From Haloarcula halobia (GTDB taxonomy: Archaea > Halobacteriota > Halobacteria > Halobacteriales > Haloarculaceae): a stretch of 64,000 nt of DNA. The notes beneath the pieces were generated by a model. The model did no database searches. It was not told where the DNA came from and saw only the letters and a list, made by a program, of their open reading frames with translations. The first letter of the stretch is position 1. Every line of letters starts with the position of its first letter. Shown here one piece after another: positions 1-64,000 of this stretch. The stretch spans positions 3,239,631-3,303,630 of the forward strand of contig NZ_CP119787.1 in NCBI RefSeq assembly GCF_029338255.1, read 5' to 3'. Both the position numbers and the translations under genes were made by a program.

Positions 1-227
1 GCAAGCCGGGCCCCCGCGAACTGTTTCGACTGCTTGCCGGTTTCCTCGAGGGCCGCGAGGAACGCGTCGCGGATTCGCTCAGGCGCCACCTCCCCGGCCG
101 GGCGGTGAAAGGGGCAGTACGGGGAGTCGTCGTCCGAATCGTGCGGGCATTGCCACCCGACCAGGTCCGCCGAGAGCAGTTCGTCGACAGACGCCTCGTC
201 GAGCCCGAAGCGACATGATTCGCCCAT
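1..227 (-). CDS. N-terminal part of a pentapeptide-repeat-like protein (runs off the window)
   Basis: The reading frame starts at ATG 227 and stays open to base 1. The start MGESCRFGLDE is followed by a Cys/His cluster (WQCPHD ... YCPFH), then a helical stretch, and it ends in QFAGARL. That layout, a small Cys/His patch followed by the first FxGAxL-type repeats, is what I recall of haloarchaeal pentapeptide-repeat proteins, which fold as right-handed quadrilateral helices. Only about 75 residues are visible, so the repeat domain itself is outside the window and the name is an inference. A second in-frame ATG at 218 is possible. Confidence 0.5.
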   Translation of the reverse strand, partial: MGESCRFGLDEASVDELLSADLVGWQCPHDSDDDSPYCPFHRPAGEVAPERIRDAFLAALEETGKQSKQFAGARL

Positions 228-286
228 GCGACGCTCTGAATCACCGGCGGCCTCGGTATTAAAAGGTCGCCTCGAAGCAGTTCGCG

Positions 287-640
287 TCACCGTGTCTGTT
301 GTCGAGCGACGGTCTCGACGGTGACAGAGTCGTGTGGTATCTCAGCGAGCATCTCGTCTACGAGCTCAGCAGTCAGATTACGCTGCCAGGACGTATCCAA
401 CGTGAGCGCGACGTACTCCTCTTCCGGCCACGTGTGCACCGCTAGATGGGACTCGACGAGCAACAGCACCGACGTGAACCCCTCACCCCCTGATTCGAAC
501 TCGTGGTGGACTTCGTCGAGGATCGTGAGGCCGGCCTCCTCGCAGGCGTCCCTGAGGCGGGACATCAGCCCCTCTCGCTCCCGGAGTACGGCTGGCGGAA
601 CGCCGAAGACGTCACAGACTCGAACCTCACTCTCGCGCAT
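287..640 (-). CDS. SpeD-like S-adenosylmethionine decarboxylase family protein
   Basis: This 117-residue protein has the length and core motif of prokaryotic AdoMet decarboxylase. The motif ESHLAVHTWPEEEY (about residues 63-76) contains the Glu-Ser pair that self-cleaves in this family to create a pyruvoyl cofactor, and the catalytic His. In characterised enzymes a TCG motif follows, whose Cys is the proton donor. Here the aligned position reads DTSW, so the Cys appears to be replaced by Ser and the Gly by Trp. The family makes decarboxylated AdoMet for spermidine, but diverged members decarboxylate other amino acids, so the substrate is open. It stands alone between the gene at 1-227 and a transposon remnant. 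Family assignment is fairly secure; activity is not. Confidence 0.72.
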   Translation of the reverse strand: MRESEVRVCDVFGVPPAVLREREGLMSRLRDACEEAGLTILDEVHHEFESGGEGFTSVLLLVESHLAVHTWPEEEYVALTLDTSWQRNLTAELVDEMLAEIPHDSVTVETVARQQTR

Positions 641-698
641 AGTGTCCGGTCGTCCGAGGGCGGTAAAAAACCCGCGTGAACCGGCATCGCCGACCCCT

Positions 699-828
699 TG
701 TGCGCTCGTTCTCCCAAACGTCTTGGTTGTCCTCCTCTAACGGTTCTCTGAGCAGGTCTGCGAGTGACATGAACACCTCTCGCTACGACCTGCTCGCTTC
801 TCAAACTCGCTCAACTAGACAGTGCTAT
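699..828 (-). mobile_element. Left-end remnant of an IS6-like insertion sequence
   Basis: Reading leftward, an ATG at 770 opens MSLADLLREPLEEDNQDVWE, continuing NERT, which I recognise as the start of a haloarchaeal IS6-type transposase. After about 24 codons the similarity ends and the frame runs into unrelated sequence. Upstream of the ATG the end sequence includes cactgtctagttga at 811-824. The same start and end recur at 8111-8229. No catalytic domain is present, so this is a dead fragment. Its outer end lies a few bases before the TATA-like box of the gene at 875. Confidence 0.55.
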
Positions 829-835
829 ATGAGTA

Positions 836-845
836 GGTTTATCTT
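836..845 (+). promoter_or_regulatory. TATA-like box for the zinc-finger protein gene
   Basis: The sequence ggtttatctt lies about 30 bases before the ATG at 875, the usual archaeal spacing for a leaderless or short-leader transcript. It directly abuts the transposon remnant. Confidence 0.35.
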
Positions 846-874
846 GATTTCGGCATGAATTACCGCTCACCTAA

Positions 875-1696
875 ATGGTTCATCAGTGGGAGTGCCGGGA
901 GTGTGAATTCACAGCCTGGTCGTCGAACCAGAGTGAAATTGCTGACGTTGTGAAATCGCATCTGTTCTCCCACTATAAAAGCGCGGTCACGTCGGACGAA
1001 CTTGGCGTCAGCTGGGAATGTCCGTACTGTGACCATACGAGCCAAGGCTACGATACCGACGAGAGCGTAGACAAGTTCAAAGAGCACCTGCTCAAACACG
1101 TCTCCGCGCTCATTGATTCGGGCGTCCACGTGGCTGATGAGATTGATCGAGTCGGCAACGTGCTGGTCCTCTCAGCACTGGAAAGCGCGGGAGCTGACAA
1201 TGCCCGTGTTCATTTCACCTCACCAGCCGATATCGCGGTGTTTGTCACCAATGACCCGGCCGAGCGCGTTCGACTACTCGATAACAGACTCCAGTCGTGG
1301 CCTGCGTGGACGACGATTCTCACGACCAAATCGCAGCCATTCGCCGATGTCACGGATGTAGACCTGGACACGGCCCCACTTGACGTTGCTATTCTGGATA
1401 AGGGAATAAGTATAACAGATCTTGGTGAAACGATCGCCCGCGTCTTGGACGAACAGCAGACGAGCAATTCTCGGGTAACTGTTGGGTTCGATATTCTCAG
1501 CGAATTGCTCAGTCTGTTTGACACCGAGACCGCGTTCAAATTTGTCCACGTTCTGAATTCTAGGTTGACACATATGGACGCACTCACCCACTACTACCTG
1601 AACCCTAACTCACATCCCAGCTCAGAAATCAACGTTCTCAAAGAACTGTTCGACTTGCGAATTCAGGCAAATGGATCACGCTTTACGACTCTCTGA
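875..1696 (+). CDS. Double C2H2-like zinc-finger protein with a RecA-like C-terminal domain
   Basis: The 273-residue protein begins with two zinc-finger-like units: WECRECEF...HLFSH (residues 5-33) and WECPYCDH...HLLKH (about 48-75). The rest looks like the catalytically degenerate RecA/KaiC-like domain seen in haloarchaeal DUF7504-type proteins. Strands such as DVAILDKG and RVTVGFDILSELL are followed by a helix and VHVLNSRLTHMDALTHYYLN. No Walker A motif is visible, so ATP binding is doubtful. The combination suggests a DNA- or protein-binding sensory adaptor, but no function is known to me. It converges on the HEAT-repeat gene with only 14 bases between stops. Confidence 0.6.
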   Translation: MVHQWECRECEFTAWSSNQSEIADVVKSHLFSHYKSAVTSDELGVSWECPYCDHTSQGYDTDESVDKFKEHLLKHVSALIDSGVHVADEIDRVGNVLVLSALESAGADNARVHFTSPADIAVFVTNDPAERVRLLDNRLQSWPAWTTILTTKSQPFADVTDVDLDTAPLDVAILDKGISITDLGETIARVLDEQQTSNSRVTVGFDILSELLSLFDTETAFKFVHVLNSRLTHMDALTHYYLNPNSHPSSEINVLKELFDLRIQANGSRFTTL

Positions 1697-1710
1697 TACT
1701 CCGCTCTCGG

Positions 1711-2961
1711 TCACTCCGAGTTATGCTGCTCAGTATAGTCAGCCGGATCGTTCACATACGTGTAGTCGACGCCTGTTGTCACCAGCTCCCCCGAAGAGTC
1801 GTCACATATCCGATCAAGTACCGCTTTGGCGCGATCTCGTGCTTCTTCGGAACCCCGTTCACGGCTGAGATACACGCGCAGGCGCTTTTCCAACTCAGGG
1901 CCTCGAAGCTCTGTTAGTGCCGCTTCGGCCAGTCGTGCGGTCTCCTCATCGGACTCATCCAGCACGGAGAGCAGGCATGTGATTACCTCAGATCGGTAGC
2001 GCTCGCCTGTGATGCGGCTTAACAGCCAGATTGCTGTCTGGCGGTACGCCCGGCGTGTCCCGTCGGCGACGATATCGAGTAGCGCTGGCACCGTTGCCTG
2101 CACATCCGCCCGAGCCAGTTCTTCCACGACGGTCCCACGAATCCGCTCGGCCTCCGCCGTTGAGGCCGTCGTGAGCAACTCTAGCAGTGATAACATCGCC
2201 GCCCGTTGGACCGTCGACGAATCGTCATCGAGAGCCTCAATGAGCACAATGACCGGTTTCACTGACCCGAACTGCCCGAGTTCATCAACCGCAATGAGTC
2301 GAAGCGCCTCCTCGTCGGCCTGTGTCACGGGAATTAGCTCCGCAAGCGTGCGATCGGTACCGATGGCCCCGAGCGCGTTAGCGGCGGCTTCTCGCACCAT
2401 CTGTTGGTCATCGGACAACCGTTCGCTAAGTGGCGATACAACCCGCGGGTCCGATAGTCGGCCACACGCCCGAGCCGCCCGGCTTCGGACACGAGGGTCC
2501 GGATCGGTCAATGCCGAAACCAGCTCTGGGATGGCCGCCGTTGCGTCACGTTCACCGAGTGCCGTCGCGGCGACTATCCGGAATTCGGGGTACTCAGCTG
2601 ACAGCCACTCGGTAAGCAACCGCGTTGTGGTCCGCTCGTTGGACTCCGGGAGTTCCATCCCGGCAAGCTCCTCTACTAAGTGGTCGAAGCTTTCCTCGCC
2701 ACGCTGGTATACTGCGTCGATCGCGGCCGCTCGAACACTATCGTCCTCGTCCGTTTTTACTGCGTTGACAAGTGCCTTGACGGCCTGCTGACGCTCGTCG
2801 GGGTCGGGGATTTCCGTAATATTCCCCAGCATTTCGGCTGCTCGTCGTCGGACATAGACCTTCTCGCTTAGCTTTAGATGGGCAACAAGCTTCAGGACTT
2901 CCGACTCCCGTTCGAGTCTATAGAGAAACGTTCCATTGCCATCCAAGTCGTCATCAAACAT
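1711..2961 (-). CDS. HEAT-repeat (PBS-lyase-like) protein
   Basis: The 416-residue protein is built almost entirely of alpha-helical repeats of about 31 residues. Examples are YVRRRAAEMLGNI, SVRAAAIDAVYQRG, EFRIVAATALGERDATAAIPELVSAL, RVRSRAARACGRL and MVREAAANALGAIG. This is the HEAT/PBS-lyase pattern. Such solenoids usually act as protein-binding scaffolds; some members attach or detach bilins, but nothing nearby suggests pigment chemistry. There is no signal peptide or membrane segment. The start at 2961 gives MFDDDLDGNG and leads directly into the first repeat. The role is unknown. Confidence 0.75.
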   Translation of the reverse strand: MFDDDLDGNGTFLYRLERESEVLKLVAHLKLSEKVYVRRRAAEMLGNITEIPDPDERQQAVKALVNAVKTDEDDSVRAAAIDAVYQRGEESFDHLVEELAGMELPESNERTTTRLLTEWLSAEYPEFRIVAATALGERDATAAIPELVSALTDPDPRVRSRAARACGRLSDPRVVSPLSERLSDDQQMVREAAANALGAIGTDRTLAELIPVTQADEEALRLIAVDELGQFGSVKPVIVLIEALDDDSSTVQRAAMLSLLELLTTASTAEAERIRGTVVEELARADVQATVPALLDIVADGTRRAYRQTAIWLLSRITGERYRSEVITCLLSVLDESDEETARLAEAALTELRGPELEKRLRVYLSRERGSEEARDRAKAVLDRICDDSSGELVTTGVDYTYVNDPADYTEQHNSE

Positions 2962-3301
2962 CCTTGGAACCCCCAGATACTACTATCAATTACCTACTGT
3001 TCTATTCGCTATTAAACATATTGCCAGCTCACTGATTCGACGAGTGTCACTCGACGAGAATCGCCGGCTGGCGGGCTTCTGGCGCACCGTCTTCATCGGG
3101 ATCTCCACTTCGTGGCCGGTAAGAAAGGCGGCCGCTACGATCTGGGCCAGCACGAGCCGTATCCCTAACTGACCGGTCAACACCCCTGGGAGGGTGTTTA
3201 CTTCGATTTTGAGGCCGACTCCGCGAGCGTTCTACCAGTTCCGATAGATGTTCAGCGAGTCACACAAGATACAGAGGGTGGATTCATCACGCAGAGTCTC
3301 C
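2962..3301. other. Intergenic stretch without a recognisable gene
   Basis: No frame here encodes anything I can assign. A 65-codon frame on the minus strand (2986-3183) has no recognisable motif. A short hairpin, aacaccc/gggtgtt (3179-3198), is present but lacks a T-rich tail. Confidence 0.4.
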
Positions 3302-3330
3302 TAGTGTGTACTCACACTATGGTTTATGAG
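3302..3330 (+). promoter_or_regulatory. Palindromic operator plus TATA-like box of the AbrB-PIN module
   Basis: A perfect inverted repeat, tagtgtg-tact-cacacta (3302-3319), sits immediately upstream of ggtttatgag (3321-3330). That box is about 27 bases before the ATG at 3353, so the transcript would be nearly leaderless. Antitoxins of the AbrB class usually repress their own operon, and the palindrome is placed where such a dimer could block TBP/TFB binding. The regulatory role is inferred. Confidence 0.5.
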
Positions 3331-3352
3331 GTGCCGTCTCTTACCCCCGAAC

Positions 3353-3604
3353 ATGAGTAGTGAGCGTGTCGATTCAGAGAGCAAGGTCTCTGGGAATCAG
3401 GCGAATATTCCTGCTCGCATCCGACGAGAGCTCGATATCGTCGATGGCGACAAACTCCGCTGGCACATCGAGGACGATGGAACCCTCCGGATCGAAGTCG
3501 TTCAGCAGCGTCGCGGCACGTTCGGTGAGTTCGACGGCTACGGCGGTGAACAGGAAACAGCGGTTACGACCGAGCACGATGCATGGGGCGTCGACGTCGA
3601 ATAG
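3353..3604 (+). CDS. AbrB/SpoVT-type antitoxin (VapB-like)
   Basis: The 83-residue product MSSERVDSESKV... contains the swapped-hairpin AbrB core: SGNQANIPARIRRELDIVDG followed by DKLRWHIEDDGTLRIEV. The C-terminal tail (about residues 55-83) is acidic and disordered-looking, as expected for the part that wraps around a toxin. The start at 3353 is preferred over the upstream in-frame ATG at 3326 because it fits the TATA box and the domain start. Its stop abuts the ATG of the PIN gene at 3605, the tight coupling typical of vapBC modules. Confidence 0.8.
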   Translation: MSSERVDSESKVSGNQANIPARIRRELDIVDGDKLRWHIEDDGTLRIEVVQQRRGTFGEFDGYGGEQETAVTTEHDAWGVDVE

Positions 3605-4039
3605 ATGCCCCGGGCACTCGTCGATACGACAGTTCTCTTTGCCGCGGCGTATCGTCCCGACGGCGCGCACGACGACGCGGTCCCAATTCTTCGGGGTATC
3701 GATGCTGCCGACCTCCCCGAAGCGGTGGTCCTCGATTACGTTCTCGCAGAAACGCTGAACGGGTTGACGACTCACACAGGTCACGATGCTGCGACCGACT
3801 TCCTCAGCCGGATCGAGGAACACACCCGGTTCCACATCGACTCACTAACCGGAGATGCCTTCGCTACGGGAAAAGCGCTCTTCCGGCGGTACGAGCCGTT
3901 TTCGTTCGTCGATGCCTGCATCGTCGCCTACATGCAGACCGAAGGACTCGGCTACCTCTATGCGTTCGACGACGACTTCGACGCTGCTGAGGATGTCTAC
4001 CGCCTCGATACTGCTTCCAATCCTCACCAACCAGAGTGA
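3605..4039 (+). CDS. PIN-domain toxin (VapC-like ribonuclease)
   Basis: The 144-residue protein shows the PIN pattern of four acidic residues. These are Asp in ALVDTTVLFAA (residue 7), Glu in VLAETLNGL (about 49), Asp in FSFVDACIVA (about 103) and Asp in YAFDDDFD (about 121). These coordinate metal for RNA cleavage in VapC toxins. It begins directly after the antitoxin stop with no spacer. The context and length fit a complete vapBC module. The RNA target cannot be told from sequence. Confidence 0.8.
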   Translation: MPRALVDTTVLFAAAYRPDGAHDDAVPILRGIDAADLPEAVVLDYVLAETLNGLTTHTGHDAATDFLSRIEEHTRFHIDSLTGDAFATGKALFRRYEPFSFVDACIVAYMQTEGLGYLYAFDDDFDAAEDVYRLDTASNPHQPE

Positions 4040-4123
4040 GCGATACGCGCCCTGTATGCAGCAGGAATGTCGAGATCTGTCATCGAGTGAGAGTTTCGAG
4101 AAGGCCCCACAGGCATATTTACT

Positions 4124-5209
4124 GTGTCGTCCGTGAACGTCCGTACGGTGCCATCTGATTCGTTCGTCGTGCCACCACCGGTGGAACGCGGTGACAGGGT
4201 CGCCGTCGTCAGTCCCGCAGCCGGGCTCGCCAGCGAGTTCCCCGCGGTGTTCGAACTCGGACTGTCGCGGTTACGTGACGTATTTGACCTCGAGCCGGTC
4301 GTCTTTCCCAGCGCTCGGCAGTCGAGCCCGTTCCTCGAGGAACAGCCACGCGCTCGGGCCGCGGACATCCACGCGGCGTTCCGAGACCCGTCAATCACGG
4401 GTGTCATATCGACGATCGGCGGGTACGACCAGCTCCGGGTGCTCGAGTACCTCGATGCGGAGACGCTCCGGACCAATCCCACGCGATTCTACGGGATGAG
4501 CGACAACACGAACATCGGGCTGTTCCTCTGGAAGGCCGGTATCGTCTCGTACAACGGGGGCCAGCTCATGAACGAACTTGCAGTGAGGGGCAAGCTGCCA
4601 GCCTATACGGAGCGATACGTCAGTGCGGCGTTGTTCGACGGGTCGCTCGGCGAGGTGGCTCCGAGCGACGTGTGGACTGACGAACCGACCGACTGGTGGG
4701 GCGACGACCCGCTACCGACGACGCCCCCGTCGTACCGACCGAACCCGGGGTGGGAATGGGCTGGCGGGACCCACCGCGTCTCCGGCCCAGTGTGGGGCGG
4801 GTGTCGAGCGGTCGTCGACCAGCATCTCGCTTGCGAGCAGTACCTACCTGAACCGTCGCGCCTCGAGGGCGCGATACTGGCGCTCGAGATCGCCACAGAC
4901 CTGCCCAGCCCGGACCAGGTTGCGACGTCGCTGCTGTGTCTTGGGGAACGTGGCCTGCTGGACCTGTTTAGTGCCGTCGTCATCGGCCGGATCCCGGGCC
5001 GCAATCGTACCCGACAGCCGTCCCGGGCGCAACAGGACCAGTATCGGGAGTCGGTCAGGTCGGCGATACAGCAGCAGGTGGCCCGGTACAATCCGGATGC
5101 ACCGCTCGTCTTCGGACTCGACTGGGGACACACGACGCCGACCGTACCGCTACCGCTCGGTTCGGACGTGGAGGTCGACCCGCAGCGGAACCGAATCGCT
5201 GTAGTTTGA
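4124..5209 (+). CDS. Peptidase S66 family protein (LD-carboxypeptidase / MccF-like)
   Basis: The 361-residue protein matches the S66 fold. The N-terminus reads GDRVAVVSPAAG, followed by TGVISTIGGYDQLRVLEYLD and then FYGMSDNTNIGL (about residues 122-133) with the nucleophilic Ser. The second half has a Glu in LALEIATDLPS (about 250) and the catalytic His in FGLDWGHTTPTVPLPLG near the end. S66 enzymes either trim peptidoglycan tetrapeptides or, in the MccF branch, cleave acyl-sulfamoyl adenylates such as microcin C. Haloarchaea lack murein, so an MccF-like detoxification or peptide role is the better guess. The start is GTG 4124. It stands alone, 84 bases after the PIN toxin. Confidence 0.82.
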   Translation: MSSVNVRTVPSDSFVVPPPVERGDRVAVVSPAAGLASEFPAVFELGLSRLRDVFDLEPVVFPSARQSSPFLEEQPRARAADIHAAFRDPSITGVISTIGGYDQLRVLEYLDAETLRTNPTRFYGMSDNTNIGLFLWKAGIVSYNGGQLMNELAVRGKLPAYTERYVSAALFDGSLGEVAPSDVWTDEPTDWWGDDPLPTTPPSYRPNPGWEWAGGTHRVSGPVWGGCRAVVDQHLACEQYLPEPSRLEGAILALEIATDLPSPDQVATSLLCLGERGLLDLFSAVVIGRIPGRNRTRQPSRAQQDQYRESVRSAIQQQVARYNPDAPLVFGLDWGHTTPTVPLPLGSDVEVDPQRNRIAVV

Positions 5210-5462
5210 GGAGACGTCTCGCGACTGTAGTCACGGGTGGGTGTCCTCTCCGGCAGTTGACCACCTCTACCACGTATTCGACTGCTTTTCTCGGTGAATC
5301 GAGTCTTACGCTTCGTGGGTACCAAGCCGTTGTTGGAGTCCGTATCGCCAAATGTCCACCAGTGCTTGCTTGTTCTCCGGATCTACCCAGGAGGTATGAG
5401 TGGTCGATCTGCTTGCTTTTCCCAGATCAGGCAGTTCGATGATGTCTGCATTTCGTCGATGA

Positions 5463-5624
5463 CGCCACACACTGAAAGAAGCCTGCCAGCGACATGGATG
5501 GGGGGTTCAGAAACGAACGGTACGGAATCAGAACAGTATCGGACGCATCTTTCGTGAGGTTGGCTCAGCACAGTATCTTAGATGGAATCCGTTTATCTCG
5601 AAACTATCGCCACGTGCGGCGTAA
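5463..5624 (+). pseudogene. Possible C-terminal transposase fragment
   Basis: An open stretch of 53 codons without any start codon encodes TLKEACQRHGWGVQKR ... SIGRIFREVGS, then stops at 5622-5624. The core IGRIFREV resembles the ERIFREVKRRT region near the C-terminus of haloarchaeal DDE transposases. A stop codon lies directly before it, so only a scrap is left. Identification is from memory of the motif and is weak. The rest of the 5210-5656 gap shows nothing I can assign. Confidence 0.3.
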
Positions 5625-5656
5625 CGTTATTGCTCGCGGCTTCTGACTGTTGGACC

Positions 5657-6058
5657 ATGATAGACCAGTTCTCACACATCGGAATCAAAGCGCAGGATCC
5701 GCACACGACTGCGACGTGGCTGGAAGAACGACTCGACGCAAAGCGACTCGACAGCGGGGAGTTCGGATTCGATGGCTGGGGGCAGTCGGTCGAGTTCGTT
5801 GGACTCGAGATCGGTGACAAAAACGCGTTCATCGTCGATCCGACACCGTATGAGGCAGCAGGCGTGGTCGAGGACGTTGACGAGGGCATCGCTCACTTCG
5901 GCCTAGCCGTCGACGATTGTGAAGCAGCGATTACCGAAATGATAGCGCGCGGCGGTGAGCAGTTACTCGAACCGTTTGAGCTCGGCGACACCCGATACGG
6001 GTTCTGCGACGGCCCGGCAGGATTCCGAATCGAGTTTGTGGAACCACTCAGCCCCTGA
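5657..6058 (+). CDS. VOC-superfamily protein (glyoxalase / methylmalonyl-CoA epimerase type)
   Basis: The 133-residue protein has the paired beta-alpha-beta-beta-beta units of the vicinal-oxygen-chelate fold. Candidate metal ligands are in SHIGIKA (first unit) and HFGLAV and FRIEFVEP (second unit). The arrangement is close to methylmalonyl-CoA epimerase and lactoylglutathione lyase. The start at 5657 (MIDQFSHIGIKAQD) is chosen because the fold begins there; the longer in-frame ATG at 5582 would add 25 residues that fit no VOC protein. Substrate is undetermined; no acyl-CoA genes are adjacent. Confidence 0.75.
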   Translation: MIDQFSHIGIKAQDPHTTATWLEERLDAKRLDSGEFGFDGWGQSVEFVGLEIGDKNAFIVDPTPYEAAGVVEDVDEGIAHFGLAVDDCEAAITEMIARGGEQLLEPFELGDTRYGFCDGPAGFRIEFVEPLSP

Positions 6059-6331
6059 AATCGAGAACTCCAAAGCCAGCCGTCCTCGAGTATCTGGAGT
6101 TGGTCGAGATCGTGGCCCAGGAAGACCTCTTTGGCATACACAGCGCGTATGCAGCACAAGTAGATTGTACAGCTCCTGGAAGACATAAACCAAACATGGT
6201 CCTGTGGCGCTGTTGCGCGTCGCAGTCCGACGGTCGTCTCCGCCGTGACCACGGAGATAGCACTGGTGCGAAGCATTCCGAGTTCAACTCGATTCTGAGT
6301 CGGTGCCAGGTAGGGTTGACCTGTGACCCCA

Positions 6332-6353
6332 GCCGGCCATCGGACTGGCCGGC
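6332..6353 (-). terminator. Hairpin downstream of the beta-helix lipoprotein gene
   Basis: A perfect 8-bp stem, gccggcca/tggccggc, with a 6-base loop lies 8 bases beyond the stop of the leftward gene ending at 6361. No T-run follows, so a terminator role is only plausible. The remainder of the 6059-6331 gap holds nothing recognised. Confidence 0.35.
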
Positions 6354-6360
6354 CACCTCG

Positions 6361-7947
6361 TTACGGTTCCCGAACTTCAATCGCAGCGACTTTCTGGCCG
6401 TTTCTCAGCAGCGAAAGTTCCGCTGGGTTGGACGGTGCACCGTTCGAAAACCTCGTGCTCCGTGTTCCGCCAGCTGGAACCGTGAGTCGGTGTGTATCGA
6501 ACACGTAATCCCCGACTCTGAGATCCAGCTCCACCTCGGCCGTGTCTTCCCCGTCGTTCGTCACGGAAACTGGAATTTCCATCGACTCGTCTGTGGTTGC
6601 TGAGGTCGTTTCGACCGCAACGTCGAGATGTGGATCCTGAGCATCCCGTGCGAGGATTTCGTCCGCAGTTGGAGCGGTCCCATTCCACGGACTCTCCCCG
6701 CCGAGGTGTCCAACACCGTCCGTGGAAGGGCGATCGGAGTCACACACCGTGTCAGGATCCCCGTCGCTGTAGGCATCGACGAGGTTCTCGCAAATCATGC
6801 GCTGATCTTCGGGGCGTGGATTCGTCTCCCGGCCCGGAACCTTTGATTCTCTGAGGAAGTCGATCGCGTCGAGCACGTTGCCAGTGAACACGTTCCCGTA
6901 GATCGCGTGACCTGTCCCAAATCTGCGCTCGAACGCGGTTTCGGGCTCACCTAGATGCGCCGGATTACTCATCGTCCCCCATGGTCCGATTTCGATCCCC
7001 GACCCCTCGGCGTCCTGGATGATGTTCCATCGCACGGTGCAATCGAAGCCATTCAGTATGATGGCCGACGCGAAGGGGCTATCGTCGGACTGGATTCCGC
7101 CGGCGTCAGTACAGTACTCGATCGTGACGTTCGAAACGCCCTCCTTACAATCGACGAGTTCGGCGTGTGGATGCCCCTCGCTGTTGTCGATGTGGTGGAC
7201 ACGGATGTTCCGTGTCCGGTCGTACTCGTCGTACCCGCGCTCGACCCGATTGTCGGCCGCCGTTCCGAGATAGACGATCTCGCCGTTGTGTCCCTCAGTG
7301 TCATCGAAGAGCCAGCGTGCACCCGCTGGCCCGATAACTTTGAACCCACCGATGGTCGAGTCTCTGAACTGAACGCTGTTGATTAGTGATTGACTGGCGT
7401 TGCCGATCCGGTGCGGGGACACGACCAACCCCGTGAGATAGGTATCGGAATCGTCCGCTCCTGAATTAATCGAGATGAGCTTATCTGGGTGATATGAATC
7501 CGGGTTTCGTGGCTCGTCCGGATTGTGCAGCCCATCGACGGTGAGGCCAGTGAGATGAACGTAACTTCCATCAATCTTGACACAGGCTGTTTCCGACCCT
7601 TCCGGTGGTTTCAGAATGGCCTCGGGTGGACCCGTCAGTGTGATCGGATCCTCTGCTGTCCCGCCATCGTGAATCTGCACTGATTCGACGTAGGTTCCGG
7701 GATGGACATAGACAGTGTCGCCCGGATCAGCGACGTTAATCGCGCGGTCGATCGAGCCGAGTGGGTCGTCCTCGGCGCCGGAGTTGAGGAATCCCCCGTC
7801 CGGTTTCACGTGGATGGTCTTCCCGCTGGTTTCGTCGGAGGGAACGCCTTTTTCAGCCGGGACGTACTGTGCACAGCCGGCGAGTGCACCGACGATCGCC
7901 CCGCCCACGCCTCCAATCATCTGTCGCCGTGAGAACTCCCTACGCAT
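6361..7947 (-). CDS. Tat-exported lipoprotein with parallel beta-helix domain
   Basis: The 528-residue protein begins MRREFSRRQMIGGVGGAIVG, with a twin-arginine signal followed by the lipobox LAGC (Cys at about residue 25). It should therefore cross the membrane folded and be anchored by a lipid. Residues about 45-400 contain the pectate-lyase-like right-handed beta-helix pattern, including GDTVYVHPGTYVESVQI and VTIEYCTDAGGI. The last 90 residues look like a small beta-sandwich (VAVETTSATTDESMEIPVSVTNDG) of the CARDB type. Such proteins bind or cleave polysaccharides outside the cell; no catalytic set is obvious by eye. It is monocistronic. Confidence 0.75.
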   Translation of the reverse strand: MRREFSRRQMIGGVGGAIVGALAGCAQYVPAEKGVPSDETSGKTIHVKPDGGFLNSGAEDDPLGSIDRAINVADPGDTVYVHPGTYVESVQIHDGGTAEDPITLTGPPEAILKPPEGSETACVKIDGSYVHLTGLTVDGLHNPDEPRNPDSYHPDKLISINSGADDSDTYLTGLVVSPHRIGNASQSLINSVQFRDSTIGGFKVIGPAGARWLFDDTEGHNGEIVYLGTAADNRVERGYDEYDRTRNIRVHHIDNSEGHPHAELVDCKEGVSNVTIEYCTDAGGIQSDDSPFASAIILNGFDCTVRWNIIQDAEGSGIEIGPWGTMSNPAHLGEPETAFERRFGTGHAIYGNVFTGNVLDAIDFLRESKVPGRETNPRPEDQRMICENLVDAYSDGDPDTVCDSDRPSTDGVGHLGGESPWNGTAPTADEILARDAQDPHLDVAVETTSATTDESMEIPVSVTNDGEDTAEVELDLRVGDYVFDTHRLTVPAGGTRSTRFSNGAPSNPAELSLLRNGQKVAAIEVREP

Positions 7948-8110
7948 ACGTCCGTGCTGGCGTTGAATGTTCTCGATGTGAAACCACTGTCGTAGGCGGC
8001 CATATGAACTATGAAAACAAAAAGATAGTCGTCAGCGCCGCGTGTCCGTTCAGTCTGCACACGCACTGAGTAGCCATTGCATCCTGTTTTGGATGAAACC
8101 AATTCCCTGA
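7948..8110. other. Upstream region of the beta-helix gene, no gene seen
   Basis: This AT-richer stretch lies just before the leftward start at 7947 and probably carries its promoter; I could not single out a convincing TATA box. No coding frame is supported. Confidence 0.3.
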
Positions 8111-8229
8111 TAACGGTTCTATGACAGGCTCTGTCCTCATCTAACGTCTCTCTGAGATGATCTGCGAGTCACATGACACTTCTCGCTACGCCCTCCTCAC
8201 TTCTCAATCCCGCAACTAGACAGTGTCTT
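8111..8229 (-). mobile_element. Second IS6-like left-end remnant, with a stop in codon 2
   Basis: This aligns base for base with the remnant at 699-828 through the end motif cactgtctagttg (8213-8225) and the transposase start. The second codon is TGA instead of TCA, after which LADHLRETLDED is still readable in frame. The two scraps face the same way and lie about 7.4 kb apart. The element is inactive. Confidence 0.5.
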
Positions 8230-8371
8230 GGAGAGTCAGTTATCGCGGGACTCGTGGATTGACCAACTATGCCTACCGCTCGACCTCCGTATAGAGACGT
8301 AGATATGCGCTATCGGTCTGTATCACAGCGGCCCCTGTCGGCGTTCTCGTATGCAACCGAAATCGAAGCGG

Positions 8372-8929
8372 TCACTCAGCCTGTGCCGTATCTGCGTCGT
8401 CCAGCAGCAGGCCCAGGTCCAGCAGCAGTCGGTAGCAGAGATAGGAGACAGCCCCAAACAGGAGCAGGAATCCGACGATAGTCTCGAGCAACTCGAGACG
8501 GGAGTCGAGCACGAGTACGGTCGCCCCACTCAGGATCGCCACGCCGGTGAACGCGACTGCTGTCCCGATGGATCCGGTATCCGACCACACGTCTGCGACG
8601 AGGAGGGCACCGAGCGTGGCTTCGGCTGGAAGCAGCGCGACGAGACCGGTATCCGCTGCCGGCAGGGCAACGAGTGCGAACTGCCCGATTGCGACGGGGA
8701 CGATCGGTGGAAAGACGAGCCAACTGAGTGCGACAACCACCCAGGCGAGGATACCGAGGGCGCCGCCGAGTTGCCAGAACGCCACCAGCACAGCCAGGAG
8801 CGCGATGGCCCCGGACGGACGCCACGCTGTGTCCCATCGACTGTCCGCGAGCCAGGCAGCGCCGAAACCGAACCGAGTCGTCGACGAGTCTGATCCATCG
8901 ACCGGCTCGGACGCTGACGTCGACGTCAC
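8372..8929 (-). CDS. Haloarchaeal membrane protein partnered with DUF58 (DUF7519-like)
   Basis: The 185-residue protein has an acidic N-terminal tail and then five or six hydrophobic helices, such as SGAIALLAVLVAFWQLGG, GILAWVVVALSWLVFPPIVP and LLETIVGFLLLFGAVSYLC. Its ATG overlaps the TGA of the DUF58 gene (ATGA), so translation is probably coupled. DUF58 genes in haloarchaea are commonly followed by such a small membrane protein, which I associate with DUF7519 from memory. The function is unknown. Confidence 0.55.
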   Translation of the reverse strand: MTSTSASEPVDGSDSSTTRFGFGAAWLADSRWDTAWRPSGAIALLAVLVAFWQLGGALGILAWVVVALSWLVFPPIVPVAIGQFALVALPAADTGLVALLPAEATLGALLVADVWSDTGSIGTAVAFTGVAILSGATVLVLDSRLELLETIVGFLLLFGAVSYLCYRLLLDLGLLLDDADTAQAE

Positions 8930-10354
8930 TGCTGGACCCTCCGGCGCTGGTTTCCGGCAGACAGGACGGCCGACAGCCGGTCACTGGGGCCGACCTCGAA
9001 CGCACTGACGCGCTCCAGTGCAGCCAGTTCCCGCCGGAACTCCTCGAAGGCCGTGTACCGCCGGTAGGCGTCGTCCAGGTCGCCGAGCGTGTCGAGGTCA
9101 TAGAGGACGCTCGGCGTGAGGAAGACGACCACCTGGCCGTTGCCACGGCGGGCGACTTTCACCGCCTCGCGGAGTTCTGTGCGGTGCTCGTCGTCGGTGA
9201 CGATGATCGGTCCGGACCGAGCCATCGAGTCGGACCGCTGCCGTCCTGAGGCCGGCAAACAGCGGTTGCTCGGCGACGCGCTGGACGTACTGGTCACCCG
9301 CAGCGAAGAAGGGCTGTAGTTTGGCACTGAACGGGCTATCGTCCGTGAGGTGATTGGCCGTCCGCCGCGCGTGGGCCGGGTCGATCGGCTCAGCGGACCG
9401 GCCGTCGGTAGTACTGCTCGTTGGCTCGAGGGCTCGCAGCTGCTGGGCAATCGTCCGGTAATGGCTCTCGTCTGCGTTCGGGTCGAATATATCAGAGACC
9501 CCGCCATCGCCGATACCGTACCACCCGAGCGGGTCGCCGAGTTCCATCGCGTTCTCGACGAGCGCGAGGGCGAGCTGGCGAGCGTAATCGAGTTTGGTTT
9601 CCCCGTCGCGGCCGGTCGCCATCGTCGCCCGATGATCGACGACGAGGGCGGTTTCGAGGTCGGTCTCGGCCTCGAACTCGCGGACGTGGGGTTCGTTCAG
9701 CCGTGCCGTGGCCTTCCAGTCGATCTGGTGGGCGCTGTCACCAGCGACGTACCGCCGGACTTCTGCCGGCGTGAGTCCACTCCCGGTCGTGCCCGTCGAG
9801 TGTTCGCCGAAGCCGGCCGCGAGTTGCTCGCCACCTTCGCCGACGTGGATGTCGCGGGGCGCACGCGGTTCGACGGTGACCGTCGGGGTGGTGCCTCGGG
9901 TGGTCGTTACCCGGAACAAGTCCAGTGAATCGGTGACGGTAACGACGGGTTCGTCGAACTCGAACTGGCCGGCGATGGGCCAGGACAGTGTGAACGACGC
10001 CTGTGTACGTGCCTCGCCGGGTTCGAGCGAAGACGACGTGCTTCCCCCGTCGCTGCCGATCGGCGGCTGCGTCCGAATCTGGACGCGGACGTCGACAGCG
10101 TGGGAGGTCTCTGCGATGAGTCTGCCCACCGTCGTCTCCTCGGCTGTCAGTCGGGTGCGATCGAGGTCTTGCTCGACCGAGAGTGCGTCGACCGCGTCGT
10201 TCGTCGACCTGATGAACCGATACTGTCGCGTGAGGAGCCACGCGCCGATGGTCCCAGCCCCGACGAGCAAGACGGGACGCTCGAGAACGAATGCCCACAC
10301 ACAAAGTGCGACGAGGACTGCGACGACCACCCAGTATCGGCGCGTCACCTCCAT
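8926..10354 (-). pseudogene. DUF58-domain protein gene interrupted by a frameshift
   Basis: From ATG 10354, two hydrophobic helices (WVVVAVLVALCVWAFVL, PVLLVGAGTIGAWLL) lead into a beta-rich region. Then comes the DUF58 core: VRRYVAGDSAHQIDWKATAR and the vWA-like ETALVVDHRATM. Near 9225-9250 the frame changes: after PLFAGLR it turns into Arg/Pro-rich nonsense. The sister frame carries SMARSGPIIVTDDEH ... DLDTLGDLDDAYRRY to the TGA at 8926. The total length (1429) is one base more than a multiple of three, consistent with one inserted base. DUF58 proteins usually work with MoxR ATPases at the envelope, but none is in the window. It may be a real pseudogene or a sequencing error. Confidence 0.7.
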
Positions 10355-10389
10355 GTGGGTTTCCGGACGGGAGAGGCGTAGTTAAGTGT

Positions 10390-10690
10390 TACAGGATTAG
10401 TCCCCGTCCTCAAAGAGCAACGTAGTGAGCGGAGCGAGCGAGTAGCGCAGTAGGGCGGGATACAGCCGTACGCCCAGCTCAACCAAACGTTCAAGTCTAG
10501 ACACGACCAACCAACCGATAGTGATCGAGGAGGCGTTCAAATACACTGTCGAGCCCGAGGACACCCCTACTGCCAGGAGTGCGTGGAACGCGATTCAAGT
10601 TGTGGGGAGTTCAAGACCGATTCCGTCAGTGTCCCTGTGGATCGAGCGTGGCAGATCGGCTGCCAGAAAGATATAACCGACGAGAGTGTC
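10390..10690 (+). other. Non-coding region with short gagcg-type repeats and a possible transposon scrap
   Basis: Bases 10423-10460 are full of short gagcg/gagcgag repeats, a pattern often seen at haloarchaeal transposon ends. A following open stretch reads IVIEEAFKYTVEPED (about 10519-10563), loosely like the start of TnpB-type proteins, then loses frame. I cannot confirm an element and report this only as what the gap contains. Confidence 0.25.
10671..10678 (+). promoter_or_regulatory. TATA-like box of the DUF433-DUF5615 pair
   Basis: The sequence gatataac lies about 27 bases before the ATG at 10702, fitting a leaderless transcript. Confidence 0.4.
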
Positions 10691-10701
10691 TATCGAAGCA
10701 T

Positions 10702-10974
10702 ATGAGTATCGCCCGTGACGACGATGTGCTCGGTGGCGAGCCTCGAATCGACGGCACGCGTATCGGCGTTCGCCATGTGGCTGCACGGGTAATCGATAGA
10801 GGGCAGTCTCCCGCTCACGTCGGGGATCAACTGGATGTCTCTCTTGCAGAGGTGTACGAGTCTCTGTCCTACTACTATGCACACATCGACGAGATGCGTG
10901 AGCTCGAAGCGGAGAACGAAGCAGCGTTCGAACGAATGCAGGAGACGTCACTCAAACCCAAAGAGACCATCTAG
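10702..10974 (+). CDS. DUF433 antitoxin-like protein
   Basis: The 90-residue product has the DUF433 signature: DDDVLGGEPRIDGTRIGVRH, then LDVSLAEVYESLSYYYAHIDEM, a winged-helix-like segment. The Glu-rich tail MRELEAENEAAFERM is the probable toxin-binding part. DUF433 proteins are the antitoxins of PIN-like DUF5615 toxins. The start at 10702 matches the TATA box and the domain; upstream in-frame codons from 10579 are not supported. The stop overlaps the next start by one base. Confidence 0.8.
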   Translation: MSIARDDDVLGGEPRIDGTRIGVRHVAARVIDRGQSPAHVGDQLDVSLAEVYESLSYYYAHIDEMRELEAENEAAFERMQETSLKPKETI

Positions 10975-11342
10975 TGACGGGCGCTCAGATCCTCCTTGAC
11001 GAACACGTCGGTCGAGTCTTCGAACGACTGCTTCGAGAGCGCGGACACGAGGTTGCACAGGCGAAAGATCGATTCGGAGAATACACGAGTGACAAGGAAC
11101 CGGTGTCGTGGTGTGGTGAGTCTGGGACCGTCCTCGTGACCAACAACGCAAAGGATTTTGAGCCGCTGCACCACGAGTACGACCATGCGGGTATCTTTCT
11201 CTACTACGAACAGAACCTACCAGACACAGACCCAGAAGGACTTGCTCGAACCGTTGACGAGATTTTTAATCAGTATGGCGTCGAGGGAGTTGAAAACCAA
11301 CTCGTCGATCTCGGTGAGTGGTACGAATGGCTCCACGAGTGA
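10974..11342 (+). CDS. DUF5615 PIN-like toxin
   Basis: The 122-residue protein opens with QILLDEHVGRVFERLLRERG, the DUF5615/Mut7-C-like version of the PIN fold in which Asp-Glu near the N-terminus binds metal. It continues with TVLVTNNAKDFEPLHHEYDHAGIFLYYEQ, where Asn and Asp complete the acidic site. The start is GTG 10974, overlapping the antitoxin stop by one base. The pair forms a toxin-antitoxin module predicted to act by RNA cleavage. Confidence 0.75.
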   Translation: MTGAQILLDEHVGRVFERLLRERGHEVAQAKDRFGEYTSDKEPVSWCGESGTVLVTNNAKDFEPLHHEYDHAGIFLYYEQNLPDTDPEGLARTVDEIFNQYGVEGVENQLVDLGEWYEWLHE

Positions 11343-11438
11343 GAGTCGACTATCTGTTCTGCGTTTCTCGTCTGTACCGAGCGGTGCGTGTCGACGAGTT
11401 CGGATTGACACTCAGGGAGACCTATTCCACGGCTTCAG

Positions 11439-11600
11439 TCACTCCGCCCTCATCGCACTGTGATGTGAGGCGTTGATCTCGCTCTCGTACTCTTCGGCGA
11501 TGATCTCTAAGACGGGTTCGTATGCCGAGTGGTTCTCCATCATCTGGTCGACAGCGTCATCTAACGGGATAACAGGGTTGCCGTCGACCCAAGCAGCGTC
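11439..11600 (-). pseudogene. C-terminal gene fragment of unknown family
   Basis: An open minus-strand stretch without a usable start encodes DAAWVDGNPVIPLDDAVDQM followed by MENHSAYEPVLEIIAEEYES and stops at 11439. The composition is clearly protein-like and acidic, and a stop codon lies directly upstream, so this looks like the tail of a deleted gene. I do not recognise the parent. It may belong to a lost transposon whose hairpin end lies at 11637. Confidence 0.35.
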
Positions 11601-11636
11601 TTACTGTCGCTCTTTGGGAACAACATGTAGTGAATC

Positions 11637-11660
11637 GCCTCGGGGGTCAAGCCCCGAGGC
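11637..11660. repeat. Perfect 9-bp-stem hairpin, possible transposon end
   Basis: The arms gcctcgggg and ccccgaggc are separated by 6 bases. Sub-terminal hairpins of this kind occur at the ends of IS200/IS605-type elements; a terminator or structured RNA is also possible. No TnpA or TnpB gene is present next to it. Confidence 0.4.
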
Positions 11661-11913
11661 ACTCGCCTTAATTATCTGTAGAACTCGCTGACTGCTCGCT
11701 TCGCTTTTGGCGGTCGTTGTTTCGGACATCCAAGCGGCCATCGGAGCGTGTCGGGAGCACTGGCCGAGAACACACTGGCCAAGTAACCGCCAACCGTCGG
11801 ACCGGAGGACAGCCGCAGACGGCCCGACCAGTGGCGGCGTTCGTGACACCGACGACGCGATGCTGGCGACGAAATCGTCCACGCCGTTCTCAGTTCCGAC
11901 ACTCCTGGCGGAA

Positions 11914-11921
11914 CTTATATT
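11914..11921 (+). promoter_or_regulatory. TATA-like box upstream of cheF
   Basis: The sequence cttatatt lies about 45 bases before the ATG at 11963, which would give a 5' leader of roughly 20 bases. Confidence 0.35.
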
Positions 11922-11962
11922 CACCACTACCGACAACGACCAGTCGAGAGGCCGGTCACGGG

Positions 11963-12823
11963 ATGAGCGACACCGAAAAGAAGATCGCCGACACGCAGGG
12001 CCAGTACTTAGAGGCGGTCTCGCAGGGTCAGCACCTCACGGACGCCGAGTGGCAGAACTGCCGGCTCATCCTCACCACCGAACGCCTCGCGATGATCGCC
12101 GACGGCAAGCGCCAGGTCGCGCTGTCGGACATCGACCGCATTGTCGACCGGTTCGACGTCAACCAGCAGAGCGCCGGCGTCGCCGACTACGTGGGCTTCC
12201 ACGTCGGCGAGGACGTCATCCTGGTCTCGGCGGCCGACCACGCGGCGTTCGAGACGGACTTCTATCGGGCCAGTCTCGACGGCGAGATCATCTTCGTCCA
12301 GCACCCCGCCGTGAAGGGTGGCGTCGTCAAGAACGCCCCGTGGACGAAGGGGCGCCTCAAGATCACCGACGAGGCCGTCAAACTCGCCATGGCCGACGGC
12401 CAGGCCGTCGTCATCGACCGGGCCGACATCGGCGACCTCGACGTCGAGGACAAGGAAGTCGAGGGGGCCGAGCGGACCGTCATCCAGGTCGAACACAGCG
12501 AGGAGGGGATCAGCGTCGAGACCCACCTCGCCGGCGAGGAGTTCCACGCCACCGTCCTCCAGACGATGCTCGAAGAGAGCGCCGAGCAGAACCGGGCCGA
12601 CATCGACCTCTCGGCGACGGAACAGCGCGTCATCATGGCGCTGCACTCGGGCGTCTCGCCGTTCGACATCCCGAACTTCGTCGGCATCGACATCGAGCAG
12701 ACCGAGGAGATTTTCGACCGCCTCATCGAGCTCGACGTCATCAGCGTGGTCCGCGAGCGGACCGAAGTGGACCTGACGACGAAGGGGCGGCGGGTCGCTG
12801 GCGAGCGGATGGGCGAGCAATAG
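11963..12823 (+). CDS. cheF: Archaeal taxis protein CheF
   Basis: The 286-residue protein starts MSDTEKKIADTQGQYLEAVS and continues WQNCRLILTTERLAMIADGK and ALSDIDRIVDRFD, which I recognise as CheF. CheF proteins bind CheY-P and the archaellar switch proteins ArlCE, linking the bacterial-type chemotaxis pathway to the archaeal motor in the cytoplasm. The C-terminal third (TEQRVIMALHSGV ... FDRLIELDVISVVRERTEVDLTTKGRRVAG) has a winged-helix look. The start at 11963 follows a short TATA-led leader; upstream in-frame codons look non-coding. No other che or arl genes are nearby, so this may be an orphan or second CheF. The stop lies inside a 45-base direct repeat. Confidence 0.78.
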   Translation: MSDTEKKIADTQGQYLEAVSQGQHLTDAEWQNCRLILTTERLAMIADGKRQVALSDIDRIVDRFDVNQQSAGVADYVGFHVGEDVILVSAADHAAFETDFYRASLDGEIIFVQHPAVKGGVVKNAPWTKGRLKITDEAVKLAMADGQAVVIDRADIGDLDVEDKEVEGAERTVIQVEHSEEGISVETHLAGEEFHATVLQTMLEESAEQNRADIDLSATEQRVIMALHSGVSPFDIPNFVGIDIEQTEEIFDRLIELDVISVVRERTEVDLTTKGRRVAGERMGEQ

Positions 12824-12859
12824 CGAGGGCCTGAGCGCAGCGAAGGGCCTCGAAAGCGA
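12815..12859 (+). repeat. Direct repeat copy 1 (overlaps the cheF stop codon)
   Basis: 45 bases beginning gagcaatagcgagggcctga match 12881-12925 with two mismatches. The repeat includes the last two cheF codons and the stop, so the gene end has been duplicated downstream at a 66-base period. Confidence 0.85.
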
Positions 12860-12880
12860 CACGGCGGCCGGAGAACCGTG

Positions 12881-12925
12881 GAGCAGTAGCGAGGGCCTGA
12901 GCGCAGCGAAGGGTCTCGAAAGCGA
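12881..12925 (+). repeat. Direct repeat copy 2
   Basis: This starts gagcagtagcgagggcctga and is the partner of 12815-12859. It is non-coding here. The arms also contain gcgagggcc/gggcctcg, so each copy could fold. Confidence 0.85.
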
Positions 12926-12951
12926 AGGTTGACACACCCCGCAGAACTGAA

Positions 12952-12970
12952 GTATTACAGGGTGTATTAC
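12952..12970 (+). promoter_or_regulatory. Promoter with direct repeats gtattac before the second AbrB gene
   Basis: Two gtattac copies (12952-12958 and 12964-12970) spaced 12 bases apart overlap the expected TATA region, 6-24 bases before the ATG at 12976. They could bind the antitoxin for autoregulation; this is inferred from position only. Confidence 0.35.
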
Positions 12971-12975
12971 TAGCT

Positions 12976-13236
12976 ATGAGCGAGTCGACGCGTATTACGG
13001 AGAAGGGACAGGCGACAATCCCCAAACGGCTTCGGGAGAAGTACGATCTGGAACCCGGCGACGAAGTCGTCTGGATGGACACGGAGGACGGCATCGTGGT
13101 GAAGAAGCGGACTCGCACCAGCGGACGGGGATTACTCGTTCCCGACGACACCGCTCGAGAGAAGCGCGAGGAGATCGCCGAGGAATTGACAGAACGAGTG
13201 CGCGATCGTCGGGACCGGAACTACGAGGAGTCCTGA
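12976..13236 (+). CDS. AbrB/SpoVT-type antitoxin (second copy)
   Basis: The 86-residue protein carries the classical AbrB N-terminus TRITEKGQATIPKRLREKYD followed by LEPGDEVVWMDTEDGIVVKK. This swapped-hairpin DNA-binding dimer is followed by a charged C-terminal helix (REKREEIAEELTERVRDRRD) likely to bind the toxin. It is followed after one base by a PIN gene, so it is the antitoxin of that pair. It is only distantly similar to the AbrB protein at 3353. Confidence 0.85.
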   Translation: MSESTRITEKGQATIPKRLREKYDLEPGDEVVWMDTEDGIVVKKRTRTSGRGLLVPDDTAREKREEIAEELTERVRDRRDRNYEES

Positions 13237-13237
13237 C

Positions 13238-13645
13238 GTGGCGACGTACACCGCAGATGCCGTTTCGCTGCTCGTCTATCTCGTCGATGCGCTGCCCAGT
13301 GGAGCAGACAGGGTATTTGCCGAAGCCGAAGCCGGTGAAACAGTGCTCCAGGCACCGAGTACAGCACTCGCCGAGGTACTCTACTCAGTGTCCCGTGACA
13401 AAGACGTCCGCGGGGTCAGACTCACCGGCACACCGGAAGATGCTCGCCAGGCTCTGGTCGGGAATGGGCCAGTCTCGGTAGCGCCAGTGGGCGATACCGA
13501 ACTGGTCGAGTACGCGCAGGTGGCAGCCGAGTTCAGTATCCACGACGGCCTGATCGTCGCCAGCCACCGGGCGCGAGAGACAGATGCAATCGTCACGTCC
13601 GATGGCGTCATCGATGACGCTGGCTACCGGACGGTCTGGACGTAG
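13238..13645 (+). CDS. PIN-domain toxin (second VapC-like protein)
   Basis: The 135-residue protein follows the antitoxin stop by one base and starts at GTG 13238. PIN acidic positions are Asp in YTADAVSLLVYLVD (about residue 6), Glu in TALAEVLYSV, Asp in FSIHDGLIVASH and Asp in AIVTSDGVID. The usual DTSVL start is altered to TADAVSLL, typical of the haloarchaeal branch. It forms a vapBC-type module with 12976-13236; the RNA target is unknown. Confidence 0.8.
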   Translation: MATYTADAVSLLVYLVDALPSGADRVFAEAEAGETVLQAPSTALAEVLYSVSRDKDVRGVRLTGTPEDARQALVGNGPVSVAPVGDTELVEYAQVAAEFSIHDGLIVASHRARETDAIVTSDGVIDDAGYRTVWT

Positions 13646-13884
13646 CGCCGCAGAGAGCGGTTCCAATCAGCCAGTCCGTCTGGCTGGAGAAGTCACCGCC
13701 TACCAGCCGAAACAAGCCCCCGCAGCACATGCTCGTCGGCGACTCGGGCAAAAGGAATCGATTCGGACGAACGTCCAGTCACGGTGGGATATCGTAACAC
13801 GGTGTGCGAACGATCACCAGACATGTCTGTCAGAAATACTGTTAAGGCCGGCATATTGAAACCCCTTCTCCGACATATGGGAGT

Positions 13885-15075
13885 ATGCAGATCGACACCG
13901 CGGTCGTCCTCGCAGCCGGGGAAGGGACCCGGTTGCGCCCGCTGACGCGAAACCGGCCCAAGCCGATGTTGCCGGCGGCCAACCGCCCAATTCTGGAACA
14001 CGTCTTCGACGCGCTCGTCGAGGCCGGCATCGAGCGGCTGGTGGCCGTCGTCGGCTTCAAGCGCGACCGGGTCCAGGACCACTTCGGCTCGACGTACCGT
14101 GGCGTACCGATAACCTACGTCGTCCAGGAGAAACAGCTGGGCAGCGGCCACGCGCTTCTGCAGGCCCGCGAGGTCGTCGACGGGTCGCTGCTGGTGCTGA
14201 ACGGGGACCGGCTCATCGACCCGGGGACCGTCGAGGCGGTCGCGAACTCGTTCGCCGAGACCGGCGACACGAGCATCTCGGTGGTCGAGCGCCAGGACAC
14301 CCACCGGTACGGTGCCGTCGAACTCCGTGGCAGCGCCATCACCGAGTTCGTCGAGAAGCCCCAGAGCGACGACTACCGGCTCATCAACGGCGGCGTCTAC
14401 GCCTTCGCCGAGACCATCTTCGACGCCATCGAGGCGACGCCGCGCGAGCACGGCGAACTGGGCCTGACAGACACCATCGAACGCCTGGTCGACCAGGACC
14501 GCGTCCGCGGCGTCGAGGTCGACGGGATGTGGGTCGACGCCACCTATCCCTGGGACCTGCTGTCGGTCGCCCGCGAGGTACTGGCCCGCGGTCGCCTCGT
14601 CGAGCGCCGGCGGGAGAACCGCATCTGGGTCGACGACTCCGCGACCGTCCACGAGCGCGCGGTGCTCCGGGGGCCCGTCGTCGTCGGCCCCGACTGCGAG
14701 ATCGCCCCCGGGGCCGTCGTCGGCCCCAACACCGCGCTGGGGAGCAACGTCACCGTCGGCGCGAACGCCGTCGTCGAGCGCTCGGTGCTCGACGCCGACA
14801 CGCGCGTCGACCCCGGGTCGACGCTCATCGATACCGTCACCGGCCAGGGCGTCGACCTCGGCGCGAGCACCGTCGTCCCCGGCGGCCCCGCCGACGTCCA
14901 GGTCGGCACCGAGGTGTTCGAGGACCAGCGTCTCGGCGCCGTCATCGCCGACCGGGTCAGCGCCCGCGGGAACGTGAGTTTCGACCCCGGCGCGCTCGTC
15001 GGCCCGAACGCCACGCTGCACGCCGGCGTGACCGTGAACGGGAACGTCCGCGAGAGCGCGGAGGTGGTCCGCTGA
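13885..15075 (+). CDS. glmU: GlmU-like sugar-1-phosphate nucleotidyltransferase with left-handed beta-helix domain
   Basis: The 396-residue protein has an N-terminal nucleotidyltransferase domain: VVLAAGEGTRLRPLTRNRPK, the uridylyltransferase loop, with YVVQEKQLGSGHALL and FVEKPQSDDYRLINGGVYAF. From about residue 245 a hexapeptide-repeat left-handed beta-helix follows (VVGPDCEIAPGAVVGPNTAL, NVTVGANAVVER), as in bifunctional acetyltransferase/uridylyltransferases. With glmS directly downstream, the likely role is GlcN-1-P acetylation and UDP-GlcNAc synthesis. The archaeal enzymes are shorter than bacterial GlmU. TGA and the glmS ATG overlap (TGATG). Confidence 0.85.
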   Translation: MQIDTAVVLAAGEGTRLRPLTRNRPKPMLPAANRPILEHVFDALVEAGIERLVAVVGFKRDRVQDHFGSTYRGVPITYVVQEKQLGSGHALLQAREVVDGSLLVLNGDRLIDPGTVEAVANSFAETGDTSISVVERQDTHRYGAVELRGSAITEFVEKPQSDDYRLINGGVYAFAETIFDAIEATPREHGELGLTDTIERLVDQDRVRGVEVDGMWVDATYPWDLLSVAREVLARGRLVERRRENRIWVDDSATVHERAVLRGPVVVGPDCEIAPGAVVGPNTALGSNVTVGANAVVERSVLDADTRVDPGSTLIDTVTGQGVDLGASTVVPGGPADVQVGTEVFEDQRLGAVIADRVSARGNVSFDPGALVGPNATLHAGVTVNGNVRESAEVVR

Positions 15076-16871
15076 TGTGTGGCATCATCGGCTGTGTCGG
15101 CCGCGATGACGAGACGCTCGAGACGCTCGTCCACGGCCTCTCGAAACTCGAGTACCGGGGCTACGACTCCGCCGGCGTCGCGATCACGAGCGCTGACGCT
15201 CCGGTCGACATCTGCCGGACCGCCGGCAAGATCGACGACCTCCGCGAGTCCCTGGAGGCCGTCTCGCTGTCGGGCACCGTCGGCGTCGGCCACACCCGCT
15301 GGAGCACGCACGGGCCGCCGACCGACGAGAACGCTCACCCCCACCAGGACTGCCACGGCGACGTGGCCGTCGTCCACAACGGCATCATCGAGAACTACCA
15401 GGCGCTCCGTGACCGCCTCGTCGCGGCCGGCCACAACTTCACCTCCGACACCGACACGGAGGTCATCCCCCACCTCGTCGAGGACGCCCTCGAGGACGGG
15501 GCCGAGCCGGAGGCTGCGGTCCGCGAGGCCGTCGCCCAGCTCGAGGGGAGTTACGCCGTCGCCGTCGTCATCGCGGGCACCGAAGCCGTGTTCACCGCCC
15601 GGCACGACTCGCCGCTCGTCCTCGGCCTGGACGGGGACGCGACCTACCTGGGGAGCGACGTCCCCGCGTTCCGCGATTTCACCGACCAGGTCGTCTACCT
15701 GGCCGACGGCGAGTTCGCCCGCCTCGACGCCGACGGCTGGGCCGTCACCGACAGCGACGGCGACGCCGTCGAGAAAGAGGTCAACACCATCGAGTGGGAC
15801 GCCGAGGAGACCGGCAAGAGCGGCTACGACCACTTCATGCTCAAGGAGATTCACGAGCAACCGCGCGCCCTGCGCCAGTGTCTGCGCGGCCGCGTCGACG
15901 AGATGGCCGCCAGCGTCGACATCGGCGACCTGGGCGACCTCTCGCCGACGGGCATCCAGTTCGTCGCCTGTGGCACCTCGTATCACGCGGCGCTCCACGG
16001 CGCCCAGCTGTTCAGAGAGAGCGGCATCCCCGCCCAGGCGTTCCTCGCCAGCGAGTACGCCACGGCGCCCCCGCCGATCGGCGACGCGCTCGTCGTCGGC
16101 GTCACCCAGAGCGGCGAGACGGCCGACACCCTCTCGGCGCTCCGGGAGGCCCGGCGCCGAGGCGCGCGGACGATGGCCGTCACGAACGTCGTCGGGTCGA
16201 CGGCAGCCCGCGAGTGCGACCACGCGTTCTACATCCGCGCCGGCCCCGAGATCGGCGTCGCCGCGACCAAGACCTTCGCCTCGCAGCTGGCCGCCCTCAA
16301 CCTGCTCGCGCTCGGGATGACCAGCTGTCCCGACGCCCGCGAGGTCATCGCAGCCCTACGGGACCTGCCGAGCAACGTCCAGCAGGTCCTCGACGAGTCG
16401 GCCGCCGCCGAGGTGGCCGAACTCTACGAGGACGCGAACGCGTACTTCTTCATCGGCCGCGGCTACCAGCACCCCGTCGCGCTCGAGGGGGCGCTGAAGA
16501 TGAAAGAGATCACCTACAAACACGCCGAGGGCTTCGCCGCCGGCGAACTGAAACACGGCCCGCTCGCGCTCGTGACCCAGCACACGCCCGTCTTCGCCAT
16601 CGTCACCGGCGACGAGGAGCGCGCCCGCAAGACCGTGGGCAACGTCAAGGAGGTCGAGGCCCGTAACGCGCCGGTCGTGGCCATCTCCGACGGCCAGAGC
16701 GACGTCGACCGCTACGCCGACCACGTGCTCGAACTCCCCGAGACCCACCCGCGTGCGGCGGCCATCCTGGCGAACATCCACCTGCAACTGGTCGCCTACC
16801 ACGTCGCCGCTCGGCTAGGGCGCAACATCGACAAGCCCCGCAACCTCGCCAAGAGCGTGACCGTCGAATAG
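15075..16871 (+). CDS. glmS: Glutamine-fructose-6-phosphate aminotransferase (isomerising)
   Basis: The 598-residue enzyme begins MCGIIGCVGR, with Cys2 as the N-terminal nucleophile of the glutaminase domain. Conserved YRGYDSAGVAI, GHTRWSTHG and HNGIIENYQALR follow. Two SIS isomerase domains come next (FVACGTSYHAALHGAQLF, TQSGETADTLSALR, then EGALKMKEITYKHAEGFAAG). The C-terminus ends DKPRNLAKSVTVE, the usual active-site tail. Length matches the family. It makes glucosamine-6-P from fructose-6-P and glutamine, the first step to UDP-GlcNAc, and is coupled to the GlmU-like gene. The final 264 coding bases up to 16860 are duplicated at 31642-31905. Confidence 0.96.
   Translation: MCGIIGCVGRDDETLETLVHGLSKLEYRGYDSAGVAITSADAPVDICRTAGKIDDLRESLEAVSLSGTVGVGHTRWSTHGPPTDENAHPHQDCHGDVAVVHNGIIENYQALRDRLVAAGHNFTSDTDTEVIPHLVEDALEDGAEPEAAVREAVAQLEGSYAVAVVIAGTEAVFTARHDSPLVLGLDGDATYLGSDVPAFRDFTDQVVYLADGEFARLDADGWAVTDSDGDAVEKEVNTIEWDAEETGKSGYDHFMLKEIHEQPRALRQCLRGRVDEMAASVDIGDLGDLSPTGIQFVACGTSYHAALHGAQLFRESGIPAQAFLASEYATAPPPIGDALVVGVTQSGETADTLSALREARRRGARTMAVTNVVGSTAARECDHAFYIRAGPEIGVAATKTFASQLAALNLLALGMTSCPDAREVIAALRDLPSNVQQVLDESAAAEVAELYEDANAYFFIGRGYQHPVALEGALKMKEITYKHAEGFAAGELKHGPLALVTQHTPVFAIVTGDEERARKTVGNVKEVEARNAPVVAISDGQSDVDRYADHVLELPETHPRAAAILANIHLQLVAYHVAARLGRNIDKPRNLAKSVTVE
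16597..16860 (+). repeat. Left copy of the 264-base repeat flanking the glycan island
   Basis: This 3' segment of glmS matches 31642-31905 without gaps and with 10 differences by my count. Seven changes are silent, so both copies evolved under protein selection. Together they bracket about 14.8 kb. Confidence 0.93.
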
Positions 16872-17182
16872 CTGGTCAGTCAGCCCCGCCGGAGTTGCCA
16901 CAGACTTGGCGTCTCACCCACCTACAAAGTTTTAGCACAGTGGAAGGTCGTGTAGGACCGAATTCGGTCGGCCGAACTGATTCATCGCGAATCGGGTCCA
17001 GAAGGACGATTTCCGTCTCTCTACGAGTGTGATGGGCTGCCATCTGGAGCAAAATAGGGGCACAGTCCTTCGGCGTTGTCCAAACATTCGTCCCAGTTGG
17101 TCTGTCTCTCCGTGACTAATTTCGGGGCGTAGTCATCCAGAATGCAAAGGATTTATAATTAGTTGAGTCCTGTCAGCCAATA
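16872..17182 (+). promoter_or_regulatory. Island left border and promoter of the DUF457-like gene
   Basis: This 311-base non-coding stretch follows glmS and marks a visible drop in GC. A TATA-like tttataatta (17151-17160) lies about 25 bases before the ATG at 17183. No gene is seen in it. Confidence 0.45.
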
Positions 17183-17725
17183 ATGTATCCACACGAACAT
17201 TTTCTCCTCGCAGTCGTTCCTGTGGCCATGTTTTCGTTTCTGTTTCTGAGAAAACTTCCGTCTGGAAAGACGACACTGATCTTGCTTATCGCATCGCAAT
17301 TTCCCGATCTGATAGACAAACCCCTCGCGTTCAGCTTGCAGGTGTTACCGAGCGGACGAATGCTCGCCCACTCGGTGGTCGTCTCCGTGCCTCTACTGTT
17401 GGCCCTGATAATTCTGGCAACTCGGTACGGGAGAACTCGGGACGCGTTGGTCTTCGTCTTCGGATATATGTCGCACCTGGTCGGAGATTTCTACAGGGTA
17501 TTCACTCTCGGTACGGAGTATCACTTCTATCCGAACATTTTCTGGCCACTGTTGGAAGCCAATACAGGCAAGCGAGAGTCGTTCGCGGCGTTTTATCCAG
17601 AAAGCACGGCAGACTTGCTGATACCTGTCGGAATATTGCTGCTCGGTCTCGCGTACAGCGTCTTCATGATGTACGCATCCAGGAGTCACAGCCTCGAAAA
17701 GTCGCCTAAACCCGGCGGCCCCTGA
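17183..17725 (+). CDS. YdjM/DUF457-type membrane-bound metal-dependent hydrolase-like protein
   Basis: The 180-residue protein has four or five membrane helices and conserved polar motifs of this family. These are an N-terminal His (MYPHEHFLLA), the acidic FPDLIDKPL after the second helix, AHSVVV, and GYMSHLVGDFYRV. The spaced His/Asp residues look like metal ligands at the membrane face. Proteins of this group occur widely in archaeal envelope and glycan clusters with no proven reaction. It is the first gene of the island; the C-terminal tail is short and polar. Confidence 0.65.
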   Translation: MYPHEHFLLAVVPVAMFSFLFLRKLPSGKTTLILLIASQFPDLIDKPLAFSLQVLPSGRMLAHSVVVSVPLLLALIILATRYGRTRDALVFVFGYMSHLVGDFYRVFTLGTEYHFYPNIFWPLLEANTGKRESFAAFYPESTADLLIPVGILLLGLAYSVFMMYASRSHSLEKSPKPGGP

Positions 17726-18026
17726 TCCGGATAGAGTAAGTAAATACAGAGAAATCTCATCTCCGTTTACAAGCTCTCTGTATGGGAGTGGTGACTTCAT
17801 CTCGACAGATTGGTTGAATACCGTGGCTACCAGCCGACACGGACCGACCAGACACAGCGTTTCCTATTGTACCGCTGAGAATTCTGTCACAAGCAGCGGC
17901 GAAATCAAGCGTTCTACGGCCACACGGCCAAGGAGAGCCACCTCGAAGAGTTCCGACAGGGAACACGAGTCGGGTTCGGAAACGTGAGTCTAACTTTATT
18001 GGCACCGACCTGACCAAATCAATCAG
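17726..18026 (+). other. Intergenic region with a promoter and a possible coding scrap
   Basis: Bases about 17896-17985 are open in one frame (FYGHTAKESHLEEFRQGTRV) with no start and no family I know, perhaps a gene fossil. A TATA-like actttatt near 17994 lies about 30 bases before the next ATG at 18027. Confidence 0.25.
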
Positions 18027-18923
18027 ATGGGTAACATCGAACCAGTTCTGACCGCCGTCGAGACGCCCTCGATGGCCCTGATGAAAGTGAATAAGATATA
18101 TCAACAGATGGTGATCGGGGCGTACAATCCAAGCGGGGTCAAGATTCTCGAAGAAGACTGGGACAATTTGATAATACTTGATGCGTGTCGCGCCGACAAG
18201 CTCCAGGAGACTATCGATATGCGGGGTACGTTTGAGCAACGAACGTCTCGGGGGACCTCGACGCCACACTTTGTCCGCTCGAACTTCGCGAACCGTGAAC
18301 TTCGGGATCTCGTCTACATCTCCGCGAACGGTTGGATAGTGAAGTTGCAGGACGAACTCGGGCTTGATTTCCACGCGATCGAATTTCTGGACGACACGAG
18401 TCGGCAGGATGACGAGGTGAGAGCGATTACGCCAGCTGCGGTGACAGAACGGGCCAGGCAGTGCGCTGATCGGTACCCCCACAAACGCCTGATCGTCCAC
18501 TATGTACAGCCCCACAAGCCCTATCTCGGGGAGTTTGGACGGAGAACGTTCGGTCACGCGAAACGAAATCTCCAGCAGATAATGTCGTCGGGCGAGATAT
18601 CGGAATCCGAGTTGGAAGAAGCCTACCTCGAGAATTTAGAACTGGTTCTGTCGAGCGTAAACGAGCTCATAGGGTCGCTAGAGGGGAAATCTGTCATCAC
18701 GGCAGACCACGGCGAGTTGCTCGGAGAGCGCGTGTCGCCGATTCCGATAAAGGGCTACGGTCATCCGGATCATATCTATCACGACGCCTTGACCGAGGTT
18801 CCGTGGTTCGTCTGTGAGTACCAGACCAGACGTGAAATCCGCGAGGACACCCGGAAACAGGAGACCAGGGTAGGTGAGAAGCGGTTGAGCGAGCATCTCA
18901 AAGACTTAGGGTACGCAGTATAG
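18027..18923 (+). CDS. Sulfatase/alkaline-phosphatase-superfamily protein
   Basis: The 298-residue protein has the superfamily metal motifs: LIILDACRAD (about residues 48-57), SVITADHGELLGE (about 215-227) and GYGHPDHIYHD. The nucleophile region reads RGTSTPHFVRSNF, without the CxPxR formylglycine signature, so classical sulfatase chemistry is uncertain. Related archaeal proteins may instead transfer phospho- or sulfo-groups on surface glycans. There is no signal peptide, implying action in the cytoplasm or at the inner membrane face. It ends in LKDLGYAV, a tail motif shared with other genes of this island. Confidence 0.72.
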   Translation: MGNIEPVLTAVETPSMALMKVNKIYQQMVIGAYNPSGVKILEEDWDNLIILDACRADKLQETIDMRGTFEQRTSRGTSTPHFVRSNFANRELRDLVYISANGWIVKLQDELGLDFHAIEFLDDTSRQDDEVRAITPAAVTERARQCADRYPHKRLIVHYVQPHKPYLGEFGRRTFGHAKRNLQQIMSSGEISESELEEAYLENLELVLSSVNELIGSLEGKSVITADHGELLGERVSPIPIKGYGHPDHIYHDALTEVPWFVCEYQTRREIREDTRKQETRVGEKRLSEHLKDLGYAV

Positions 18924-19104
18924 GCCTTTCGTGGCCAGGGACGGACATAGTTCGCCGGCCGGCGCGAATCCCAGTTCTGTCGGGACATCGGCAGTGAAAC
19001 AACGGCCGTGCGTCTTCCATTGTATACCTGCAGCGGGTGTGAAGCCGGACTGCACCACTATAGCCACCACATTCTCTTTATGTTGTTCTCTGTGGGTCGA
19101 TACG

Positions 19105-20256
19105 ATGGACGTAGCCTTCGTTACATCAGCGTACCCGCCGAGGAGTCCTGGTGGGGCAGGGACGAGCAGCAAGCTGATAGTGGAGGGGCTGCGAGACGCC
19201 GGGGTTCACGTCGATATTTTTGCTCTAACCGAAGACGGCGCAGACCCAGTGCGGATGCAGGATAACCGATATCATCTGCCAGATGGCACCCACTACGGCG
19301 TGCCCATAGCGATCGGTGAAAACCTCAGTGCGTACTTCCACCTCCCGGACTTGCACGAGTACGACGTGATTCACGTATACAACGTACGGCACCTTCCAGC
19401 GTGTGTTCTCCGTGCCGACCCACCGGTAGTTGCGACGTACAATAACCACATGTGGACCTGCATCGATCCGGTTGCGCACCTGAGTGACGGAGTCCCGGAA
19501 TGTAGCCTCCGGCATAGAATACGGTATGCGAAGACGAAGGGGTATACCGGGGTAACATGTCTCCCTCGAGTTGCATTTAACATGCTCGGAAAATCCATCG
19601 CCCAGCAAGCCGACCTGCTCACAGTGCAGACGGAGGGAATGAAATCGGTCTTATCTAAAAGTGGCTACGAGAGCGATAACATCCGGAAAGTACCCAATAT
19701 ACTGGATGACCGGTTTATAGTAGAGCCTGAGAACGAAAAAGAGATACTGTTCGTCGGGCGGCTAAAACCGTCGAAAGGGCCGAAAACCGTTCTCGAGGCG
19801 TTTCAGTCGTTGTCTCAGCAGTACGAAGATTGGTCCTTGCGATTGTATGGGAAAGGAGAGCTAGAAGGGGAGATACGGGACTTGATCGAAGGCGATTCAC
19901 AGGTATCGCTAGAGTATTGCCCGTACGATAGCCTTCCATCTGTCTATAAGAACGCAAGTGTCCTAGTCCATGCGTCCCGGTACACGGAGCCGTTTTCGCG
20001 AAGTTGGCTCGAAGCGATGGGTTCGAAAACCTCAATCGTCTGTTCGGAGAACCCGAGCTCGGTCGATATTCTCGGTGACATCGCTGTCCTGTACGATCCG
20101 TTCAGCTCGAGCGACCTGGCACGGACCCTGGAGAGGGTCCTTTCACGGCCGGCATTGAGAACCGAGATGGCACATGCAGGATACGACGCAGTAACGAAGT
20201 ACAGACCGGAAAAGATCGTCGACGGATACATTTCTGCCTACGATGAATGCAGATAG
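19105..20256 (+). CDS. GT4-family glycosyltransferase
   Basis: The 383-residue protein has the GT-B architecture. The N-terminal Rossmann half starts MDVAFVTSAYPPRSPGGAGTS. The C-terminal half contains EILFVGRLKPSKGPKTVLEA, LRLYGKGELEGEI and the donor-binding stretch VHASRYTEPFSRSWLEAMGS, where the E...SxxLEAMG pattern marks family 4. It likely adds a sugar to a lipid-linked glycan in the cytoplasm. The start at 19105 is taken because GT4 proteins begin at this strand; the upstream codons from 18931 look non-coding. Confidence 0.85.
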   Translation: MDVAFVTSAYPPRSPGGAGTSSKLIVEGLRDAGVHVDIFALTEDGADPVRMQDNRYHLPDGTHYGVPIAIGENLSAYFHLPDLHEYDVIHVYNVRHLPACVLRADPPVVATYNNHMWTCIDPVAHLSDGVPECSLRHRIRYAKTKGYTGVTCLPRVAFNMLGKSIAQQADLLTVQTEGMKSVLSKSGYESDNIRKVPNILDDRFIVEPENEKEILFVGRLKPSKGPKTVLEAFQSLSQQYEDWSLRLYGKGELEGEIRDLIEGDSQVSLEYCPYDSLPSVYKNASVLVHASRYTEPFSRSWLEAMGSKTSIVCSENPSSVDILGDIAVLYDPFSSSDLARTLERVLSRPALRTEMAHAGYDAVTKYRPEKIVDGYISAYDECR

Positions 20257-20406
20257 CCGCCAGTTTGCGTCTCGGCGTGGAATGCTGAGTTATATTGTAC
20301 GTCTCGGGCGAGTTTCATCACAACGCGACACCACCGGAATGAACAGTTTGAATCGCAAATATCGTCCACATTCCTATTTACCCCCACAGCCATCGTAGAA
20401 AACACA

Positions 20407-21420
20407 ATGTCCGGGACGAACGTTTGGCGGAGGGTCTATACCCATCTCAGGCGAGTCCCGGTCGATATCGCCGTGGTAATCGTTCTGATTGCGCTGACAG
20501 CCCTGGTGGTCACGCTGTCTCATCCCGCTACCAACCTTCTCAGAATCGCGCTGGGGGTTTCGGTTCTACTCTTTGTCCCGGGTTACACGCTGATTGCAGC
20601 CATCTTCCCTGAGTCCGAGCTCCGTAGCTCGGATACACCGAGAGAGGGGACTGTAGAGGTATCTCCGTTGGAACGACTAGTTCTCTCGATCGCGACTAGC
20701 CTCGCGCTCATCCTGTTCACTGGACTCCTCTTGAATTTCTCTCCCTGGGGGATCAGATTACACCCGGTAGTTATCGGTCTCACCGTGCTGACGCTCCTTC
20801 TCTCCTGTATCGCGACTTTTCGACGTTTTCGACTTCCCGAAGAAGAACGGTTTCAGGTCGGGTATACGCAATTGACGTCGATCGAGTGGATCGAGAACCG
20901 TGGCCCCGACTCGACATTCGATTCGGTGCTGAACGTCATCGTCGTACTCAGTGTGCTGACGGCCGGTGTAACAGCGCAGTACGCGTTGACGAACCCCAAC
21001 CAGGGCGACCGATTTACCGAGTTTTACCTGCTGAGCGAAGATGCGGATGGAGATCTCGTCGCAGACGACTATCCAACGGAGTTTCGACGGGGCCAGAGCC
21101 GATCACTGGTAATCGGCGTCGAAAACCAGGAGTACGAAACGGTCGATTACAGCGTCGTCGTGGAACTACAACACGTCGAGACGACCGGACCCGAGCCAGA
21201 AGTGATGACTGTCTCCGAAATCGGGAGTTACAATCTAACACTGGCCCACAGCCGAAGCTGGCAGTACCGTCATGAAGTTACGCCTCGGATGACGGGCCGG
21301 AACCTCCGGTTACAGTATCGGCTCTACAAGAATCCGGGCACGTCCCCCTCGAGAGATGAGGAACCCTATAGAGAGGTCCACTTGTGGATAAACGTTTCAA
21401 CACTCGATGGGGACTTCTGA
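20407..21420 (+). CDS. DUF1616 membrane protein
   Basis: The 337-residue protein has four N-terminal membrane helices (IAVVIVLIALTALVVTL, IALGVSVLLFVPGYTLIAAI, LVLSIATSLALILFTGLLL, VVIGLTVLTLLLSCIATF) and a fifth near residue 180. An outside beta-rich domain of about 140 residues completes it. FVPGYTLIAAIFPE is the DUF1616 signature. These proteins accompany archaeal exopolysaccharide and S-layer glycosylation genes; the biochemical role is unknown. Confidence 0.75.
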   Translation: MSGTNVWRRVYTHLRRVPVDIAVVIVLIALTALVVTLSHPATNLLRIALGVSVLLFVPGYTLIAAIFPESELRSSDTPREGTVEVSPLERLVLSIATSLALILFTGLLLNFSPWGIRLHPVVIGLTVLTLLLSCIATFRRFRLPEEERFQVGYTQLTSIEWIENRGPDSTFDSVLNVIVVLSVLTAGVTAQYALTNPNQGDRFTEFYLLSEDADGDLVADDYPTEFRRGQSRSLVIGVENQEYETVDYSVVVELQHVETTGPEPEVMTVSEIGSYNLTLAHSRSWQYRHEVTPRMTGRNLRLQYRLYKNPGTSPSRDEEPYREVHLWINVSTLDGDF

Positions 21421-21596
21421 GCTCTTGAGACGATTCTCTGACCTCCGATTGGGCCCGGGTCTCCCTACTGTACTGACGCTGGTGATCGGCGAAATCAGCA
21501 AAGGACCGGTCTGTGGATATCAGAGTGAGTAGAAGGCAATCGGAACCGTGGGCAGCAGAAAGCGTATATATCTATGTGCAGAAATGTCATCAAGGA

Positions 21597-21800
21597 ATGA
21601 GTACAAAGACGCTGGAAATATCCGGTGAGCTTTACGAGAAAGTGGAGAACCGGGCTGTAAATTCGAATTTCGAATCCGCCGACGAATACGCGGAGTATCT
21701 CATCCGGAGCGTGCTCCAGCAGTTTGATCCTGTGGACGAATTAGCCGATGAAGAAGCCGTGAAAGACCGTCTGCAGTCACTGGGTTATCTCGACACCTGA
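21597..21800 (+). CDS. Small ribbon-helix-helix-like protein with a sulfatase-type C-terminal tail
   Basis: The 67-residue product MSTKTLEISGELYEKVENRA has the beta-strand plus two-helix pattern of RHH (MetJ/Arc) proteins, with FESADEYAEYLIRSVLQQF as the helix pair. The tail EEAVKDRLQSLGYLDT is unusual: its LxxLGY ending also closes the sulfatase-like proteins ending at 18923 and 24966. It overlaps the convergent sulfatase gene by 16 bases at the stops. It could be a local regulator or accessory factor for the sulfatase group; this is inference. Confidence 0.55.
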   Translation: MSTKTLEISGELYEKVENRAVNSNFESADEYAEYLIRSVLQQFDPVDELADEEAVKDRLQSLGYLDT

Positions 21801-23101
21801 CTCGCTGACAGGGCACTGTCACCGATGGCAGATCGCAGTCGCTTTTTCTCGATCTGTTTCGCCGTCTTCACGTTCGCTAGTCTTTCAAACTGCGCTACGA
21901 GGTCCCTGTTCGGGTCGGCTATGTTGGTCATTTCGTTCGAGTCTGCGTGCAGGTCGTAGAGTTCGGGTCCTTCCGGTGTCTGAATGTATTTGTAGCGCTT
22001 TCCCCGGATCGAACAGTAATGGGGGGTGTAATTCATTTTCTTCGCCCGTCGATTCGCTACCGGGATACTTTCTACGTCAGACAGTACGAAGTCGGTGGTC
22101 AGGTGACCGAGAGAATCTGCTCGACCTTCGGTTAGAAGCTCTACAAGCCGTGGAAGTGTCGACAATGAGAGAGGGTCCGTCACGGCATCGTTCTGGTCGG
22201 TTCCGTGAATCAACAGTGGAACACGGATGTTCTCCTCGAACAGTTGCTGTTCGTGCCCGTACGTTGCGTGGTCCCCGTGCGATTCCCCGTGATCGGAGTG
22301 CATCAACAGGATTGGCGCCGATGCCTCGAGGTCCTGTGCAAGCCGCCTGATGAATTCGTCAGCTGAGCGAGCCGCATCCCGGTAACATTCTTTCAGCCAC
22401 TGTTCGGAGTGTTCTGACAGCCCTTCAGCTCGACCGCGAGCATAGTTCAGCAGCGAAAGGTACATCTTCAGGCCGCTGGAATCCTCCCGGAAATCGCGGG
22501 GGACGATATATGGCTGATGTGTGTCCATCAGGAAAATCCACACGAAGTACGGCTCGTCCAACGACCGTACGCGTTCTCTTATTTGGTCATAATATCCTGC
22601 CCAGTGACTCAACCATTCACGTCGGCTTTCCCACTTCAAGAAGTCGGTCTGTCCAATCTTCTCGAGAAAGTAATCGAACCCACGAACAGTCTTCATGTCA
22701 GTAAATGCGTCGACGCCGTTTTCCGAAGCAGGATTGAGCTCGACGAACTCATCGAAGATGTCGTCGAATCCAGTATCGATCGCTGTCCAGGGGTTCGCCG
22801 AAAAGCCGACCGTCGTATATCCCGATTGCGATACCCGTTCGGGGATGGTCGAATGAGTCCGAAGATGGTGTCTGATAGCGTTCCGCTGGGATCTCATGTG
22901 ATAGCCGTCGTGTCTGTTGAATTCACCAGTCAACAGAACTGGTATCGAGGACGGTGTTCGGGGCCCTGGAGAGATCGCGTTTTCAAAAATCAGGCTGCGG
23001 TCGGCTATGGAACTAAGGAACGGAGTACAGCCGGTATCGCCGATAAACCCGCAGGTGTCTGCTCGTAAGCTGTCGACCGTAATCATCAAAATATTCCTCA
23101 T
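21785..23101 (-). CDS. Sulfatase-superfamily hydrolase or transferase
   Basis: The 438-residue protein starts MRNILMITVDSLRADTCGFI, with the first metal-binding Asp pair, followed by the active-site loop PRTPSSIPVLLTG. This loop aligns with the (C/S)xPxR motif but has SIPVL, so the conserved Arg is absent. The second metal site is ILLMHSDHGESHGDHATYGH. The C-terminal half has the family GKRYKYIQTPEGPELYDLHADSNEMTNI block that closes many sulfatases. No signal peptide is seen. It may remove or transfer sulfate or phosphate groups on the surface glycan. Confidence 0.85.
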   Translation of the reverse strand: MRNILMITVDSLRADTCGFIGDTGCTPFLSSIADRSLIFENAISPGPRTPSSIPVLLTGEFNRHDGYHMRSQRNAIRHHLRTHSTIPERVSQSGYTTVGFSANPWTAIDTGFDDIFDEFVELNPASENGVDAFTDMKTVRGFDYFLEKIGQTDFLKWESRREWLSHWAGYYDQIRERVRSLDEPYFVWIFLMDTHQPYIVPRDFREDSSGLKMYLSLLNYARGRAEGLSEHSEQWLKECYRDAARSADEFIRRLAQDLEASAPILLMHSDHGESHGDHATYGHEQQLFEENIRVPLLIHGTDQNDAVTDPLSLSTLPRLVELLTEGRADSLGHLTTDFVLSDVESIPVANRRAKKMNYTPHYCSIRGKRYKYIQTPEGPELYDLHADSNEMTNIADPNRDLVAQFERLANVKTAKQIEKKRLRSAIGDSALSASQVSR

Positions 23102-23278
23102 CTTTGTTTTGGGTTTTGTTTCAATCTATCGTCATTATCACAACGATTTTATACCTCGGTTCTGATAACTAAATTGGTATTATTCCTCAATTAGAAGACC
23201 CGGTTTGTCTCTCGTGTACTTACACGAGATGGAGTTCCGGATACAATAGTTAGTTGCCACCAAACGAGGCCGACGAGA

Positions 23279-24805
23279 ATGACTGAGACCTCACCGCTGG
23301 TTAAATTGGCTCAAAGTGCCGCGTTAGTTTTTGTTGCGTCAGTTGTCGGTCGTTTGTTAGGCTTGGTAGCGGAAATCGTAATTGTCAGGTCACTCGCACC
23401 AACGACTTACGGTCGAATCGCGCTGGCGTTCACGATCATCTCATCGCTGGGGAGTATCATTTTGCTCGGCGTCCACGAAGGTGTCACCCGACAGTTTTCT
23501 TCGCTCAAGTCGGACACAGAACAGCTGAAGGTAGTTCTCTCTGGCTACACAATTGTACTGGCATCTGGAATTTTTACCGCCCTGATCGTCTATTCTCTGC
23601 GTCACCCGATATCCGAGCTGGTAAACGACGAGAATATCGTCGTGCCTCTTTCGTTGTTCATTCCCTATCTAGTCATCTACCCACTCTCTGTAACGTCATT
23701 TGCGACACTCCGGGCGAGGGAACAGACCCTGAAGGCCATGATGTCACGCCCCTTGGGCGGTCGTCTCGTCGCATTGCTCTTACTCGGTCTCTTTTTTTCG
23801 CTCGGCGAGAACTATTACGGGGCGATCGTCTACTGGATTGCGTTCCCGGCGTTCACACTACTGTTCTCGGTCTATTTCATGCGAGATTTCGCGACTACTA
23901 ACGCGGTGTCGGAGTCCCTGCCGGATCGGACGACGATAGTAGATCTGTTCGCATTTTCGTGGCCCCTTGCGATAAGTTCGGTCGTGTTTCTGCTGCTTGC
24001 AAACCTCGATATCCTGATGATCGGCTACTTCCTGGACGCGGAATCTGTCGGGTTTTATCGGTCTGTACAGCCGTTCAAACAGGTGGCGACGTTTGGAATG
24101 TCAGCGTTCACGTTCATATTTCTACCACTGGCTACCAGATATTACGAGCAAGATAGGATAGACCAGCTCGAGGAGATGTTCACTGTTTCGACGAAGTGGA
24201 TCCTGCTTATTACCCTCCCACCCTTACTCGTCTTTGCGCTCTTTTCGGGAGCAGTTGTTCAACACTTCTTCGGGAACGAATACTTGCCGGCAAGTCCCGT
24301 CTTAGCGGTTCTGACCGGCGGTCTTCTGTTCAGGGCTATCAGTGGGCTCGATGGACCGATGGTCAAAGCGATCGACCGCCCCCGTATCGAACTGTATTCA
24401 GCGATCCCGGGCTTTGTCGTGAACTTCGTCATGAACGTGGTGCTGATTCCAGCGTATGGAATCGTCGGGGCTGCCGTGGCGACGATACTCGGCTACGCGG
24501 TCTACAATTCGATCGAGCTGGGGTGGATATATTTCAGTAAAGATATCCACCCGTTTTCGATAGACACGACCAAATTCCTCGTCGCGATGATCGCCTTCGG
24601 AGGGGGTCTCTCGGTGGTGATACCGAGGCCACTCGGCATTCTCGGACTGATCGGACTTGGCGTGGTTTTCGTCCTGGTTCAACCACTCCTCCTCCTGCTT
24701 ACGAGGAGCATTGACGAGGAAGACATTAGGTTGATCGACGAGATAGAATCGCGATTCGGGATCGATCTGACCAAAGTGAAACAAATCGCGAAGAAAGGTG
24801 TCTGA
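23279..24805 (+). CDS. Wzx-like polysaccharide flippase
   Basis: The 508-residue protein has about 14 membrane helices and begins VKLAQSAALVFVASVVGRLL followed by GLVAEIVIVRSLAPTTYGRI, the MOP/MATE-type start of oligosaccharide flippases. FKQVATFGMSAFTFIFLPLA and RPRIELYSAIPGFVVNFVMN are also typical. It should flip the lipid-linked glycan from the inside to the outside of the membrane. Its stop codon lies at the edge of an 80-base inverted repeat. Confidence 0.88.
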   Translation: MTETSPLVKLAQSAALVFVASVVGRLLGLVAEIVIVRSLAPTTYGRIALAFTIISSLGSIILLGVHEGVTRQFSSLKSDTEQLKVVLSGYTIVLASGIFTALIVYSLRHPISELVNDENIVVPLSLFIPYLVIYPLSVTSFATLRAREQTLKAMMSRPLGGRLVALLLLGLFFSLGENYYGAIVYWIAFPAFTLLFSVYFMRDFATTNAVSESLPDRTTIVDLFAFSWPLAISSVVFLLLANLDILMIGYFLDAESVGFYRSVQPFKQVATFGMSAFTFIFLPLATRYYEQDRIDQLEEMFTVSTKWILLITLPPLLVFALFSGAVVQHFFGNEYLPASPVLAVLTGGLLFRAISGLDGPMVKAIDRPRIELYSAIPGFVVNFVMNVVLIPAYGIVGAAVATILGYAVYNSIELGWIYFSKDIHPFSIDTTKFLVAMIAFGGGLSVVIPRPLGILGLIGLGVVFVLVQPLLLLLTRSIDEEDIRLIDEIESRFGIDLTKVKQIAKKGV

Positions 24806-24884
24806 TACTGCCGGCTGTACGTTCGTAAAGATTCTCGGCACCCCGGGATGCCGAGTATTTTCTACATGTTACAGCCGGCAGTAT
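24805..24884. repeat. 80-base nested inverted repeat between convergent genes
   Basis: The outer arms atactgccggctgta (24805-24819) and tacagccggcagtat (24870-24884) are perfect 15-base complements. An inner hairpin ctcggca/tgccgag (24834-24855) is nested inside. The left arm begins in the last base of the flippase stop codon. It could be a bidirectional terminator, a small MITE-like insert, or a structured RNA. Confidence 0.9.
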
Positions 24885-24965
24885 GAGCCACACCGTCTGA
24901 TGCCGAACAGCAGGACGCTGCCGACTTACCGAGCACTGTTAGGACGGTTCCCCACGACGTGCATT

Positions 24966-26291
24966 TTACATGTAGCCAAGTGATTCGAGTTGGTCTCTGG
25001 TGACCTGTGGGACGCTCCCGCTCTGACTCCCGGTCTCCCATCGGTCCGGGAGTTCTTCGTACAGTACTGTGGCGACGGAGTCGGGGATCTCACCGAAGGC
25101 CTCTTCGCCGTCGATTTTCGCCTCGAGTGTGACCCCGTCGGCTTTCGAGTGGACGAGCTTCCACTCGTTTCGATACACGGCCTTCCGTTCCACACCGTAG
25201 CGCGCTCCTTCGCAGACGACCGCACGATCGGTTGGGATTCTCTCGTGCCAGCTCCTCCCAGGTATGTCGTGCTCACCCGTGACAGATTCAAGCAGCGTCG
25301 CCGGGATGTCTCGTAGCGACCCCCATCCACCAGTCGGCGTGAGCGACTCTCCAGTCGGTGCCCAGCAACCAATCGGCACTCTCGAAACGACGTCAAAGGG
25401 CGTCCCTCCATGTCCCAAACAGTGGTTGGGTCGTGAGTCGGTTATCTGCCGGTCTTGAGCTTGGTGCTCCCACAACGCTTCGCCGTGGTCTCCACAGATA
25501 ATCACCAACGTGTCGTCCTTTATCTCTTCAAACAGACTCCAGATGCGGTCAGAAACATACGCGAGTGCTGCCCGATGGAGCCGGAATTTGTGTTCTCTGT
25601 ATCGGACACATTCAGGGTTGGTCTCGTCAAAGTCAGTCCGGTAGCGCCGAATATACCTGAGATCGGGAAGCGACATATCTACGTCGTGGTCGTCAAGATA
25701 CGCTTGGGGCGCTCCGACTGGAGCATGAAGGTCTCCGAGATGAAGATAGCCCGCAGTGCGTGGGCGGCCCCGTCTCCAGTCCCGGTACCCTTCGATGACC
25801 ACCGAGGCCTGCGCATCAGAATAGCACCGGTGGTTCTGGTACCAACCGGTTATTGCTTGGAACGGCATGGGAAACGCACACCCCGCATACGTATCGTAGC
25901 CTGCAGATTCTAACTTGCCGGGTAAATGTGGGTCTGCAGCAGTCTGTGCGGGAATCGCGAGGCCATCGTCGTTGGTGGCTGTATTTGTTACTGCGCCGTG
26001 CTCACTGGGTCGGAGTCCGGTATGCATGCTCGTTACCGACGGATAGGTCCAGGGGGCGGGTGCGATGGCGTGCGAGAACTCTATCGGGAGGTCTGGGACG
26101 AAGTCGGGGCGGAGAGCATCGATGACGATCAGTAATAGGTGAGGAGGGGCATCCGACCGCGGCTGAATTGGTTTCGACGGAGGCTCGTGCGCTCTGTCAG
26201 CAGAGAACGATCGATAACGAAAATATACCGATTTGAGTGGTTCCGCTGCTGCCTCCGGGAGAGCAGACGCCACACTCGAGACGACGTTCAT
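24966..26291 (-). CDS. Sulfatase-superfamily protein
   Basis: The 441-residue protein shows the first metal motif HLLLIVIDALRPDFV (about residues 52-66). The active loop APWTYPSVTSMHTGLRPSEHG has Ser/Thr in place of a Cys-formylglycine signature. The second metal motif is TLVIICGDHGEALWEH, with GHGGTPFDVVSRVP. The C-terminus ends QLESLGYM. A downstream strand region (YRNEWKLVHSKADGVTLEAK) resembles the closing block of sulfatases. The N-terminal 35 residues are not a clear signal peptide. It is likely to modify the same glycan as its neighbours. Confidence 0.82.
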   Translation of the reverse strand: MNVVSSVASALPEAAAEPLKSVYFRYRSFSADRAHEPPSKPIQPRSDAPPHLLLIVIDALRPDFVPDLPIEFSHAIAPAPWTYPSVTSMHTGLRPSEHGAVTNTATNDDGLAIPAQTAADPHLPGKLESAGYDTYAGCAFPMPFQAITGWYQNHRCYSDAQASVVIEGYRDWRRGRPRTAGYLHLGDLHAPVGAPQAYLDDHDVDMSLPDLRYIRRYRTDFDETNPECVRYREHKFRLHRAALAYVSDRIWSLFEEIKDDTLVIICGDHGEALWEHQAQDRQITDSRPNHCLGHGGTPFDVVSRVPIGCWAPTGESLTPTGGWGSLRDIPATLLESVTGEHDIPGRSWHERIPTDRAVVCEGARYGVERKAVYRNEWKLVHSKADGVTLEAKIDGEEAFGEIPDSVATVLYEELPDRWETGSQSGSVPQVTRDQLESLGYM

Positions 26292-26376
26292 TCGTTTCGT
26301 CAGAGTGGGCCCGCTCCGGTATGATTATAGAGGAGTTTCTCTCCACAGGGGACCGATATAGGAGTCAAAACAACGC

Positions 26377-28053
26377 TCACCGGAGATTGTAGATAGCGAC
26401 CCCCCCATTTGAATAGAAGCGGTTGTACTGTCGGCTCGAATCGAGGGTTCGTTCCGGGTTCCACAACAGACGATATCGGCCACCCTTCAATCGCCAGACT
26501 TCCACGTTAGTGCGTATCGAGATATATCGATACCCGTGTTCTAGTAACGTGTTGTTCTTGAGCTCTTTACTCAAGAGCCCCTGGTCGTAAGTCGGATTCG
26601 GCACGGTCTCCTGGGGTTGATCGCCCCGACCCGCTGCTCTCTCGAAATCGACGACTTCATCGCCATAGTACAAGTCGGTGTAGACCACGTCCTCCACGTA
26701 CTCGTTGCCGAAGTGTTTACCCTCGACTTCTTGGGTGGACAGATACTCACGTGGCGTCCCCGGAAAGTCCGGCATCGTGACGACCGCAAACGGATTCGCG
26801 ATCAGAATCGCGAGTAAGACGATACCGGCCACAGAGCGGTGCCATCGTCTGGTAGAGCGTGCAAAGTGAACGATTCCGATTCCGATCAGCGCCGCGACGA
26901 AGGCCGATGCATACACGTAGGTGCGCTGAAATCCCGGACCGGCACCCACGATGCCAGGGAGTGTTACGCCGACCGTCACGAAGGCCGCAGCCTGGAGGAC
27001 TCTCACGTTCTCCCGGGTATATTGACAGAACAATAGGAGTCCCGCGACAGCGCCGGTCCCGACCGTGATGAAAAAGTACGACAGGTTCCGGAGTTTGGTT
27101 ACAAGCGGTGGGTCGATTGGAGTCGCTTCTGCCGGTTTAACAGGCGTGTATGCGGTCGGGACTTCGGCGAGCCCGAAGACATCGTAGATCAGTATCGTCG
27201 CCGTTTGAAAATATTCGGTGATGTACACCCACTGGACTCCGAGCACGACGATGGCAAGGGTCGTCGCCACTACCATTTTACGAAGCGAGACCTCTGGCGT
27301 GGAGAGACGCGTCAACGCGGTATACCCAACGCTGACCAATCCAATCAGGGCGAACAGAAAGAGGGGGATCTTGTGAGTCAAGCTCCCTGCGAGGGATAGT
27401 AAGGCGAAAACGACCCCCGCCTGCCATACGATACGGTTGTCGGGACTGATTACGAGTACGAGTACGATAGCAGACAGAAATATCGCGGCGAGTGCTATCG
27501 GGATCGGAGCGATCCCAAACAGGAACGTCGGTGCTCCGACGGTAACGACAGCAGCGGCAACTAACGAGGCGCTGTTGTCGCCTGCCACTCGCGCCGCTAG
27601 TGCACCTGCACTCAGAGGTAATGAGACTCCAACTGCGATAGGGAAAATCACGAAGGCACTGTCGACCTGGAGCCCGGTTACGAGCGAACTCAGTGCGCCG
27701 ATTAGATTGAATCCCGGTGCTGCGGAGTAGAATCCCGTCGGGAGACCAGTGAGGTCGCCGTTTTCGATGATGACCCTGCTACGGACCGCATGAGCGTCCG
27801 GGTCCAATCGCATCATGCTCGGCGCGAACAGATACGCGTACACTCGACCGGCCACGGCGAGTAACGTGATCGTCACAATACCGGAGATTGGAGACGCGTT
27901 TGACCGGATGGTACTCACCAGAATCGCACACGAGGCGAGTGCCATGCCAGCCGGCAGACCGGGATATAAACGGCCCGTCATATGCGTATGCAGCATCGCC
28001 ACTGTGAGTCCGACGGCACTGACGATAACGCCGAACTTTTGAGGCCGGTCCAC
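26377..28053 (-). CDS. Multi-pass membrane protein, probable GT-C-type glycosyltransferase
   Basis: The 558-residue protein has about 12 hydrophobic helices. An extracytoplasmic loop after helix 3-4, MMRLDPDAHAVRSRVIIENG, contains an acidic motif placed where GT-C enzymes (STT3/PMT relatives) hold their catalytic Asp. The C-terminal 130 residues are soluble and rich in aromatic residues. It may transfer the lipid-linked sugar or oligosaccharide outside the cell, or polymerise it. Without a profile search the GT-C assignment is tentative; a simple DUF membrane protein is the alternative. Confidence 0.6.
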   Translation of the reverse strand: MDRPQKFGVIVSAVGLTVAMLHTHMTGRLYPGLPAGMALASCAILVSTIRSNASPISGIVTITLLAVAGRVYAYLFAPSMMRLDPDAHAVRSRVIIENGDLTGLPTGFYSAAPGFNLIGALSSLVTGLQVDSAFVIFPIAVGVSLPLSAGALAARVAGDNSASLVAAAVVTVGAPTFLFGIAPIPIALAAIFLSAIVLVLVISPDNRIVWQAGVVFALLSLAGSLTHKIPLFLFALIGLVSVGYTALTRLSTPEVSLRKMVVATTLAIVVLGVQWVYITEYFQTATILIYDVFGLAEVPTAYTPVKPAEATPIDPPLVTKLRNLSYFFITVGTGAVAGLLLFCQYTRENVRVLQAAAFVTVGVTLPGIVGAGPGFQRTYVYASAFVAALIGIGIVHFARSTRRWHRSVAGIVLLAILIANPFAVVTMPDFPGTPREYLSTQEVEGKHFGNEYVEDVVYTDLYYGDEVVDFERAAGRGDQPQETVPNPTYDQGLLSKELKNNTLLEHGYRYISIRTNVEVWRLKGGRYRLLWNPERTLDSSRQYNRFYSNGGVAIYNLR

Positions 28054-28525
28054 ATTGAACGCACCCGGTTGACGGGATATGAATATAGACTACCTTAGTT
28101 CTTCAAGCACGGCGATAGAGACGTGCCCGCGTCGGGAACCCGCGCCGTAGGTGGGTTCGGAAGTGGATAGGAAGGAGGGAGACTCGCCGTGACGGGCGCA
28201 GCCAACTGCCAACTTCGAGACACCAGTCGACGAGCGATGTGGGGAAGTTCTGTTCCCCAGGTCCGCGTCGCCACAAGCACACACCGAACGACACCGTACA
28301 ACACCGGCGTCCGAGACGTCGTAATATGAGCTTACTCCGTATCGATTACAACGTCAGACAGCAGAGGAGAGCCCCCGTATGTCGGTACTGCGCGGTCAGG
28401 ACGTGTCGTCTCCGGGCCGTTCGACTTGTCTCCCACGGGAGAACTCGCGGTGCTGCACAAAGTGGTACGTTTCTGCAGACGGCTGGTAAGAATCCATTAC
28501 CCCGGATACCGGCAGGCACAGGACG
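28054..28525. other. GC-rich intergenic region, no gene recognised
   Basis: This 472-base gap separates divergent genes and is more GC-rich than the island before it. Short open frames exist on both strands (about 60-70 codons at 28090-28304) but none shows a family motif. It must hold the promoters of both flanking genes; I see no clear TATA box. Confidence 0.35.
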
Positions 28526-30157
28526 ATGGCAAAAGACAACACGGACGGTCGGGAGATAGCGCGCGGGGACGGGGATACCTCCAGGTCACCCTGGCACCGG
28601 AGGACAGTGTTGAAGGCGAGTGGCCTCGCGGCCGCGGCGGGACTTGGTCTCGGACGGGTCGGGACGGCACGGAGCGCGAAAAAGCCCGGTAGTAGTGGCG
28701 AGGGGGTCTACGTCGAGGCCGGCGCGCAAGTCGCATCGACGCCCGACGATATACAGGACGCGGTAGACAGGCTAGGCAGCGACGGTGGGACGGTCAAGCT
28801 CGAACCAGGCAGCTACGGCGACGGTGACTGGACGACGGGTATCGAGCTCCCCGACGGACTCTCGAAATCCACACTCATCATCGACTGCCAGGGCGCCAGC
28901 GTCGACCTGTCGTCGTGGGACGGCACGGCGTTCTTCGGGAAACCCGAGGAGACCAGCAGCGGCAACGTAGGGACCGTCGTGATCAAGGACCTGTATGTTA
29001 ACTGCTACGGCGTGCCGGCTGGAGATCTCTCGACGTTCGTCAGGCTGCCGGACGTGACGCGGTCGACGTTACGCTACACCGCTATCGGCGAGTTCGACAT
29101 CGGGACGTACATCTATGCGTCGGGGACAGCGAGCAGTTGCCACCACAACACGACTCGCATCGAGCACAAACTACCGGATATCGGGCTGAAACTGGGCAAG
29201 AAGAGCGCATCGCTGGGCGTTGACCGCGGCGAGTACCGGATGCAAGTTGACCGGGTGGGCGATGCAGGCTGCGAGGTGGCAAACGGTGGCTGGAACGAAC
29301 TGTACATCCAGACGGAGAATGCACGCGCCGACGTGGCCGACGGCGCCGTCGACGGCGTCCGAACCCTGTCGGCGGCGGCGTCCGGCGGGGACGGCCAGGG
29401 TCACGATAACATCGTCAAACTGCTGCACCGAGTGACGAACGCCGACGATGCCGTCTCCGCCCGCATCGAAGGTGAACGGAATCGCGTCGACGCGCCGGGA
29501 GCGGGGTCCAACGCCAGCATCGACAAACTGGCGCCGATGGTCCCACCCGCGGATATTGATATGGCGGGCTGGACCGCGACCGAAGCGTCCCACCTCGATA
29601 TGACCATTCGATTCGAGACGGCCACTCGCGGCGACGGTCAGGCGCCGACACGCAACGACTGGGGCCAGGTCCTGCTCGATGCCGGGACGGGCACCGGTGA
29701 CACGTCCCAGCTGTCGGCAGCCGGCGAGGCGGACCTGGGCCGCGGTGCGATGGCGTTCGCCCGTGGCAACGCCCCCGGCAGTGGGGGCGTCCTGCGGGTC
29801 GGGTGGCGGGAGACGAGTGATACGTACGCCGCCATCGAACGAGACGTCTCCACCGACAGCATTCGCGTCGACGTGGTCATCGATGGGGCCTCGGTATCGG
29901 GCTTCCCGGTGGCGACCGACCGCGGTGCCGGGGGACGCACGGATCTGTACGCCTGGAACGGGACGGACGACGACGGCGACGTTCGGCAGTTCTGGGGTGT
30001 CAACAGCGAGATCGTCGCGGCAACGACAGCCGACCTCGAGGCTCTCGGGAACAGCACTGTCACGCCGGCGGTCTGGGCCACGAGCGACGGCACGGATACG
30101 CGCTTTGGCCTGACGCGGGCTGGGTTTGGCGTCCGTGACAACAACGCTAATTCCTGA
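28526..30157 (+). CDS. Tat-exported protein with beta-helix-like N-terminal domain
   Basis: The 543-residue protein carries a twin-arginine signal (WHRRTVLKASGLAAAAGLGL). It then has a pectin-lyase-like segment: YVEAGAQVASTPDDIQDAVD and GGTVKLEPGSYGDGDWTTGI, as in secreted beta-helix proteins. Strand-rich repeats continue to about residue 330. The rest is a second beta domain of unknown type. The Tat route is normal for haloarchaeal exoproteins. It could bind or process the cell-surface or environmental polysaccharide. No catalytic triad is evident. Confidence 0.65.
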   Translation: MAKDNTDGREIARGDGDTSRSPWHRRTVLKASGLAAAAGLGLGRVGTARSAKKPGSSGEGVYVEAGAQVASTPDDIQDAVDRLGSDGGTVKLEPGSYGDGDWTTGIELPDGLSKSTLIIDCQGASVDLSSWDGTAFFGKPEETSSGNVGTVVIKDLYVNCYGVPAGDLSTFVRLPDVTRSTLRYTAIGEFDIGTYIYASGTASSCHHNTTRIEHKLPDIGLKLGKKSASLGVDRGEYRMQVDRVGDAGCEVANGGWNELYIQTENARADVADGAVDGVRTLSAAASGGDGQGHDNIVKLLHRVTNADDAVSARIEGERNRVDAPGAGSNASIDKLAPMVPPADIDMAGWTATEASHLDMTIRFETATRGDGQAPTRNDWGQVLLDAGTGTGDTSQLSAAGEADLGRGAMAFARGNAPGSGGVLRVGWRETSDTYAAIERDVSTDSIRVDVVIDGASVSGFPVATDRGAGGRTDLYAWNGTDDDGDVRQFWGVNSEIVAATTADLEALGNSTVTPAVWATSDGTDTRFGLTRAGFGVRDNNANS

Positions 30158-30284
30158 ACGTCGGCCTACCAGGCACGGTATATTCCGCAGCCCTGCGCGA
30201 GATGGACTGAGATCACTCCGTCGTTCCGGCTCTGAAGGGTCGTCGACGCAGTGCCTGCGAACGAACAGGGCGTTGCGTCAGTAG

Positions 30285-31439
30285 TCACAGCGGAGTCGAG
30301 TCTGAGTCCGCGGAGCGATAAAATACGTGTTCGAGTCGTGCAGCAGAACGTTCCCAGGAGTGGGACTCTGCCCAGTCGCGAGCCGTGTCACTCATCTCGG
30401 TGCGCAGGTCCGTGTTCTCCACGAGGCGTAGAACTGCTCTCGCGAATCGTTCGGAATCGTCCCCAGCAACCAGAAGACCAGTTTCCTCGTGTTTGATAGA
30501 GTCACGTAGGCCTTTGATATCAGAGCCGATGGCGGGTGTTTTACTTGCATTAGCCTCGATTATCGCGATCCCGTAGCCCTCGATACGGCTCGGCGCTAGT
30601 AGCACCCAGGCCGATTCCAGCAGGGCTAATTTCTCTTCCTCGCTCACGTAGCCATGGAACGTAACACAGCTCTTGTCGGCAGAGTACCGTTCGATCGTGC
30701 TCCGCTCGGGCCCATGCCGTCCGGCAATATCCAGGTGAATCTCCCGGGACGACATTCGACGGAGATGGTCGTAGATCTCAGGAATTCTATCTGCCCCCTT
30801 CTCCGTCACGAGGCCACCCAGATACAGTACTCGCGGGTGCGGTGATGGGTCCGAGAATGTGTATTTTCTGACGTCGACGCCGTTCCGTATTTCGTGGACG
30901 GTTTCCGGTGGGTGTCCCCTATCGACGAGTTCTTCCGTCGTGCTCGGACTCACCGAAACCGTGTGTACATCGCGGTCACGGTAGATGCCGAGACACTGCG
31001 CTACGTAACCGACCAAATTAGTCGGGAACGGGTGCGTTTCGAAGAATGAATCGAGAGAGATGTGATGATAGATTGCAACACGAGGCGCGAAAGCGATGAC
31101 GGGCCAGGGAAGCGGGGTATTTACAGTGTAGACGACATCGGGAGACAGCTTGTAGAGGTACCAGTAATAGTACAGCGAAACGAGGAGATACGACAGGAAG
31201 AAATCTATTGCCCCGCCGAGTCGTTCCGTGTGGCCGACTTGATGGATAGAGACGCCAGAGTGAGATTCCACGGCGTTACGACCACTTTCGCCGGATAGCA
31301 GATGGACGTCGTGACCACGTTCGCTCAGATGGGTCAGCGTTTTTTCGAGGTTCCGCTCTGCCCCCCCAGGTTCGCTATCCAACCAGCTTCGCTTATTGAG
31401 AGCTAGTATACGAAGGGGTTCTCGGCTATTCACGTCCAT
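30285..31439 (-). CDS. GT4-family glycosyltransferase (second in the island)
   Basis: The 384-residue protein is GT-B. The N-terminal part reads ILALNKRSWLDSEPGGAERN, where GGAE is the usual glycine loop. Later come RVLYLGGLVTEKGADRIPEI and FHGYVSEEEKLALLESAWVL, and the family 4 acidic motif in APSRIEGYGIAIIEANASKT. It probably extends the glycan from a nucleotide-sugar donor in the cytoplasm. It is the last gene before the duplicated glmS segment, 202 bases away, and is transcribed away from it. Confidence 0.88.
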   Translation of the reverse strand: MDVNSREPLRILALNKRSWLDSEPGGAERNLEKTLTHLSERGHDVHLLSGESGRNAVESHSGVSIHQVGHTERLGGAIDFFLSYLLVSLYYYWYLYKLSPDVVYTVNTPLPWPVIAFAPRVAIYHHISLDSFFETHPFPTNLVGYVAQCLGIYRDRDVHTVSVSPSTTEELVDRGHPPETVHEIRNGVDVRKYTFSDPSPHPRVLYLGGLVTEKGADRIPEIYDHLRRMSSREIHLDIAGRHGPERSTIERYSADKSCVTFHGYVSEEEKLALLESAWVLLAPSRIEGYGIAIIEANASKTPAIGSDIKGLRDSIKHEETGLLVAGDDSERFARAVLRLVENTDLRTEMSDTARDWAESHSWERSAARLEHVFYRSADSDSTPL

Positions 31440-31641
31440 ATGTATCCCATTCTGAGATTTGCTCGGTGTCTTTCCTGCAGGCCGATCAGAGCGATATGCA
31501 TACTCGACATCAGGGTAGGATACGGGAAGTGCATCAGGCCCTCTACTGGACGTAGCCGGTCAGCTATCTTCGTTACGTATCGGTTATAGCGACACAGATG
31601 GCGATCAAAGGAGTTTCACAGCTGTGTGCATGAGCGCCTCA

Positions 31642-31905
31642 CCATCGTGACCGGCGACGACGAGCGCGCCCGCAAGACTGTGGGCAACGTCAAGGAAGTC
31701 GAGGCCCGCGACGCGCCGGTCGTGGCCATCTCCGACGGCCAGAGCGACGTCGGCCGCTACGCCGACCACGTGCTCGAACTCCCCGAGACCCACCCGCGTG
31801 CGGCGGCCATCCTGGCGAACATCCACCTGCAACTGGTCGCCTACCACGTCGCCGCTCGGCTAGGGCGCAACATCGACAAGCCGCGCAATCTCGCCAAAAG
31901 CGTGA
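31642..31905 (+). pseudogene. Truncated second copy of the glmS 3' end
   Basis: The frame IVTGDDERARKTVGNVKEVE ... DKPRNLAKSV matches the last 88 residues of GlmS before its final three codons. At nucleotide level there are 10 differences in 264 bases against 16597-16860. There is no promoter or catalytic N-terminus, and after KSV the frame runs on into unrelated sequence. This is therefore a non-functional remnant of another glmS allele. It marks the right border of the surface-glycan island. Confidence 0.93.
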
Positions 31906-31940
31906 GTCGGAAGAAGCCCCGAAGATATCGCGAACGCCTC

Positions 31941-32330
31941 TCAGGCGCCGAGCGACCGCGAGAGGTGGGCAGTCAGGTCCATCGTCGTGATGATGCCGAC
32001 GACCTCGCCGTTGTCGACCACCGGCACGTGGTGGATGCCGTGGTCGAGCATCTTCGCGGCCACTTCGCTGACCGGCCGGCTCTTCGTCGTCGTCACCACG
32101 TCGGTGTGCATGAACTCGCCGACGGTCGCCTCCGGCGACACTGCGCCGTCCCGGATCATCTGGACGAAGTCCGTCGCCGTGAGGATGCCCGCCAGGCGGT
32201 CCGCGTCGGCGACGATGACCGCGCCGACGTCCTGTTCGATGAGCCGCGCCGCCGCCTCTGTGACCGGCGTCCCGGACTCGACGGTCTCTATCGGGCGGGA
32301 CATGAGCTGGTCGACGTACGTCTCTCGCAT
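31941..32330 (-). CDS. CBS-domain pair protein
   Basis: The 129-residue protein consists of two CBS motifs: VDQLMSRPIETVESGTPVTE ... GAVIVADADRLAGILTATDF and VGEFMHTDVVTTTKSRPVSE ... HVPVVDNGEVVGIITTMDLT. A CBS pair forms a Bateman module that binds adenosyl ligands such as AMP, ATP or AdoMet and signals energy state. The start at 32330 is preferred because a TATA-like cttattatt lies about 26 bases upstream on this strand. That fits a leaderless start better than the longer frame from 32372. Confidence 0.85.
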   Translation of the reverse strand: MRETYVDQLMSRPIETVESGTPVTEAAARLIEQDVGAVIVADADRLAGILTATDFVQMIRDGAVSPEATVGEFMHTDVVTTTKSRPVSEVAAKMLDHGIHHVPVVDNGEVVGIITTMDLTAHLSRSLGA

Positions 32331-32478
32331 ACCCGTACCATCAATCGGTTGAATAATAAGTGGTTCGCGCACGCCGGCAACGAGGGTGATAAATCAGGGT
32401 GGGTCGGGGCGATTCTGTCCGTGGAATCGATAGAACTATTCTGTCAGGTATTCAATTATACTGGCGGAGGGCCAGACA

Positions 32479-32925
32479 ATGAGTACACGCGGCAATCCCT
32501 TCGAGGAACTCGAACGACTGTTCGAACGCATGAGCCGCCAGTTCGACGAGGCACCGCAACCGTGGGAGAGCGAGGGTCCCCTCGCCAGATGGATGCCCGA
32601 GGCCGAATCGATGGCTATCGACCTCGTCGAGCGCGACGAGGAGTTCGTCGCCACCGTCGACCTGCCCGGGTTCGAGCGTGACGAGATCAGCATCGAGATC
32701 ACCGACCACACGCTCCGCATCGAGGCCGAACGGGGCGAGGAGAGCAAAGAGGAGAGTGGCGACATCCTCCGTCAGGAGCGACGCCACACGACCACCAAGC
32801 GGTCCATTCGCCTGCCCGAGGAGGTCCAGGCCGAGGACGTCACCGCTAGGTTGTCCAACGGGGTCCTGACCGTCACGCTCCCGAAGCGTGAGGCGGAAGC
32901 GGCGCGGAGCATCGACATCGAGTAG
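32479..32925 (+). CDS. Hsp20/alpha-crystallin small heat-shock protein
   Basis: The 148-residue protein starts with an amphipathic N-terminus (NPFEELERLFERMSRQFDEA). The alpha-crystallin domain begins at about residue 50 (AIDLVERDEEFVATVDLPGF) and ends with the signature LSNGVLTVTLPKRE. It should form oligomers that hold unfolded proteins. A TATA-like caattatact lies about 25 bases before the ATG. It is transcribed alone. Confidence 0.92.
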   Translation: MSTRGNPFEELERLFERMSRQFDEAPQPWESEGPLARWMPEAESMAIDLVERDEEFVATVDLPGFERDEISIEITDHTLRIEAERGEESKEESGDILRQERRHTTTKRSIRLPEEVQAEDVTARLSNGVLTVTLPKREAEAARSIDIE

Positions 32926-32982
32926 ACGGACGGGCAGATTTCGAGGTATTCGGCCCCACGACGGAGACCGGTGACGACGATG

Positions 32983-33588
32983 TCACCGTGTTCGAGGCGG
33001 CCGCTCGCTGTCGTTTGACTCCGACTCGTCTTCAGCAGGCATTTCAGGAGGCTCAAGCAGTGCAACAGCGAGGGCGTACGCTCGCGTCTCGGTCAGTTCG
33101 GCCCACGAATACCGTACCCGGGTACCGACGACTGCGAGCACGAGTACAGCGATACGAAGACTCAATTCGAGCGGCGTCATCGTCGCGGTTGCCAAGGCGA
33201 GCAGCGTGTTTACCGCGAGTGCGACCACGAGCGTCAGGCTCACGAAGCGAACTGGCTGGGTCTTGAAATCTCGCTCGATGGTGCCAGTGATGGTGTGGAT
33301 TCGCGAAGCGGACCAGGCGCGTGTTGCAGTCGGGACGAGTCTGTCGAGAACCGCGAGAAACGGCCCGACAGTCACCGTCTCGCGCAGGTCGATGACGACG
33401 ACGTCGGGTTCCGGTTCCGCGGTCAGCCACCGGAAGAGGTACGACTCGCGAACGAAATGTGCGAATCTGTCGATCCTCCGTCCGAGACGAGACCGGTGAT
33501 AACTCGTCTCGAGCGCCGCCTGGACTGCGCGAGTCCGGTCTGCGAGTTGCTTGACCGACGACGCCTCGTAGATTTCCGCTGAATTCAT
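32983..33588 (-). CDS. Haloarchaeal membrane protein of unknown function
   Basis: The 201-residue protein has a charged N-terminal helical part (AEIYEASSVKQLADRTRAVQ). The stretch PDVVVIDLRETVTVGPFLAVLD follows, then two membrane helices (FVSLTLVVALAVNTLLALAT, ELSLRIAVLVLAVVGTRVRY) and an acidic tail. I do not recognise a characterised family. Only 21 bases separate it from the DUF4330 gene, so it probably belongs to the glycan operon running left from 39986 and is co-expressed. Confidence 0.6.
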   Translation of the reverse strand: MNSAEIYEASSVKQLADRTRAVQAALETSYHRSRLGRRIDRFAHFVRESYLFRWLTAEPEPDVVVIDLRETVTVGPFLAVLDRLVPTATRAWSASRIHTITGTIERDFKTQPVRFVSLTLVVALAVNTLLALATATMTPLELSLRIAVLVLAVVGTRVRYSWAELTETRAYALAVALLEPPEMPAEDESESNDSERPPRTR

Positions 33589-33609
33589 TGGTTACGTATG
33601 ATCTGAGGG

Positions 33610-34389
33610 CTACGTGCCGACCGACGCGTTCGTCGTTCCGACCGTGTAGACCTGGCCACGGAGCGTGGTGGTGTCCGTCACGATGGTCACGTCGTTGTCC
33701 ACTCGGAGCGCCTCCCCATCGAACTGTGGCACCGGTTCAGTGTCCCAGGCCACGAGTTCGACGCCCACCAGCAACTGGCGTCGGTGCTCTGTTCGCGAGC
33801 GTTCGGTCACCGTTTCGATCCTCGCGACGCTTTCGTCACCGATGGTGGCCTCCTGTCCGGGTTCGAGCGCACGGGCAGTCGCATCTGTCACGTTCGCACT
33901 GAGGACGACGGGAACGCGCGTGGTCGGGATGTCGGTGGCTGTCTGATTGACCGCGAGAGCATGGGCAGCGACGCGGTAGGAACCCGTCGAGAGACTCGTC
34001 TCATCCCCGCCGTACAGTCGGCCGTCAGTTCCCGATGGCGTGCCGGTGTACGCCACCCGAGTCAAGACGTGGGCCTGGCCGTCGGTCGTGAAACTCCGGT
34101 AGACGTCGACGACCGTGAACGCCGTGTCCTCCCCCGGCGGAGTTACCGTATCGTCGACGCCAATGAGTGCCGCGTCGCTCGATAGTGGTGCAGAATAGGA
34201 CAGTGTAGCGTATCGCGTCGGTGCTGGTTCGCTCGCTCCAGAGTTTCCACCACTCGATTGGACCAGCGCCACTCCCGCGACACCGACCGCAAGAACGAGC
34301 AATACGACGAGGAGGTCGACGACGTTGACGAGTCCGAAGAGCTTCCCCTCGTCGTCGATGAGTCCTGCAGATTCCTCCGGGTCAGTCAT
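33610..34389 (-). CDS. DUF4330 family membrane-anchored protein
   Basis: The 259-residue protein has the DUF4330 start LIDDEGKLFGLVNVVDLLVV, with one membrane helix (LVVLLVLAVGVAGVALV). A long extracytoplasmic, beta-rich and acidic domain follows. DUF4330 proteins are found beside exopolysaccharide genes in bacteria and archaea. It lies between the sugar-phosphate transferase and a membrane protein in the same direction, supporting a role in glycan assembly or export. Mechanism unknown. Confidence 0.75.
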   Translation of the reverse strand: MTDPEESAGLIDDEGKLFGLVNVVDLLVVLLVLAVGVAGVALVQSSGGNSGASEPAPTRYATLSYSAPLSSDAALIGVDDTVTPPGEDTAFTVVDVYRSFTTDGQAHVLTRVAYTGTPSGTDGRLYGGDETSLSTGSYRVAAHALAVNQTATDIPTTRVPVVLSANVTDATARALEPGQEATIGDESVARIETVTERSRTEHRRQLLVGVELVAWDTEPVPQFDGEALRVDNDVTIVTDTTTLRGQVYTVGTTNASVGT

Positions 34390-34467
34390 ATTTCACTCCT
34401 TACACAGTCCATGTATTGGTCTTTCCATTCTGTGCGAGCACTTGTCTGTCGACCCTACCTCGATTGT

Positions 34468-35892
34468 TCATTCGTCGTCAGAAGTGGGGGCAACTATCGA
34501 AAGCACGTCGAGACCGACGCTGTAGATCTCTCTGATGACGATTTTCATGTCGAACCAGACGGACTGCCGGCGAATGTACTCGATATCGTATCGGAGTTTC
34601 TCCTCGGGATTGTGGCCAGTCACGTCGTTGATCTGTGCGAGCCCGGTGAGCCCCGGTTTGACGAACCAGCGGCTCCGCCACTCGTCGACATCAGACTCGA
34701 TGTCGGTGTCCAGTTCCGGCCGCTCCGGCCGCGGGCCGACCACACTCATGTCGCCGACGAGTATCGACCAGAGCTGGGGTATCTCGTCGAGGTGGGTCTT
34801 GCGAAGGAGCCTGCCGACAGCCGTGACCCGCGGGTCGGTTCCCCCAGCGTCTTCTTCGCTCAGTTTCACACCCGTCTCTGCCTCGGCGTCAGCCACCATG
34901 CTGCGGAACTTGTAGACGTCGAAGGTCTCCCCGAACTCCGCGGTTCGGCGCTGGCTGTAGAGAACCGGGCCGGGCGAGTCGAGCTTGATGCTGACTGCGA
35001 TGACCACAAGTAGTGGTGACAGGCCGATCAATCCGACAGCAGCGAACACGACGTCGAAGATGCGTTTCGCGACGTAATCCTGCCAGTCCCACGGTTCGAG
35101 GTCCGTCTCGACGATATCGCTGCCGGCGGCGTTCGTCACGAGGACGCTATCGGCGTGACCTCGGTGGACTTTCGCCTGGACGCCGTGTTCGTAACAGGTC
35201 GCGATAGCGCCGAAGAACTCCTGTCGGTCGGGTCGTTGGAAGCCAAGCAGGACGGTATCGACGTCGTACTCGACCAGGATTTCGGTCAGTCGTGAGAGTC
35301 CGCCGAGACGGGTGAGTCGTTCAGTCGAGTCCACGAGCATCCCACCATCCGGGAGTCTGCTCTCGGGTACCTGAACACTGGGTGGTGCGACGAACCCGAG
35401 GATCGGCACCTCGGCTGCTTCGAACAGCGTCTCCATCGTTTCGGAATCGTCGCCGACGAGGATCGCACGTGAAGACGACTGGGGCCGCTGTCGGATGTAG
35501 ACGAACCACAGCGGCAGTACAAGTACGAGTAGAACGGTCACCCCGATGAGCGTCAGCCGCGGTAACCGCGTCGACCAGTCGAAGTACCCGATCGTCGCCA
35601 GCAGCGCCGCAGCCACCAGGATGCGCTTTTGGGCCAGCGAGATGACGTCGAGAATCCGGCGTGGACGCGGCTTGAACAGTGGCCACAGCGAACCGAGGAC
35701 GATGACCAGTGTGGTGACGAGTTCGTCTCGGAGGTTCACAAGGCCCAGCGTCGTCGGTTCCAGTCGAGCAACGACCGGGAGCGAGGTCAGCATGGATTGG
35801 ACGACTGCTGTATTCGCCACTGCAACGGCGGCTACGACAATCCCGCTTGCGCCCAGAATCGCGGTGAGTCGATACCGCCAACCCGTCCTCAT
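34468..35892 (-). CDS. Polyprenyl-phosphate sugar-1-phosphate transferase (WbaP/PssA-like)
   Basis: The 474-residue protein has four or five N-terminal membrane helices and a Rossmann-like middle (SSRAILVGDDSETMETLFEA). The bacterial sugar transferase core follows: KRIFDVVFAAVGLIGLSPLL, then YSQRRTAEFGETFDVYKFRS and EIPQLWSILVGDMSVVGPRP. This enzyme links the first sugar phosphate to a polyprenyl lipid and starts glycan assembly at the membrane. The start at 35892 (MRTGWRYRLTAI) is chosen since the fold begins there; an in-frame ATG at 35943 adds 17 residues. Confidence 0.9.
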   Translation of the reverse strand: MRTGWRYRLTAILGASGIVVAAVAVANTAVVQSMLTSLPVVARLEPTTLGLVNLRDELVTTLVIVLGSLWPLFKPRPRRILDVISLAQKRILVAAALLATIGYFDWSTRLPRLTLIGVTVLLVLVLPLWFVYIRQRPQSSSRAILVGDDSETMETLFEAAEVPILGFVAPPSVQVPESRLPDGGMLVDSTERLTRLGGLSRLTEILVEYDVDTVLLGFQRPDRQEFFGAIATCYEHGVQAKVHRGHADSVLVTNAAGSDIVETDLEPWDWQDYVAKRIFDVVFAAVGLIGLSPLLVVIAVSIKLDSPGPVLYSQRRTAEFGETFDVYKFRSMVADAEAETGVKLSEEDAGGTDPRVTAVGRLLRKTHLDEIPQLWSILVGDMSVVGPRPERPELDTDIESDVDEWRSRWFVKPGLTGLAQINDVTGHNPEEKLRYDIEYIRRQSVWFDMKIVIREIYSVGLDVLSIVAPTSDDE

Positions 35893-36012
35893 TGTTGGAG
35901 TTGTGTTACCAACCAGATAAAAGGGTTCCGAGCCAGATCTCACGGGCGAGTCCGGGTCGCCTCCCAGCGTGGACAGACCTGTCGGGAATACTACCGTATT
36001 CTGGCCTCAAAG

Positions 36013-36768
36013 TCACTCGCTCGCGGCGAGATTCTCGGCCGCGAGGTCGGGGTTTACTTCCCCCTGCAACCGCTCCTCGGCTTCGTCGCGGTCCTCCGGA
36101 TAGCCGATGTCGTTGCGCCAGCCGTCCATTCGGATCGCGTCGATCGTCCGGCCAGAGTGAAGCAGGAGGCCGATGGCGTCGGAGATCTCGTACTCGCCGC
36201 GGTTCGACGGTTGCACCAGATGACAGGCGTGGAAGATGGCCGGCGTGAACGTGTAGAAACCGGTCATCACCAGGTTCGACGGCGGGTCCTCTGGCTTCTC
36301 GATTACTTCGGTTATTTCACCGTACTTGTTTGTGTCACAGACACCGTACCGGCTCGCCTCGTCCCAGGGCACCTCTTCGACGAGGAAGGCTGCGTCCGCG
36401 CGGTCTTCGCGCTGGCGGTTGACGACGTCCTGGAGGTTCGCCTGGAAGATGTTGTCCCCGAGCATCAGCATGAAGTCGTCGTCGATGTGCTCCTCGCAGG
36501 TGATCAGCGCGTGTGCCAGCCCCTTCTGCTCGCGCTGGTGGGTGTAGGTGATGGGGACGCCCTCGAACTCGTCTTCGAAGTGGTTGATGATCGCTTGCTT
36601 CTTGTAGCCGACCACGACCAGGAGTTCGTCCGCGCCGAGGTCGATGAGCTGTTCGAAACAGTGAGCGAGGATGGGCTTCCCCGCGACCTCGACCATTCCT
36701 TTCGGCTTGTCTTCGGTGAGGGGGCGAAGCCGGGTTCCCTCTCCAGCGGCGAGTACGACAGCCTTCAT
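36013..36768 (-). CDS. Sugar-1-phosphate nucleotidyltransferase (RmlA/AglF type)
   Basis: The 251-residue protein starts MKAVVLAAGEGTRLRPLTED with the nucleotide-binding loop, followed by KPKGMVEVAGKPILAHCFEQ. Later motifs are FMLMLGDNIF (metal Asp) and YGEITEVIEKPEDPPSNLVM. It has no hexapeptide-repeat tail, unlike the GlmU-like protein at 13885, so it only activates a hexose-1-phosphate, most likely glucose-1-P to UDP- or dTDP-glucose. UDP-glucose would feed the sulfoquinovose-type enzyme upstream in the same operon. Confidence 0.88.
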   Translation of the reverse strand: MKAVVLAAGEGTRLRPLTEDKPKGMVEVAGKPILAHCFEQLIDLGADELLVVVGYKKQAIINHFEDEFEGVPITYTHQREQKGLAHALITCEEHIDDDFMLMLGDNIFQANLQDVVNRQREDRADAAFLVEEVPWDEASRYGVCDTNKYGEITEVIEKPEDPPSNLVMTGFYTFTPAIFHACHLVQPSNRGEYEISDAIGLLLHSGRTIDAIRMDGWRNDIGYPEDRDEAEERLQGEVNPDLAAENLAASE

Positions 36769-36901
36769 GGTAGTCAGTTGGTCCGCCGGCCGGTAAAACT
36801 CTTGTCGAAGTCGTAACGTGACGTCCTCGCGACCAGATGAGAGGATCTGCGACGGCCCCGGACGACGATCTTCCCCCGGTACCCGAAGCAGTCGGCGTGA
36901 C

Positions 36902-37888
36902 TCAGTCCAGTTCGGCGTCGAGGACCGCCTGAATCGTCGATTCGACGGTCTGCTCGGGTGCCCAGCCGAGGCGCTCGCGTGCTCGGGACGTGTCTACCTC
37001 GAACGAGTCGACGAGGGTCTCCTCTCCCGCACGCGGGTTCTCGACCAGTTCGACGGTACACTCCAGGTCCCGTTCGGCTGCGGCGTCTCGAACCATCTTC
37101 GCGACCGTGTGGACACCGGGGTCTTCGTCGCTCGCGATCTCGTACTTCTCGACGCCGGTGTCACCCTCGCCAAGTTGGTCGAGCATCCGCTCGGCACTCC
37201 GGACGTACGCACGAGCCACGTCTTTCACGTGGACGAAGTTCCGCGACTGCGTCCCCGGTTCGTAGACGGTCAGCGTCTCGCCGGCTAGCGCCCGCGAGAG
37301 GAAGAAGTTGATGACGGTCCCTTTCGAGATTCGCTCACCGTCTATCTCGTGGTCGCCATAGAGGTTCGAGATCATGAACTGGTGGGCGGGGAACGCACCG
37401 TCGGCGAAGTCCGCGATAGCGCGTTCGTTGAGCAGTTTGGTCCGCCCGTACCAGTTCATCGGATCCCGCGGATGGTCGACGGTCAGCGGGAACTCCTGGG
37501 GGTCACCGAGGACCGCCATCGAGAACGGGAAGATCAGCCCGGCGCCGGTCTTCCGGCAGAACCAGGCGACGTTCTCGGTCCCCTGGACGTTCACCTCGTA
37601 GGCGAGGTCCGCGTTCTCCTCGCAGTCGTCGACACCCGAGACGGCAGCCAGGTGCATCACGATGTCTGCGCCCGAGAGCGTCCGTTCCAGGCGGTCGCGG
37701 TTCCGGATGTCGACGTGCTCGATATCCAGGTCGCCGATTGAGCGAACTTGCCCGAGATAGAAGTTGTCCAGCGCGGTAATCTCCCACTCGGGGTACTGTT
37801 CCTGCAGGTCGTGGACGACGCGGCTACCGATGTATCCGGCCGCGCCGGTCACTGCAACGTGTGGCGTCTCGATAGTTCGTTCAGGCAT
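36902..37888 (-). CDS. NAD-dependent sugar-nucleotide epimerase/dehydratase
   Basis: The 328-residue extended SDR enzyme has the NAD loop VAVTGAAGYIGSRVVHDLQE. The catalytic Tyr-Lys lies in MNWYGRTKLLNERA (YxxxK), with FPFSMAVLGD as the Ser region. Late motifs SRNFVHVKDVARAYVRSAER are usual for UDP-glucose 4-epimerase relatives. The start overlaps the stop of the preceding gene by 8 bases, so the two are translated together. The substrate is not determined. Confidence 0.85.
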   Translation of the reverse strand: MPERTIETPHVAVTGAAGYIGSRVVHDLQEQYPEWEITALDNFYLGQVRSIGDLDIEHVDIRNRDRLERTLSGADIVMHLAAVSGVDDCEENADLAYEVNVQGTENVAWFCRKTGAGLIFPFSMAVLGDPQEFPLTVDHPRDPMNWYGRTKLLNERAIADFADGAFPAHQFMISNLYGDHEIDGERISKGTVINFFLSRALAGETLTVYEPGTQSRNFVHVKDVARAYVRSAERMLDQLGEGDTGVEKYEIASDEDPGVHTVAKMVRDAAAERDLECTVELVENPRAGEETLVDSFEVDTSRARERLGWAPEQTVESTIQAVLDAELD

Positions 37889-38810
37889 TGGTGAACTCCG
37901 CTGCAAGGTCGCGGACGCCCTCGCGGAGCGTCCATTCGGTCTCGAATCCGGTACTCGCGAGGCGGTCGAAGTTGACGTGATACGACGGGCCCGGATGCTC
38001 GTCTTCGAGATAGGTCACGTCGACGGGCGCCACCTCGTCGGCCACGATATCAGCGATCTCCGCGACGCGGTAGTTGCCGGCCTCGGAGCCGACGTTGTAC
38101 GCCCACTCGTCCCACGTCTCGGGATGTAACACGGCGTCGGCGTAGGCACGCGCGGCGTCTCGTACATGGACGAACGGGCGCCAGTTCGAGCCGTCGCCGT
38201 ACACTGTAAGCGGCCGGCCGGTCAGCGCGCGGAAGACGAAGTAGTTGACCACGAGGTTGAACCGGACGCCCGGCGAGTAGCCGTAGTTGGTGGCCATCCG
38301 CAGCGAGGTGCCGGTCATGTCGAACTCCGCGCAGTACTCGCGGACGAGCGTCTCGGACTCGAGTTTCGTCTCCGCGTAGGGGTTGATCGGGTCCGGGTCG
38401 ACCGTCTCGTCGATGTCGGTGCTGGTCGCGCGGCCGTAGACGTTACACGAGGAGGCGAAGACGACGTGGTCGACGCCGAGCTTCCCGGCGGCCGTCAGGA
38501 CGTTCTCGGTGCCGTCGTAGTTCACCGCGAAGGTCTCCTCGCGGCGGTCGTGGGTGCTCGACGCCCCGGTGATGGCCGCGAGATGGACGACGCGGTCGAC
38601 GCCGCGCATCGCGCTCTCGACGTCGCCGTACTCGCGGACGTCGCCCCGGCGGAAGTCCAGGTCGTCGCCCAGGGTGCCCAGCAGGGCACGTGGCGACCCC
38701 GATTCGAGGCTGTCGAGGACGGCCACTCGGTCGACGGTCTCGCTATCGCGCAGTATCGGCAGCAGTGCGCTCCCGATGTAGCCACACGCCCCCGTGACCA
38801 GCACGTCCAT
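37881..38810 (-). CDS. NAD-dependent sugar-nucleotide epimerase/dehydratase
   Basis: The 309-residue extended SDR protein opens MDVLVTGACGYIGSALLPIL and carries Ser in VVFASSCNVYG and the YxxxK pair in NPYAETKLESE. The segment NWRPFVHVRDAARAYADAVL follows. It is distinct from the neighbouring epimerase in sequence and probably does a different step on a nucleotide sugar. Three bases separate it from the gene at 38814, and its stop overlaps the next start, giving a tight three-gene SDR cassette. Confidence 0.85.
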   Translation of the reverse strand: MDVLVTGACGYIGSALLPILRDSETVDRVAVLDSLESGSPRALLGTLGDDLDFRRGDVREYGDVESAMRGVDRVVHLAAITGASSTHDRREETFAVNYDGTENVLTAAGKLGVDHVVFASSCNVYGRATSTDIDETVDPDPINPYAETKLESETLVREYCAEFDMTGTSLRMATNYGYSPGVRFNLVVNYFVFRALTGRPLTVYGDGSNWRPFVHVRDAARAYADAVLHPETWDEWAYNVGSEAGNYRVAEIADIVADEVAPVDVTYLEDEHPGPSYHVNFDRLASTGFETEWTLREGVRDLAAEFTNA

Positions 38811-38813
38811 CGG

Positions 38814-39986
38814 TCAGTCCTCGCTGAGGACGCCCGGGAGGAAGCGGTCCTCGTGGGCCTCGATGGTGTCGGCGTAGCGGGTCAGCGTCTCGAAGATGTC
38901 TCGCACACCTTCCTCGAAGGTCTGGGACTGGCCGCCGATGAGGGCGGCGTAGCGGTCGTTCTCGATCTCCATCTTGTGGGTCTCGTCCTCGTCGCGGGGG
39001 TTCTCGAAGTGCTCGACGGCGACGTCGAGGTCGAACTCGTCGCCCACCTCGGCGATGGTCTCGGCGATCTCGACGATGCTGATGGCGCGCGTGACCTGGT
39101 TGTAGACGGTCAGGCCCTCGGGCCGGTCGTCGGGGTCCACGAGCGCGACCTGCGCCAGCCCCTCGACGGCGTCCTCGAGCGAGATGAACGGCTTGCGCTG
39201 CTCGCCCTTACCGTAGACGGTCACGGGGTAGCCGGCGACGGCCTGGGCGGCGAATCGGTGGCCGACGGTCCCGAAGTAGTAGTCGAAGTCGAAGCGGGTC
39301 TTCAGGCGATCGTCCGCGCGGGTCTCCTCGGTCTCGGTCCCGTAGACGATGGCCGTCCTGACGTCCGAGACGGGGATGTCGAACTGCGTGTGCGCGAGGC
39401 GCATGTTGGCCGCGTCGTGCGATTTCGTAAGATGATACCAGCTACCCGCCATCGCCGGGAACGGGACCTCGTCGCGCTCGCCCTGGTTCTCCATCGTCGC
39501 GCCGCCCTCGGGGATGGGGAACTCGGGTGCGCCGTAGACGCCCGTCGTCGTCGTCTCGACGAAGTGGGTGTCCGTGAGGTCGTGCTCTTCGAGGCCCCAC
39601 AGGAGGTTGCGCGTCGCCTGGAGGTTGTTGTGCTGGGTGTAGTTGGCCCGCTCGCCGTTGATCTGCGAGTACGGCGCGGAGGGCTGGGCGGCCGCGTGGA
39701 CCACGACGTCGGGTTCGTGGACCGCCAGCAGCTCGTCGACGAAGGACTTCTCGACGAGGTCACCCTCGACAAAGGAGAGGTTCGAGAGCCCGTGGACCTC
39801 TCGCGCAGCCTCGAGGCGCGCGTCGATGCTCGCGACGGGCGTGGCGCTGGTCGCGCCGACCTCCTCGACCCACTCGCGACGGGCGAAGTTGTCCACGAGG
39901 ATCACTCTGTCGTCGGTTCGGTCCGCGATCCGCAGGGCCGCCGGCCAGCCGAGGTAGCCGTCGCCCCCAGTGACGAGTATCGTCAT
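38814..39986 (-). CDS. UDP-sulfoquinovose synthase-like enzyme (SQD1/Agl3 type)
   Basis: The 390-residue SDR protein has a SQD1-like start MTILVTGGDGYLGWPAALRI, the motif HAAAQPSAPYSQINGERA, FVETTTTGVYGAPEF, and the catalytic Tyr-Lys in GSWYHLTKSHDAANM. Length matches UDP-sulfoquinovose synthases, which build UDP-sulfoquinovose from UDP-glucose and sulfite. Sulfoquinovose occurs in archaeal lipids and N-glycans. It is the first gene of the leftward glycan operon and is preceded by a palindrome at 39988-40010. The match is convincing, but the sulfite specificity is inferred. Confidence 0.8.
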   Translation of the reverse strand: MTILVTGGDGYLGWPAALRIADRTDDRVILVDNFARREWVEEVGATSATPVASIDARLEAAREVHGLSNLSFVEGDLVEKSFVDELLAVHEPDVVVHAAAQPSAPYSQINGERANYTQHNNLQATRNLLWGLEEHDLTDTHFVETTTTGVYGAPEFPIPEGGATMENQGERDEVPFPAMAGSWYHLTKSHDAANMRLAHTQFDIPVSDVRTAIVYGTETEETRADDRLKTRFDFDYYFGTVGHRFAAQAVAGYPVTVYGKGEQRKPFISLEDAVEGLAQVALVDPDDRPEGLTVYNQVTRAISIVEIAETIAEVGDEFDLDVAVEHFENPRDEDETHKMEIENDRYAALIGGQSQTFEEGVRDIFETLTRYADTIEAHEDRFLPGVLSED

Positions 39987-39987
39987 T

Positions 39988-40010
39988 AGTTACTCAATTC
40001 GTGAGTAACT
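39988..40010 (-). promoter_or_regulatory. Palindromic operator directly before the sulfoquinovose-synthase-like gene
   Basis: The perfect inverted repeat agttactca-attcg-tgagtaact ends two bases before the ATG at 39986. A TATA-like gatatttacc lies about 35-45 bases upstream of the ATG on this strand (near 40021-40030). The palindrome thus covers the expected transcription start and short leader, a repressor-type position. Confidence 0.6.
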
Positions 40011-40173
40011 CTCCTGTGGTAAATATCTTCTGTCCGTCGGGGACTCGGATCGGAGTGCTCGATGGACGGTTCGACGGCACAGCGAATGCGGCTCGAGCGG
40101 TGATGACTGCCAGAATCAGCGGAGAATAGTGAGCTGGCGACGAACGACGTGTCGAGCGACCGGGCGGGAGAGA

Positions 40174-41427
40174 CTAAGGCCAGGTCCCGTTCTGCTCGCT
40201 GGCGTCGATGACGCGCTCTAGCGCGACGACGTAGGCGGCGGTCCGGAGCGACGGCAGTTTTCGATCCTCGTAGGCGTCGACGAGGTTCCAGAACTGCTCG
40301 ACGATGGTCGAATCGAGTTCCTCGTTGACGCGCTCTTCGGACCAGTAGAAGCGCTGGCGGTTCTGCACCCACTCGAAGTACGAGACGACGACGCCGCCGG
40401 CGTTGGCGAGGATGTCCGGGACGACGAGGACGTCCTCGTCGCTGAGAATATCGTCGGCTGCGGGCGTGATGGGGCCGTTCGCCGCCTCTGAGACGACGTC
40501 GGCGGATATCTCGGGGGCCAGCGACTCGTCGATGGCGTTTTCGAGGGCGGCCGGAATCAGCAGGTCGACGTCGAGGGTCAGGAGCTCATCGTTGGTGAGT
40601 TCCGCCGCGGCGTCGGGGTAGCCGACGACGCTCCCGGTCTCACGCTTGAACTCCTTGACGTCGACGGGGTCGAGGGACTCTTCGTCGTAGATGGCACCGC
40701 TGGAGTCCGAGACGGCGACCACGTCGGCACCCATCTCGTAGACGAGTTTCGCCGCGATCCATCCGGCGTTGCCGTAGCCCTGGACGGCGACGGTCGCGCT
40801 TTCGAGGTCCTTGTCCAGGTAGTCGAACGCCTCGCGCGCAGCGACGACCGTCGACCGGCCCGTCGCCTCGACGCGGCCCTCGCTGCCGCCACTGGAGAGG
40901 TCCTTCCCGGTGATGACGCCGGGTTCGGTGGTGTTCTCGATGGTCTCGTAGGTGTCCTTGATCCAGTTCATCTCGCGCTGGCCCGTGTTGACGTCGGGGG
41001 CGGGCACGTCGCGGTCGACGCCGATCATGGGCGTCAGTTCCTCCGCGAAGGCGCGCGTGATGCGCTCCAGCTCGCTCTCGGAGTACTCGCTGGGGTCGAT
41101 GACGATGCCGCCCTTGCCACCGCCGAGGGGGATGTCGCTCGTGGCCGTCTTGTAGACCATCCACCCGGAGAGCGCCTTGACCTCGTCGCGGCTCACCTCC
41201 GGATGATAGCGGATGCCGCCCTTGTACGGACCGCGGTCGCCGTTGAACTGCGACCGGTACGCGCGGAAGACCTCGATGGAGCCGTCGTCCATCTCGACGG
41301 AGAGGTTCGTCTCCAGGATCCGTTCGGGATTTTTCAGCCGCTCGAGCTGGCCGTCGGCGACGTCCAGGTACTCGGCCGCCTCGTCGATCTGTGTCCGCAG
41401 GCTCTGGTACGGATTGACGTCGGACAT
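40174..41427 (-). CDS. gdh: Glutamate dehydrogenase
   Basis: The 417-residue enzyme has the N-terminal motif [20 protein letters not shown], the catalytic Lys in [15 protein letters not shown], and the coenzyme fold [35 protein letters not shown] near the end closes the active cleft. It interconverts 2-oxoglutarate plus ammonia and glutamate. The start at 41427 ([13 protein letters not shown]) is the family-like one; the in-frame ATG at 41466 would add 13 residues. A TATA box embedded in a palindrome lies upstream (41481). Confidence 0.95.
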
Positions 41428-41480
41428 GTATCGACCAGGGAAATCGACGTACCAAAAGCTATCCATTCAGTCCGGAGATT

Positions 41481-41499
41481 TATACGAAATTATCGTATA
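41481..41499 (-). promoter_or_regulatory. Palindrome at the glutamate dehydrogenase promoter
   Basis: The perfect inverted repeat tatacga-aatta-tcgtata covers the TATA/BRE region 55-70 bases before the ATG at 41427. Lrp/AsnC-type regulators of nitrogen genes bind such AT-rich palindromes; the factor is not known. Confidence 0.5.
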
Positions 41500-41550
41500 G
41501 TTGTGACTGATCGTAGGGCTTACGTCGCGTGGTTTTCTGGAGTTATCTCA

Positions 41551-41853
41551 CTATAGCACTACGTTTGTATCAAATTCTTGTACTATCAGACCACCCGGTT
41601 CCTCCGAGGCGCGGACAGTGGTGTCCGTCTCGAGTACCACGGCGTCGTTGACGCAGTTCACCGCACTCGCTGGAACGTCGACGTGGTCGACGTCCGGAAG
41701 GAGACAGTCGCGTCGCTCCTCGCGCTCGAGGAGGACGTCCCCGCTGGGGAAGTGCCAGACGTGTGTGACGGCCCGGAACGCCGGCACGGCCGTCGGGGCC
41801 TCGACGTACCTGACGGGGCGTCGTGCTTCGAGGCGAGTCTGGACGTCCGTCAT
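41551..41853 (-). CDS. Small haloarchaeal protein of unknown function
   Basis: The 100-residue product MTDVQTRLEARRPVRYVEAP is beta-strand-rich (AVTHVWHFPSGDVLLERE, AVVLETDTTVRASEEP) with no signal or membrane segment. I do not recognise the family, although similar short genes occur in halophiles. The start at 41853 is used since the upstream in-frame codons to 42039 overlap the zinc-ribbon gene in another frame and look low-complexity. Confidence 0.5.
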   Translation of the reverse strand: MTDVQTRLEARRPVRYVEAPTAVPAFRAVTHVWHFPSGDVLLEREERRDCLLPDVDHVDVPASAVNCVNDAVVLETDTTVRASEEPGGLIVQEFDTNVVL

Positions 41854-41902
41854 GGCTGGGCCGAAGTGTGCAGGGGTGGCTGTGAGGGGTCGACCGACAT
41901 CG

Positions 41903-42046
41903 TCACTCGAGTGGCGTCTGTCGGTTCCGCATCTCGCCACCGCAGCTCGGGCAGGGGTCGGGATTGTCCTCTGCGACGACGACGGCACCGCACTCGAAAC
42001 ACTCGTACGGCGTTTCCTCGTCGGGGGTTTGTGTGACATCTCTCAT
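41903..42046 (-). CDS. 47-residue rubrerythrin-like zinc-ribbon protein
   Basis: The short frame MRDVTQTPDEETPYECFECG ... DPCPSCGGEMRNRQTPLE has two CxxC knuckles (ECFEC, CPSC) spaced as in rubredoxin and rubrerythrin zinc ribbons. Haloarchaea carry many such tiny zinc-finger proteins, at least one of which affects swarming and biofilm. The frame is closed by TGA at 41903. It runs in the same direction as the gene at 41551, 49 bases away, so it may be co-transcribed. Confidence 0.75.
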   Translation of the reverse strand: MRDVTQTPDEETPYECFECGAVVVAEDNPDPCPSCGGEMRNRQTPLE

Positions 42047-42157
42047 GGTGCGTTCACGAGCGCCAGTCGCCGGCCGCGGCACTCACGTCGACTGACGAAC
42101 GGGACAGCTGAATACTCGGCAGTTGATAGTCAAAGTACGCTTCGGGACGGGAGTTTA

Positions 42158-45037
42158 CTATTGAACCCCGTTGCTCGTCGGGACCGAGACGTTCCGCTCC
42201 TCGAAGAGGGTCGTGAACAGCTTTCGCTGGACCGTCCGGACGTGCTGGTAGAACGCCGGGGGGGAGATGTCGAGTATCGCCGCGACGTCCTCGCCGGTGC
42301 TCTCACGTGGCGACTCGAAGAACCCGCTGTAGTAGGCCGTCTGTACGACCTCGAGCTGGCGGTCGGTGAGCGCCGAGAGGAACCGCTCGTAGACGTCGTG
42401 TTCGGCGGCCTGGTCGAGCGTCTGCTTGCTCTTGAGAGCGACCCCGGCGAAGGCCTCGTCCAGCAACCGCGTGACGGTCCTGACGTCGATGCTGTCCGGG
42501 ACGTCGACGGTGAGTGTCGTCGAGGTCGCGTCGGCGGTCGCCTCCCGGACGACGGCCCCGTGGTCGGCCAGCTCGAGCGCGAGGAACGGCCGCGCGAGTC
42601 CCAGGCGGAGGACGCCGCCGGTGCCCCCGTCGCTGATGCGTCGGACGTCGTCGACGCCGGCTAACTCCGTCGCAGCGGCCACCACAGTGTCTATGTCACC
42701 CTCCTCGACGGTGACGAACACGTAGCTCCCGTCGGTTGTCTGCTGGACGCCGCCCCGGTACGAGAGGGTGGTGCCGGTCGCCTGCGCCAGCCGTGAGAGG
42801 ACGAACGTCTCGTCGTCGACGTCGAAGGCGATGCGTGTCGCCGACGTCGTGAGGAGCGCGTTCTTGCGCTCGATGGCGCTGAGGGCGGAGGCGATGGTCT
42901 CACCCAGTTCGGCCAGGACGGCACGGGCGGTCTCGTCGAACGCGTCGCGGACGTCGGCGTAGACCGTCAGGACGCCGTGCGTGAGGTCGTTGTACTCGAG
43001 CGGGATGCTCAGGACCGACATGAAATCGCGGGTGAGGGCGTCCGCGCGCCACGCGTCGTCACGGAGATCGGTCGCGACGTTCGACACCATCGTCACCTCG
43101 CCGGTCGCCGCGGTCCGGCCTGCCGGTTCGGTGCCGTCGGCGTCGACGTCGAACGCCTGGCTCTCGAGATACCCCTGCTCGTCGCCGGCCCACGCACGCG
43201 GTTCGAGCGTCTCGGTCGTCGAGTCGACGCCGCCGACCCAGACGAAACTGAACCGCTCGTCGCTGGCCAGCAGGTCGGTGACGGCGTGGTCGATCTCGTC
43301 GCGGGAGTCCGCCTGGACGATGGCCCTGTCGATGGCGCGGATCGTCTCGTTGATGCGGTTCAGCGCGGTGAGCTGTTCGTTTTGCTGTTGTAACTTCCGG
43401 TCCTGTTCCCGGAGCTGTGACTCGCGCGAGACGCGGTCGAGTGCGGCCTCGGCAGTCGCCGCCAGCAGGTCGGCGAGTTCCCGGGTCACGTCGTCGAACG
43501 CGCCGACGTCGGCCGACCCGGCGACGAAGACGCCGTGGTCGCCAAGCGGGACGTAGCCTGCACTGCGGAGGTCCGTGGCCGGGTTGTCGAGCCGGTCGGC
43601 TTCGTGGACGTCGTCGAAGAACAGCGTCGTCCCCTCGATGAATCCGTAGCCCGGGAGCGTGTCGCCGTCGACGTGCAACCGCGGCAGCGGCCCGTGGAGG
43701 TCCCGCATCGCGGGCGAGTGCGTGACGGGGCGGAGTTCGTTCGTGTCGGCGTCGAAGAGGTAGACCGCCGTCGCGTCGAGGTCGAGGACGCTCGGCGCGT
43801 CGTCGACGATGTGCTGGGCGATCTCGTCGTGCGTGCCCGCGTACAGAAATCCCCGGGCCAGCTCCTGGAGCGTCGCCAGGGCCTCCTCGCGCTGTTTCCG
43901 CTTCGTGATGTCACGACAGCTGTAGAGGAGCTTCCCACCCTGGATGTCGACCTCTCTGACGTTGACCAGCAGCGTGTGTTCCCGGCCGGCCTTGTCCGTC
44001 GCCGTGCATTCGATGTTCTTCAGGCTCCCCGTCTCGGCGAGTTCCTCGCGGTCGAAGAGGTCATCGCCCAGAAGGTCGCCGATGGTCTCTTTCTCGCGGA
44101 TCTCGTCGGCCGTGTACCCGAAGATGAAGTGGACGTTCGGACAGACGTAGGTGTATTCGCCCTCCTCGTCGGTGATGAGGACGGTGTCAGTCATGTTATT
44201 GAGCGTCACGCGGTGCAGCTCCTCGGACTGGCGGAGGTCGCGCTCGAGCGAGACCCGCTCCGTGATGTCGACGCCCCTGATGACGATAGAGACGAGGTCG
44301 CCCTGTGCGTTCTCCACGGGACGCACGGACAGATCGATGACGCGCTCGAACTCGCTGGTCGACGGCGCAGCGATTATCGCGTTGCCCGACGTCCCGTCGC
44401 GGGCGGCCGTGACGAGCTGGCGGATGTCGTTCTGGATCGCCCCGGTGTGAGACCACCAGGGGAGTGTCCAGAACGACTCGCCCAGAACCGCGTCGTCGTC
44501 GATGTCGACCATCTCGAACGCGCGCTCGTTCGCCCGTGCGAGCGTCCCGTCCGGGTCGAGCACCCACGTCGCCGTCTGGGAATCGTGGAACACGGCGTCG
44601 AACTGCCGGGCCCGGTCACGCTGTGTCGTCGCCTGTCGCGTCGAGCGCAGCGCGGTGTCCACGCGGTCCAGTATCGTCTCGACCGCCCGGTCGACCGGGT
44701 CGTCGACCACGAGGTAATCTGTGACGCCGGCCCCGATCGCCTCGCTCGCGATGGCTTCGTCGCCGTTCGCGGTCGCGAGGAGTACCGGGACCGTCGGCTC
44801 GTCAGTACGGACGCGCTCGACGAGGTCGACGCCGGTCGCGTCGTCGAGCGCATACGCCGTGACGAGACAGTCGATGGTGCCATCGGAAAGTCCGTCGGCG
44901 GCCGCCTCCGCGGTCTCGGCCGTTCGGACTGTCGCATCGGTCTCCGATTCGATCCGGTCGGCGAGCTCGGCGAGCCACTCTGTCGTCCCTGCTAACAGGA
45001 CGGTCACAGACCCCGTCGGTGAGAGAGCGTCCGTCAT
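42158..45037 (-). CDS. Bat-like sensor-regulator: pseudo-receiver, PAS, GAF and HTH-10 domains
   Basis: The 959-residue protein starts with a receiver-like fold (about 1-125). The phosphoacceptor stretch reads CLVTAYALDDATG, so the usual Asp is Ala and the acidic pocket is missing. Two PAS domains follow (about 150-270 and 275-390; ITDEEGEYTYVCPNVHFIFG). Two GAF-like domains cover about 395-720 (DEIAQHIVDDAPSVLDLDAT; WVGGVDSTTETLEPRAWAGD). Then comes the BAT regulatory region, and finally the bacterio-opsin-activator HTH: LTDRQLEVVQTAYYSGFFES ... VAAILDISPPAFYQHVRTVQRKL. It is a one-protein sensor and transcription factor, likely for redox, light or ligand input. No partner kinase is adjacent. 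Confidence 0.85.
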   Translation of the reverse strand: MTDALSPTGSVTVLLAGTTEWLAELADRIESETDATVRTAETAEAAADGLSDGTIDCLVTAYALDDATGVDLVERVRTDEPTVPVLLATANGDEAIASEAIGAGVTDYLVVDDPVDRAVETILDRVDTALRSTRQATTQRDRARQFDAVFHDSQTATWVLDPDGTLARANERAFEMVDIDDDAVLGESFWTLPWWSHTGAIQNDIRQLVTAARDGTSGNAIIAAPSTSEFERVIDLSVRPVENAQGDLVSIVIRGVDITERVSLERDLRQSEELHRVTLNNMTDTVLITDEEGEYTYVCPNVHFIFGYTADEIREKETIGDLLGDDLFDREELAETGSLKNIECTATDKAGREHTLLVNVREVDIQGGKLLYSCRDITKRKQREEALATLQELARGFLYAGTHDEIAQHIVDDAPSVLDLDATAVYLFDADTNELRPVTHSPAMRDLHGPLPRLHVDGDTLPGYGFIEGTTLFFDDVHEADRLDNPATDLRSAGYVPLGDHGVFVAGSADVGAFDDVTRELADLLAATAEAALDRVSRESQLREQDRKLQQQNEQLTALNRINETIRAIDRAIVQADSRDEIDHAVTDLLASDERFSFVWVGGVDSTTETLEPRAWAGDEQGYLESQAFDVDADGTEPAGRTAATGEVTMVSNVATDLRDDAWRADALTRDFMSVLSIPLEYNDLTHGVLTVYADVRDAFDETARAVLAELGETIASALSAIERKNALLTTSATRIAFDVDDETFVLSRLAQATGTTLSYRGGVQQTTDGSYVFVTVEEGDIDTVVAAATELAGVDDVRRISDGGTGGVLRLGLARPFLALELADHGAVVREATADATSTTLTVDVPDSIDVRTVTRLLDEAFAGVALKSKQTLDQAAEHDVYERFLSALTDRQLEVVQTAYYSGFFESPRESTGEDVAAILDISPPAFYQHVRTVQRKLFTTLFEERNVSVPTSNGVQ

Positions 45038-45247
45038 CAGTCACCCGTAGACGACGTGAGGGCCCGGTGTAGTACATCGGGCCGGGATTCGGACCACGAC
45101 TGTACTCGCACTGGCGTCTCGAGCGTGGAGCGCATCGGTGGTTGATAGTCCAACCAGTCACAGATATAGATGTTTGGTACTGAACCACAGTGAGATTCCG
45201 TTCACCCGGACGGTGCGTATCCGGGCGACCGGACTTCCTGGTCGGCC

Positions 45248-45706
45248 TCACGCGATTTCGAACCGTTCGAAGTACTCCACGACGTACTCGTTGGCTCCCT
45301 CGGGCGGAGCCGTCACCACGCAGTAGTCGTCGTGCTGGCTGTCGAGCGTGATCGACTGTCCGGCTGCCGGGACCACGCGGTAGACCACGGGAATCGTGTG
45401 TCGCGTGTCGACACCGTCGACCGAGGTGGTGTCCCAGAAGTGCTCACTGATGCCGAGTCGCTCGACAGACACCGTCTCCAGGCCCAGTTCGTCGCGTGCG
45501 GTTCGATGCGCTGCGTCGTCGAGTCGCTCGCCCTTGTAGAGACGGCTTCCCGGCCAGAACCACTCGCCTTTCGCCGGTTCGTTCTGCCGTCTGGTCAGCA
45601 GGACGGCGTCGTCGTACTCGACGACGAGGTCGACGCATGGCTGGGCCGTGTATTCGAGACAGGTCGCGAACGTCTCGGTCGGAAGGTACTCGTCGTGAAC
45701 GTCCGT
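45248..45706 (-). CDS. Nudix hydrolase (GDP-mannose-hydrolase-like) without an ATG/GTG start
   Basis: The frame encodes VDLVVEYDDAVLLTRRQNEP and AKGEWFWPGSRLYKGERLDD, then a degenerate Nudix box (AAHRTARDELGLE), then HFWDTTSVDGVDTRHTIPVV, as in GDP-mannose/NDP-sugar Nudix enzymes. The box lacks the second Gly (GS instead of GG) and has Asp for Glu. The open frame extends back to a TAG at 45737 but holds no ATG, GTG or TTG until well inside the domain. The position where relatives start reads ACG GAC GTT, so ACG 45706 is marked as the provisional start. Either a rare start codon is used or the start has mutated. Confidence 0.65.
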   Translation of the reverse strand, partial: TDVHDEYLPTETFATCLEYTAQPCVDLVVEYDDAVLLTRRQNEPAKGEWFWPGSRLYKGERLDDAAHRTARDELGLETVSVERLGISEHFWDTTSVDGVDTRHTIPVVYRVVPAAGQSITLDSQHDDYCVVTAPPEGANEYVVEYFERFEIA

Positions 45707-45793
45707 ACCAGTAGCTCGTCCGCTCCCGGGAAAGGCCTACGCGTTTCGCAACGATTAAAACCGCAGCACTCGTCGGTCTAGTTGCTATCGCAC

Positions 45794-45866
45794 GGGCCGG
45801 TGGGGTAGCCTGGTATCCTTCGGCCTTCGGGTGGCCGTAACCGCGATTCGAATTCGCGCCGGCCCA
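45794..45866 (+). tRNA. tRNA-Pro (CGG anticodon)
   Basis: The 73-base cloverleaf has acceptor arms gggccgg/ccggccc with discriminator A. The anticodon stem is cggcc/ggccg with loop ttcgggt, giving anticodon CGG. The T arm is cgcga/tcgcg with loop ttcgaat. No intron is present and CCA is not encoded. The accessory region begins right behind it, a common integration target for archaeal mobile elements. Confidence 0.93.
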
Positions 45867-46175
45867 CTAAACCTTACGGCCTTTCAGGAGTCGAGGAAAA
45901 TCGCCAGATAGCGACGGGTTCAGGGGTTCGCTTCGCCGCATTGCGCTCCGAGGTTCACACGCACTCACGGCCACAGGCTACGCCGTCCAGCGATTATCTA
46001 GAGCCGCGACCACTACGCGTCCGAACAGCTACCACACTCCTCGCGCCCGAGCAACCGTGCGCGCCACAGCAACAGCGCTGCCCAGGGAGTAACAGCTGGT
46101 CTCTCGATGACCATCCTCTCAAAAAGACTCGCAACCTCAGTCGGAAATCGGTGTTAGCGACTGCTCACAGGAGAG
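45867..46175. other. Intergenic region behind tRNA-Pro, no integrase or gene seen
   Basis: This 309-base stretch leads from the tRNA to the broken HEPN gene. No frame resembles an integrase, and no copy of the tRNA 3' end (an att site) is visible to me within the window. GC falls from here onward. Confidence 0.4.
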
Positions 46176-46600
46176 TCATGACCAAGAAAAACCCCTATTA
46201 TGGGGAGTCTCTGATTCAAATTCGCTCAGCAAGCGAGAACATGATTCTAAGATGTCCGCGCTATCCCTGACGATTCGGAAGTATTCGTCGGAACGGAGGT
46301 CATGAACAAGGTCATTTCTAACCTGTCTCACATGTGCCATTTGCCCTACCAAGTCACCGGATAAGACCCCAAACCGCTGTAGCATCTGCTCTTTGTCTGG
46401 TTGGCTAAGGTTTTCAAGAAACTCAACAGTATTATTTGAGTCCTGATAGAACTCATCGACTAACTCTCGTTCGATGATTTCCACAGTATGATCTTCGATG
46501 ACAACCTGCGTTAATGTAAGAAAGGGCATCAGTCGGTTAGCGAGGTGGATCTGATATAGTTCTTCAACATAGTGTTCAGTAATTCCTTTTTCAACCCGAT

Positions 46601-47663
46601 GAGCGTGTCATAGAAACGTTCTCAGAGAAGGAAGCAGGGTGTTGGAACTGTGTCTACGAGCGCCAGCACCCTGCAAGACGTAGCTTCGGTAGACGACTTC
46701 TTGAATGTCGCGGCTACCGAGACAGTCCCGCTGTTCGAGCACCTTGAGTTCGAGTTTCTGCTGAATTACGACGTGTTCGCCCCCGCTTTGAGGGGGCGAA
46801 CACGAGTGCATCAGCCACCAGACCTCTTTTGCGGCTTTCTGCACTGCTATTACAAGGACATCTACGGAACGCGTCCGGTTGCACGAGAACTCCAACACGG
46901 CCTCGTCTGGTACTACTGCGGACTCGACAAACCTCCATCCAGAGACACGGTTGACCGCTTTCTCACCGACCTCGAACACGTCATCGACGATGTCTTCGAC
47001 AGGCTCGTCGAGCAGGCCGCCTGTCGGGGCCTGCTCGACTCGACGTACTCTATCGACTCAACGCACATTGAGGCGATTCAGTACAACGACGCGGCGTCAT
47101 GGAACTACGATCCAACGGCCGAAGATTACTACTACGGCTTCGGCTGTACGATTGTCTCAACCGGTCCAAAGATACCGATTGCAGCGGAGTTCACACAGAC
47201 CAAGCAAGCAGACCAGGAGACGGCGATGCGCGTCACGCGTAACGCGCTCGCCGTCGATACACCAATTTGGATGCTCGGAGACAGCGCCTACGACGTCCTC
47301 GACTGGCACGACCACCTGCTGGCCGCAGGGGTCGTGCCAATCACCCCATACAATCCGCGAAACACCGACGACCCGAAAGACATCGAGTACAGGGTCGAAG
47401 ACCGCATCGAGGAACACAGCCAGGACGTACAGCTGAAACAATCCCTCTTGGACGAGACGTACAACCACCGGACAGGAGTCGAACGGACCAACGACGCAGT
47501 CAAGGACTGCGGCCTCGGGCACGTCCGCGCCCGAGGCCGCGTCCACGCACGAACAGAAGTGTTCCTTGCACTGTGTCTCCGGCTCGTCGTTGCAATCACC
47601 AACTACGACCGAGGAAACGAACCGGGCTGTGAGAAGCTATGAGATGGATTCTATGACACGCTC
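46601..47663 (+). mobile_element. Complete IS5/IS4-superfamily insertion sequence, 1063 bp
   Basis: The ends are perfect 13-base inverted repeats, gagcgtgtcatag (46601-46613) and ctatgacacgctc (47651-47663). They are flanked by a 7-base target duplication acccgat (46594-46600 and 47664-47670). It contains one intact transposase gene. Intact ends, duplication and gene point to a recent, possibly still active, insertion. Confidence 0.92.
46650..47642 (+). CDS. DDE transposase of the insertion sequence
   Basis: The 330-residue transposase has the DDE triad of the IS5/IS4 group: Asp in YSIDSTHIEAI (about residue 135), Asp in MLGDSAYDVLDWH (about 208) and Glu in HRTGVERTNDAVKDCGLGH (about 285). 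The N-terminal helical part (FCGFLHCYYKDIYGTRPVAR) resembles DUF772-type IS5 N-domains. It starts at GTG 46650, 49 bases from the left end. The gene is full-length and uninterrupted. Confidence 0.9.
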   Translation: MSTSASTLQDVASVDDFLNVAATETVPLFEHLEFEFLLNYDVFAPALRGRTRVHQPPDLFCGFLHCYYKDIYGTRPVARELQHGLVWYYCGLDKPPSRDTVDRFLTDLEHVIDDVFDRLVEQAACRGLLDSTYSIDSTHIEAIQYNDAASWNYDPTAEDYYYGFGCTIVSTGPKIPIAAEFTQTKQADQETAMRVTRNALAVDTPIWMLGDSAYDVLDWHDHLLAAGVVPITPYNPRNTDDPKDIEYRVEDRIEEHSQDVQLKQSLLDETYNHRTGVERTNDAVKDCGLGHVRARGRVHARTEVFLALCLRLVVAITNYDRGNEPGCEKL

Positions 47664-48708
47664 ACCCGATCGTTGATAGCTCTCTCCAATTCAGGATCAG
47701 AAGGAGAGATGTCCTCATATCCAGAGATATATTCAATCAAAGTCTCTGAATTGATGATCCAGCGGAGGGTGGCGCGGGAGTCGAACACGATCCAGGGTTC
47801 GAAGCGGTATTTCTGGCTGAGCGTCCAGAGTTTCTGGAACGTGCTGAGATGGAGGTCCATGTTATGATGCCCAGTCATGACCTCGGCAATAATCGCGCGA
47901 GCACCCGGGAGGTGGGCACCGAGGTCAACATTGTACCCGCCGGGAAATGAGACGTAGGTGTTGATGTCTGCGTCCTTCGTGAGAGCGAGATGTAGCGCCG
48001 TGGTGCCGACGCCGACGCGGTGCGGGAGGAGTTCTAGCGAATCACCGGTCATTGCGGGGAGGTCAGAGTGGAGATGCAGCATTTTCTTGCCCTTCAGCGT
48101 CGGTGCCCAGGAGACTTGGCGGCGAAGGATACGTTTTGTCTGGAGGTGGGCATCGGTCAGTTCTGAGATATCGAACCAGGGGTAGTCGCCAAAGGCATTC
48201 TGGAGTTGCCGGTCGTGTTCCGTGAGCGAGGCGTGGAGCGGGTCAAGAGCGCTGGTGGGGATCGATCCGAGGAATTCGGTTGGTCGTGGGATTTTGTCGA
48301 GGATTAGGTGTGTCCCGTTCACGAACTCGCCGTTCCACAGACGGACCATCCGTTCAGCGCCTTCCTTGAGATCACCGCTCAGCGTGACACCTGGGCGTTT
48401 GTGTGCGGGAAGTTCCCGCGGATCGAGATCTGTGTTCGGCCCATCACTCGGCCGGCGTTTGAAAATCCCCTTGTAGTGGCCAGGGCTGATCCAGACTGCG
48501 GTCGCGGTGTCGCCCATCATGCTGTACATCGGGGTCAGCTGATCGAGGTCGTTGCCCCCGACGTTTCCTTTGTCGTACCAAAGGGGGTAGACTCGGGGAT
48601 CCGGTTCGACCGGTGTTGGATCGTAATCGACGATCAGCTGTACGTCGCCTTATCCGCTGGGTGGATGAGACGGAAATCGTGGTCGTCGTAGGGGTTGCCA
48701 GAGGGCAT

Positions 48709-49045
48709 GATTGGAGGTGGTTAGTTGATGGTCTCGTTGCCGGCTGCCTGCGGAGGACTGCATCGCTGTGTAGACAAGGCGTTGAGAAAAGGGTTAGACC
48801 CCGGTATTCGACCGTATTTGGGGCTCTATCCGTGTTTGAGAAGATGGAAACCGCCGGAAATAACGGGGAATTGCACCTCCGAGTTCGGAGGGGCGGGTGA
48901 GCCCGATACGTAGCTTTTCTTCGCTCACTTCCTCGGGCGAATTCTGTTTGATTCCGGTGCTATCCCTCGATTTCCATAGATACCGTGAAACGGCAAATGG
49001 CCAGCGTTTATACCGCTGTCAAAACTACAATTTGATACGATAGGG
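48709..49045 (+). promoter_or_regulatory. Intergenic region with a hairpin and the exonuclease promoter
   Basis: A short hairpin, cctccga-gt-tcggagg, sits at 48876-48891. A TATA-like gtttatac near 49005 lies about 35 bases before the ATG at 49046. No gene is seen. Confidence 0.35.
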
Positions 49046-49735
49046 ATGCTAGCAATAGACATTGAAACGGTACCAGCCGACCCCGATGCAAATGATACCG
49101 ATCCCGACTTCCTCAACAGCCGGGAGTTTAGGTTCCTGGGGGTCGGTCTCGGTGTCCGATCACGCGAAACAGACGGCCGCGAGATCGAGGTGCTCTTCCG
49201 CGAAGACATCGACGAGCACTCGGAAGTCCGCCTCCTCAAGCGCATCTGCGACTGGATTCAGCAGTACGACATCGACACCATCGTCACGTATAACGGGACG
49301 AGCTTCGACTTCCGACACCTCCTCGGTCGCGCTGAAATCCTGGCGGAGAAAACCAACGCTGAGCAGTTGCCTGCGACAGTCGCTAAGTCCTTATCGCTGC
49401 CGTCACATCGTGACCTCTTCCTTGAGTACCGGCGTCGTCACGATTCGTGGGCCTCGCTCGAAGAGGCACTCGACGAGTACGGACTCGACGTGCCAGACCC
49501 GGTGTACTGGGACGACGAGAAAGTCACAAACTCGCGGATCCCACAACTCGGTGCTGACTATCTCTGTGGCCGAGCCGGACTGTCCCCCGACGTCCCGGTT
49601 GACGAGCTCGAGGAAGTCCTCCGGGAGTACACGCGACGAGACATCGAACCCCTGTTCGACCTCGCCGGCGAGATGGAAATCGGGCGACTGCAACGCAGGT
49701 GGCAAGAGAAAGCCCTCGCCGGCGCCGAGTGGTAA
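49046..49735 (+). CDS. DEDD-type 3'-5' exonuclease (RNase H-like fold)
   Basis: The 229-residue protein shows ExoI MLAIDIETVPAD (Asp4, Glu6), ExoII YNGTSFDFRHLL (Asp about 93) and ExoIII-like REYTRRDIEPLFDLA (Asp about 206). These are the four acidic residues of DnaQ/PolB-type exonucleases. It resembles the stand-alone family B polymerase exonuclease-like and YprB-type proteins. No polymerase domain is attached. Its place in a nuclease-rich island suggests DNA processing or defence rather than replication. Confidence 0.75.
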   Translation: MLAIDIETVPADPDANDTDPDFLNSREFRFLGVGLGVRSRETDGREIEVLFREDIDEHSEVRLLKRICDWIQQYDIDTIVTYNGTSFDFRHLLGRAEILAEKTNAEQLPATVAKSLSLPSHRDLFLEYRRRHDSWASLEEALDEYGLDVPDPVYWDDEKVTNSRIPQLGADYLCGRAGLSPDVPVDELEEVLREYTRRDIEPLFDLAGEMEIGRLQRRWQEKALAGAEW

Positions 49736-49749
49736 AAGATAGAAAACCA

Positions 49750-49854
49750 ATGATCGCTGAACGTCGAGAACCTCGAGGAACACCGATGGCCAGCTCGGCC
49801 GTACCTCGCCTCGAAATCCAGCTACACGCACTCTCACCACCGGACAATGATTGA
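49750..49854 (+). CDS. Possible 34-residue leader peptide
   Basis: The short frame MIAERREPRGTPMASSAVPR ends with TGA overlapping the ATG of the next gene (49847). Translational coupling is the only support; composition is not distinctive. Confidence 0.22.
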   Translation: MIAERREPRGTPMASSAVPRLEIQLHALSPPDND

Positions 49855-50113
49855 GCTCATCGATCATGCCGGCGTCGTCATCGTGCACACGGTCGATCGC
49901 GCCGGTCGGGAAGCATGGTACACAGCGAAGCGACATCCGGCCCCGCCCAATGGTGGGCGGGTTGAGGACATCCTCATCGACATCGACGGCACGATCCCGC
50001 GGTATACGATAGAACAGCTCCGGGAGCGCGGCATCGGTGTCGTCGGTCCGCGAGCCGCCCGTCCACAGCGATATGCACCAGAATACCGGCACCAGCCGAC
50101 AGCTGAAGCGTAA
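49847..50113 (+). CDS. Small hypothetical protein
   Basis: The 88-residue product MIELIDHAGVVIVHTVDRAG looks like a small beta-rich domain (VEDILIDIDGTIPRYTIEQL). It has a plausible halophile composition but no family I know. It follows the exonuclease gene in the same direction. An opposing frame on the minus strand is less protein-like. Confidence 0.4.
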   Translation: MIELIDHAGVVIVHTVDRAGREAWYTAKRHPAPPNGGRVEDILIDIDGTIPRYTIEQLRERGIGVVGPRAARPQRYAPEYRHQPTAEA

Positions 50114-50260
50114 TGAGACTGGCAAGGAGAGCACGCGCGCCCCGTGTTCCGACGGGTCGCGGCCTCGGTGTGATCGCAGCGCCGAAGGGTCACTGCGAGT
50201 GTCATCGTCCCACTCAGCGTGACGCTACAGATGGGTGAATAGCGGTGACCCGTTCTGGAC

Positions 50261-51622
50261 TCAGATGACGCCTGTCGAAACAAGGATACCGACGATGGAA
50301 ACGATCAGTAGTAGAGCCGCACTGGCGGTGAGCGACTTGTTCTCCATCGCTTTCTGGTGGACCGGCATTGCGGCGTACTCGTCACGGAACGTTTCCAGGT
50401 TGTCGTCATCGTAGAAGTACTTCGTTTTCAGGGCGAAGCGTTCTGTGACGGCGCACCCAGTACAGACTGGGGTTTGTTCCAGCCGTTCGGTCTTAATGTG
50501 AGAGGGGCAGTTGATACTCCCGCAGTTCGCGCAATACGTATAAGTGGATGCTGAGTCATCGTCGCAGTGGACACACCGATGAATGCCGTCGTCGTCGGTA
50601 ACCCGTGACGGGCCCGCAGCGTAGTATTCGTAAGGGTAGGAGTACTGCTGGAGCTGGACGGACTGTCTGATATTCGGGAGATACACTGGCTCGATGGATT
50701 GCACTGAGATATCGGACTGGTTGGGTTCGCAGGTCTTGTCGTATGTGACGTTGTTGTCGCCGGTATAGGTGACCGTCGTTGTGTGATAGTCTTGGAGGCG
50801 TTCGATGGCCCACTCCTTATACTCGGTTTCAGTCTGTCCGAAGCGGCGAACCTCGATGTCGTCAAAGAGGTCACTGAATCGTTCTTCGTCGAGATCGATC
50901 GTTTGGCGAAGATTGCTGGTCACTAACTCTCCGATGTCAGTATCCAGGATTTCTGGCTGCTGACGCTCGGCCCGAACGACGAATGTATTCGTCTCGTTGA
51001 TTCGGTGGATGACGCCAACAGAGGTCTCGAAGACGGCGTTCGTCTGTGCGGTTATCGAGAGTACAGGTTCGAAGTCAGCTCGAGCAGTCGGCGTGGGGAT
51101 GTCGTCTGCGTCGATATTTTCGATGTCTTGGAATGCTTCGCGGACGGGAGCGGCAAGGTCGTTCGTCGGGTCGAACGGGCGGAGTGTTTCGTCACACAGG
51201 ATTTCGATGCGGCCGTTGTAGAGATCGAGTCCAACATCATCAGCGATGTCGCGGAGGTCGGTCCCGTCGATGAGTTCGATGGGGAAGGGGTCGTCGTTTT
51301 GCTCAAGTTCTGTTGCGTACTCTTGAGCAGGGTTCGTGAACCGCCCGGTGGTCACGACCATCCCTCGTTTCGGCCCGTCGTAGTCGTAGGTAGCGATGGC
51401 AGAGTGGAGTTTCTGGACGACAGGACGACCGACTGCATCGGTGTGTTTGCATTCAACGACGACAGCGCGACGGGTTCCGTCCACGACTTCTTCCATGACG
51501 AGGTCGCGTCCCTCGTCGGCTGTCTTGGCGGCTTGATGAACGTTCTCGTAGCCGAGGTTCCGGAACACATCTTCCATGAGGTCCTCGAATTCGAACCCGG
51601 AGAAGTCATCGAGGATCGCCAT
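50261..51622 (-). CDS. Mrr-like restriction endonuclease with zinc finger and membrane tail
   Basis: The 453-residue protein starts with the Mrr-cat domain. FEFEDLMEDVFRNLGYENVH is followed by the PD-(D/E)xK core: GRDLVMEE ... RRAVVVECKH (Asp about 49, Glu and Lys about 66-68) and KRGMVVTTGRFTNPAQEYA. A long middle domain of unknown type comes next. Then there is a four-Cys zinc region (HRCVHCDDD ... YCANCGSINCPSH ... CTGC) and a final hydrophobic helix (ASAALLLIVSIVGILV). Mrr nucleases cut foreign, often methylated, DNA. A membrane anchor on such an enzyme is unusual. It is transcribed alone. Confidence 0.8.
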   Translation of the reverse strand: MAILDDFSGFEFEDLMEDVFRNLGYENVHQAAKTADEGRDLVMEEVVDGTRRAVVVECKHTDAVGRPVVQKLHSAIATYDYDGPKRGMVVTTGRFTNPAQEYATELEQNDDPFPIELIDGTDLRDIADDVGLDLYNGRIEILCDETLRPFDPTNDLAAPVREAFQDIENIDADDIPTPTARADFEPVLSITAQTNAVFETSVGVIHRINETNTFVVRAERQQPEILDTDIGELVTSNLRQTIDLDEERFSDLFDDIEVRRFGQTETEYKEWAIERLQDYHTTTVTYTGDNNVTYDKTCEPNQSDISVQSIEPVYLPNIRQSVQLQQYSYPYEYYAAGPSRVTDDDGIHRCVHCDDDSASTYTYCANCGSINCPSHIKTERLEQTPVCTGCAVTERFALKTKYFYDDDNLETFRDEYAAMPVHQKAMENKSLTASAALLLIVSIVGILVSTGVI

Positions 51623-51801
51623 CAGTGTGAACGTTCCAGTTATGTTTGTCCTATTACTTGAAAATTTTCTGTCGCGTATCGTGTTGTATGCGCTTTGATC
51701 CTAAGGGTCGAAGAAGAGTACCCCAGATTCGAAGGGCGGAGCCGGTGAACGAGCAATTAATACGCTATATATAATATTAATTATCCATTCAGCGGCTATA
51801 T

Positions 51802-52596
51802 TTATTTCTCATCCGGTTCGAATTGACTCTCTTCTTCGGGAATATTCGCAAAGGAACTAGATTTGAACAATTCTCGCAAATCTGGATCTTTGCCTACTCT
51901 ATCAAGTATTACCAATTGATCTGATCTGAATACCCTGTCATTCGTTTGATCTCCGATCTGGTCTTTTGCTTCTACCCACATTCGACATCCAAACTCGCCG
52001 GTATCGTGCTTATGCCTGAGCCTCGAAATTAGGAAAATAATGTCATGATACATCGGGTTCTCTCCCTCTTGCTTCACCTGAACTTTCGGTTTTGCCTGGA
52101 ACTTAACTCGCCTCTGCTCAGCTCCGAGTGCATTGGTTCTATTGTAGCCAGGTGCAGCAGAATCGACTCTTTCCATATTTTCTTTCCCCACTGAAAATGT
52201 TGTATCGTCATCCTGCTTGTCAGGGAAAATTTCAGTACATAATCGGATATTAGTTAACTCAGAACGTGTGTAGTTAGAGAGCGTCAAAACAAGGAAATCA
52301 CCATCATAATCAACATCCTCTATTCGAATATCGCCCTGTAGCTCATACCGATGAAGTTTCCGTTGTTCGTCCAATATATTCTTTTGTTGAAGGTATAGGA
52401 TAACTAATCCAGCACTTAGTAATGTACCAAATGCCGTATCGAAGGCTGTTAGCCCTTCCATCAGAGAAATTGGCGCTTTGGATGGGGTCAAAGTGATTAT
52501 CCCGAATCCCAGTAAAAGATATATACCAAGACCGATACCCAAAAGAATCACAGCTATAATTAGCAAGAGCGAATTGAATCTTGAGGAGCCACTCAT
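51802..52596 (-). CDS. Two-helix membrane protein of unknown function
   Basis: The 264-residue protein begins MSGSSRFNSLLLIIAVILLG and has two membrane helices (about 8-30 and 45-70). A coil-like link (LQQKNILDEQRKLHRYELQG) and a beta-rich soluble domain follow. Layouts of two N-terminal helices plus a cytosolic domain occur in membrane-linked defence proteins, but I recognise no effector. The start at 52596 is preferred to the in-frame ATG at 52653. The gene is clearly more AT-rich than its neighbours, suggesting transfer. Confidence 0.5.
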   Translation of the reverse strand: MSGSSRFNSLLLIIAVILLGIGLGIYLLLGFGIITLTPSKAPISLMEGLTAFDTAFGTLLSAGLVILYLQQKNILDEQRKLHRYELQGDIRIEDVDYDGDFLVLTLSNYTRSELTNIRLCTEIFPDKQDDDTTFSVGKENMERVDSAAPGYNRTNALGAEQRRVKFQAKPKVQVKQEGENPMYHDIIFLISRLRHKHDTGEFGCRMWVEAKDQIGDQTNDRVFRSDQLVILDRVGKDPDLRELFKSSSFANIPEEESQFEPDEK

Positions 52597-52772
52597 AATC
52601 TGGATTTTTGCAGCTACCTTCAAATAAATGAGTAACCTGTACTGAACACTCACAGATGACCGCTATGGGGGTTGGGAGGCACTTCTATGACGCGCTGCGA
52701 AGGTCGCCAGTTTCGGACTCCCGGGAAGGTGTATCATCAACGCTACCGGGAATAGTGGGAGATCCCGTGGAA

Positions 52773-54575
52773 TTAGTTTGAGTGGTTAGTCACGCAGACA
52801 TCTAACCCTTGAACTTCGACTGGGCGGACGTCTGGCGCGTCCACGACTGCTTGGCCCTTGTCGAAGGTGACAATCTGGTCTTCGTAGTCAGCAGGGATGC
52901 GGATACGCTCGACTACCTCAGGTTGGAGACCGAGATAGATTCGGGTGTTCGTCTGTTTGAGGATTTCATCGTCGATGTCCTGCGGATTCTGCGTGACCAT
53001 GTAGAGGCCGAATTTGTCTTTCCGGCCGCGTTTCGCTGCCTGGCGGAAGTTCTGGACGAGATATTGCTCGCGGGGACGATCTGTGCTGGAGAGGTATTCG
53101 TGGGCCTCGTCGACGCAGAGGAGCAGCGGCGTTCCTTTGATTTGGGGATGTTCGACGCCGGTGTCGATCTTGTTCTCGACGATGTGGGTCATCAAGGCCA
53201 GGAGAACTAACTTCTCGGTTTCACCGCGAAGGTGGCCGGTCGGGACGACGGTTACCTGGCCGCGATTGAACATATCGTTCGTGTATTCGTCGAGACTGGT
53301 GGTTCCGTGGTCGAAGACACGGTCGTAGATGGGGCCAGTGACGCGGCGTTCGACCGCGGCGAGAATGTTGTCGTTATCGACGATCTGGTCACCGTTCAGA
53401 TCGAGCCAGGTCTCGAAGTCGTTGTACGTCGGCTCGTCGTCGCTGTCGTCGTCGAATCGACCGAAGTACGCGTTGAGGACGTTCCGAATCGCGTTGAACG
53501 TCGGGTCTTTCGGTCGTGACGAGAGCAGGAGTTGAGGGCGGTTTTCGACAACGGAGAAGGGGATACCGAAAGTGCGGGTGTCATCGAGTGTCGGCTGGCT
53601 ATTCGCTGTGACTGGTGCGAAGACTTGGAGATCGTCGTCCAGACCGCCAACGGCGACGCCCTTATCCTCAAGTTCTCGGGCCTTTTCCAGAGAGAGTTCC
53701 GGGTTGTCATCACGCATTTCGACGTATTCGTCCTCGGGATCGATGACGAACAGATTCAGATAGCGGTGACGGATGTCATCGTCAATGCCGAACGCTTCCT
53801 GCTCCTCGGGCGGGACTTCGATTGGGTATTGTTTCGAGACGGCGCACTGCCGGAGGATATTCTTCGAGAAATGCGTTTTCCCCTTCCCAGTGCTGCCCGC
53901 GACGAGGACGTGGCGGAAGATTGCGGGTTCGCCTTCGTCAGCGGTTCCGTCTGTTGAGTTCGGGTTCGATAGAAGGTACGTGAGCGGGTTCTCATCGTTG
54001 GGGACGAGGTCACCGCTAACGGCCATGTCGCCTATGTAGATGCCGTCACTGGGGATATTGAGGCCGACGCGGAGAACTTCTTCGTCCTCAATAAGATGGA
54101 CATCTTCTCCGGGTTTCGGCGGTCGATCGACGGTCTGTCTGGTGAGGGCATCTTCGACGCGGTCGTGCTCGACGATGGCGATCGGGTCGAGATGGGAGAC
54201 GTAGGCGAGGTTTTGTTCGCCGAAGTCACTGTAGCCGCCGCCATCGACCCAGTCATTGATTTCGGTGATCGGTCGGTATTCGAGGCGGTCAATCGCGGCG
54301 AGGAGGACTTCGTCTTCGTTCGGCTCGGTTGTCGCGTCAGGGTAGGGGATGCAGACGTAGTTGCCGACGCGGAGACCGTCGCGTTCGTGCTGGTCGATAT
54401 AGGCGATAATCTGCATTTCGCTCCGCCCGACGAACAACTGTGAGTCTTTGAGCGCAACGTGTCCAAGACTGTCGTCGCCGAGAACAGGGTCTGCCATCGC
54501 TTCGTCCTCAGGTTCGGCCGCAATACTGTTTTGGTCGCCGTACTTTGCTGCGATGTCGTCTGTTGAATCAGTCAT
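52773..54575 (-). CDS. herA: HerA-family DNA translocase/helicase
   Basis: The 600-residue ATPase has an N-terminal beta-barrel-like HAS region, Walker A GSTGKGKTHFSK (about residue 230), Walker B LLLCVDEAHEYL (about 490), and the HerA arginine region FRQAAKRGRKDKFGLYMVTQ with NPQDID. HerA forms a hexameric ring on DNA and drives resection together with NurA. Six bases separate it from nurA upstream, so it is the last gene of the mre11-rad50-nurA-herA operon. All ATPase motifs look intact. Confidence 0.88.
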   Translation of the reverse strand: MTDSTDDIAAKYGDQNSIAAEPEDEAMADPVLGDDSLGHVALKDSQLFVGRSEMQIIAYIDQHERDGLRVGNYVCIPYPDATTEPNEDEVLLAAIDRLEYRPITEINDWVDGGGYSDFGEQNLAYVSHLDPIAIVEHDRVEDALTRQTVDRPPKPGEDVHLIEDEEVLRVGLNIPSDGIYIGDMAVSGDLVPNDENPLTYLLSNPNSTDGTADEGEPAIFRHVLVAGSTGKGKTHFSKNILRQCAVSKQYPIEVPPEEQEAFGIDDDIRHRYLNLFVIDPEDEYVEMRDDNPELSLEKARELEDKGVAVGGLDDDLQVFAPVTANSQPTLDDTRTFGIPFSVVENRPQLLLSSRPKDPTFNAIRNVLNAYFGRFDDDSDDEPTYNDFETWLDLNGDQIVDNDNILAAVERRVTGPIYDRVFDHGTTSLDEYTNDMFNRGQVTVVPTGHLRGETEKLVLLALMTHIVENKIDTGVEHPQIKGTPLLLCVDEAHEYLSSTDRPREQYLVQNFRQAAKRGRKDKFGLYMVTQNPQDIDDEILKQTNTRIYLGLQPEVVERIRIPADYEDQIVTFDKGQAVVDAPDVRPVEVQGLDVCVTNHSN

Positions 54576-54581
54576 TGTGGA

Positions 54582-55868
54582 TCACTCCTGGTTGTTGAGG
54601 TCGTTATAGCCGCGGAGCTGATTGTAGGTGCGAACCGATGTCGCGTGTTGGAGTTCCCGCCGTAGCCGCTGTCGGTTCTCCCGGCTAATTGTGGCAGCTT
54701 CGTCTGCGGCTTCGATCGCAAAGGGAATGCTTCGAGTCGCGGCGATTTCAGCGAGAACTTTCTGTTGGAGTCGCTCACGGTCTGTTTCGTCTCGAACCAT
54801 CATGAGCGGGGCTTCGACGCGGACGACGGTGTTTTGAAGCGGGATGCGAGCGTAGAAGAACGCCGTCTGGTATTCGGCGGCATCACCGCGACGGAATTCG
54901 ATGCCGTCGAGACCTTCTAAGGGGACGAACGCGCTATCCGCCTGCGCGGGTGACATCTGGCGCTGGACGAGCCACGTCGTATAGCTGATGACAGCGCCGT
55001 CGTCACCGTACCAGTCGTCGGGATTGTACAGAGCTTCGCTGAAGAACAGGTTATCGTTCCCCCAGCGTAACGGCGTGTCTACCTCGTCTGGCGCTTTTGC
55101 CTCGATCGCGGAGACGACTTGGGTGCTGGTCGGGGATTTGACGATCCCGGCGACTGGGAGGTCGGCTTGGTCCTGGCCTTCGACGACGCGGAGGTAGTTC
55201 GTGACGATGTCGTCGATCATGTCCGGCCAGAAGTCGAGCGGTGTCTCTCGGGAGTCCGGGGTTTGTGCGAACATCGTCCAGAGCAACACTCGACTCGGGT
55301 ACAGCGGGCCGTCGATGAACAGTGGCCCGTTGATGTCGTCTAGGTGGCGGCGGGCGTGCCACCCCTCCGCGTACGTTCGTGCGATCCCGGTCACCCAGTC
55401 GGCGAGGTCACGCTGGCGAGACGAGATCGTTGGGAACCGGAATACGTCGGCGTCAACGTTGTCGTACTCCGCGCGGAGGTCATCGATGTCGAATTCCTCA
55501 TTGTCGAAGTAGACGACGGTCGTCAGGGTGCTTTCCTTGGCGAGGTCAGCACGGTCAGTCCGGCCACCGATCCCGAGTTTGGCGTTGGCAGCCCCGAGTA
55601 GGAGGCCGTTGCTGAATTGGAGCGGCTGAGTGGTACTCGCGTCAACGCCGTAGGTCACCGGCCACGGATCATCCCAATCTTGGACGTTGTCAACGAGTTC
55701 GTGGTTGATGGCTGGTTGTTCAAGTGCCTCAATGTCGCCTCCGGGGCGGGCAACGTATTCGAACAGATCAGCAGCGGGGCGTTCCTCTTCGTCGGCAGCG
55801 TCGTCAACACGACCATCGATGGAGCTGAAGACGTCCCGGAGCGCACCGAGTGTATTCGGATCAGTCAT
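54582..55868 (-). CDS. nurA: NurA-domain nuclease
   Basis: The 428-residue protein contains the NurA core: TYGVDASTTQPLQFSNGLLL with a catalytic Asp, INGPLFIDGPLYPSRVLLW with a second acidic site, then VAGIVKSPTSTQVV and FFYARIPLQNTVVRVEAP. NurA is a 5'-3' nuclease working inside the HerA ring. The start at 55868 overlaps the end of rad50 (ATGACTGA), showing coupling. The catalytic residues appear present, so NurA-HerA could work even if Rad50 is broken. Confidence 0.82.
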   Translation of the reverse strand: MTDPNTLGALRDVFSSIDGRVDDAADEEERPAADLFEYVARPGGDIEALEQPAINHELVDNVQDWDDPWPVTYGVDASTTQPLQFSNGLLLGAANAKLGIGGRTDRADLAKESTLTTVVYFDNEEFDIDDLRAEYDNVDADVFRFPTISSRQRDLADWVTGIARTYAEGWHARRHLDDINGPLFIDGPLYPSRVLLWTMFAQTPDSRETPLDFWPDMIDDIVTNYLRVVEGQDQADLPVAGIVKSPTSTQVVSAIEAKAPDEVDTPLRWGNDNLFFSEALYNPDDWYGDDGAVISYTTWLVQRQMSPAQADSAFVPLEGLDGIEFRRGDAAEYQTAFFYARIPLQNTVVRVEAPLMMVRDETDRERLQQKVLAEIAATRSIPFAIEAADEAATISRENRQRLRRELQHATSVRTYNQLRGYNDLNNQE

Positions 55869-58582
55869 CGTCTCCGGCGACGCCTTCTGTTCCGGACTTT
55901 CCGTGACTCGGCGTGACTGTACTCGCATCCTCGGTGGGATCCTTTTGGGCGTGGAGCGCAGCGTCCGCGTTCTGGATGAGCCGGTCGTTGTGGCTCACGA
56001 CGAGGATCTGTGGGACGTTCCATTCGGAGATTGCTTGGATGACGGAGTGGAGTTCGTCTACGTGGTCGTCGTCGAGGAAGCTTGTCGGTTCATCGAGGAT
56101 GAACGGTGGGAGACGGTCGCCCCCGGAGCTATCGCGTTTCGCCACAAGGCGGTAGACGCCGGCGCGTAGCGCGAGATTGACGACTGTGCTCTCGCCCCCG
56201 CTCGTGACTTCGGGCTTCATGTGGGCGCCATCGCTGGTCACGAGGCTGATTGTGTAATCTTGGTCGATGTGAACGCCGGCGTAGCTCTGGTTCTGGTACA
56301 GGTCGTTGAAGACTTCGTTCGTGTAGGCGTTCAGCAGTTCGACGTTCTCCTTGCGTAGCTGGGTTTTGACGTCCTCGTAGCCCGCGATGATGTCATTGAT
56401 ATCCTCGACGACGGTATCGCCCCATTCTTTCTGCTCGGTGAGTGTTTCGACGCGCTCCTCCTGCTGTTCGACCGTATTGAGCGCCGCATTCTTGTCCGCG
56501 CGTTCCTGGACGAGCGTTTCGTGTTCCTCTTCAGCGGTTTCTTTCTCCTCGGCAGCGGCTTCTCGGTATCCTTCGTACTCCTCGATGTCCGACTCCAAGT
56601 CCTCAACGTCGATGTCCGCCAGCTCGTCGTCTATCTCTTCGATCTCGTCTTCGAGGTCGTCGATGTCCTCGAGAGCTTGCGCCGCATTTCGCGGGCGTGT
56701 TCGATATCTTGCTCATATTGGTCGATGTCTCCCGCGAGGTCCTCGATCTTCTCGTATTTCTCGCAGGCTTCCTCGACGGGCTCTTTGATGCCCTGAAGCT
56801 CCTCGATCTGATTCTCGACCTCTTCCAGATCTCCCTCGAGCTCTTCGACGCTGTCCTGAGCGTCTGCTAGCTCTTCTCGGGCCGCTTCGAGTTCTTCTTT
56901 TGCCTCCTCGACTGCTGCCTCTTGGTCTTCAAGTTCACCCTCCAAGCGCTCGATTTCCTCTTGTATATCCTCTAAGTCATCCTCCAGGTCCTCAACGGCT
57001 TCTTGCTTTGCCAGCGCGTTGTTGACATCCTCTCGGAGGTCTGAGAGCGCGTCTCGTTGCTCACTCAGTCGTTCGCGTTTCTCGTGTAGGTCTTCGATGT
57101 CCGACTGCGTGTCAGTGAGCGCCTGCTCGACGCTCTGGCCGTCGGCTGTGTGTCCACCCTCATGTTCAGCGCCACAAACCGGGCAGATGCCATCGTCGCC
57201 GAGGTCGCTCAGTTGTTCTTCTTTAGTCTGGAGGCGCCCAATCTTGTTCCCGAGTTCTTCGCGCTCGTCGGCCAAATCGTCACGTGCGTCTGGGATTTCG
57301 TCGTCACGAAGCGTTTCCAACGCAGCATCCTCTGGGACGGGGAGGTCAGCAGTTCGTGCTCGAACCTCGTCAACTGCGGCTTCAGCTTCGTCCTCGGCTT
57401 CTGCAATCTCTGACTCCAGCCGTTCTTTCTCCTCACGCTCTGCTTCCAGATCCTCTTCGAGCTGCTCGAATTCGCCTTCGACATCGTCCAAGTCTTCTTC
57501 GCGCTCGTCTTTCTCACCCTCCAGACGCTCAACCTCCTGCTTCGCGTTTCGGAGGTCGGCATCGATGCCTGCTTTTTCTTCCTGCTCGTCGCTCAGCTCT
57601 GATTCGATGTCTTCGAGCGCCGCTTCGGCCGCCTCAACTGAAGACAAGTCGTATGTATCAATGGCATTGTCGAGTTCTGAGATTCGCTCACGTGCCTCCG
57701 TCTGTTGCTGTTCGGCCGTCTCTTTGTTCTCCTTCGCTTCTTCCAAGTCTTCGCCGAGGGACTCGTATTCGCCGCGTTTCTCTTCCAGCTCGTCTGCCAG
57801 TTCTTCGCGGTCGTCCTTCAGGTCGTCAACTGTCTCGAGTTGCTCGCGCCAGTCCTCTAACTGCTCATCGATCTCCTCAATGTCGTCTTCATACCCCTCA
57901 ATCTCGGCTGCCTTCTCGTCGATTTGCTCGCTTAGTTCAGCAATCTCCGCTTGGAGGGTGTCTTTATCAGGAAGGTCATCGAGCTGGTCACGCGCCTCTG
58001 CAAGGCGGTTCTTCGCCTCGTCACGCTTGTTTTTCGCCTCCCTGCGCGCCTTGACTGCGCGGTCAATCAAGTCATCGACGCGACTCAGACCGAGGAGGCC
58101 GTCAAGAATCTCCTTCCGGGTGTCTTCGTCAGCGTGAACGAGACGCGCAATGTCACCCTGCTGGACGTAGACGCTGCTGACGAACGACGACGCATCCATC
58201 CCGAGAAGATCTTGGCTAATTGTGTTCTCGACCTTCCGAACACCGGATACTGGTTCGGTTAGTGCTTCCGACTGGAGTTCACAGGAATCCGTGCTGCCAT
58301 CGGCGTCGATGACCCACTCGACGGTGTAGTCCTGCCCACCGGCTTCGAACGTGAGCTCAATGCGGCCCTGATCTTCGTTATGGCGGACGAAGTCAGCGAG
58401 ATTGAAGTCCGCCCCAATCTCGTGCTTGCCGCTCTGGGGGAAGAGTCCGCCGAACACGCTCCGGAAAATCGTCGATTTCCCGGCGCCGTTCTTCCCGTAA
58501 ATGAGCGTCTCGCCGTCCTCGAAGTCGATCGTTTCGTGCGTGTGCTCTGGATGTTCTCGATGGTGAGTTCGCGCAGGAGCAT
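55861..58582 (-). pseudogene. rad50: Rad50-like SMC ATPase gene with two single-base frameshifts
   Basis: Restored, the protein is about 907 residues. Start MLLRELTIENIQS shifts frame near 58545 and continues HETIDFEDGETLIYGKNGAG (Walker A). A long coiled coil follows with zinc hook CPVC (DGICPVCGAEHEGG). A second shift falls at the T-run 56687-56689. The C-lobe then has signature TSGGESTVVNLALR, Walker B PFILDEPTSFLDDD and VSHNDRL. The interval is 2722 bases; adding two missing bases gives a multiple of three. Rad50 pairs with Mre11 at DNA ends. As written it would yield only fragments; homopolymer sequencing errors are a serious alternative. Confidence 0.85.
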
Positions 58583-59781
58583 TACGCATCACCCTCCGTT
58601 TGCTGGCCGTCCTCGATGTCGTCGAACTGTGCTTCGCGCTCTTCCTCGAGAATCTCTGCGACATCATTCCGGACGTGGGATTCCTTGGTTGCGTCCGTCG
58701 CCCGAACGACTTCCTCGATGCGTGAACTCGTTGGTTGGATGTCTAACTCGCTAATCGTCTCGTCGATGAGTGATTGGATATCCGCGACGTCAGTTTCCCC
58801 ACCTTCGAAGTCGAGATCGACGCTTGCGCGGCGTTTGTCTTGGACGTGGACGACGCCAGCGCCCCGAGAGTCAACCAGCTCGTAGACATCTCGCTGGGAA
58901 ACCGTCGTGTCGTCCCCGTGTAGTTCGACGACGACAAGCTGCTCGTCGAGGACCTCGTCGGGGCTGAGCGCTTCGTCAAGGCGTTGCTCGACGAGTCCGA
59001 GGCCATCCTGTTCGCCGAATTGCACCGGGACTTGGAGGAAGTCACGTGGCGCTTCACCCGCCGGAGTATCGAGTGTACGTCGCCGGATCTCGAGGTCACC
59101 GGATTCGACTTCGAGCATCAGGGCACCCCGTGGCGCTGATTCCTTTGTGGAACAGCGCTCGGTCGAGCCGGGATAGAACGCCTGGACGCCGTCTACTGTT
59201 TCCTCTGTGTAGCCGTGATAGTCGCCGAGTGCGATCGCTGTCGGAGTGATATACAGTCGGTCGATGACCTCTTGGAGTTCGTAGTTCGCCTGTTGCGGCG
59301 GGACAAGTTCCTCGAAGAGGTGATGCATACAGACGATAGTCACGTCGGCTGAGGCCGGTGGCTCCTCCAACTTGAACTCGTAGGTATTCCAGGATGGCGC
59401 CCGGATGGCGTCGATACCGTAGAGGGCGACGTCGTCGTTCACGAGGATTGGTGTCTCGTCGAGATGGTGAACGAGGTCAAAACGGTCGATGAGGTCGAGC
59501 CACTGCTCGTCTAATTTGCGTTCGTGGTTTCCGACGATTCCGTAGAAGGGGATGCCGGCGTCGTTCAGTTTGGCGAGCGTGTCGAGACACCGGTTCACAT
59601 CTGGGACGCCTGGCTGTGGGTCATCGAATAAGTCGCCCGTGTGGATGACGGCATCTACCTGTTCACCGATGGCGAGGTCGATCGCTGCGTCGAAAGCGTC
59701 AGCGAAGTCCTCTCGACGGGTGTCATCGCCGTATTGGCGTTTCCCGAGGTGCGTGTCGCTAACGTGGAGGATACGAGTCAT
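58582..59781 (-). CDS. mre11: Mre11-like nuclease
   Basis: The 399-residue protein has the metallophosphoesterase motifs in order: ILHVSDTHLGKRQ, VIHTGDLFDD, GIVGNHERKL, VCMHHLFEEL and ALGDYHGYT. It then has a capping domain and an acidic tail that may hold the Rad50-binding helices. It would be a 3'-5' exo/endonuclease at double-strand ends. Its TAA overlaps the rad50 ATG (TAATG). It is the promoter-proximal gene of the four-gene operon. The start at 59781 (MTRILHVSDTH) is chosen for the domain boundary. Confidence 0.9.
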   Translation of the reverse strand: MTRILHVSDTHLGKRQYGDDTRREDFADAFDAAIDLAIGEQVDAVIHTGDLFDDPQPGVPDVNRCLDTLAKLNDAGIPFYGIVGNHERKLDEQWLDLIDRFDLVHHLDETPILVNDDVALYGIDAIRAPSWNTYEFKLEEPPASADVTIVCMHHLFEELVPPQQANYELQEVIDRLYITPTAIALGDYHGYTEETVDGVQAFYPGSTERCSTKESAPRGALMLEVESGDLEIRRRTLDTPAGEAPRDFLQVPVQFGEQDGLGLVEQRLDEALSPDEVLDEQLVVVELHGDDTTVSQRDVYELVDSRGAGVVHVQDKRRASVDLDFEGGETDVADIQSLIDETISELDIQPTSSRIEEVVRATDATKESHVRNDVAEILEEEREAQFDDIEDGQQTEGDA

Positions 59782-60000
59782 GACTCTTGAGTGGAATAAC
59801 AAGTAGTAGGGTCATAATGCTGGTCCAATCGGAGTGAAAGTGATTAGTATCATCAATTGGCTTCTTACTCGGCCGGTGGGGCAGGCTCAGAACCCGGAGG
59901 AAGATGTCTCCGGAGTGATGCAGAGCCACTCCTGGAACCGGTCTGAGTTTCCGATGACGATTGAACGGCCACGACGCCAAACGCAGATGTCCTCTCAGAA

Positions 60001-60471
60001 CTAGCTTCCATCGAATTCCTTCTTGGCTTCTTCTACCGCTGTCGTGATTCGGTCGGTCAACTCCTCTTCCCACTCTGTTCCGATACTTTGATCGTAGAGA
60101 CGAATCAGTCGGAAGAATCCGAGAAGCATTAGCTCAGATTCCGTTTCGTCCAGAAACTCGTCTTGACTTTGGGAAGCTAACACCTCCAGTAAATTCAAAT
60201 CCTCCACTGCCCCGACCATCCCGAAATCAACGAGAGCCGCTGCAATGTCCCGCTCTAAATGAGTATGGCCTGGGTGATCCTCATCAATTCCATCTTCTAA
60301 TACCTCGCTTAGGAACTCTATAGACCGACCACTCAGGAATCCAGTTCGGTAGGTTGTCGTCCTCGGCGGTACGCTATCGCCCTCTGAATCATCTGTTAGT
60401 GGTTCTCCACACTGACCGCAGTAGTAGTGGGCCTCTTCAGTTTCGTTGCCACAGTTCGTGCAGTACGGCAT
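60001..60471 (-). CDS. Zinc-ribbon protein with helical C-terminal domain
   Basis: The 156-residue protein opens with a zinc ribbon MPYCTNCGNETEEAHYYCGQ continuing CGEP, i.e. two CxxC pairs. A Ser/Thr-rich linker and an all-helical domain (about 50-150) follow, unrecognised. It lies upstream of mre11 in the same direction but 219 bases away, so co-transcription is uncertain. The gap 59782-60000 has no supported gene. The function is unknown. Confidence 0.6.
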   Translation of the reverse strand: MPYCTNCGNETEEAHYYCGQCGEPLTDDSEGDSVPPRTTTYRTGFLSGRSIEFLSEVLEDGIDEDHPGHTHLERDIAAALVDFGMVGAVEDLNLLEVLASQSQDEFLDETESELMLLGFFRLIRLYDQSIGTEWEEELTDRITTAVEEAKKEFDGS

Positions 60472-60620
60472 ATCTGGATATAGGATGATTCAGACAATGA
60501 TGGTTATCTCGCAGAAGGGGAATAGCGTCAATAGAGGGTCGTGGTGACTGAACCGAACAGTGAGGACCAATACACCAGGCTGCCTGAGCTCGTCCCTTGA
60601 GTGTGGAACCTATTGCTCCC

Positions 60621-60630
60621 AGATTTATGC
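60621..60630 (+). promoter_or_regulatory. TATA-like box for the gene at 60653
   Basis: The sequence agatttatgc lies about 27 bases before the ATG, the leaderless spacing. Confidence 0.35.
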
Positions 60631-60652
60631 AGCTGTCTCCGAATTATGAGCT

Positions 60653-61402
60653 ATGAGTGGCGGGATTCCGTATGAGACAACGCTCACGATGCAGTCATAT
60701 GTGCAGATGCGCGACAAAGCTGAACTTGATTTTTTGGATGTGTTCACTCCGTCAACACGCTTAGAACGGGAACTTGGTTGGGACATGGAGATTCGGAATT
60801 TGAAGGGGGTTGTATTTCAGTTCAAGCGGCCGAAACTCTCGAAGGATGGGACGCGGCGGTTTTCTATACGTTACTCCAATCAAAATCCGCCACGCCAACT
60901 CGCTACTGTCAAAAACTACGCCGTAAAGTACGGGGAAGACATTGCCTATTATGCGCTGCCGCTTGTGACAGAGCATGACGAGTTAGAGGCGACTCTTCTC
61001 CGCACAGCCTTCGTGAAGGCGCTTGCAATACCCGAGTACACCTCCGTTATCCATATCCCAAAACAGTATTGTCAGGACGGGAGTCGGAATTCGAACGAAT
61101 CGATTACAGCTTATTGCAGTTACCCGTGGGATACGGACACTCGCTGGAAAGAATCGATTGCACCTTCAGATGTTTTCGGCTGGGAGGACCTCTACGAACG
61201 TATCGAACGATGTGACGTCGGGTTCAAAATCCGCTATCATAACGAATCACAGAGAGAAAGGTATCACGACGATCATCGATACCTTCCGCACAACGACGAA
61301 GAGCACTGGACTGACTATAGTACTGAGGAACTTTTCGGACTTGCCCAAGAGAGTGCGCCGTACATTACACGGTTTGGGTCAAGTGAGGACGTATTTGGGT
61401 AG
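60653..61402 (+). CDS. Unrecognised island protein, possible PD-(D/E)xK-like core
   Basis: The 249-residue protein has no membrane segment. The early stretch RLERELGWDMEIRNLKGVVF followed by QFKRPKL contains Glu, Asp and a QxK placed as in some PD-(D/E)xK nucleases, which is suggestive but far from proof. The C-terminal half is rich in His and Tyr (YHNESQRERYHDDHRY). It lies 151 bases before the sacsin-like ATPase and runs the same way. A short TATA-led leader supports the start. I do not know its family. Confidence 0.55.
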   Translation: MSGGIPYETTLTMQSYVQMRDKAELDFLDVFTPSTRLERELGWDMEIRNLKGVVFQFKRPKLSKDGTRRFSIRYSNQNPPRQLATVKNYAVKYGEDIAYYALPLVTEHDELEATLLRTAFVKALAIPEYTSVIHIPKQYCQDGSRNSNESITAYCSYPWDTDTRWKESIAPSDVFGWEDLYERIERCDVGFKIRYHNESQRERYHDDHRYLPHNDEEHWTDYSTEELFGLAQESAPYITRFGSSEDVFG

Positions 61403-61520
61403 CAAATCTTTGATTGTTTGGTCGGGTGAGAGATCGATAGCTAGTGATCTCACCTCTAGCTAATCCAATTCACGCCGTCCGGTGTTTCATAGGCCGTGGA
61501 TCCCACACGATGACCCATTA

Positions 61521-61550
61521 ACATTTAATCATAGCCGATTCTTGAATCGG
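61521..61550 (+). promoter_or_regulatory. TATA-like box and perfect palindrome before the sacsin-like gene
   Basis: TATA-like acatttaatc (61521-61530) is followed by the perfect inverted repeat ccgattc-tt-gaatcgg (61535-61550), ending 3 bases before the ATG at 61554. It covers the likely transcription start and is positioned for repression. Confidence 0.5.
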
Positions 61551-61553
61551 GCT

Positions 61554-64000
61554 ATGGATTCACAGGCTGATAGAAGCCAATTTTCTGACGTACCTCCATC
61601 CTCTGAGCGCGACGCGGAGCAACTGATAGAGGAAATACGCGGATATCGGCAGGCTCAGCGTACGGCGACACCCGACGAGGAAGTTGCGAAGTTCCAACGG
61701 ATGCAGGAAAGGATTTTGGAGAGTTTAGACGACGCCTCTCAGGTCATCCCCGAACTGCTACAAAATGCAGACGACGTGGGTGGAGACTGTACAGAGGCTA
61801 CTCTACAGCTCACAGATGATGCATTGGTCGTTACCAACCACGGTGAGCGAATGACTGAAGCCGAAATCGCTGCGCTCGGGGAGTTCACAAGAAGCACCAA
61901 GCACGATCTTTCTTACATCGGCCATTTCGGTATCGGCTTCAAGACCGTTTTCAGTGTAACCGACAGTCCACGCATAGAAACCGGATACACGAGCTTCAAA
62001 TACGACAAGTCGGATTCGGAGCTGCCGATTTCAGATTCAGGCGAGTACGTAGATGGTACGCGGATACGGCTTCCATTCGCTGACGACTTATCAGAGACGC
62101 GTTGGGAAACGCTCAGAAGCAAACTGGAATCGATAGACCGACTTCTGCCATTCCTGAATAATCTGGAATCCATTCGTGTTGAGGTTGATGGGGAAACCAG
62201 GATCTACGAACGTATTGAGACGGGAGGTAATACCCGCACTATTCAAGAACGAGTCCCGGAGGACAATTCCGTTCGTACCGTTGCCCGATATCGACTCTTC
62301 TCGGAATCATTAACGACCGATTCTGAGGTTTTTGAGATGTTGGCAGACGAACGAGAGTTCAACGCCGCAGATCTTGAGGAACGAAACGTAGAATTGGAGG
62401 TCACAGTCGCCATTCCGGTTTCCGATGAGGGTGCCCCAGTGTCACACCAAGATAGTCGGCTCTTCTGTTATTTCCCTGCCAGCAATGATACCCTTCTCCC
62501 GTTCGATGTTCAGGCTGATTTCCTATTGAAGTCTAATCGAGAAGAGATTCGTCCGGGACATCCGTTGAACGAACGGTTCCTCTCAGTAGCAGGGGGACTC
62601 GTTGAAACGGCAATCTCTGAATTCAAGGCTGATGATATTGCCCCTGAGGCATTGCTGGAACTGGTCCCGGACCTTGCAGAAGACCGGCCTTCCTATCTCG
62701 ACCCGCTCCTAAAGCGAACCAGAGAATCTGTCTCAAGACAGGAAATCGTTCCTGTTGCATCTGGAGATGTCTACCGACCGGAAGACGTAGTGATCCTTCC
62801 AGAAGAGTTGCGCCCGCTTCTTCCGCTCGGTGAGTTTGCACAAGCGTATTCTGACGCTGAGGTCCACCCGGAAGAGGATCTTGAAGACCGATATTACGAA
62901 CGCTTAGAGGTGCTGGACAGGACTCAATCGCTCTCGATGGCGGAAACGCTCGAGGAGCTTTCGGATATGGATCTCTTGCAGAGCCTCGAAGTGTCCGACA
63001 TCGTTGAGCTCTTGGCCGCGGTCGAGAGGTATCTGGATGGTCTTAATTCGTATAGAGAGGAGGAAAAAGCGGAGATCGAGCGGACAATAGCCGCTTTGGA
63101 ATCGCTGCCAGTATTTTCATTCCAAGGACGGACCGAGTTGGAGGGGCGACATACGCTGACCGAAGCAGGAGATACTATATATCGGCCAGCCCGACAGGAT
63201 GAATCGGTTTACGAAGCGTTCTATGACGAGTTAGACCTGTTGAGTGGCGATTTGGTTGCAGAGCTGCGTTCTCAAACCATCTCAGACACAACGACAGGAC
63301 GGGTTCAGGACCTGCTTGCGGATCGATTGGGTATTGAGGAACTCACTCATCGAGATATCGTTCGAGACGTCATCAACGAAGCGTTTTCGAGCCCCGGAGA
63401 GCTTCCCGATGAGACGTTAGATGATTACCTCGAGTACGTCCGTGACCATGCTCGAAGACATCTTGACGCTTCTGAGATCAGGCTACGAGCGAACGATGGC
63501 ACGTATGTAGAGCCTGAATCACTCTATCTCCCAACCGCGTATAATGAAGGCCGCTACCGCTCAACTCTTCTCTTCAGTACTCTATCTGACAAAAAGGCTG
63601 TTAGTGAATCCTACCTTGAGCGAGTCTCCGAGGAAACAGAAACGGACACGGAGAGTTGGCGAACGTTCTTCGTTGATCTTGGAGTTCAGAACTATATTCC
63701 GGTTTCCAAAGACGCCGACCAGTGTACGAAAGAGACATTCCAGTCGGCCGCCGAGATTCGTGAATTCCTGACCGAACACGACGATGAAGGAACTGATGTC
63801 CGGAAAGACAAAGATACGGTTCCGTATGGTGGACGGGGCTGTTCTTGGATGCGTTCGACGGATGCTCGTCATGGACTCGTCGATTGGGCCTTTTCGAGTT
63901 CGTTCGAGAAACGGTTCCAGGAAGTGGTCAAGGAGAACCCGGACTTAGGGGCTGAATTCGCTAGGATGCTTGATGCGAATTGGGAAGAGGTCTACCAAGA
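61554..64000 (+). CDS. Large sacsin-like protein with N-terminal GHKL/Hsp90-type ATPase (partial)
   Basis: The frame is open from ATG 61554 to the window edge (815 residues shown). The N-terminal ATPase has the Bergerat elements. The N box is VIPELLQNADDVGGD (Asn about 69), then a G1-like ALVVTNHGERMTEAEI and the G2 loop STKHDLSYIGHFGIGFKTVF, as in sacsin-type ATPases. The rest is helical and strand-mixed without motifs I know. Very large proteins of this kind, often ending in DUF3883 or nuclease domains, occur in prokaryotic defence islands. The C-terminal effector lies outside the window, so no system name can be given. Confidence 0.8.
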   Translation, partial: MDSQADRSQFSDVPPSSERDAEQLIEEIRGYRQAQRTATPDEEVAKFQRMQERILESLDDASQVIPELLQNADDVGGDCTEATLQLTDDALVVTNHGERMTEAEIAALGEFTRSTKHDLSYIGHFGIGFKTVFSVTDSPRIETGYTSFKYDKSDSELPISDSGEYVDGTRIRLPFADDLSETRWETLRSKLESIDRLLPFLNNLESIRVEVDGETRIYERIETGGNTRTIQERVPEDNSVRTVARYRLFSESLTTDSEVFEMLADEREFNAADLEERNVELEVTVAIPVSDEGAPVSHQDSRLFCYFPASNDTLLPFDVQADFLLKSNREEIRPGHPLNERFLSVAGGLVETAISEFKADDIAPEALLELVPDLAEDRPSYLDPLLKRTRESVSRQEIVPVASGDVYRPEDVVILPEELRPLLPLGEFAQAYSDAEVHPEEDLEDRYYERLEVLDRTQSLSMAETLEELSDMDLLQSLEVSDIVELLAAVERYLDGLNSYREEEKAEIERTIAALESLPVFSFQGRTELEGRHTLTEAGDTIYRPARQDESVYEAFYDELDLLSGDLVAELRSQTISDTTTGRVQDLLADRLGIEELTHRDIVRDVINEAFSSPGELPDETLDDYLEYVRDHARRHLDASEIRLRANDGTYVEPESLYLPTAYNEGRYRSTLLFSTLSDKKAVSESYLERVSEETETDTESWRTFFVDLGVQNYIPVSKDADQCTKETFQSAAEIREFLTEHDDEGTDVRKDKDTVPYGGRGCSWMRSTDARHGLVDWAFSSSFEKRFQEVVKENPDLGAEFARMLDANWEEVYQ

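Follow-up and report, generated by a model that had tools for sequence, protein, structure and literature searches.

Agl30 (VNG1056C) and Agl31 (VNG1057C) of Halobacterium salinarum were shown genetically in 2025 to be N-glycan sulfotransferases (PMC11980604). Both are alkaline phosphatase (AP)-superfamily proteins with a sulfatase-like fold, found in membrane and soluble fractions; as reported in that study, their deletion cuts N-glycan sulfation, and their expression in Haloferax volcanii causes it, whereas VNG1063H, another AP-like gene of Halobacterium and the third examined, showed no role in this modification (PMC11980604). The words "threonine" and "PAPS" are absent from the main text of that paper. 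In Haloferax volcanii, dolichol phosphate-hexose is reported to require Agl7 for its sulfation (PMC3871713). Haloarcula hispanica produces an exopolysaccharide (EPS) described as containing 26% (w/w) sulfate by infrared spectroscopy and ion chromatography; the EPS is lost on deletion of HAH_1662 or HAH_1667, and the cluster (HAH_1661-1667) includes HAH_1666, annotated as arylsulfatase A family (PMC5467301). A dolichol phosphate-linked sulfated hexuronic acid has also been reported from this species.

Here, we analyzed a 64,000-nucleotide stretch of Haloarcula halobia contig NZ_CP119787.1 (the window), for which an initial annotation had described three sulfatase-superfamily proteins in one glycan island. 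All three open reading frames are present: A18 (298 amino acids [aa]; 18027..18923, plus strand), B21 (438 aa; 21785..23101, minus strand), and C24 (441 aa; 24966..26291, minus strand). B21 and C24 match PF00884 in Pfam (E values of 1.6e-30 and 2.1e-10), and C24 also matches PF01663 (Phosphodiest). No Pfam or NCBIfam family was recognized for A18, whose AlphaFold model (pLDDT 79.9, pTM 0.80) has the superfamily fold. The AP-superfamily fold is assigned from Pfam for B21 and C24 and from structure models for A18 and C24.

The three proteins share the fold and overall motif order of formylglycine (FGly) sulfatases (PF00884) but have no Cys/FGly and no Arg of the CxPxR signature, a D-H pair at the metal site where sulfatases carry D-N, and a replacement of the second N-terminal Asp. 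Alignment bore out the initial annotation in that CxPxR is absent from all three and the metal ligands are retained (D52, D227, and H228 in A18; D10, D270, and H271 in B21; D58, D268, and H269 in C24). Its placement of the motif at the FGly site held for A18 (TPHFV), whereas SIPVL in B21 and YPSVT in C24 give way to TPSSI and TYPSV. The residues aligned with the FGly Cys, which we predict to be the nucleophiles, are T79 of A18 (codon 18261..18263, plus strand), which opens helix 79-87 in the model; T49 of B21 (22955..22957, minus strand), aligned to the FGly Cys of the solved sulfatase 6hr5; and T82 of C24 (26046..26048, minus strand), within WTYPSVTS. Measured against C/S-x-P/A-x-R, B21 and C24 have Thr at the position without the Arg, and A18 reads S-T-P-H. 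The column is Ser/Thr in 29/29 members of the A18 family, Thr in 28/29 of the B21 family (the 29th has a gap), and Thr in seven of eight of the C24 family (the eighth has a gap). The full predicted catalytic set is kept in all three, a Thr/D-H pattern derived from alignment and conservation rather than from model coordinates.

Thr at the FGly position is ordinary in this genome and not particular to the island. The column is visible in 15 of the 16 PF00884 matches, with 14 Thr, 1 Ser, and 0 Cys; the remaining match is the C-terminal piece of a broken copy that does not cover it. The profile of the formylglycine-generating enzyme (FGE; PF03781) had no match in the genome, and the same profile was found in 4 of 14 controls. 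Hydropathy and a check for RR gave no export signal in any of the three, in keeping with the earlier remark that none has a clear signal peptide: the highest 19-residue hydropathy for segments starting in the first 60 residues was 0.71 (A18), 0.86 (B21), and 1.35 (C24), and no RR occurs within the first 35 residues. The PF00884 matches would also suit ordinary secreted FGly sulfatases whose motif had been missed, a reading that we reject, with next to no probability left to it, on the Thr/Ser column in all three families, the lack of a PF03781 match, and the lack of a signal.

The conserved Thr together with the missing FGE argues instead for transferases, as does the absence of a signal peptide or transmembrane segment, because a degradative sulfatase would need export. 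Within the cell, the proteins probably attach sulfate (possibly phosphate) to a sugar polymer of the surface, as opposed to stripping it off outside. Sulfate and phosphate differ by only ∼10 mDa, and low-resolution mass spectra therefore cannot separate them.

EptA, MCR, and LtaS use a catalytic Thr, are membrane anchored, and act outside the cytoplasm. The island proteins resemble EptA/MCR/EptC and LtaS/LtaP in predicted Thr nucleophile, D-H metal site, and fold, and their Thr could take a phosphate-type group (phosphate, phosphoglycerol, or the like) off an archaeal lipid or a nucleotide and pass it to the glycan. The first 19 Foldseek matches of A18 are all phosphoethanolamine transferases, the top ones being EptA, MCR, and EptC; LtaP and YejM are among the top rows for C24; and no PAPS-making enzyme was found among the families tested (PF01747 and PF01583). 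However, the best Z scores for phosphotransferase versus sulfatase are close (EptA 15.8 versus 14.7 for A18; EptC 18.9 versus 18.6 for C24), identities to the EptA and LtaS groups in structure alignments are 12 to 20%, and hydropathy revealed no N-terminal membrane anchor, and hence no anchored extracytoplasmic domain, in A18, B21, or C24. Moreover, the Agl30/Agl31 genetics name sulfate, and the Haloarcula hispanica EPS sulfate was measured by ion chromatography (PMC11980604, PMC5467301). We regard phospho-group transfer as fairly unlikely.

The surrounding genes point to polymer assembly. Family matches identify two GT4 glycosyltransferases (18931..20256, plus strand; 30285..31439, minus strand) and a DUF1616 membrane protein (20407..21420, plus strand). 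A YdjM-family membrane protein (17183..17725, plus strand) has relatives in two other C24 clusters of the genus Haloarcula, and a Wzx-type flippase (23279..24805, plus strand) has a 38% identical relative in the Haloarcula hispanica sulfated-EPS cluster. A 558-aa protein (26377..28053, minus strand) belongs to no Pfam family, has a 26% identical relative in locus L226, and is putatively polymerase-like. Primers published for HAH_1662 and HAH_1667 map to L222:3018 and L222:13355 with no mismatches at both starts (PMC5467301), and the gene directly upstream of HAH_1667 (L222:11848-13185), taken from its position to be HAH_1666, is 44 to 47% identical to C24 (44% over 445 aa). By full-length similarity and shared neighbors, C24 is a candidate HAH_1666 orthologue.

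By its gene content, the region resembles a Haloarcula EPS cluster, and because the neighbors match such a cluster, EPS is a more likely target than the S-layer glycan. Not supported is the proposed link to a UDP-sulfoquinovose-synthase (SQD1)-like gene (38814..39986, minus strand; SQD1 1qrr, E value of 1.8e-72; 353.6 bits against NF041015, whose cutoff is 575). This gene lies 12.5 kb away, grouped with an AglF gene, and SQD1-type enzymes yield a sulfonate (C-S) rather than a sulfate ester. The Haloarcula hispanica N-glycan is reported to contain 6-sulfo-QuiN, and we judge the gene to belong to a separate pathway of sulfonate chemistry.

The same fold and active site are common to phosphonate monoester hydrolases and sulfatases, and C24 has its PF01663 match; we therefore considered hydrolysis, in which phosphodiesterases or sulfatases of a Thr type would trim glycan precursors in the cytoplasm or recycle them. 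The genes are surrounded by assembly functions and not by genes for uptake or degradation, and deletion of Agl30/Agl31 is reported to lower sulfation and expression to raise it (PMC11980604), so that hydrolysis appears improbable. The initial proposal of transferases rather than degradative sulfatases is supported insofar as the proteins are not of the FGly type, are not secreted, and lie in a polymer-assembly cluster, and the published work on Agl30/Agl31 and on the Haloarcula hispanica cluster fits it; the choice between sulfate and phosphate is not settled by sequence.

The three may also differ in function (two could be sulfotransferases, for example, and the third inactive or a modifier of lipids), a reading that overlaps with cytoplasmic sulfation and that we hold to be a real, if not the leading, possibility. 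They form three distinct families, and A18 has His at position 81, where 27 of 29 family members keep E81, although the catalytic set is kept in all three. Translated, the quantitative PCR (qPCR) primer for VNG1063H reads VHYFQPH and so carries HYxQPH, the A18-family motif and the sole family-specific motif obtained from the primers; the A18 family may thus include a member that, as reported, has no detectable role in N-glycan sulfation, which also counts against a sulfotransferase role for the trio. A set of 24 VNG primer sequences, whole or partial, was compared with the loci analyzed, which do not include the NRC-1 chromosome, and gave no consistent locus; the VNG1056C qPCR primer had no match with up to two mismatches in the Halobacterium genome examined, which was taken for Halobacterium salinarum because its bacteriorhodopsin is 100% identical. 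The 1056-up primer matched with one mismatch at window position 36457, inside an AglF-type gene, which we take as a conserved motif. The 327-aa and 459-aa proteins of Halobacterium contig 17 were rejected as VNG1056C and VNG1057C because the primer-encoded ends disagree.

The sulfate donor is not accounted for, because the genome has no PF01747 match (Sat-type ATP sulfurylase) and no true APS kinase; the sole PF01583 match was rejected, as it overlies the P-loop of an FtsY-like gene. Sulfotransfer_3 likewise had no match in the genome. A literature search on haloarchaeal ATP sulfurylase or PAPS returned no papers, and one on Thr-nucleophile sulfotransferases in haloarchaea returned none besides PMC11980604. 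The missing Sat-type ATP sulfurylase, APS kinase, and Sulfotransfer_3 would fit a broader and, we think, unlikely scenario in which haloarchaea run a large, little-recognized class of AP-fold sulfotransferases with a bare Thr, a cytoplasmic sulfo-threonine, and a non-PAPS donor.

On balance, we lean toward A18, B21, and C24 being cytoplasmic Thr-nucleophile members of the AP superfamily that sulfate a lipid-linked precursor of EPS or a related surface glycan before it is flipped. In this mechanism, a metal held by D10, T49, D270, and H271 (B21 numbering, with equivalents in A18 and C24) would activate the Thr, which would accept a sulfuryl group from the donor to form a covalent sulfo-threonine and hand it to a sugar hydroxyl; the Wzx-like protein (23279) would flip the lipid-linked EPS precursor once it is sulfated. 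This reading is favored by the Agl30/Agl31 genetics, by the place of the C24 relative in the sulfated-EPS cluster, by the reported dolichol phosphate-linked sulfated hexuronic acid, by the lack of Sulfotransfer_3 in the genome, and by Halocatena marina, where a 4.7-kb segment (L089:6538-11254) encodes members of all three families. Weighing against it are the missing donor, the phosphotransferase-like site and top Foldseek matches of A18, and the related regions: none of the annotated neighbors of the Halocatena trio is a glycosyltransferase, and in a five-sequence test only 12 of 23 regions contain one. A search for related loci using C24 alone found none. Many haloarchaeal glycan genes annotated as "sulfatase" are probably biosynthetic, and the Thr-for-FGly signature offers a simple handle for reannotating them; a C24-type gene beside a characterized sulfated-EPS pathway in the genetically tractable Haloarcula hispanica makes mechanism and donor testable.

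The Haloarcula hispanica cluster is alike in having a C24-type gene with a Wzx relative and A18-type genes alongside, but within the 20 kb examined it has a second A18-type gene and lacks one of the B21 type. The likeness to HAH_1666 is one of sequence and position, the deletions described being those of HAH_1662 and HAH_1667 (PMC5467301). The likeness to Agl7 lies in the reported sulfation role of the gene. With Agl30 and Agl31, the island proteins share an AP-superfamily fold, a gene within a glycan-assembly cluster, and a lack of export (theirs being cytosolic or membrane bound), and they would be further members of this published kind of protein; Agl30 and Agl31 act on an N-linked tetrasaccharide, whereas the island neighbors point to EPS.

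Three sulfatase-like proteins of the glycan island, A18 (18027-18923, plus strand), B21 (21785-23101, minus strand), and C24 (24966-26291, minus strand), lack a formylglycine (FGly) motif, as the initial annotation observed, but its motif register was wrong in B21 and C24. When aligned with the solved sulfatase 6hr5, the conserved Thr of the B21-family profile (T49 in B21) coincides with the FGly Cys, and the motifs previously proposed, SIPVL (B21) and YPSVT (C24), begin three residues and one residue past the aligned position, respectively. In the C24 family, T82 lies in a WT(F/Y)P(S/A) motif and is invariant among seven aligned members, and position 79 of the A18 family is Ser or Thr in 29/29. 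After exclusion of B21-like proteins scoring ≤60 bits against the family profile, the column comprised 38 Thr, 5 Ser, and 1 gap in haloarchaea (n = 44) and 85 Thr, 3 Ser, 2 Cys, and 1 gap in other organisms (n = 91). All three proteins have a D-H pair where sulfatases have D-N, and in all three the second N-terminal Asp is substituted (DS, DA, and DA). A18 has His at residue 81, which is Glu in 27 of 29 family members.

The Thr-type site is not peculiar to the glycan island. The Haloarcula halobia genome (two contigs, 3.48 Mb) has 16 matches to sulfatase family PF00884, and the position is visible in 15 of them, as 14 Thr, 1 Ser, and no Cys; the 16th is the C-terminal piece of a broken gene whose N-terminal piece has Thr. 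Two of the 14 Thr-type proteins have the same score and are identical in the compared parts. The small replicon, C2, appears to carry one Thr-type PF00884 gene twice (41938-43038 and 117547-118647) and a second such gene as an intact and a broken copy (34721-35643 and 110326-111249). Given the absence of Cys among visible positions and of any genomic match to the FGly-generating enzyme (PF03781), there is no sign of FGly sulfatases of the PF00884 family in this genome.

Structure prediction, proposed earlier as a check, covered A18 and C24 and was informative about the Thr position but not about the chemistry. T79 is the first residue of helix 79-87 in the A18 model, and T82 likewise starts helix 82-91 in the weaker C24 model (pLDDT, 62.6; pTM, 0.72), a predicted placement as expected for the superfamily nucleophile. 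For A18, the top Foldseek matches were EptA, MCR, and EptC, and VIA-align placed EptA best (Z, 15.8; rmsd, 3.4; 208 aligned), ahead of a Z of 14.7 for both sulfatase and phosphonate monoester hydrolase; for C24, EptC (Z, 18.9; rmsd, 3.4; 264 aligned) tied with sulfatase 6hr5 (Z, 18.6; rmsd, 3.9; 299 aligned). Because these phosphotransferase and sulfatase values are nearly equal, the fold does not tell sulfate from phosphate chemistry.

The proposal that the three proteins are transferases building a sulfated or phosphorylated glycan is the best available reading, by analogy with Agl30 and Agl31 of Halobacterium salinarum. We lean toward sulfate as the group transferred. Transfer of a phosphate-type group instead seems improbable to us; it is kept alive because our searches accounted for no sulfate donor route. 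The genome has no match to PF13469 (Sulfotransfer_3) or to PF01747 (Sat-type ATP sulfurylase), but the latter profile also misses Escherichia coli and Hfx. volcanii controls, so its absence does not exclude a CysDN-type enzyme. For PF01583 (APS kinase), the sole match is to the P-loop region of an FtsY-like gene. The UDP-sulfoquinovose-synthase-like gene at 38814, previously cited in favor of a sulfated glycan, loses that role. It is an SQD1 homologue under the NCBIfam equivalog cutoff, grouped with an AglF-type gene that exceeds its own; an SQD1-type enzyme would form a sulfonate through separate chemistry, and the gene taken alone gives O-sulfation no support.

GC content is 0.56 over 16872-31620, which holds all three genes, versus 0.708 (13885-16871) and 0.645 (31950-46000) on either side. 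The same stretch encodes two GT4 glycosyltransferases, a DUF1616 membrane protein, a Wzx-type flippase, and a 558-amino-acid protein without a Pfam family. A 267-bp segment from the 3' end of glmS forms a direct repeat across the island (16594-16860 and 31639-31905; 95.9% identity). The island is thus flanked by the complete gene on one side and a partial copy on the other, an arrangement that would fit its insertion or duplication at this site. By eye, the products of 28526-30157 (no Pfam match) and 6361-7947 look like secreted surface proteins, with RR-type (Tat-like) N termini.

Relatives of A18 occur in 103 of 116 family genomes (E, 1e-10) and those of B21 in 31 of 116, own genome included (E, 1e-30), with none in the other Haloarcula genomes listed. 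For C24, 80 of 98 genomes, own included, gave some match at E 0.001, chiefly partial sulfatase-family matches; its best nine nonself matches were 41 to 53% identical over most of the protein. When 20-kb regions surrounding A18- or C24-type genes were tested, at least 12 of the 23 held a glycosyltransferase, a lower bound because the test set was five sequences; the same test found none in three control segments of the window that overlap one another. Halocatena marina carries members of all three families within 4.7 kb, with no glycosyltransferase among annotated neighbors in the part of the locus scanned. In Har. hispanica, a C24 relative, by position HAH_1666, precedes HAH_1667, with a Wzx relative and a pair of A18-type genes alongside. 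PMC5467301 gives the annotation of HAH_1666 as an arylsulfatase A family protein, reports that deleting HAH_1662 or HAH_1667 abolishes the acidic exopolysaccharide, and puts exopolysaccharide sulfate at 26% (wt/wt); for this species, PMC9943897 describes sulfated hexuronic acid on dolichol phosphate and 6-sulfo-QuiN in the N-glycan.

A Halobacterium genome whose bacteriorhodopsin is identical to the query sequence carries three other alkaline phosphatase (AP)-superfamily genes on its glycan contig 17, where no site for the published NRC-1 VNG1056/1057/1063 primers turned up. An LxxLGY C-terminal tail is shared by A18, C24, most of their relatives, and many B21-like proteins and is missing from B21 itself; the primers used to clone VNG1056C and VNG1057C encode it too. 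A VNG1063H quantitative PCR primer encodes VHYFQPH, which fits the A18-family motif HYxQPH; this is only suggestive of a tie. VNG1063H, a third AP-superfamily gene of this sort, is described in PMC11980604 as having no effect. The same paper places the AP-superfamily proteins Agl30 (VNG1056C) and Agl31 (VNG1057C) in membrane and soluble fractions, reports that their deletion lowers the di-sulfated N-glycan 250-fold and >50-fold, respectively, and reports that their expression gives rise to sulfation in Hfx. volcanii. The earliest genetic proof that we found for such proteins dates from 2025; Thr as a general signature may be new here, as may the lack of a donor. By analogy, the putative function of A18, B21, and C24 has its direct precedent in Agl30 and Agl31, a likeness drawn from AP-superfamily membership and glycan role.

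Follow-up and report, generated by a model that had tools for sequence, protein, structure and literature searches.

A horizontally acquired mre11-rad50-nurA-herA operon in a haloarchaeal genomic island, a likely defence module

The window, a stretch of 64,000 nucleotides of Haloarcula halobia DNA (G000:C1:3239631-3303630), contains the genes mre11, rad50, nurA and herA at positions 52773-59781, all on the minus strand (operon op1). The mre11 gene (58582-59781) encodes a protein of 399 aa which matches Metallophos (1.5e-14) and retains all of the motifs SDTH, GDLF, GNHE, MHH and GDYH. The product of rad50 (55861-58582) comprises about 910 aa with matches to AAA_23 (1.2e-20) and SMC_N, and shows Walker A (GKNGAGKS), the zinc hook (CPVC), the signature (SGGE), Walker B (LDEP) and the H-loop (SH). 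The nurA gene (54582-55928) encodes 448 aa from its longest start, with the invariant residues D96, D206 and K264, and herA (52773-54575) encodes 600 aa with Walker A GSTGKGKT and Walker B VDEAH; active-site residues were thus kept in all four proteins. NurA scored 20.9 bits against Pfam NurA, just below the cut-off of 21, and HerA reached 30.7 bits for HerA_C and 27.7 bits for DUF87, both above the cut-off. When the predicted NurA structure (mean pLDDT 81) was compared with the PDB, the 12 best matches (E 1e-3 or better) were all NurA, HerA-NurA or the RNase H-like TM1739. The genes mre11 and rad50 overlap by one base (58582), the end of rad50 (55861) lies within the longest nurA frame, and nurA and herA are 6 bases apart. 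The sequence-only reading had described four genes that overlap or lie within 6 bases of each other, and this was confirmed: the four families of the archaeal mre11-rad50-nurA-herA resection cluster stand on one strand, and the same order and strand were seen in other genomes, in 28 complete operons, most of them with 4-base overlaps, indicating that the arrangement is not due to chance.

In the window copy, rad50 is not a single open frame. This copy is frame-shifted twice, by 1-base deletions at about 58543 and 56673, both at AGCT-type sites. Contig C1 begins with 69,598 bases that correspond, at 99.83% identity, to the 69,605 bases at its end. Two identical Mre11 loci were matched, but two op1 copies per genome were rejected in favour of an untrimmed circular overlap of the contig ends. 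Positions 45420-64000 of the window lie in this overlap zone (loci L006-L009), and frame shifts there need comparison with the other end. The second reading of the operon, from the other contig end, showed errors of its own, which lie in herA and close to the rad50 end, but neither of the two window deletions. Differences between the two readings fell into 80 clusters; AGCT was close by in 43 of them (background 3%) and a CCWGG-like site in a further 29, a pattern that probably stems from errors of long-read basecallers where bases are modified. Because both are absent from the other reading, the two rad50 deletions are basecalling errors. In the closest relative, rad50 is one intact frame of 906 aa.

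Selection acts on all four genes, with dN/dS against the nearest relative of 0.16 for mre11, 0.16 for rad50, 0.12 for nurA and 0.08 for herA. The frame-shifted rad50 of the window copy would fit a non-functional insertion in decay, in which damage to the genes accounts for their diverged look, but this reading is already contradicted by the position of the shifts at AGCT sites, by their absence from the second reading and by dN/dS values of 0.08-0.16 against an intact relative. This explanation is therefore very improbable, and op1 was rejected as a pseudogene. Judged from alignment columns, the Mre11 metal-binding, Rad50 ATPase and HerA Walker motifs as well as NurA D96, D206 and K264 were conserved across about 25 diverse operons. 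One operon branch (L076, L078, L079, L080, L081), found mostly beside Argonaute, showed a Rad50 without the CxxC zinc hook; the hook position reads WPLDGG in L076 and L079 and WPIDGG in L081, and the H-loop histidine is also missing in part of this branch.

The accessory island proposed by the sequence-only reading was found as a region of low GC (about 0.49-0.60, compared with 0.63-0.70 in most flanking DNA), which extends from tRNA-Pro (cgg; 45794-45867, plus strand) to a tyrosine integrase just past the window end (L007:891-2039). A tRNA attachment-site repeat bounding the island was searched for and rejected, as no repeat was found there. On the left side lies an IS1182/IS5-type transposase (46650-47642, plus strand). 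An Mrr-type restriction endonuclease with a C-terminal transmembrane part (50261-51622, minus strand; Pfam Mrr_cat 3.7e-26, also PADLOC) is an island neighbour outside the conserved operon, and a membrane-anchored protein with no family assigned (51802-52653, minus strand) is encoded between it and herA. Upstream of mre11 follow a small zinc-ribbon protein (60001-60471, minus strand) and the start of a Tiamat (TmtA)-like sacsin/HSP90-type ATPase gene (61482-64000, plus strand; PADLOC TmtA 8e-62), which runs out of the window; this gene was read in L006:16049-19314 and its start in the window was derived from the overlap offset.

The same genome also encodes core sets elsewhere, as expected from the earlier suggestion that op1 stands outside a core repair context. 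The search for a second mre11-rad50 pair located the core pair from C1:1205879 onward, and core nurA and herA were found at C1:2973218 and 2975752 (span C1:2973218-2977452). Against the haloarchaeal equivalog models of NCBIfam, core Mre11 and core Rad50 scored 655 and 1344 bits, whereas the op1 proteins reached 272 bits (cut-off 550) and about 225 bits (cut-off 1000), so that the description 'diverged' was right. Compared with their core counterparts in this genome, op1 Mre11 shows 35% and op1 HerA 36% identity. Trees were run for NurA and Mre11, and in both op1 stands on a branch apart from the core copies. The NurA tree contains one copy labelled core (L164) that is an operon copy, and the operon group is thus broader than its label. 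Core sets are near-universal and op1 is sporadic; op1 is not the core, vertically inherited set of its genome. Had it been the sole Mre11-Rad50, inherited vertically in the genus, the idea of an acquired module would have failed; a core pair is present, and the 3 carriers among 16 genomes belong to three lineages.

A further, distantly related operon (op2; C1:2570760-2578635, L016) was detected in the same genome, encoding Mre11 (505 aa), Rad50 (903 aa), NurA (421 aa), a 235-aa protein and HerA (547 aa). It adjoins a GmrSD-type restriction gene. Present in 31 of 292 haloarchaeal genomes, with 94-96% DNA identity between genera, op2 is itself mobile. In some genomes it lies directly beside Argonaute (L231, L232), and PLD, DUF4143, KTSC and GmrSD genes also occur next to it.

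After mapping of the search matches, op1 was counted in 34 of the 292 haloarchaeal genomes, among them genomes of Halorarius, Halorhabdus, Halovenus, Haloquadratum, Natrinema, Halorubrum and Haloferax. In the genus of the window, the three carriers (3/16) each fall on a different NurA branch. The nearest relative, a Haloarculaceae MAG (NurA 80%), is homologous over window positions 52775-59797 exactly, and no homology to the window was found outside this interval. At 99.99-100% identity, more than 17 kb are common to two genomes that belong to different families. On the NurA tree, the family label switches 12 times along operon branches and 6 times along core branches, the two groups having different row numbers. 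Consequently op1 is an accessory, horizontally acquired set, as the earlier reading had supposed, with the patchy distribution and transfer typical of defence systems in general. In the Natribaculum breve plasmid copy (L067), two ORFs seem to have been inserted into herA, separating nurA from the remainder of the gene.

Four haloarchaeal plasmids carry op1 and the window island has its own integrase, both of which would fit an operon that serves its carrier elements, e.g. by end processing in plasmid replication, integration or recombination, and acts neither on viruses nor in chromosomal repair. However, searches of 50,697 phage records and of 2.9 million viral contigs gave no match to op1, and conservation is confined to the operon, with no integrase or replication gene consistently attached to it, which makes a service of this kind unlikely. 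A viral origin of op1 was rejected on the same searches.

To determine whether op1 relatives co-occur with defence genes, 147 neighbouring ORFs were compared with an equal number of control ORFs (147), picked at random positions on the contigs of op1-carrying genomes. With PADLOC at 1e-15, 168 families were matched among the neighbours and 40 among the controls, counts that are not fully independent, as related operons share neighbours, and part of the signal derives from the transposon protein TnpB (Cas12f-like matches). The most frequent PADLOC members were the DUF4143 type (6), Argonaute (5) and OLD/Gabija-like proteins (4), while no family occurred more than once in the controls. Pfam agreed, with AAA, OLD-type, DUF4143, helicase and HamA families among the neighbours and metabolic families among the controls. 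In a scan for named families, Argonaute, PLD, KTSC, DUF2797 and DUF4143 genes were located beside several distinct operon branches, compared with a single PLD match in 40 control regions. The neighbourhoods of op1 relatives are thus richer in defence genes than matched controls, although some copies lie among metabolic genes. No fifth gene common to all op1 relatives was found; OLD plus KTSC, PLD, Argonaute plus DUF2797, DUF4143 and MBL genes are each associated with a subset of the operons. In one branch, a 70-aa KTSC protein and an OLD-type TOPRIM ATPase follow herA, and the pair recurs elsewhere (L052, L053, L055, L060, L061, L099, L122); it may be a linked effector. Argonaute was above the cut-off in 34 genomes, 10 of which also carry op1 (4 expected, p 0.002), and in 7 of these 10 it lies within 20 kb of op1.

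Core Mre11 was present in 281 of the 292 genomes and missing in 11. Either op1 or op2 was found in 10 of the 11 genomes without core Mre11 and in 53 of the 281 with it (Fisher p about 1e-6, a test that counts few independent events, since a single genus accounts for 8 of the 11). All 8 of these genomes, from genus g34 (Haloquadratum-like), carry op1 or op2. Since 10 of 11 core-less genomes hold one of the two operons, op1 and op2 can probably stand in for core end processing. The earlier proposal of an acquired defence module rather than the repair system of the cell was thus supported in part: op1 is acquired and separate from the core sets, its action in defence is presumed, and it can probably also process DNA ends of the cell itself.

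The main rival to defence is accordingly a repair role, in which op1 would be a mobile spare set for double-strand-break resection that spreads by its benefit under DNA damage and is able to replace the core, its position in islands reflecting only where acquired genes land. The enrichment in core-less genomes, the retention of all active sites and the description of thermophile homologues as repair enzymes (PMC7776575) are in agreement with such a role. Against it, the core-less genomes represent few independent events, nearly all carriers already possess core sets, and the same Argonaute, PLD and KTSC families lie beside unrelated op1 and op2 lineages, which random landing would not predict. 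A spare repair set is thus possible, but on balance doubtful as the main explanation; repair and defence may also both be true, as for RecBCD.

Several known systems share parts of op1. The mre11-rad50-nurA-herA clusters of thermophilic archaea (Constantinesco 2002/2004, cited in PMC7776575) comprise the same four families in one operon; these are, however, the single core set of the cell, whereas op1, in a mesophilic halophile, is additional to the core sets, patchy in distribution and transferred, and op2 of the same genome has the additional 235-aa gene. Lamassu (LmuA/LmuB) and other Rad50-like defence ATPases have in common with op1 a Rad50-type ATPase with zinc hook as DNA sensor, and PADLOC LmuB matched op1 Rad50 at 2.7e-38. 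Lamassu has a fused or separate effector and no true Mre11, NurA or HerA, while op1 keeps the canonical nuclease partner, and no LmuA-like gene was detected in it with Pfam and PADLOC profiles. In the antiphage systems HerA-Sir2 and HerA-DUF4297, a HerA ATPase is likewise paired with a nuclease or effector. Matches of op1 HerA to the antiphage HerA profiles of PADLOC and NCBIfam were weak and restricted to the C-terminal ATPase part (40 bits, cut-off 800); its partner is NurA plus Mre11-Rad50, and searches with Pfam, PADLOC and NCBIfam gave neither a Sir2 or DUF4297 partner nor an equivalog HerA score. RecBCD and AddAB are comparable in function, combining a translocase with a nuclease that works from DNA ends and possibly serving both repair and invader destruction; they have no sequence relation to op1, for which RecBCD-like action is presumed.

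Reviews state that haloarchaea lack HerA and NurA (PMC7776575, PMC12977600). The genome survey corrects this statement: NurA homologues were found in 287 of 292 haloarchaeal genomes, and also in the Haloferax volcanii control. Core NurA, usually adjoined by HerA (e.g. L091), is nearly universal in haloarchaea. A non-exhaustive search of the open-licence literature gave no earlier account of the operon as a mobile system or a defence system of haloarchaea.

The best explanation for the gene order, intact active sites, selection, mobility, defence neighbourhoods and co-occurrence with loss of core Mre11 is that op1 is a mobile, RecBCD-like DNA-end machine directed mainly against invading DNA, a reading to which we give about an even chance. 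Judged from its sequence and surroundings, op1 is likely to be a defence module. It would be a complete, self-contained machine that locates and degrades DNA ends and moves between haloarchaea. By homology, Mre11-Rad50 would hold and clip the DNA end, and the HerA ring would act as a DNA pump that feeds the duplex into NurA for cutting. Linear or broken invading DNA would be destroyed in the manner of RecBCD, including ends made by the neighbouring cutters Mrr, Argonaute and OLD or PLD nucleases, and chromosomal ends might also be processed when the core set is missing. HerA-NurA of T. kodakarensis degrades both strands, and its authors suggested an antiviral role (PMC12977600). In E. coli, pAgo guides arise partly at RecBCD-processed ends, although RecBCD is not required (PMC10269773).

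An observation in Halorubrum lacusprofundi also counts against defence. In this species, the Argonaute Hlac_2785 and the ADP-ribosylglycohydrolase Hlac_2793 bracket seven genes, the same number as in L051, where transposase-like, herA, nurA, rad50, mre11, PLD and HTH genes (tiny ORFs left out) lie between the same two. On this correspondence, the four operon genes would be Hlac_2787-2790, and the 'predicted SMC' ACAM34UNSW_01796 is probably the rad50 of an op1 relative. Its expression rises about two-fold late in infection, part of which may be due to copy number (PMC10544981). Judged by this gene order, strain ACAM34_UNSW keeps a close op1 relative beside its Argonaute, yet it stays sensitive to the virus HRTV-DL1, by which it is lysed (PMC10544981). 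Particles of HRTV-DL1 contain an Mre11-like protein (ORF4) (PMC10544981), which could relate to host end-processing systems.

A wider proposal, which we put forward tentatively and with less confidence than the defence reading of op1, is that two independent mobile mre11-rad50-nurA-herA families form a RecBCD-like antiviral degradation machine that works with neighbouring cutters, supplies or consumes the DNA ends of Argonaute, and took over the role of core Mre11-Rad50 in some lineages. Two unrelated families of an operon known from core repair in thermophiles are here carried as mobile cargo within defence islands, and in some lineages op1 or op2 is the only Mre11-Rad50. It thereby becomes testable whether the combination of HerA-NurA and Mre11-Rad50 serves repair, immunity or both, a question that the biochemistry of T. 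kodakarensis has recently reopened (PMC12977600). For haloarchaeal Argonautes, op1 may offer a partner for the end processing that RecBCD performs in bacteria.
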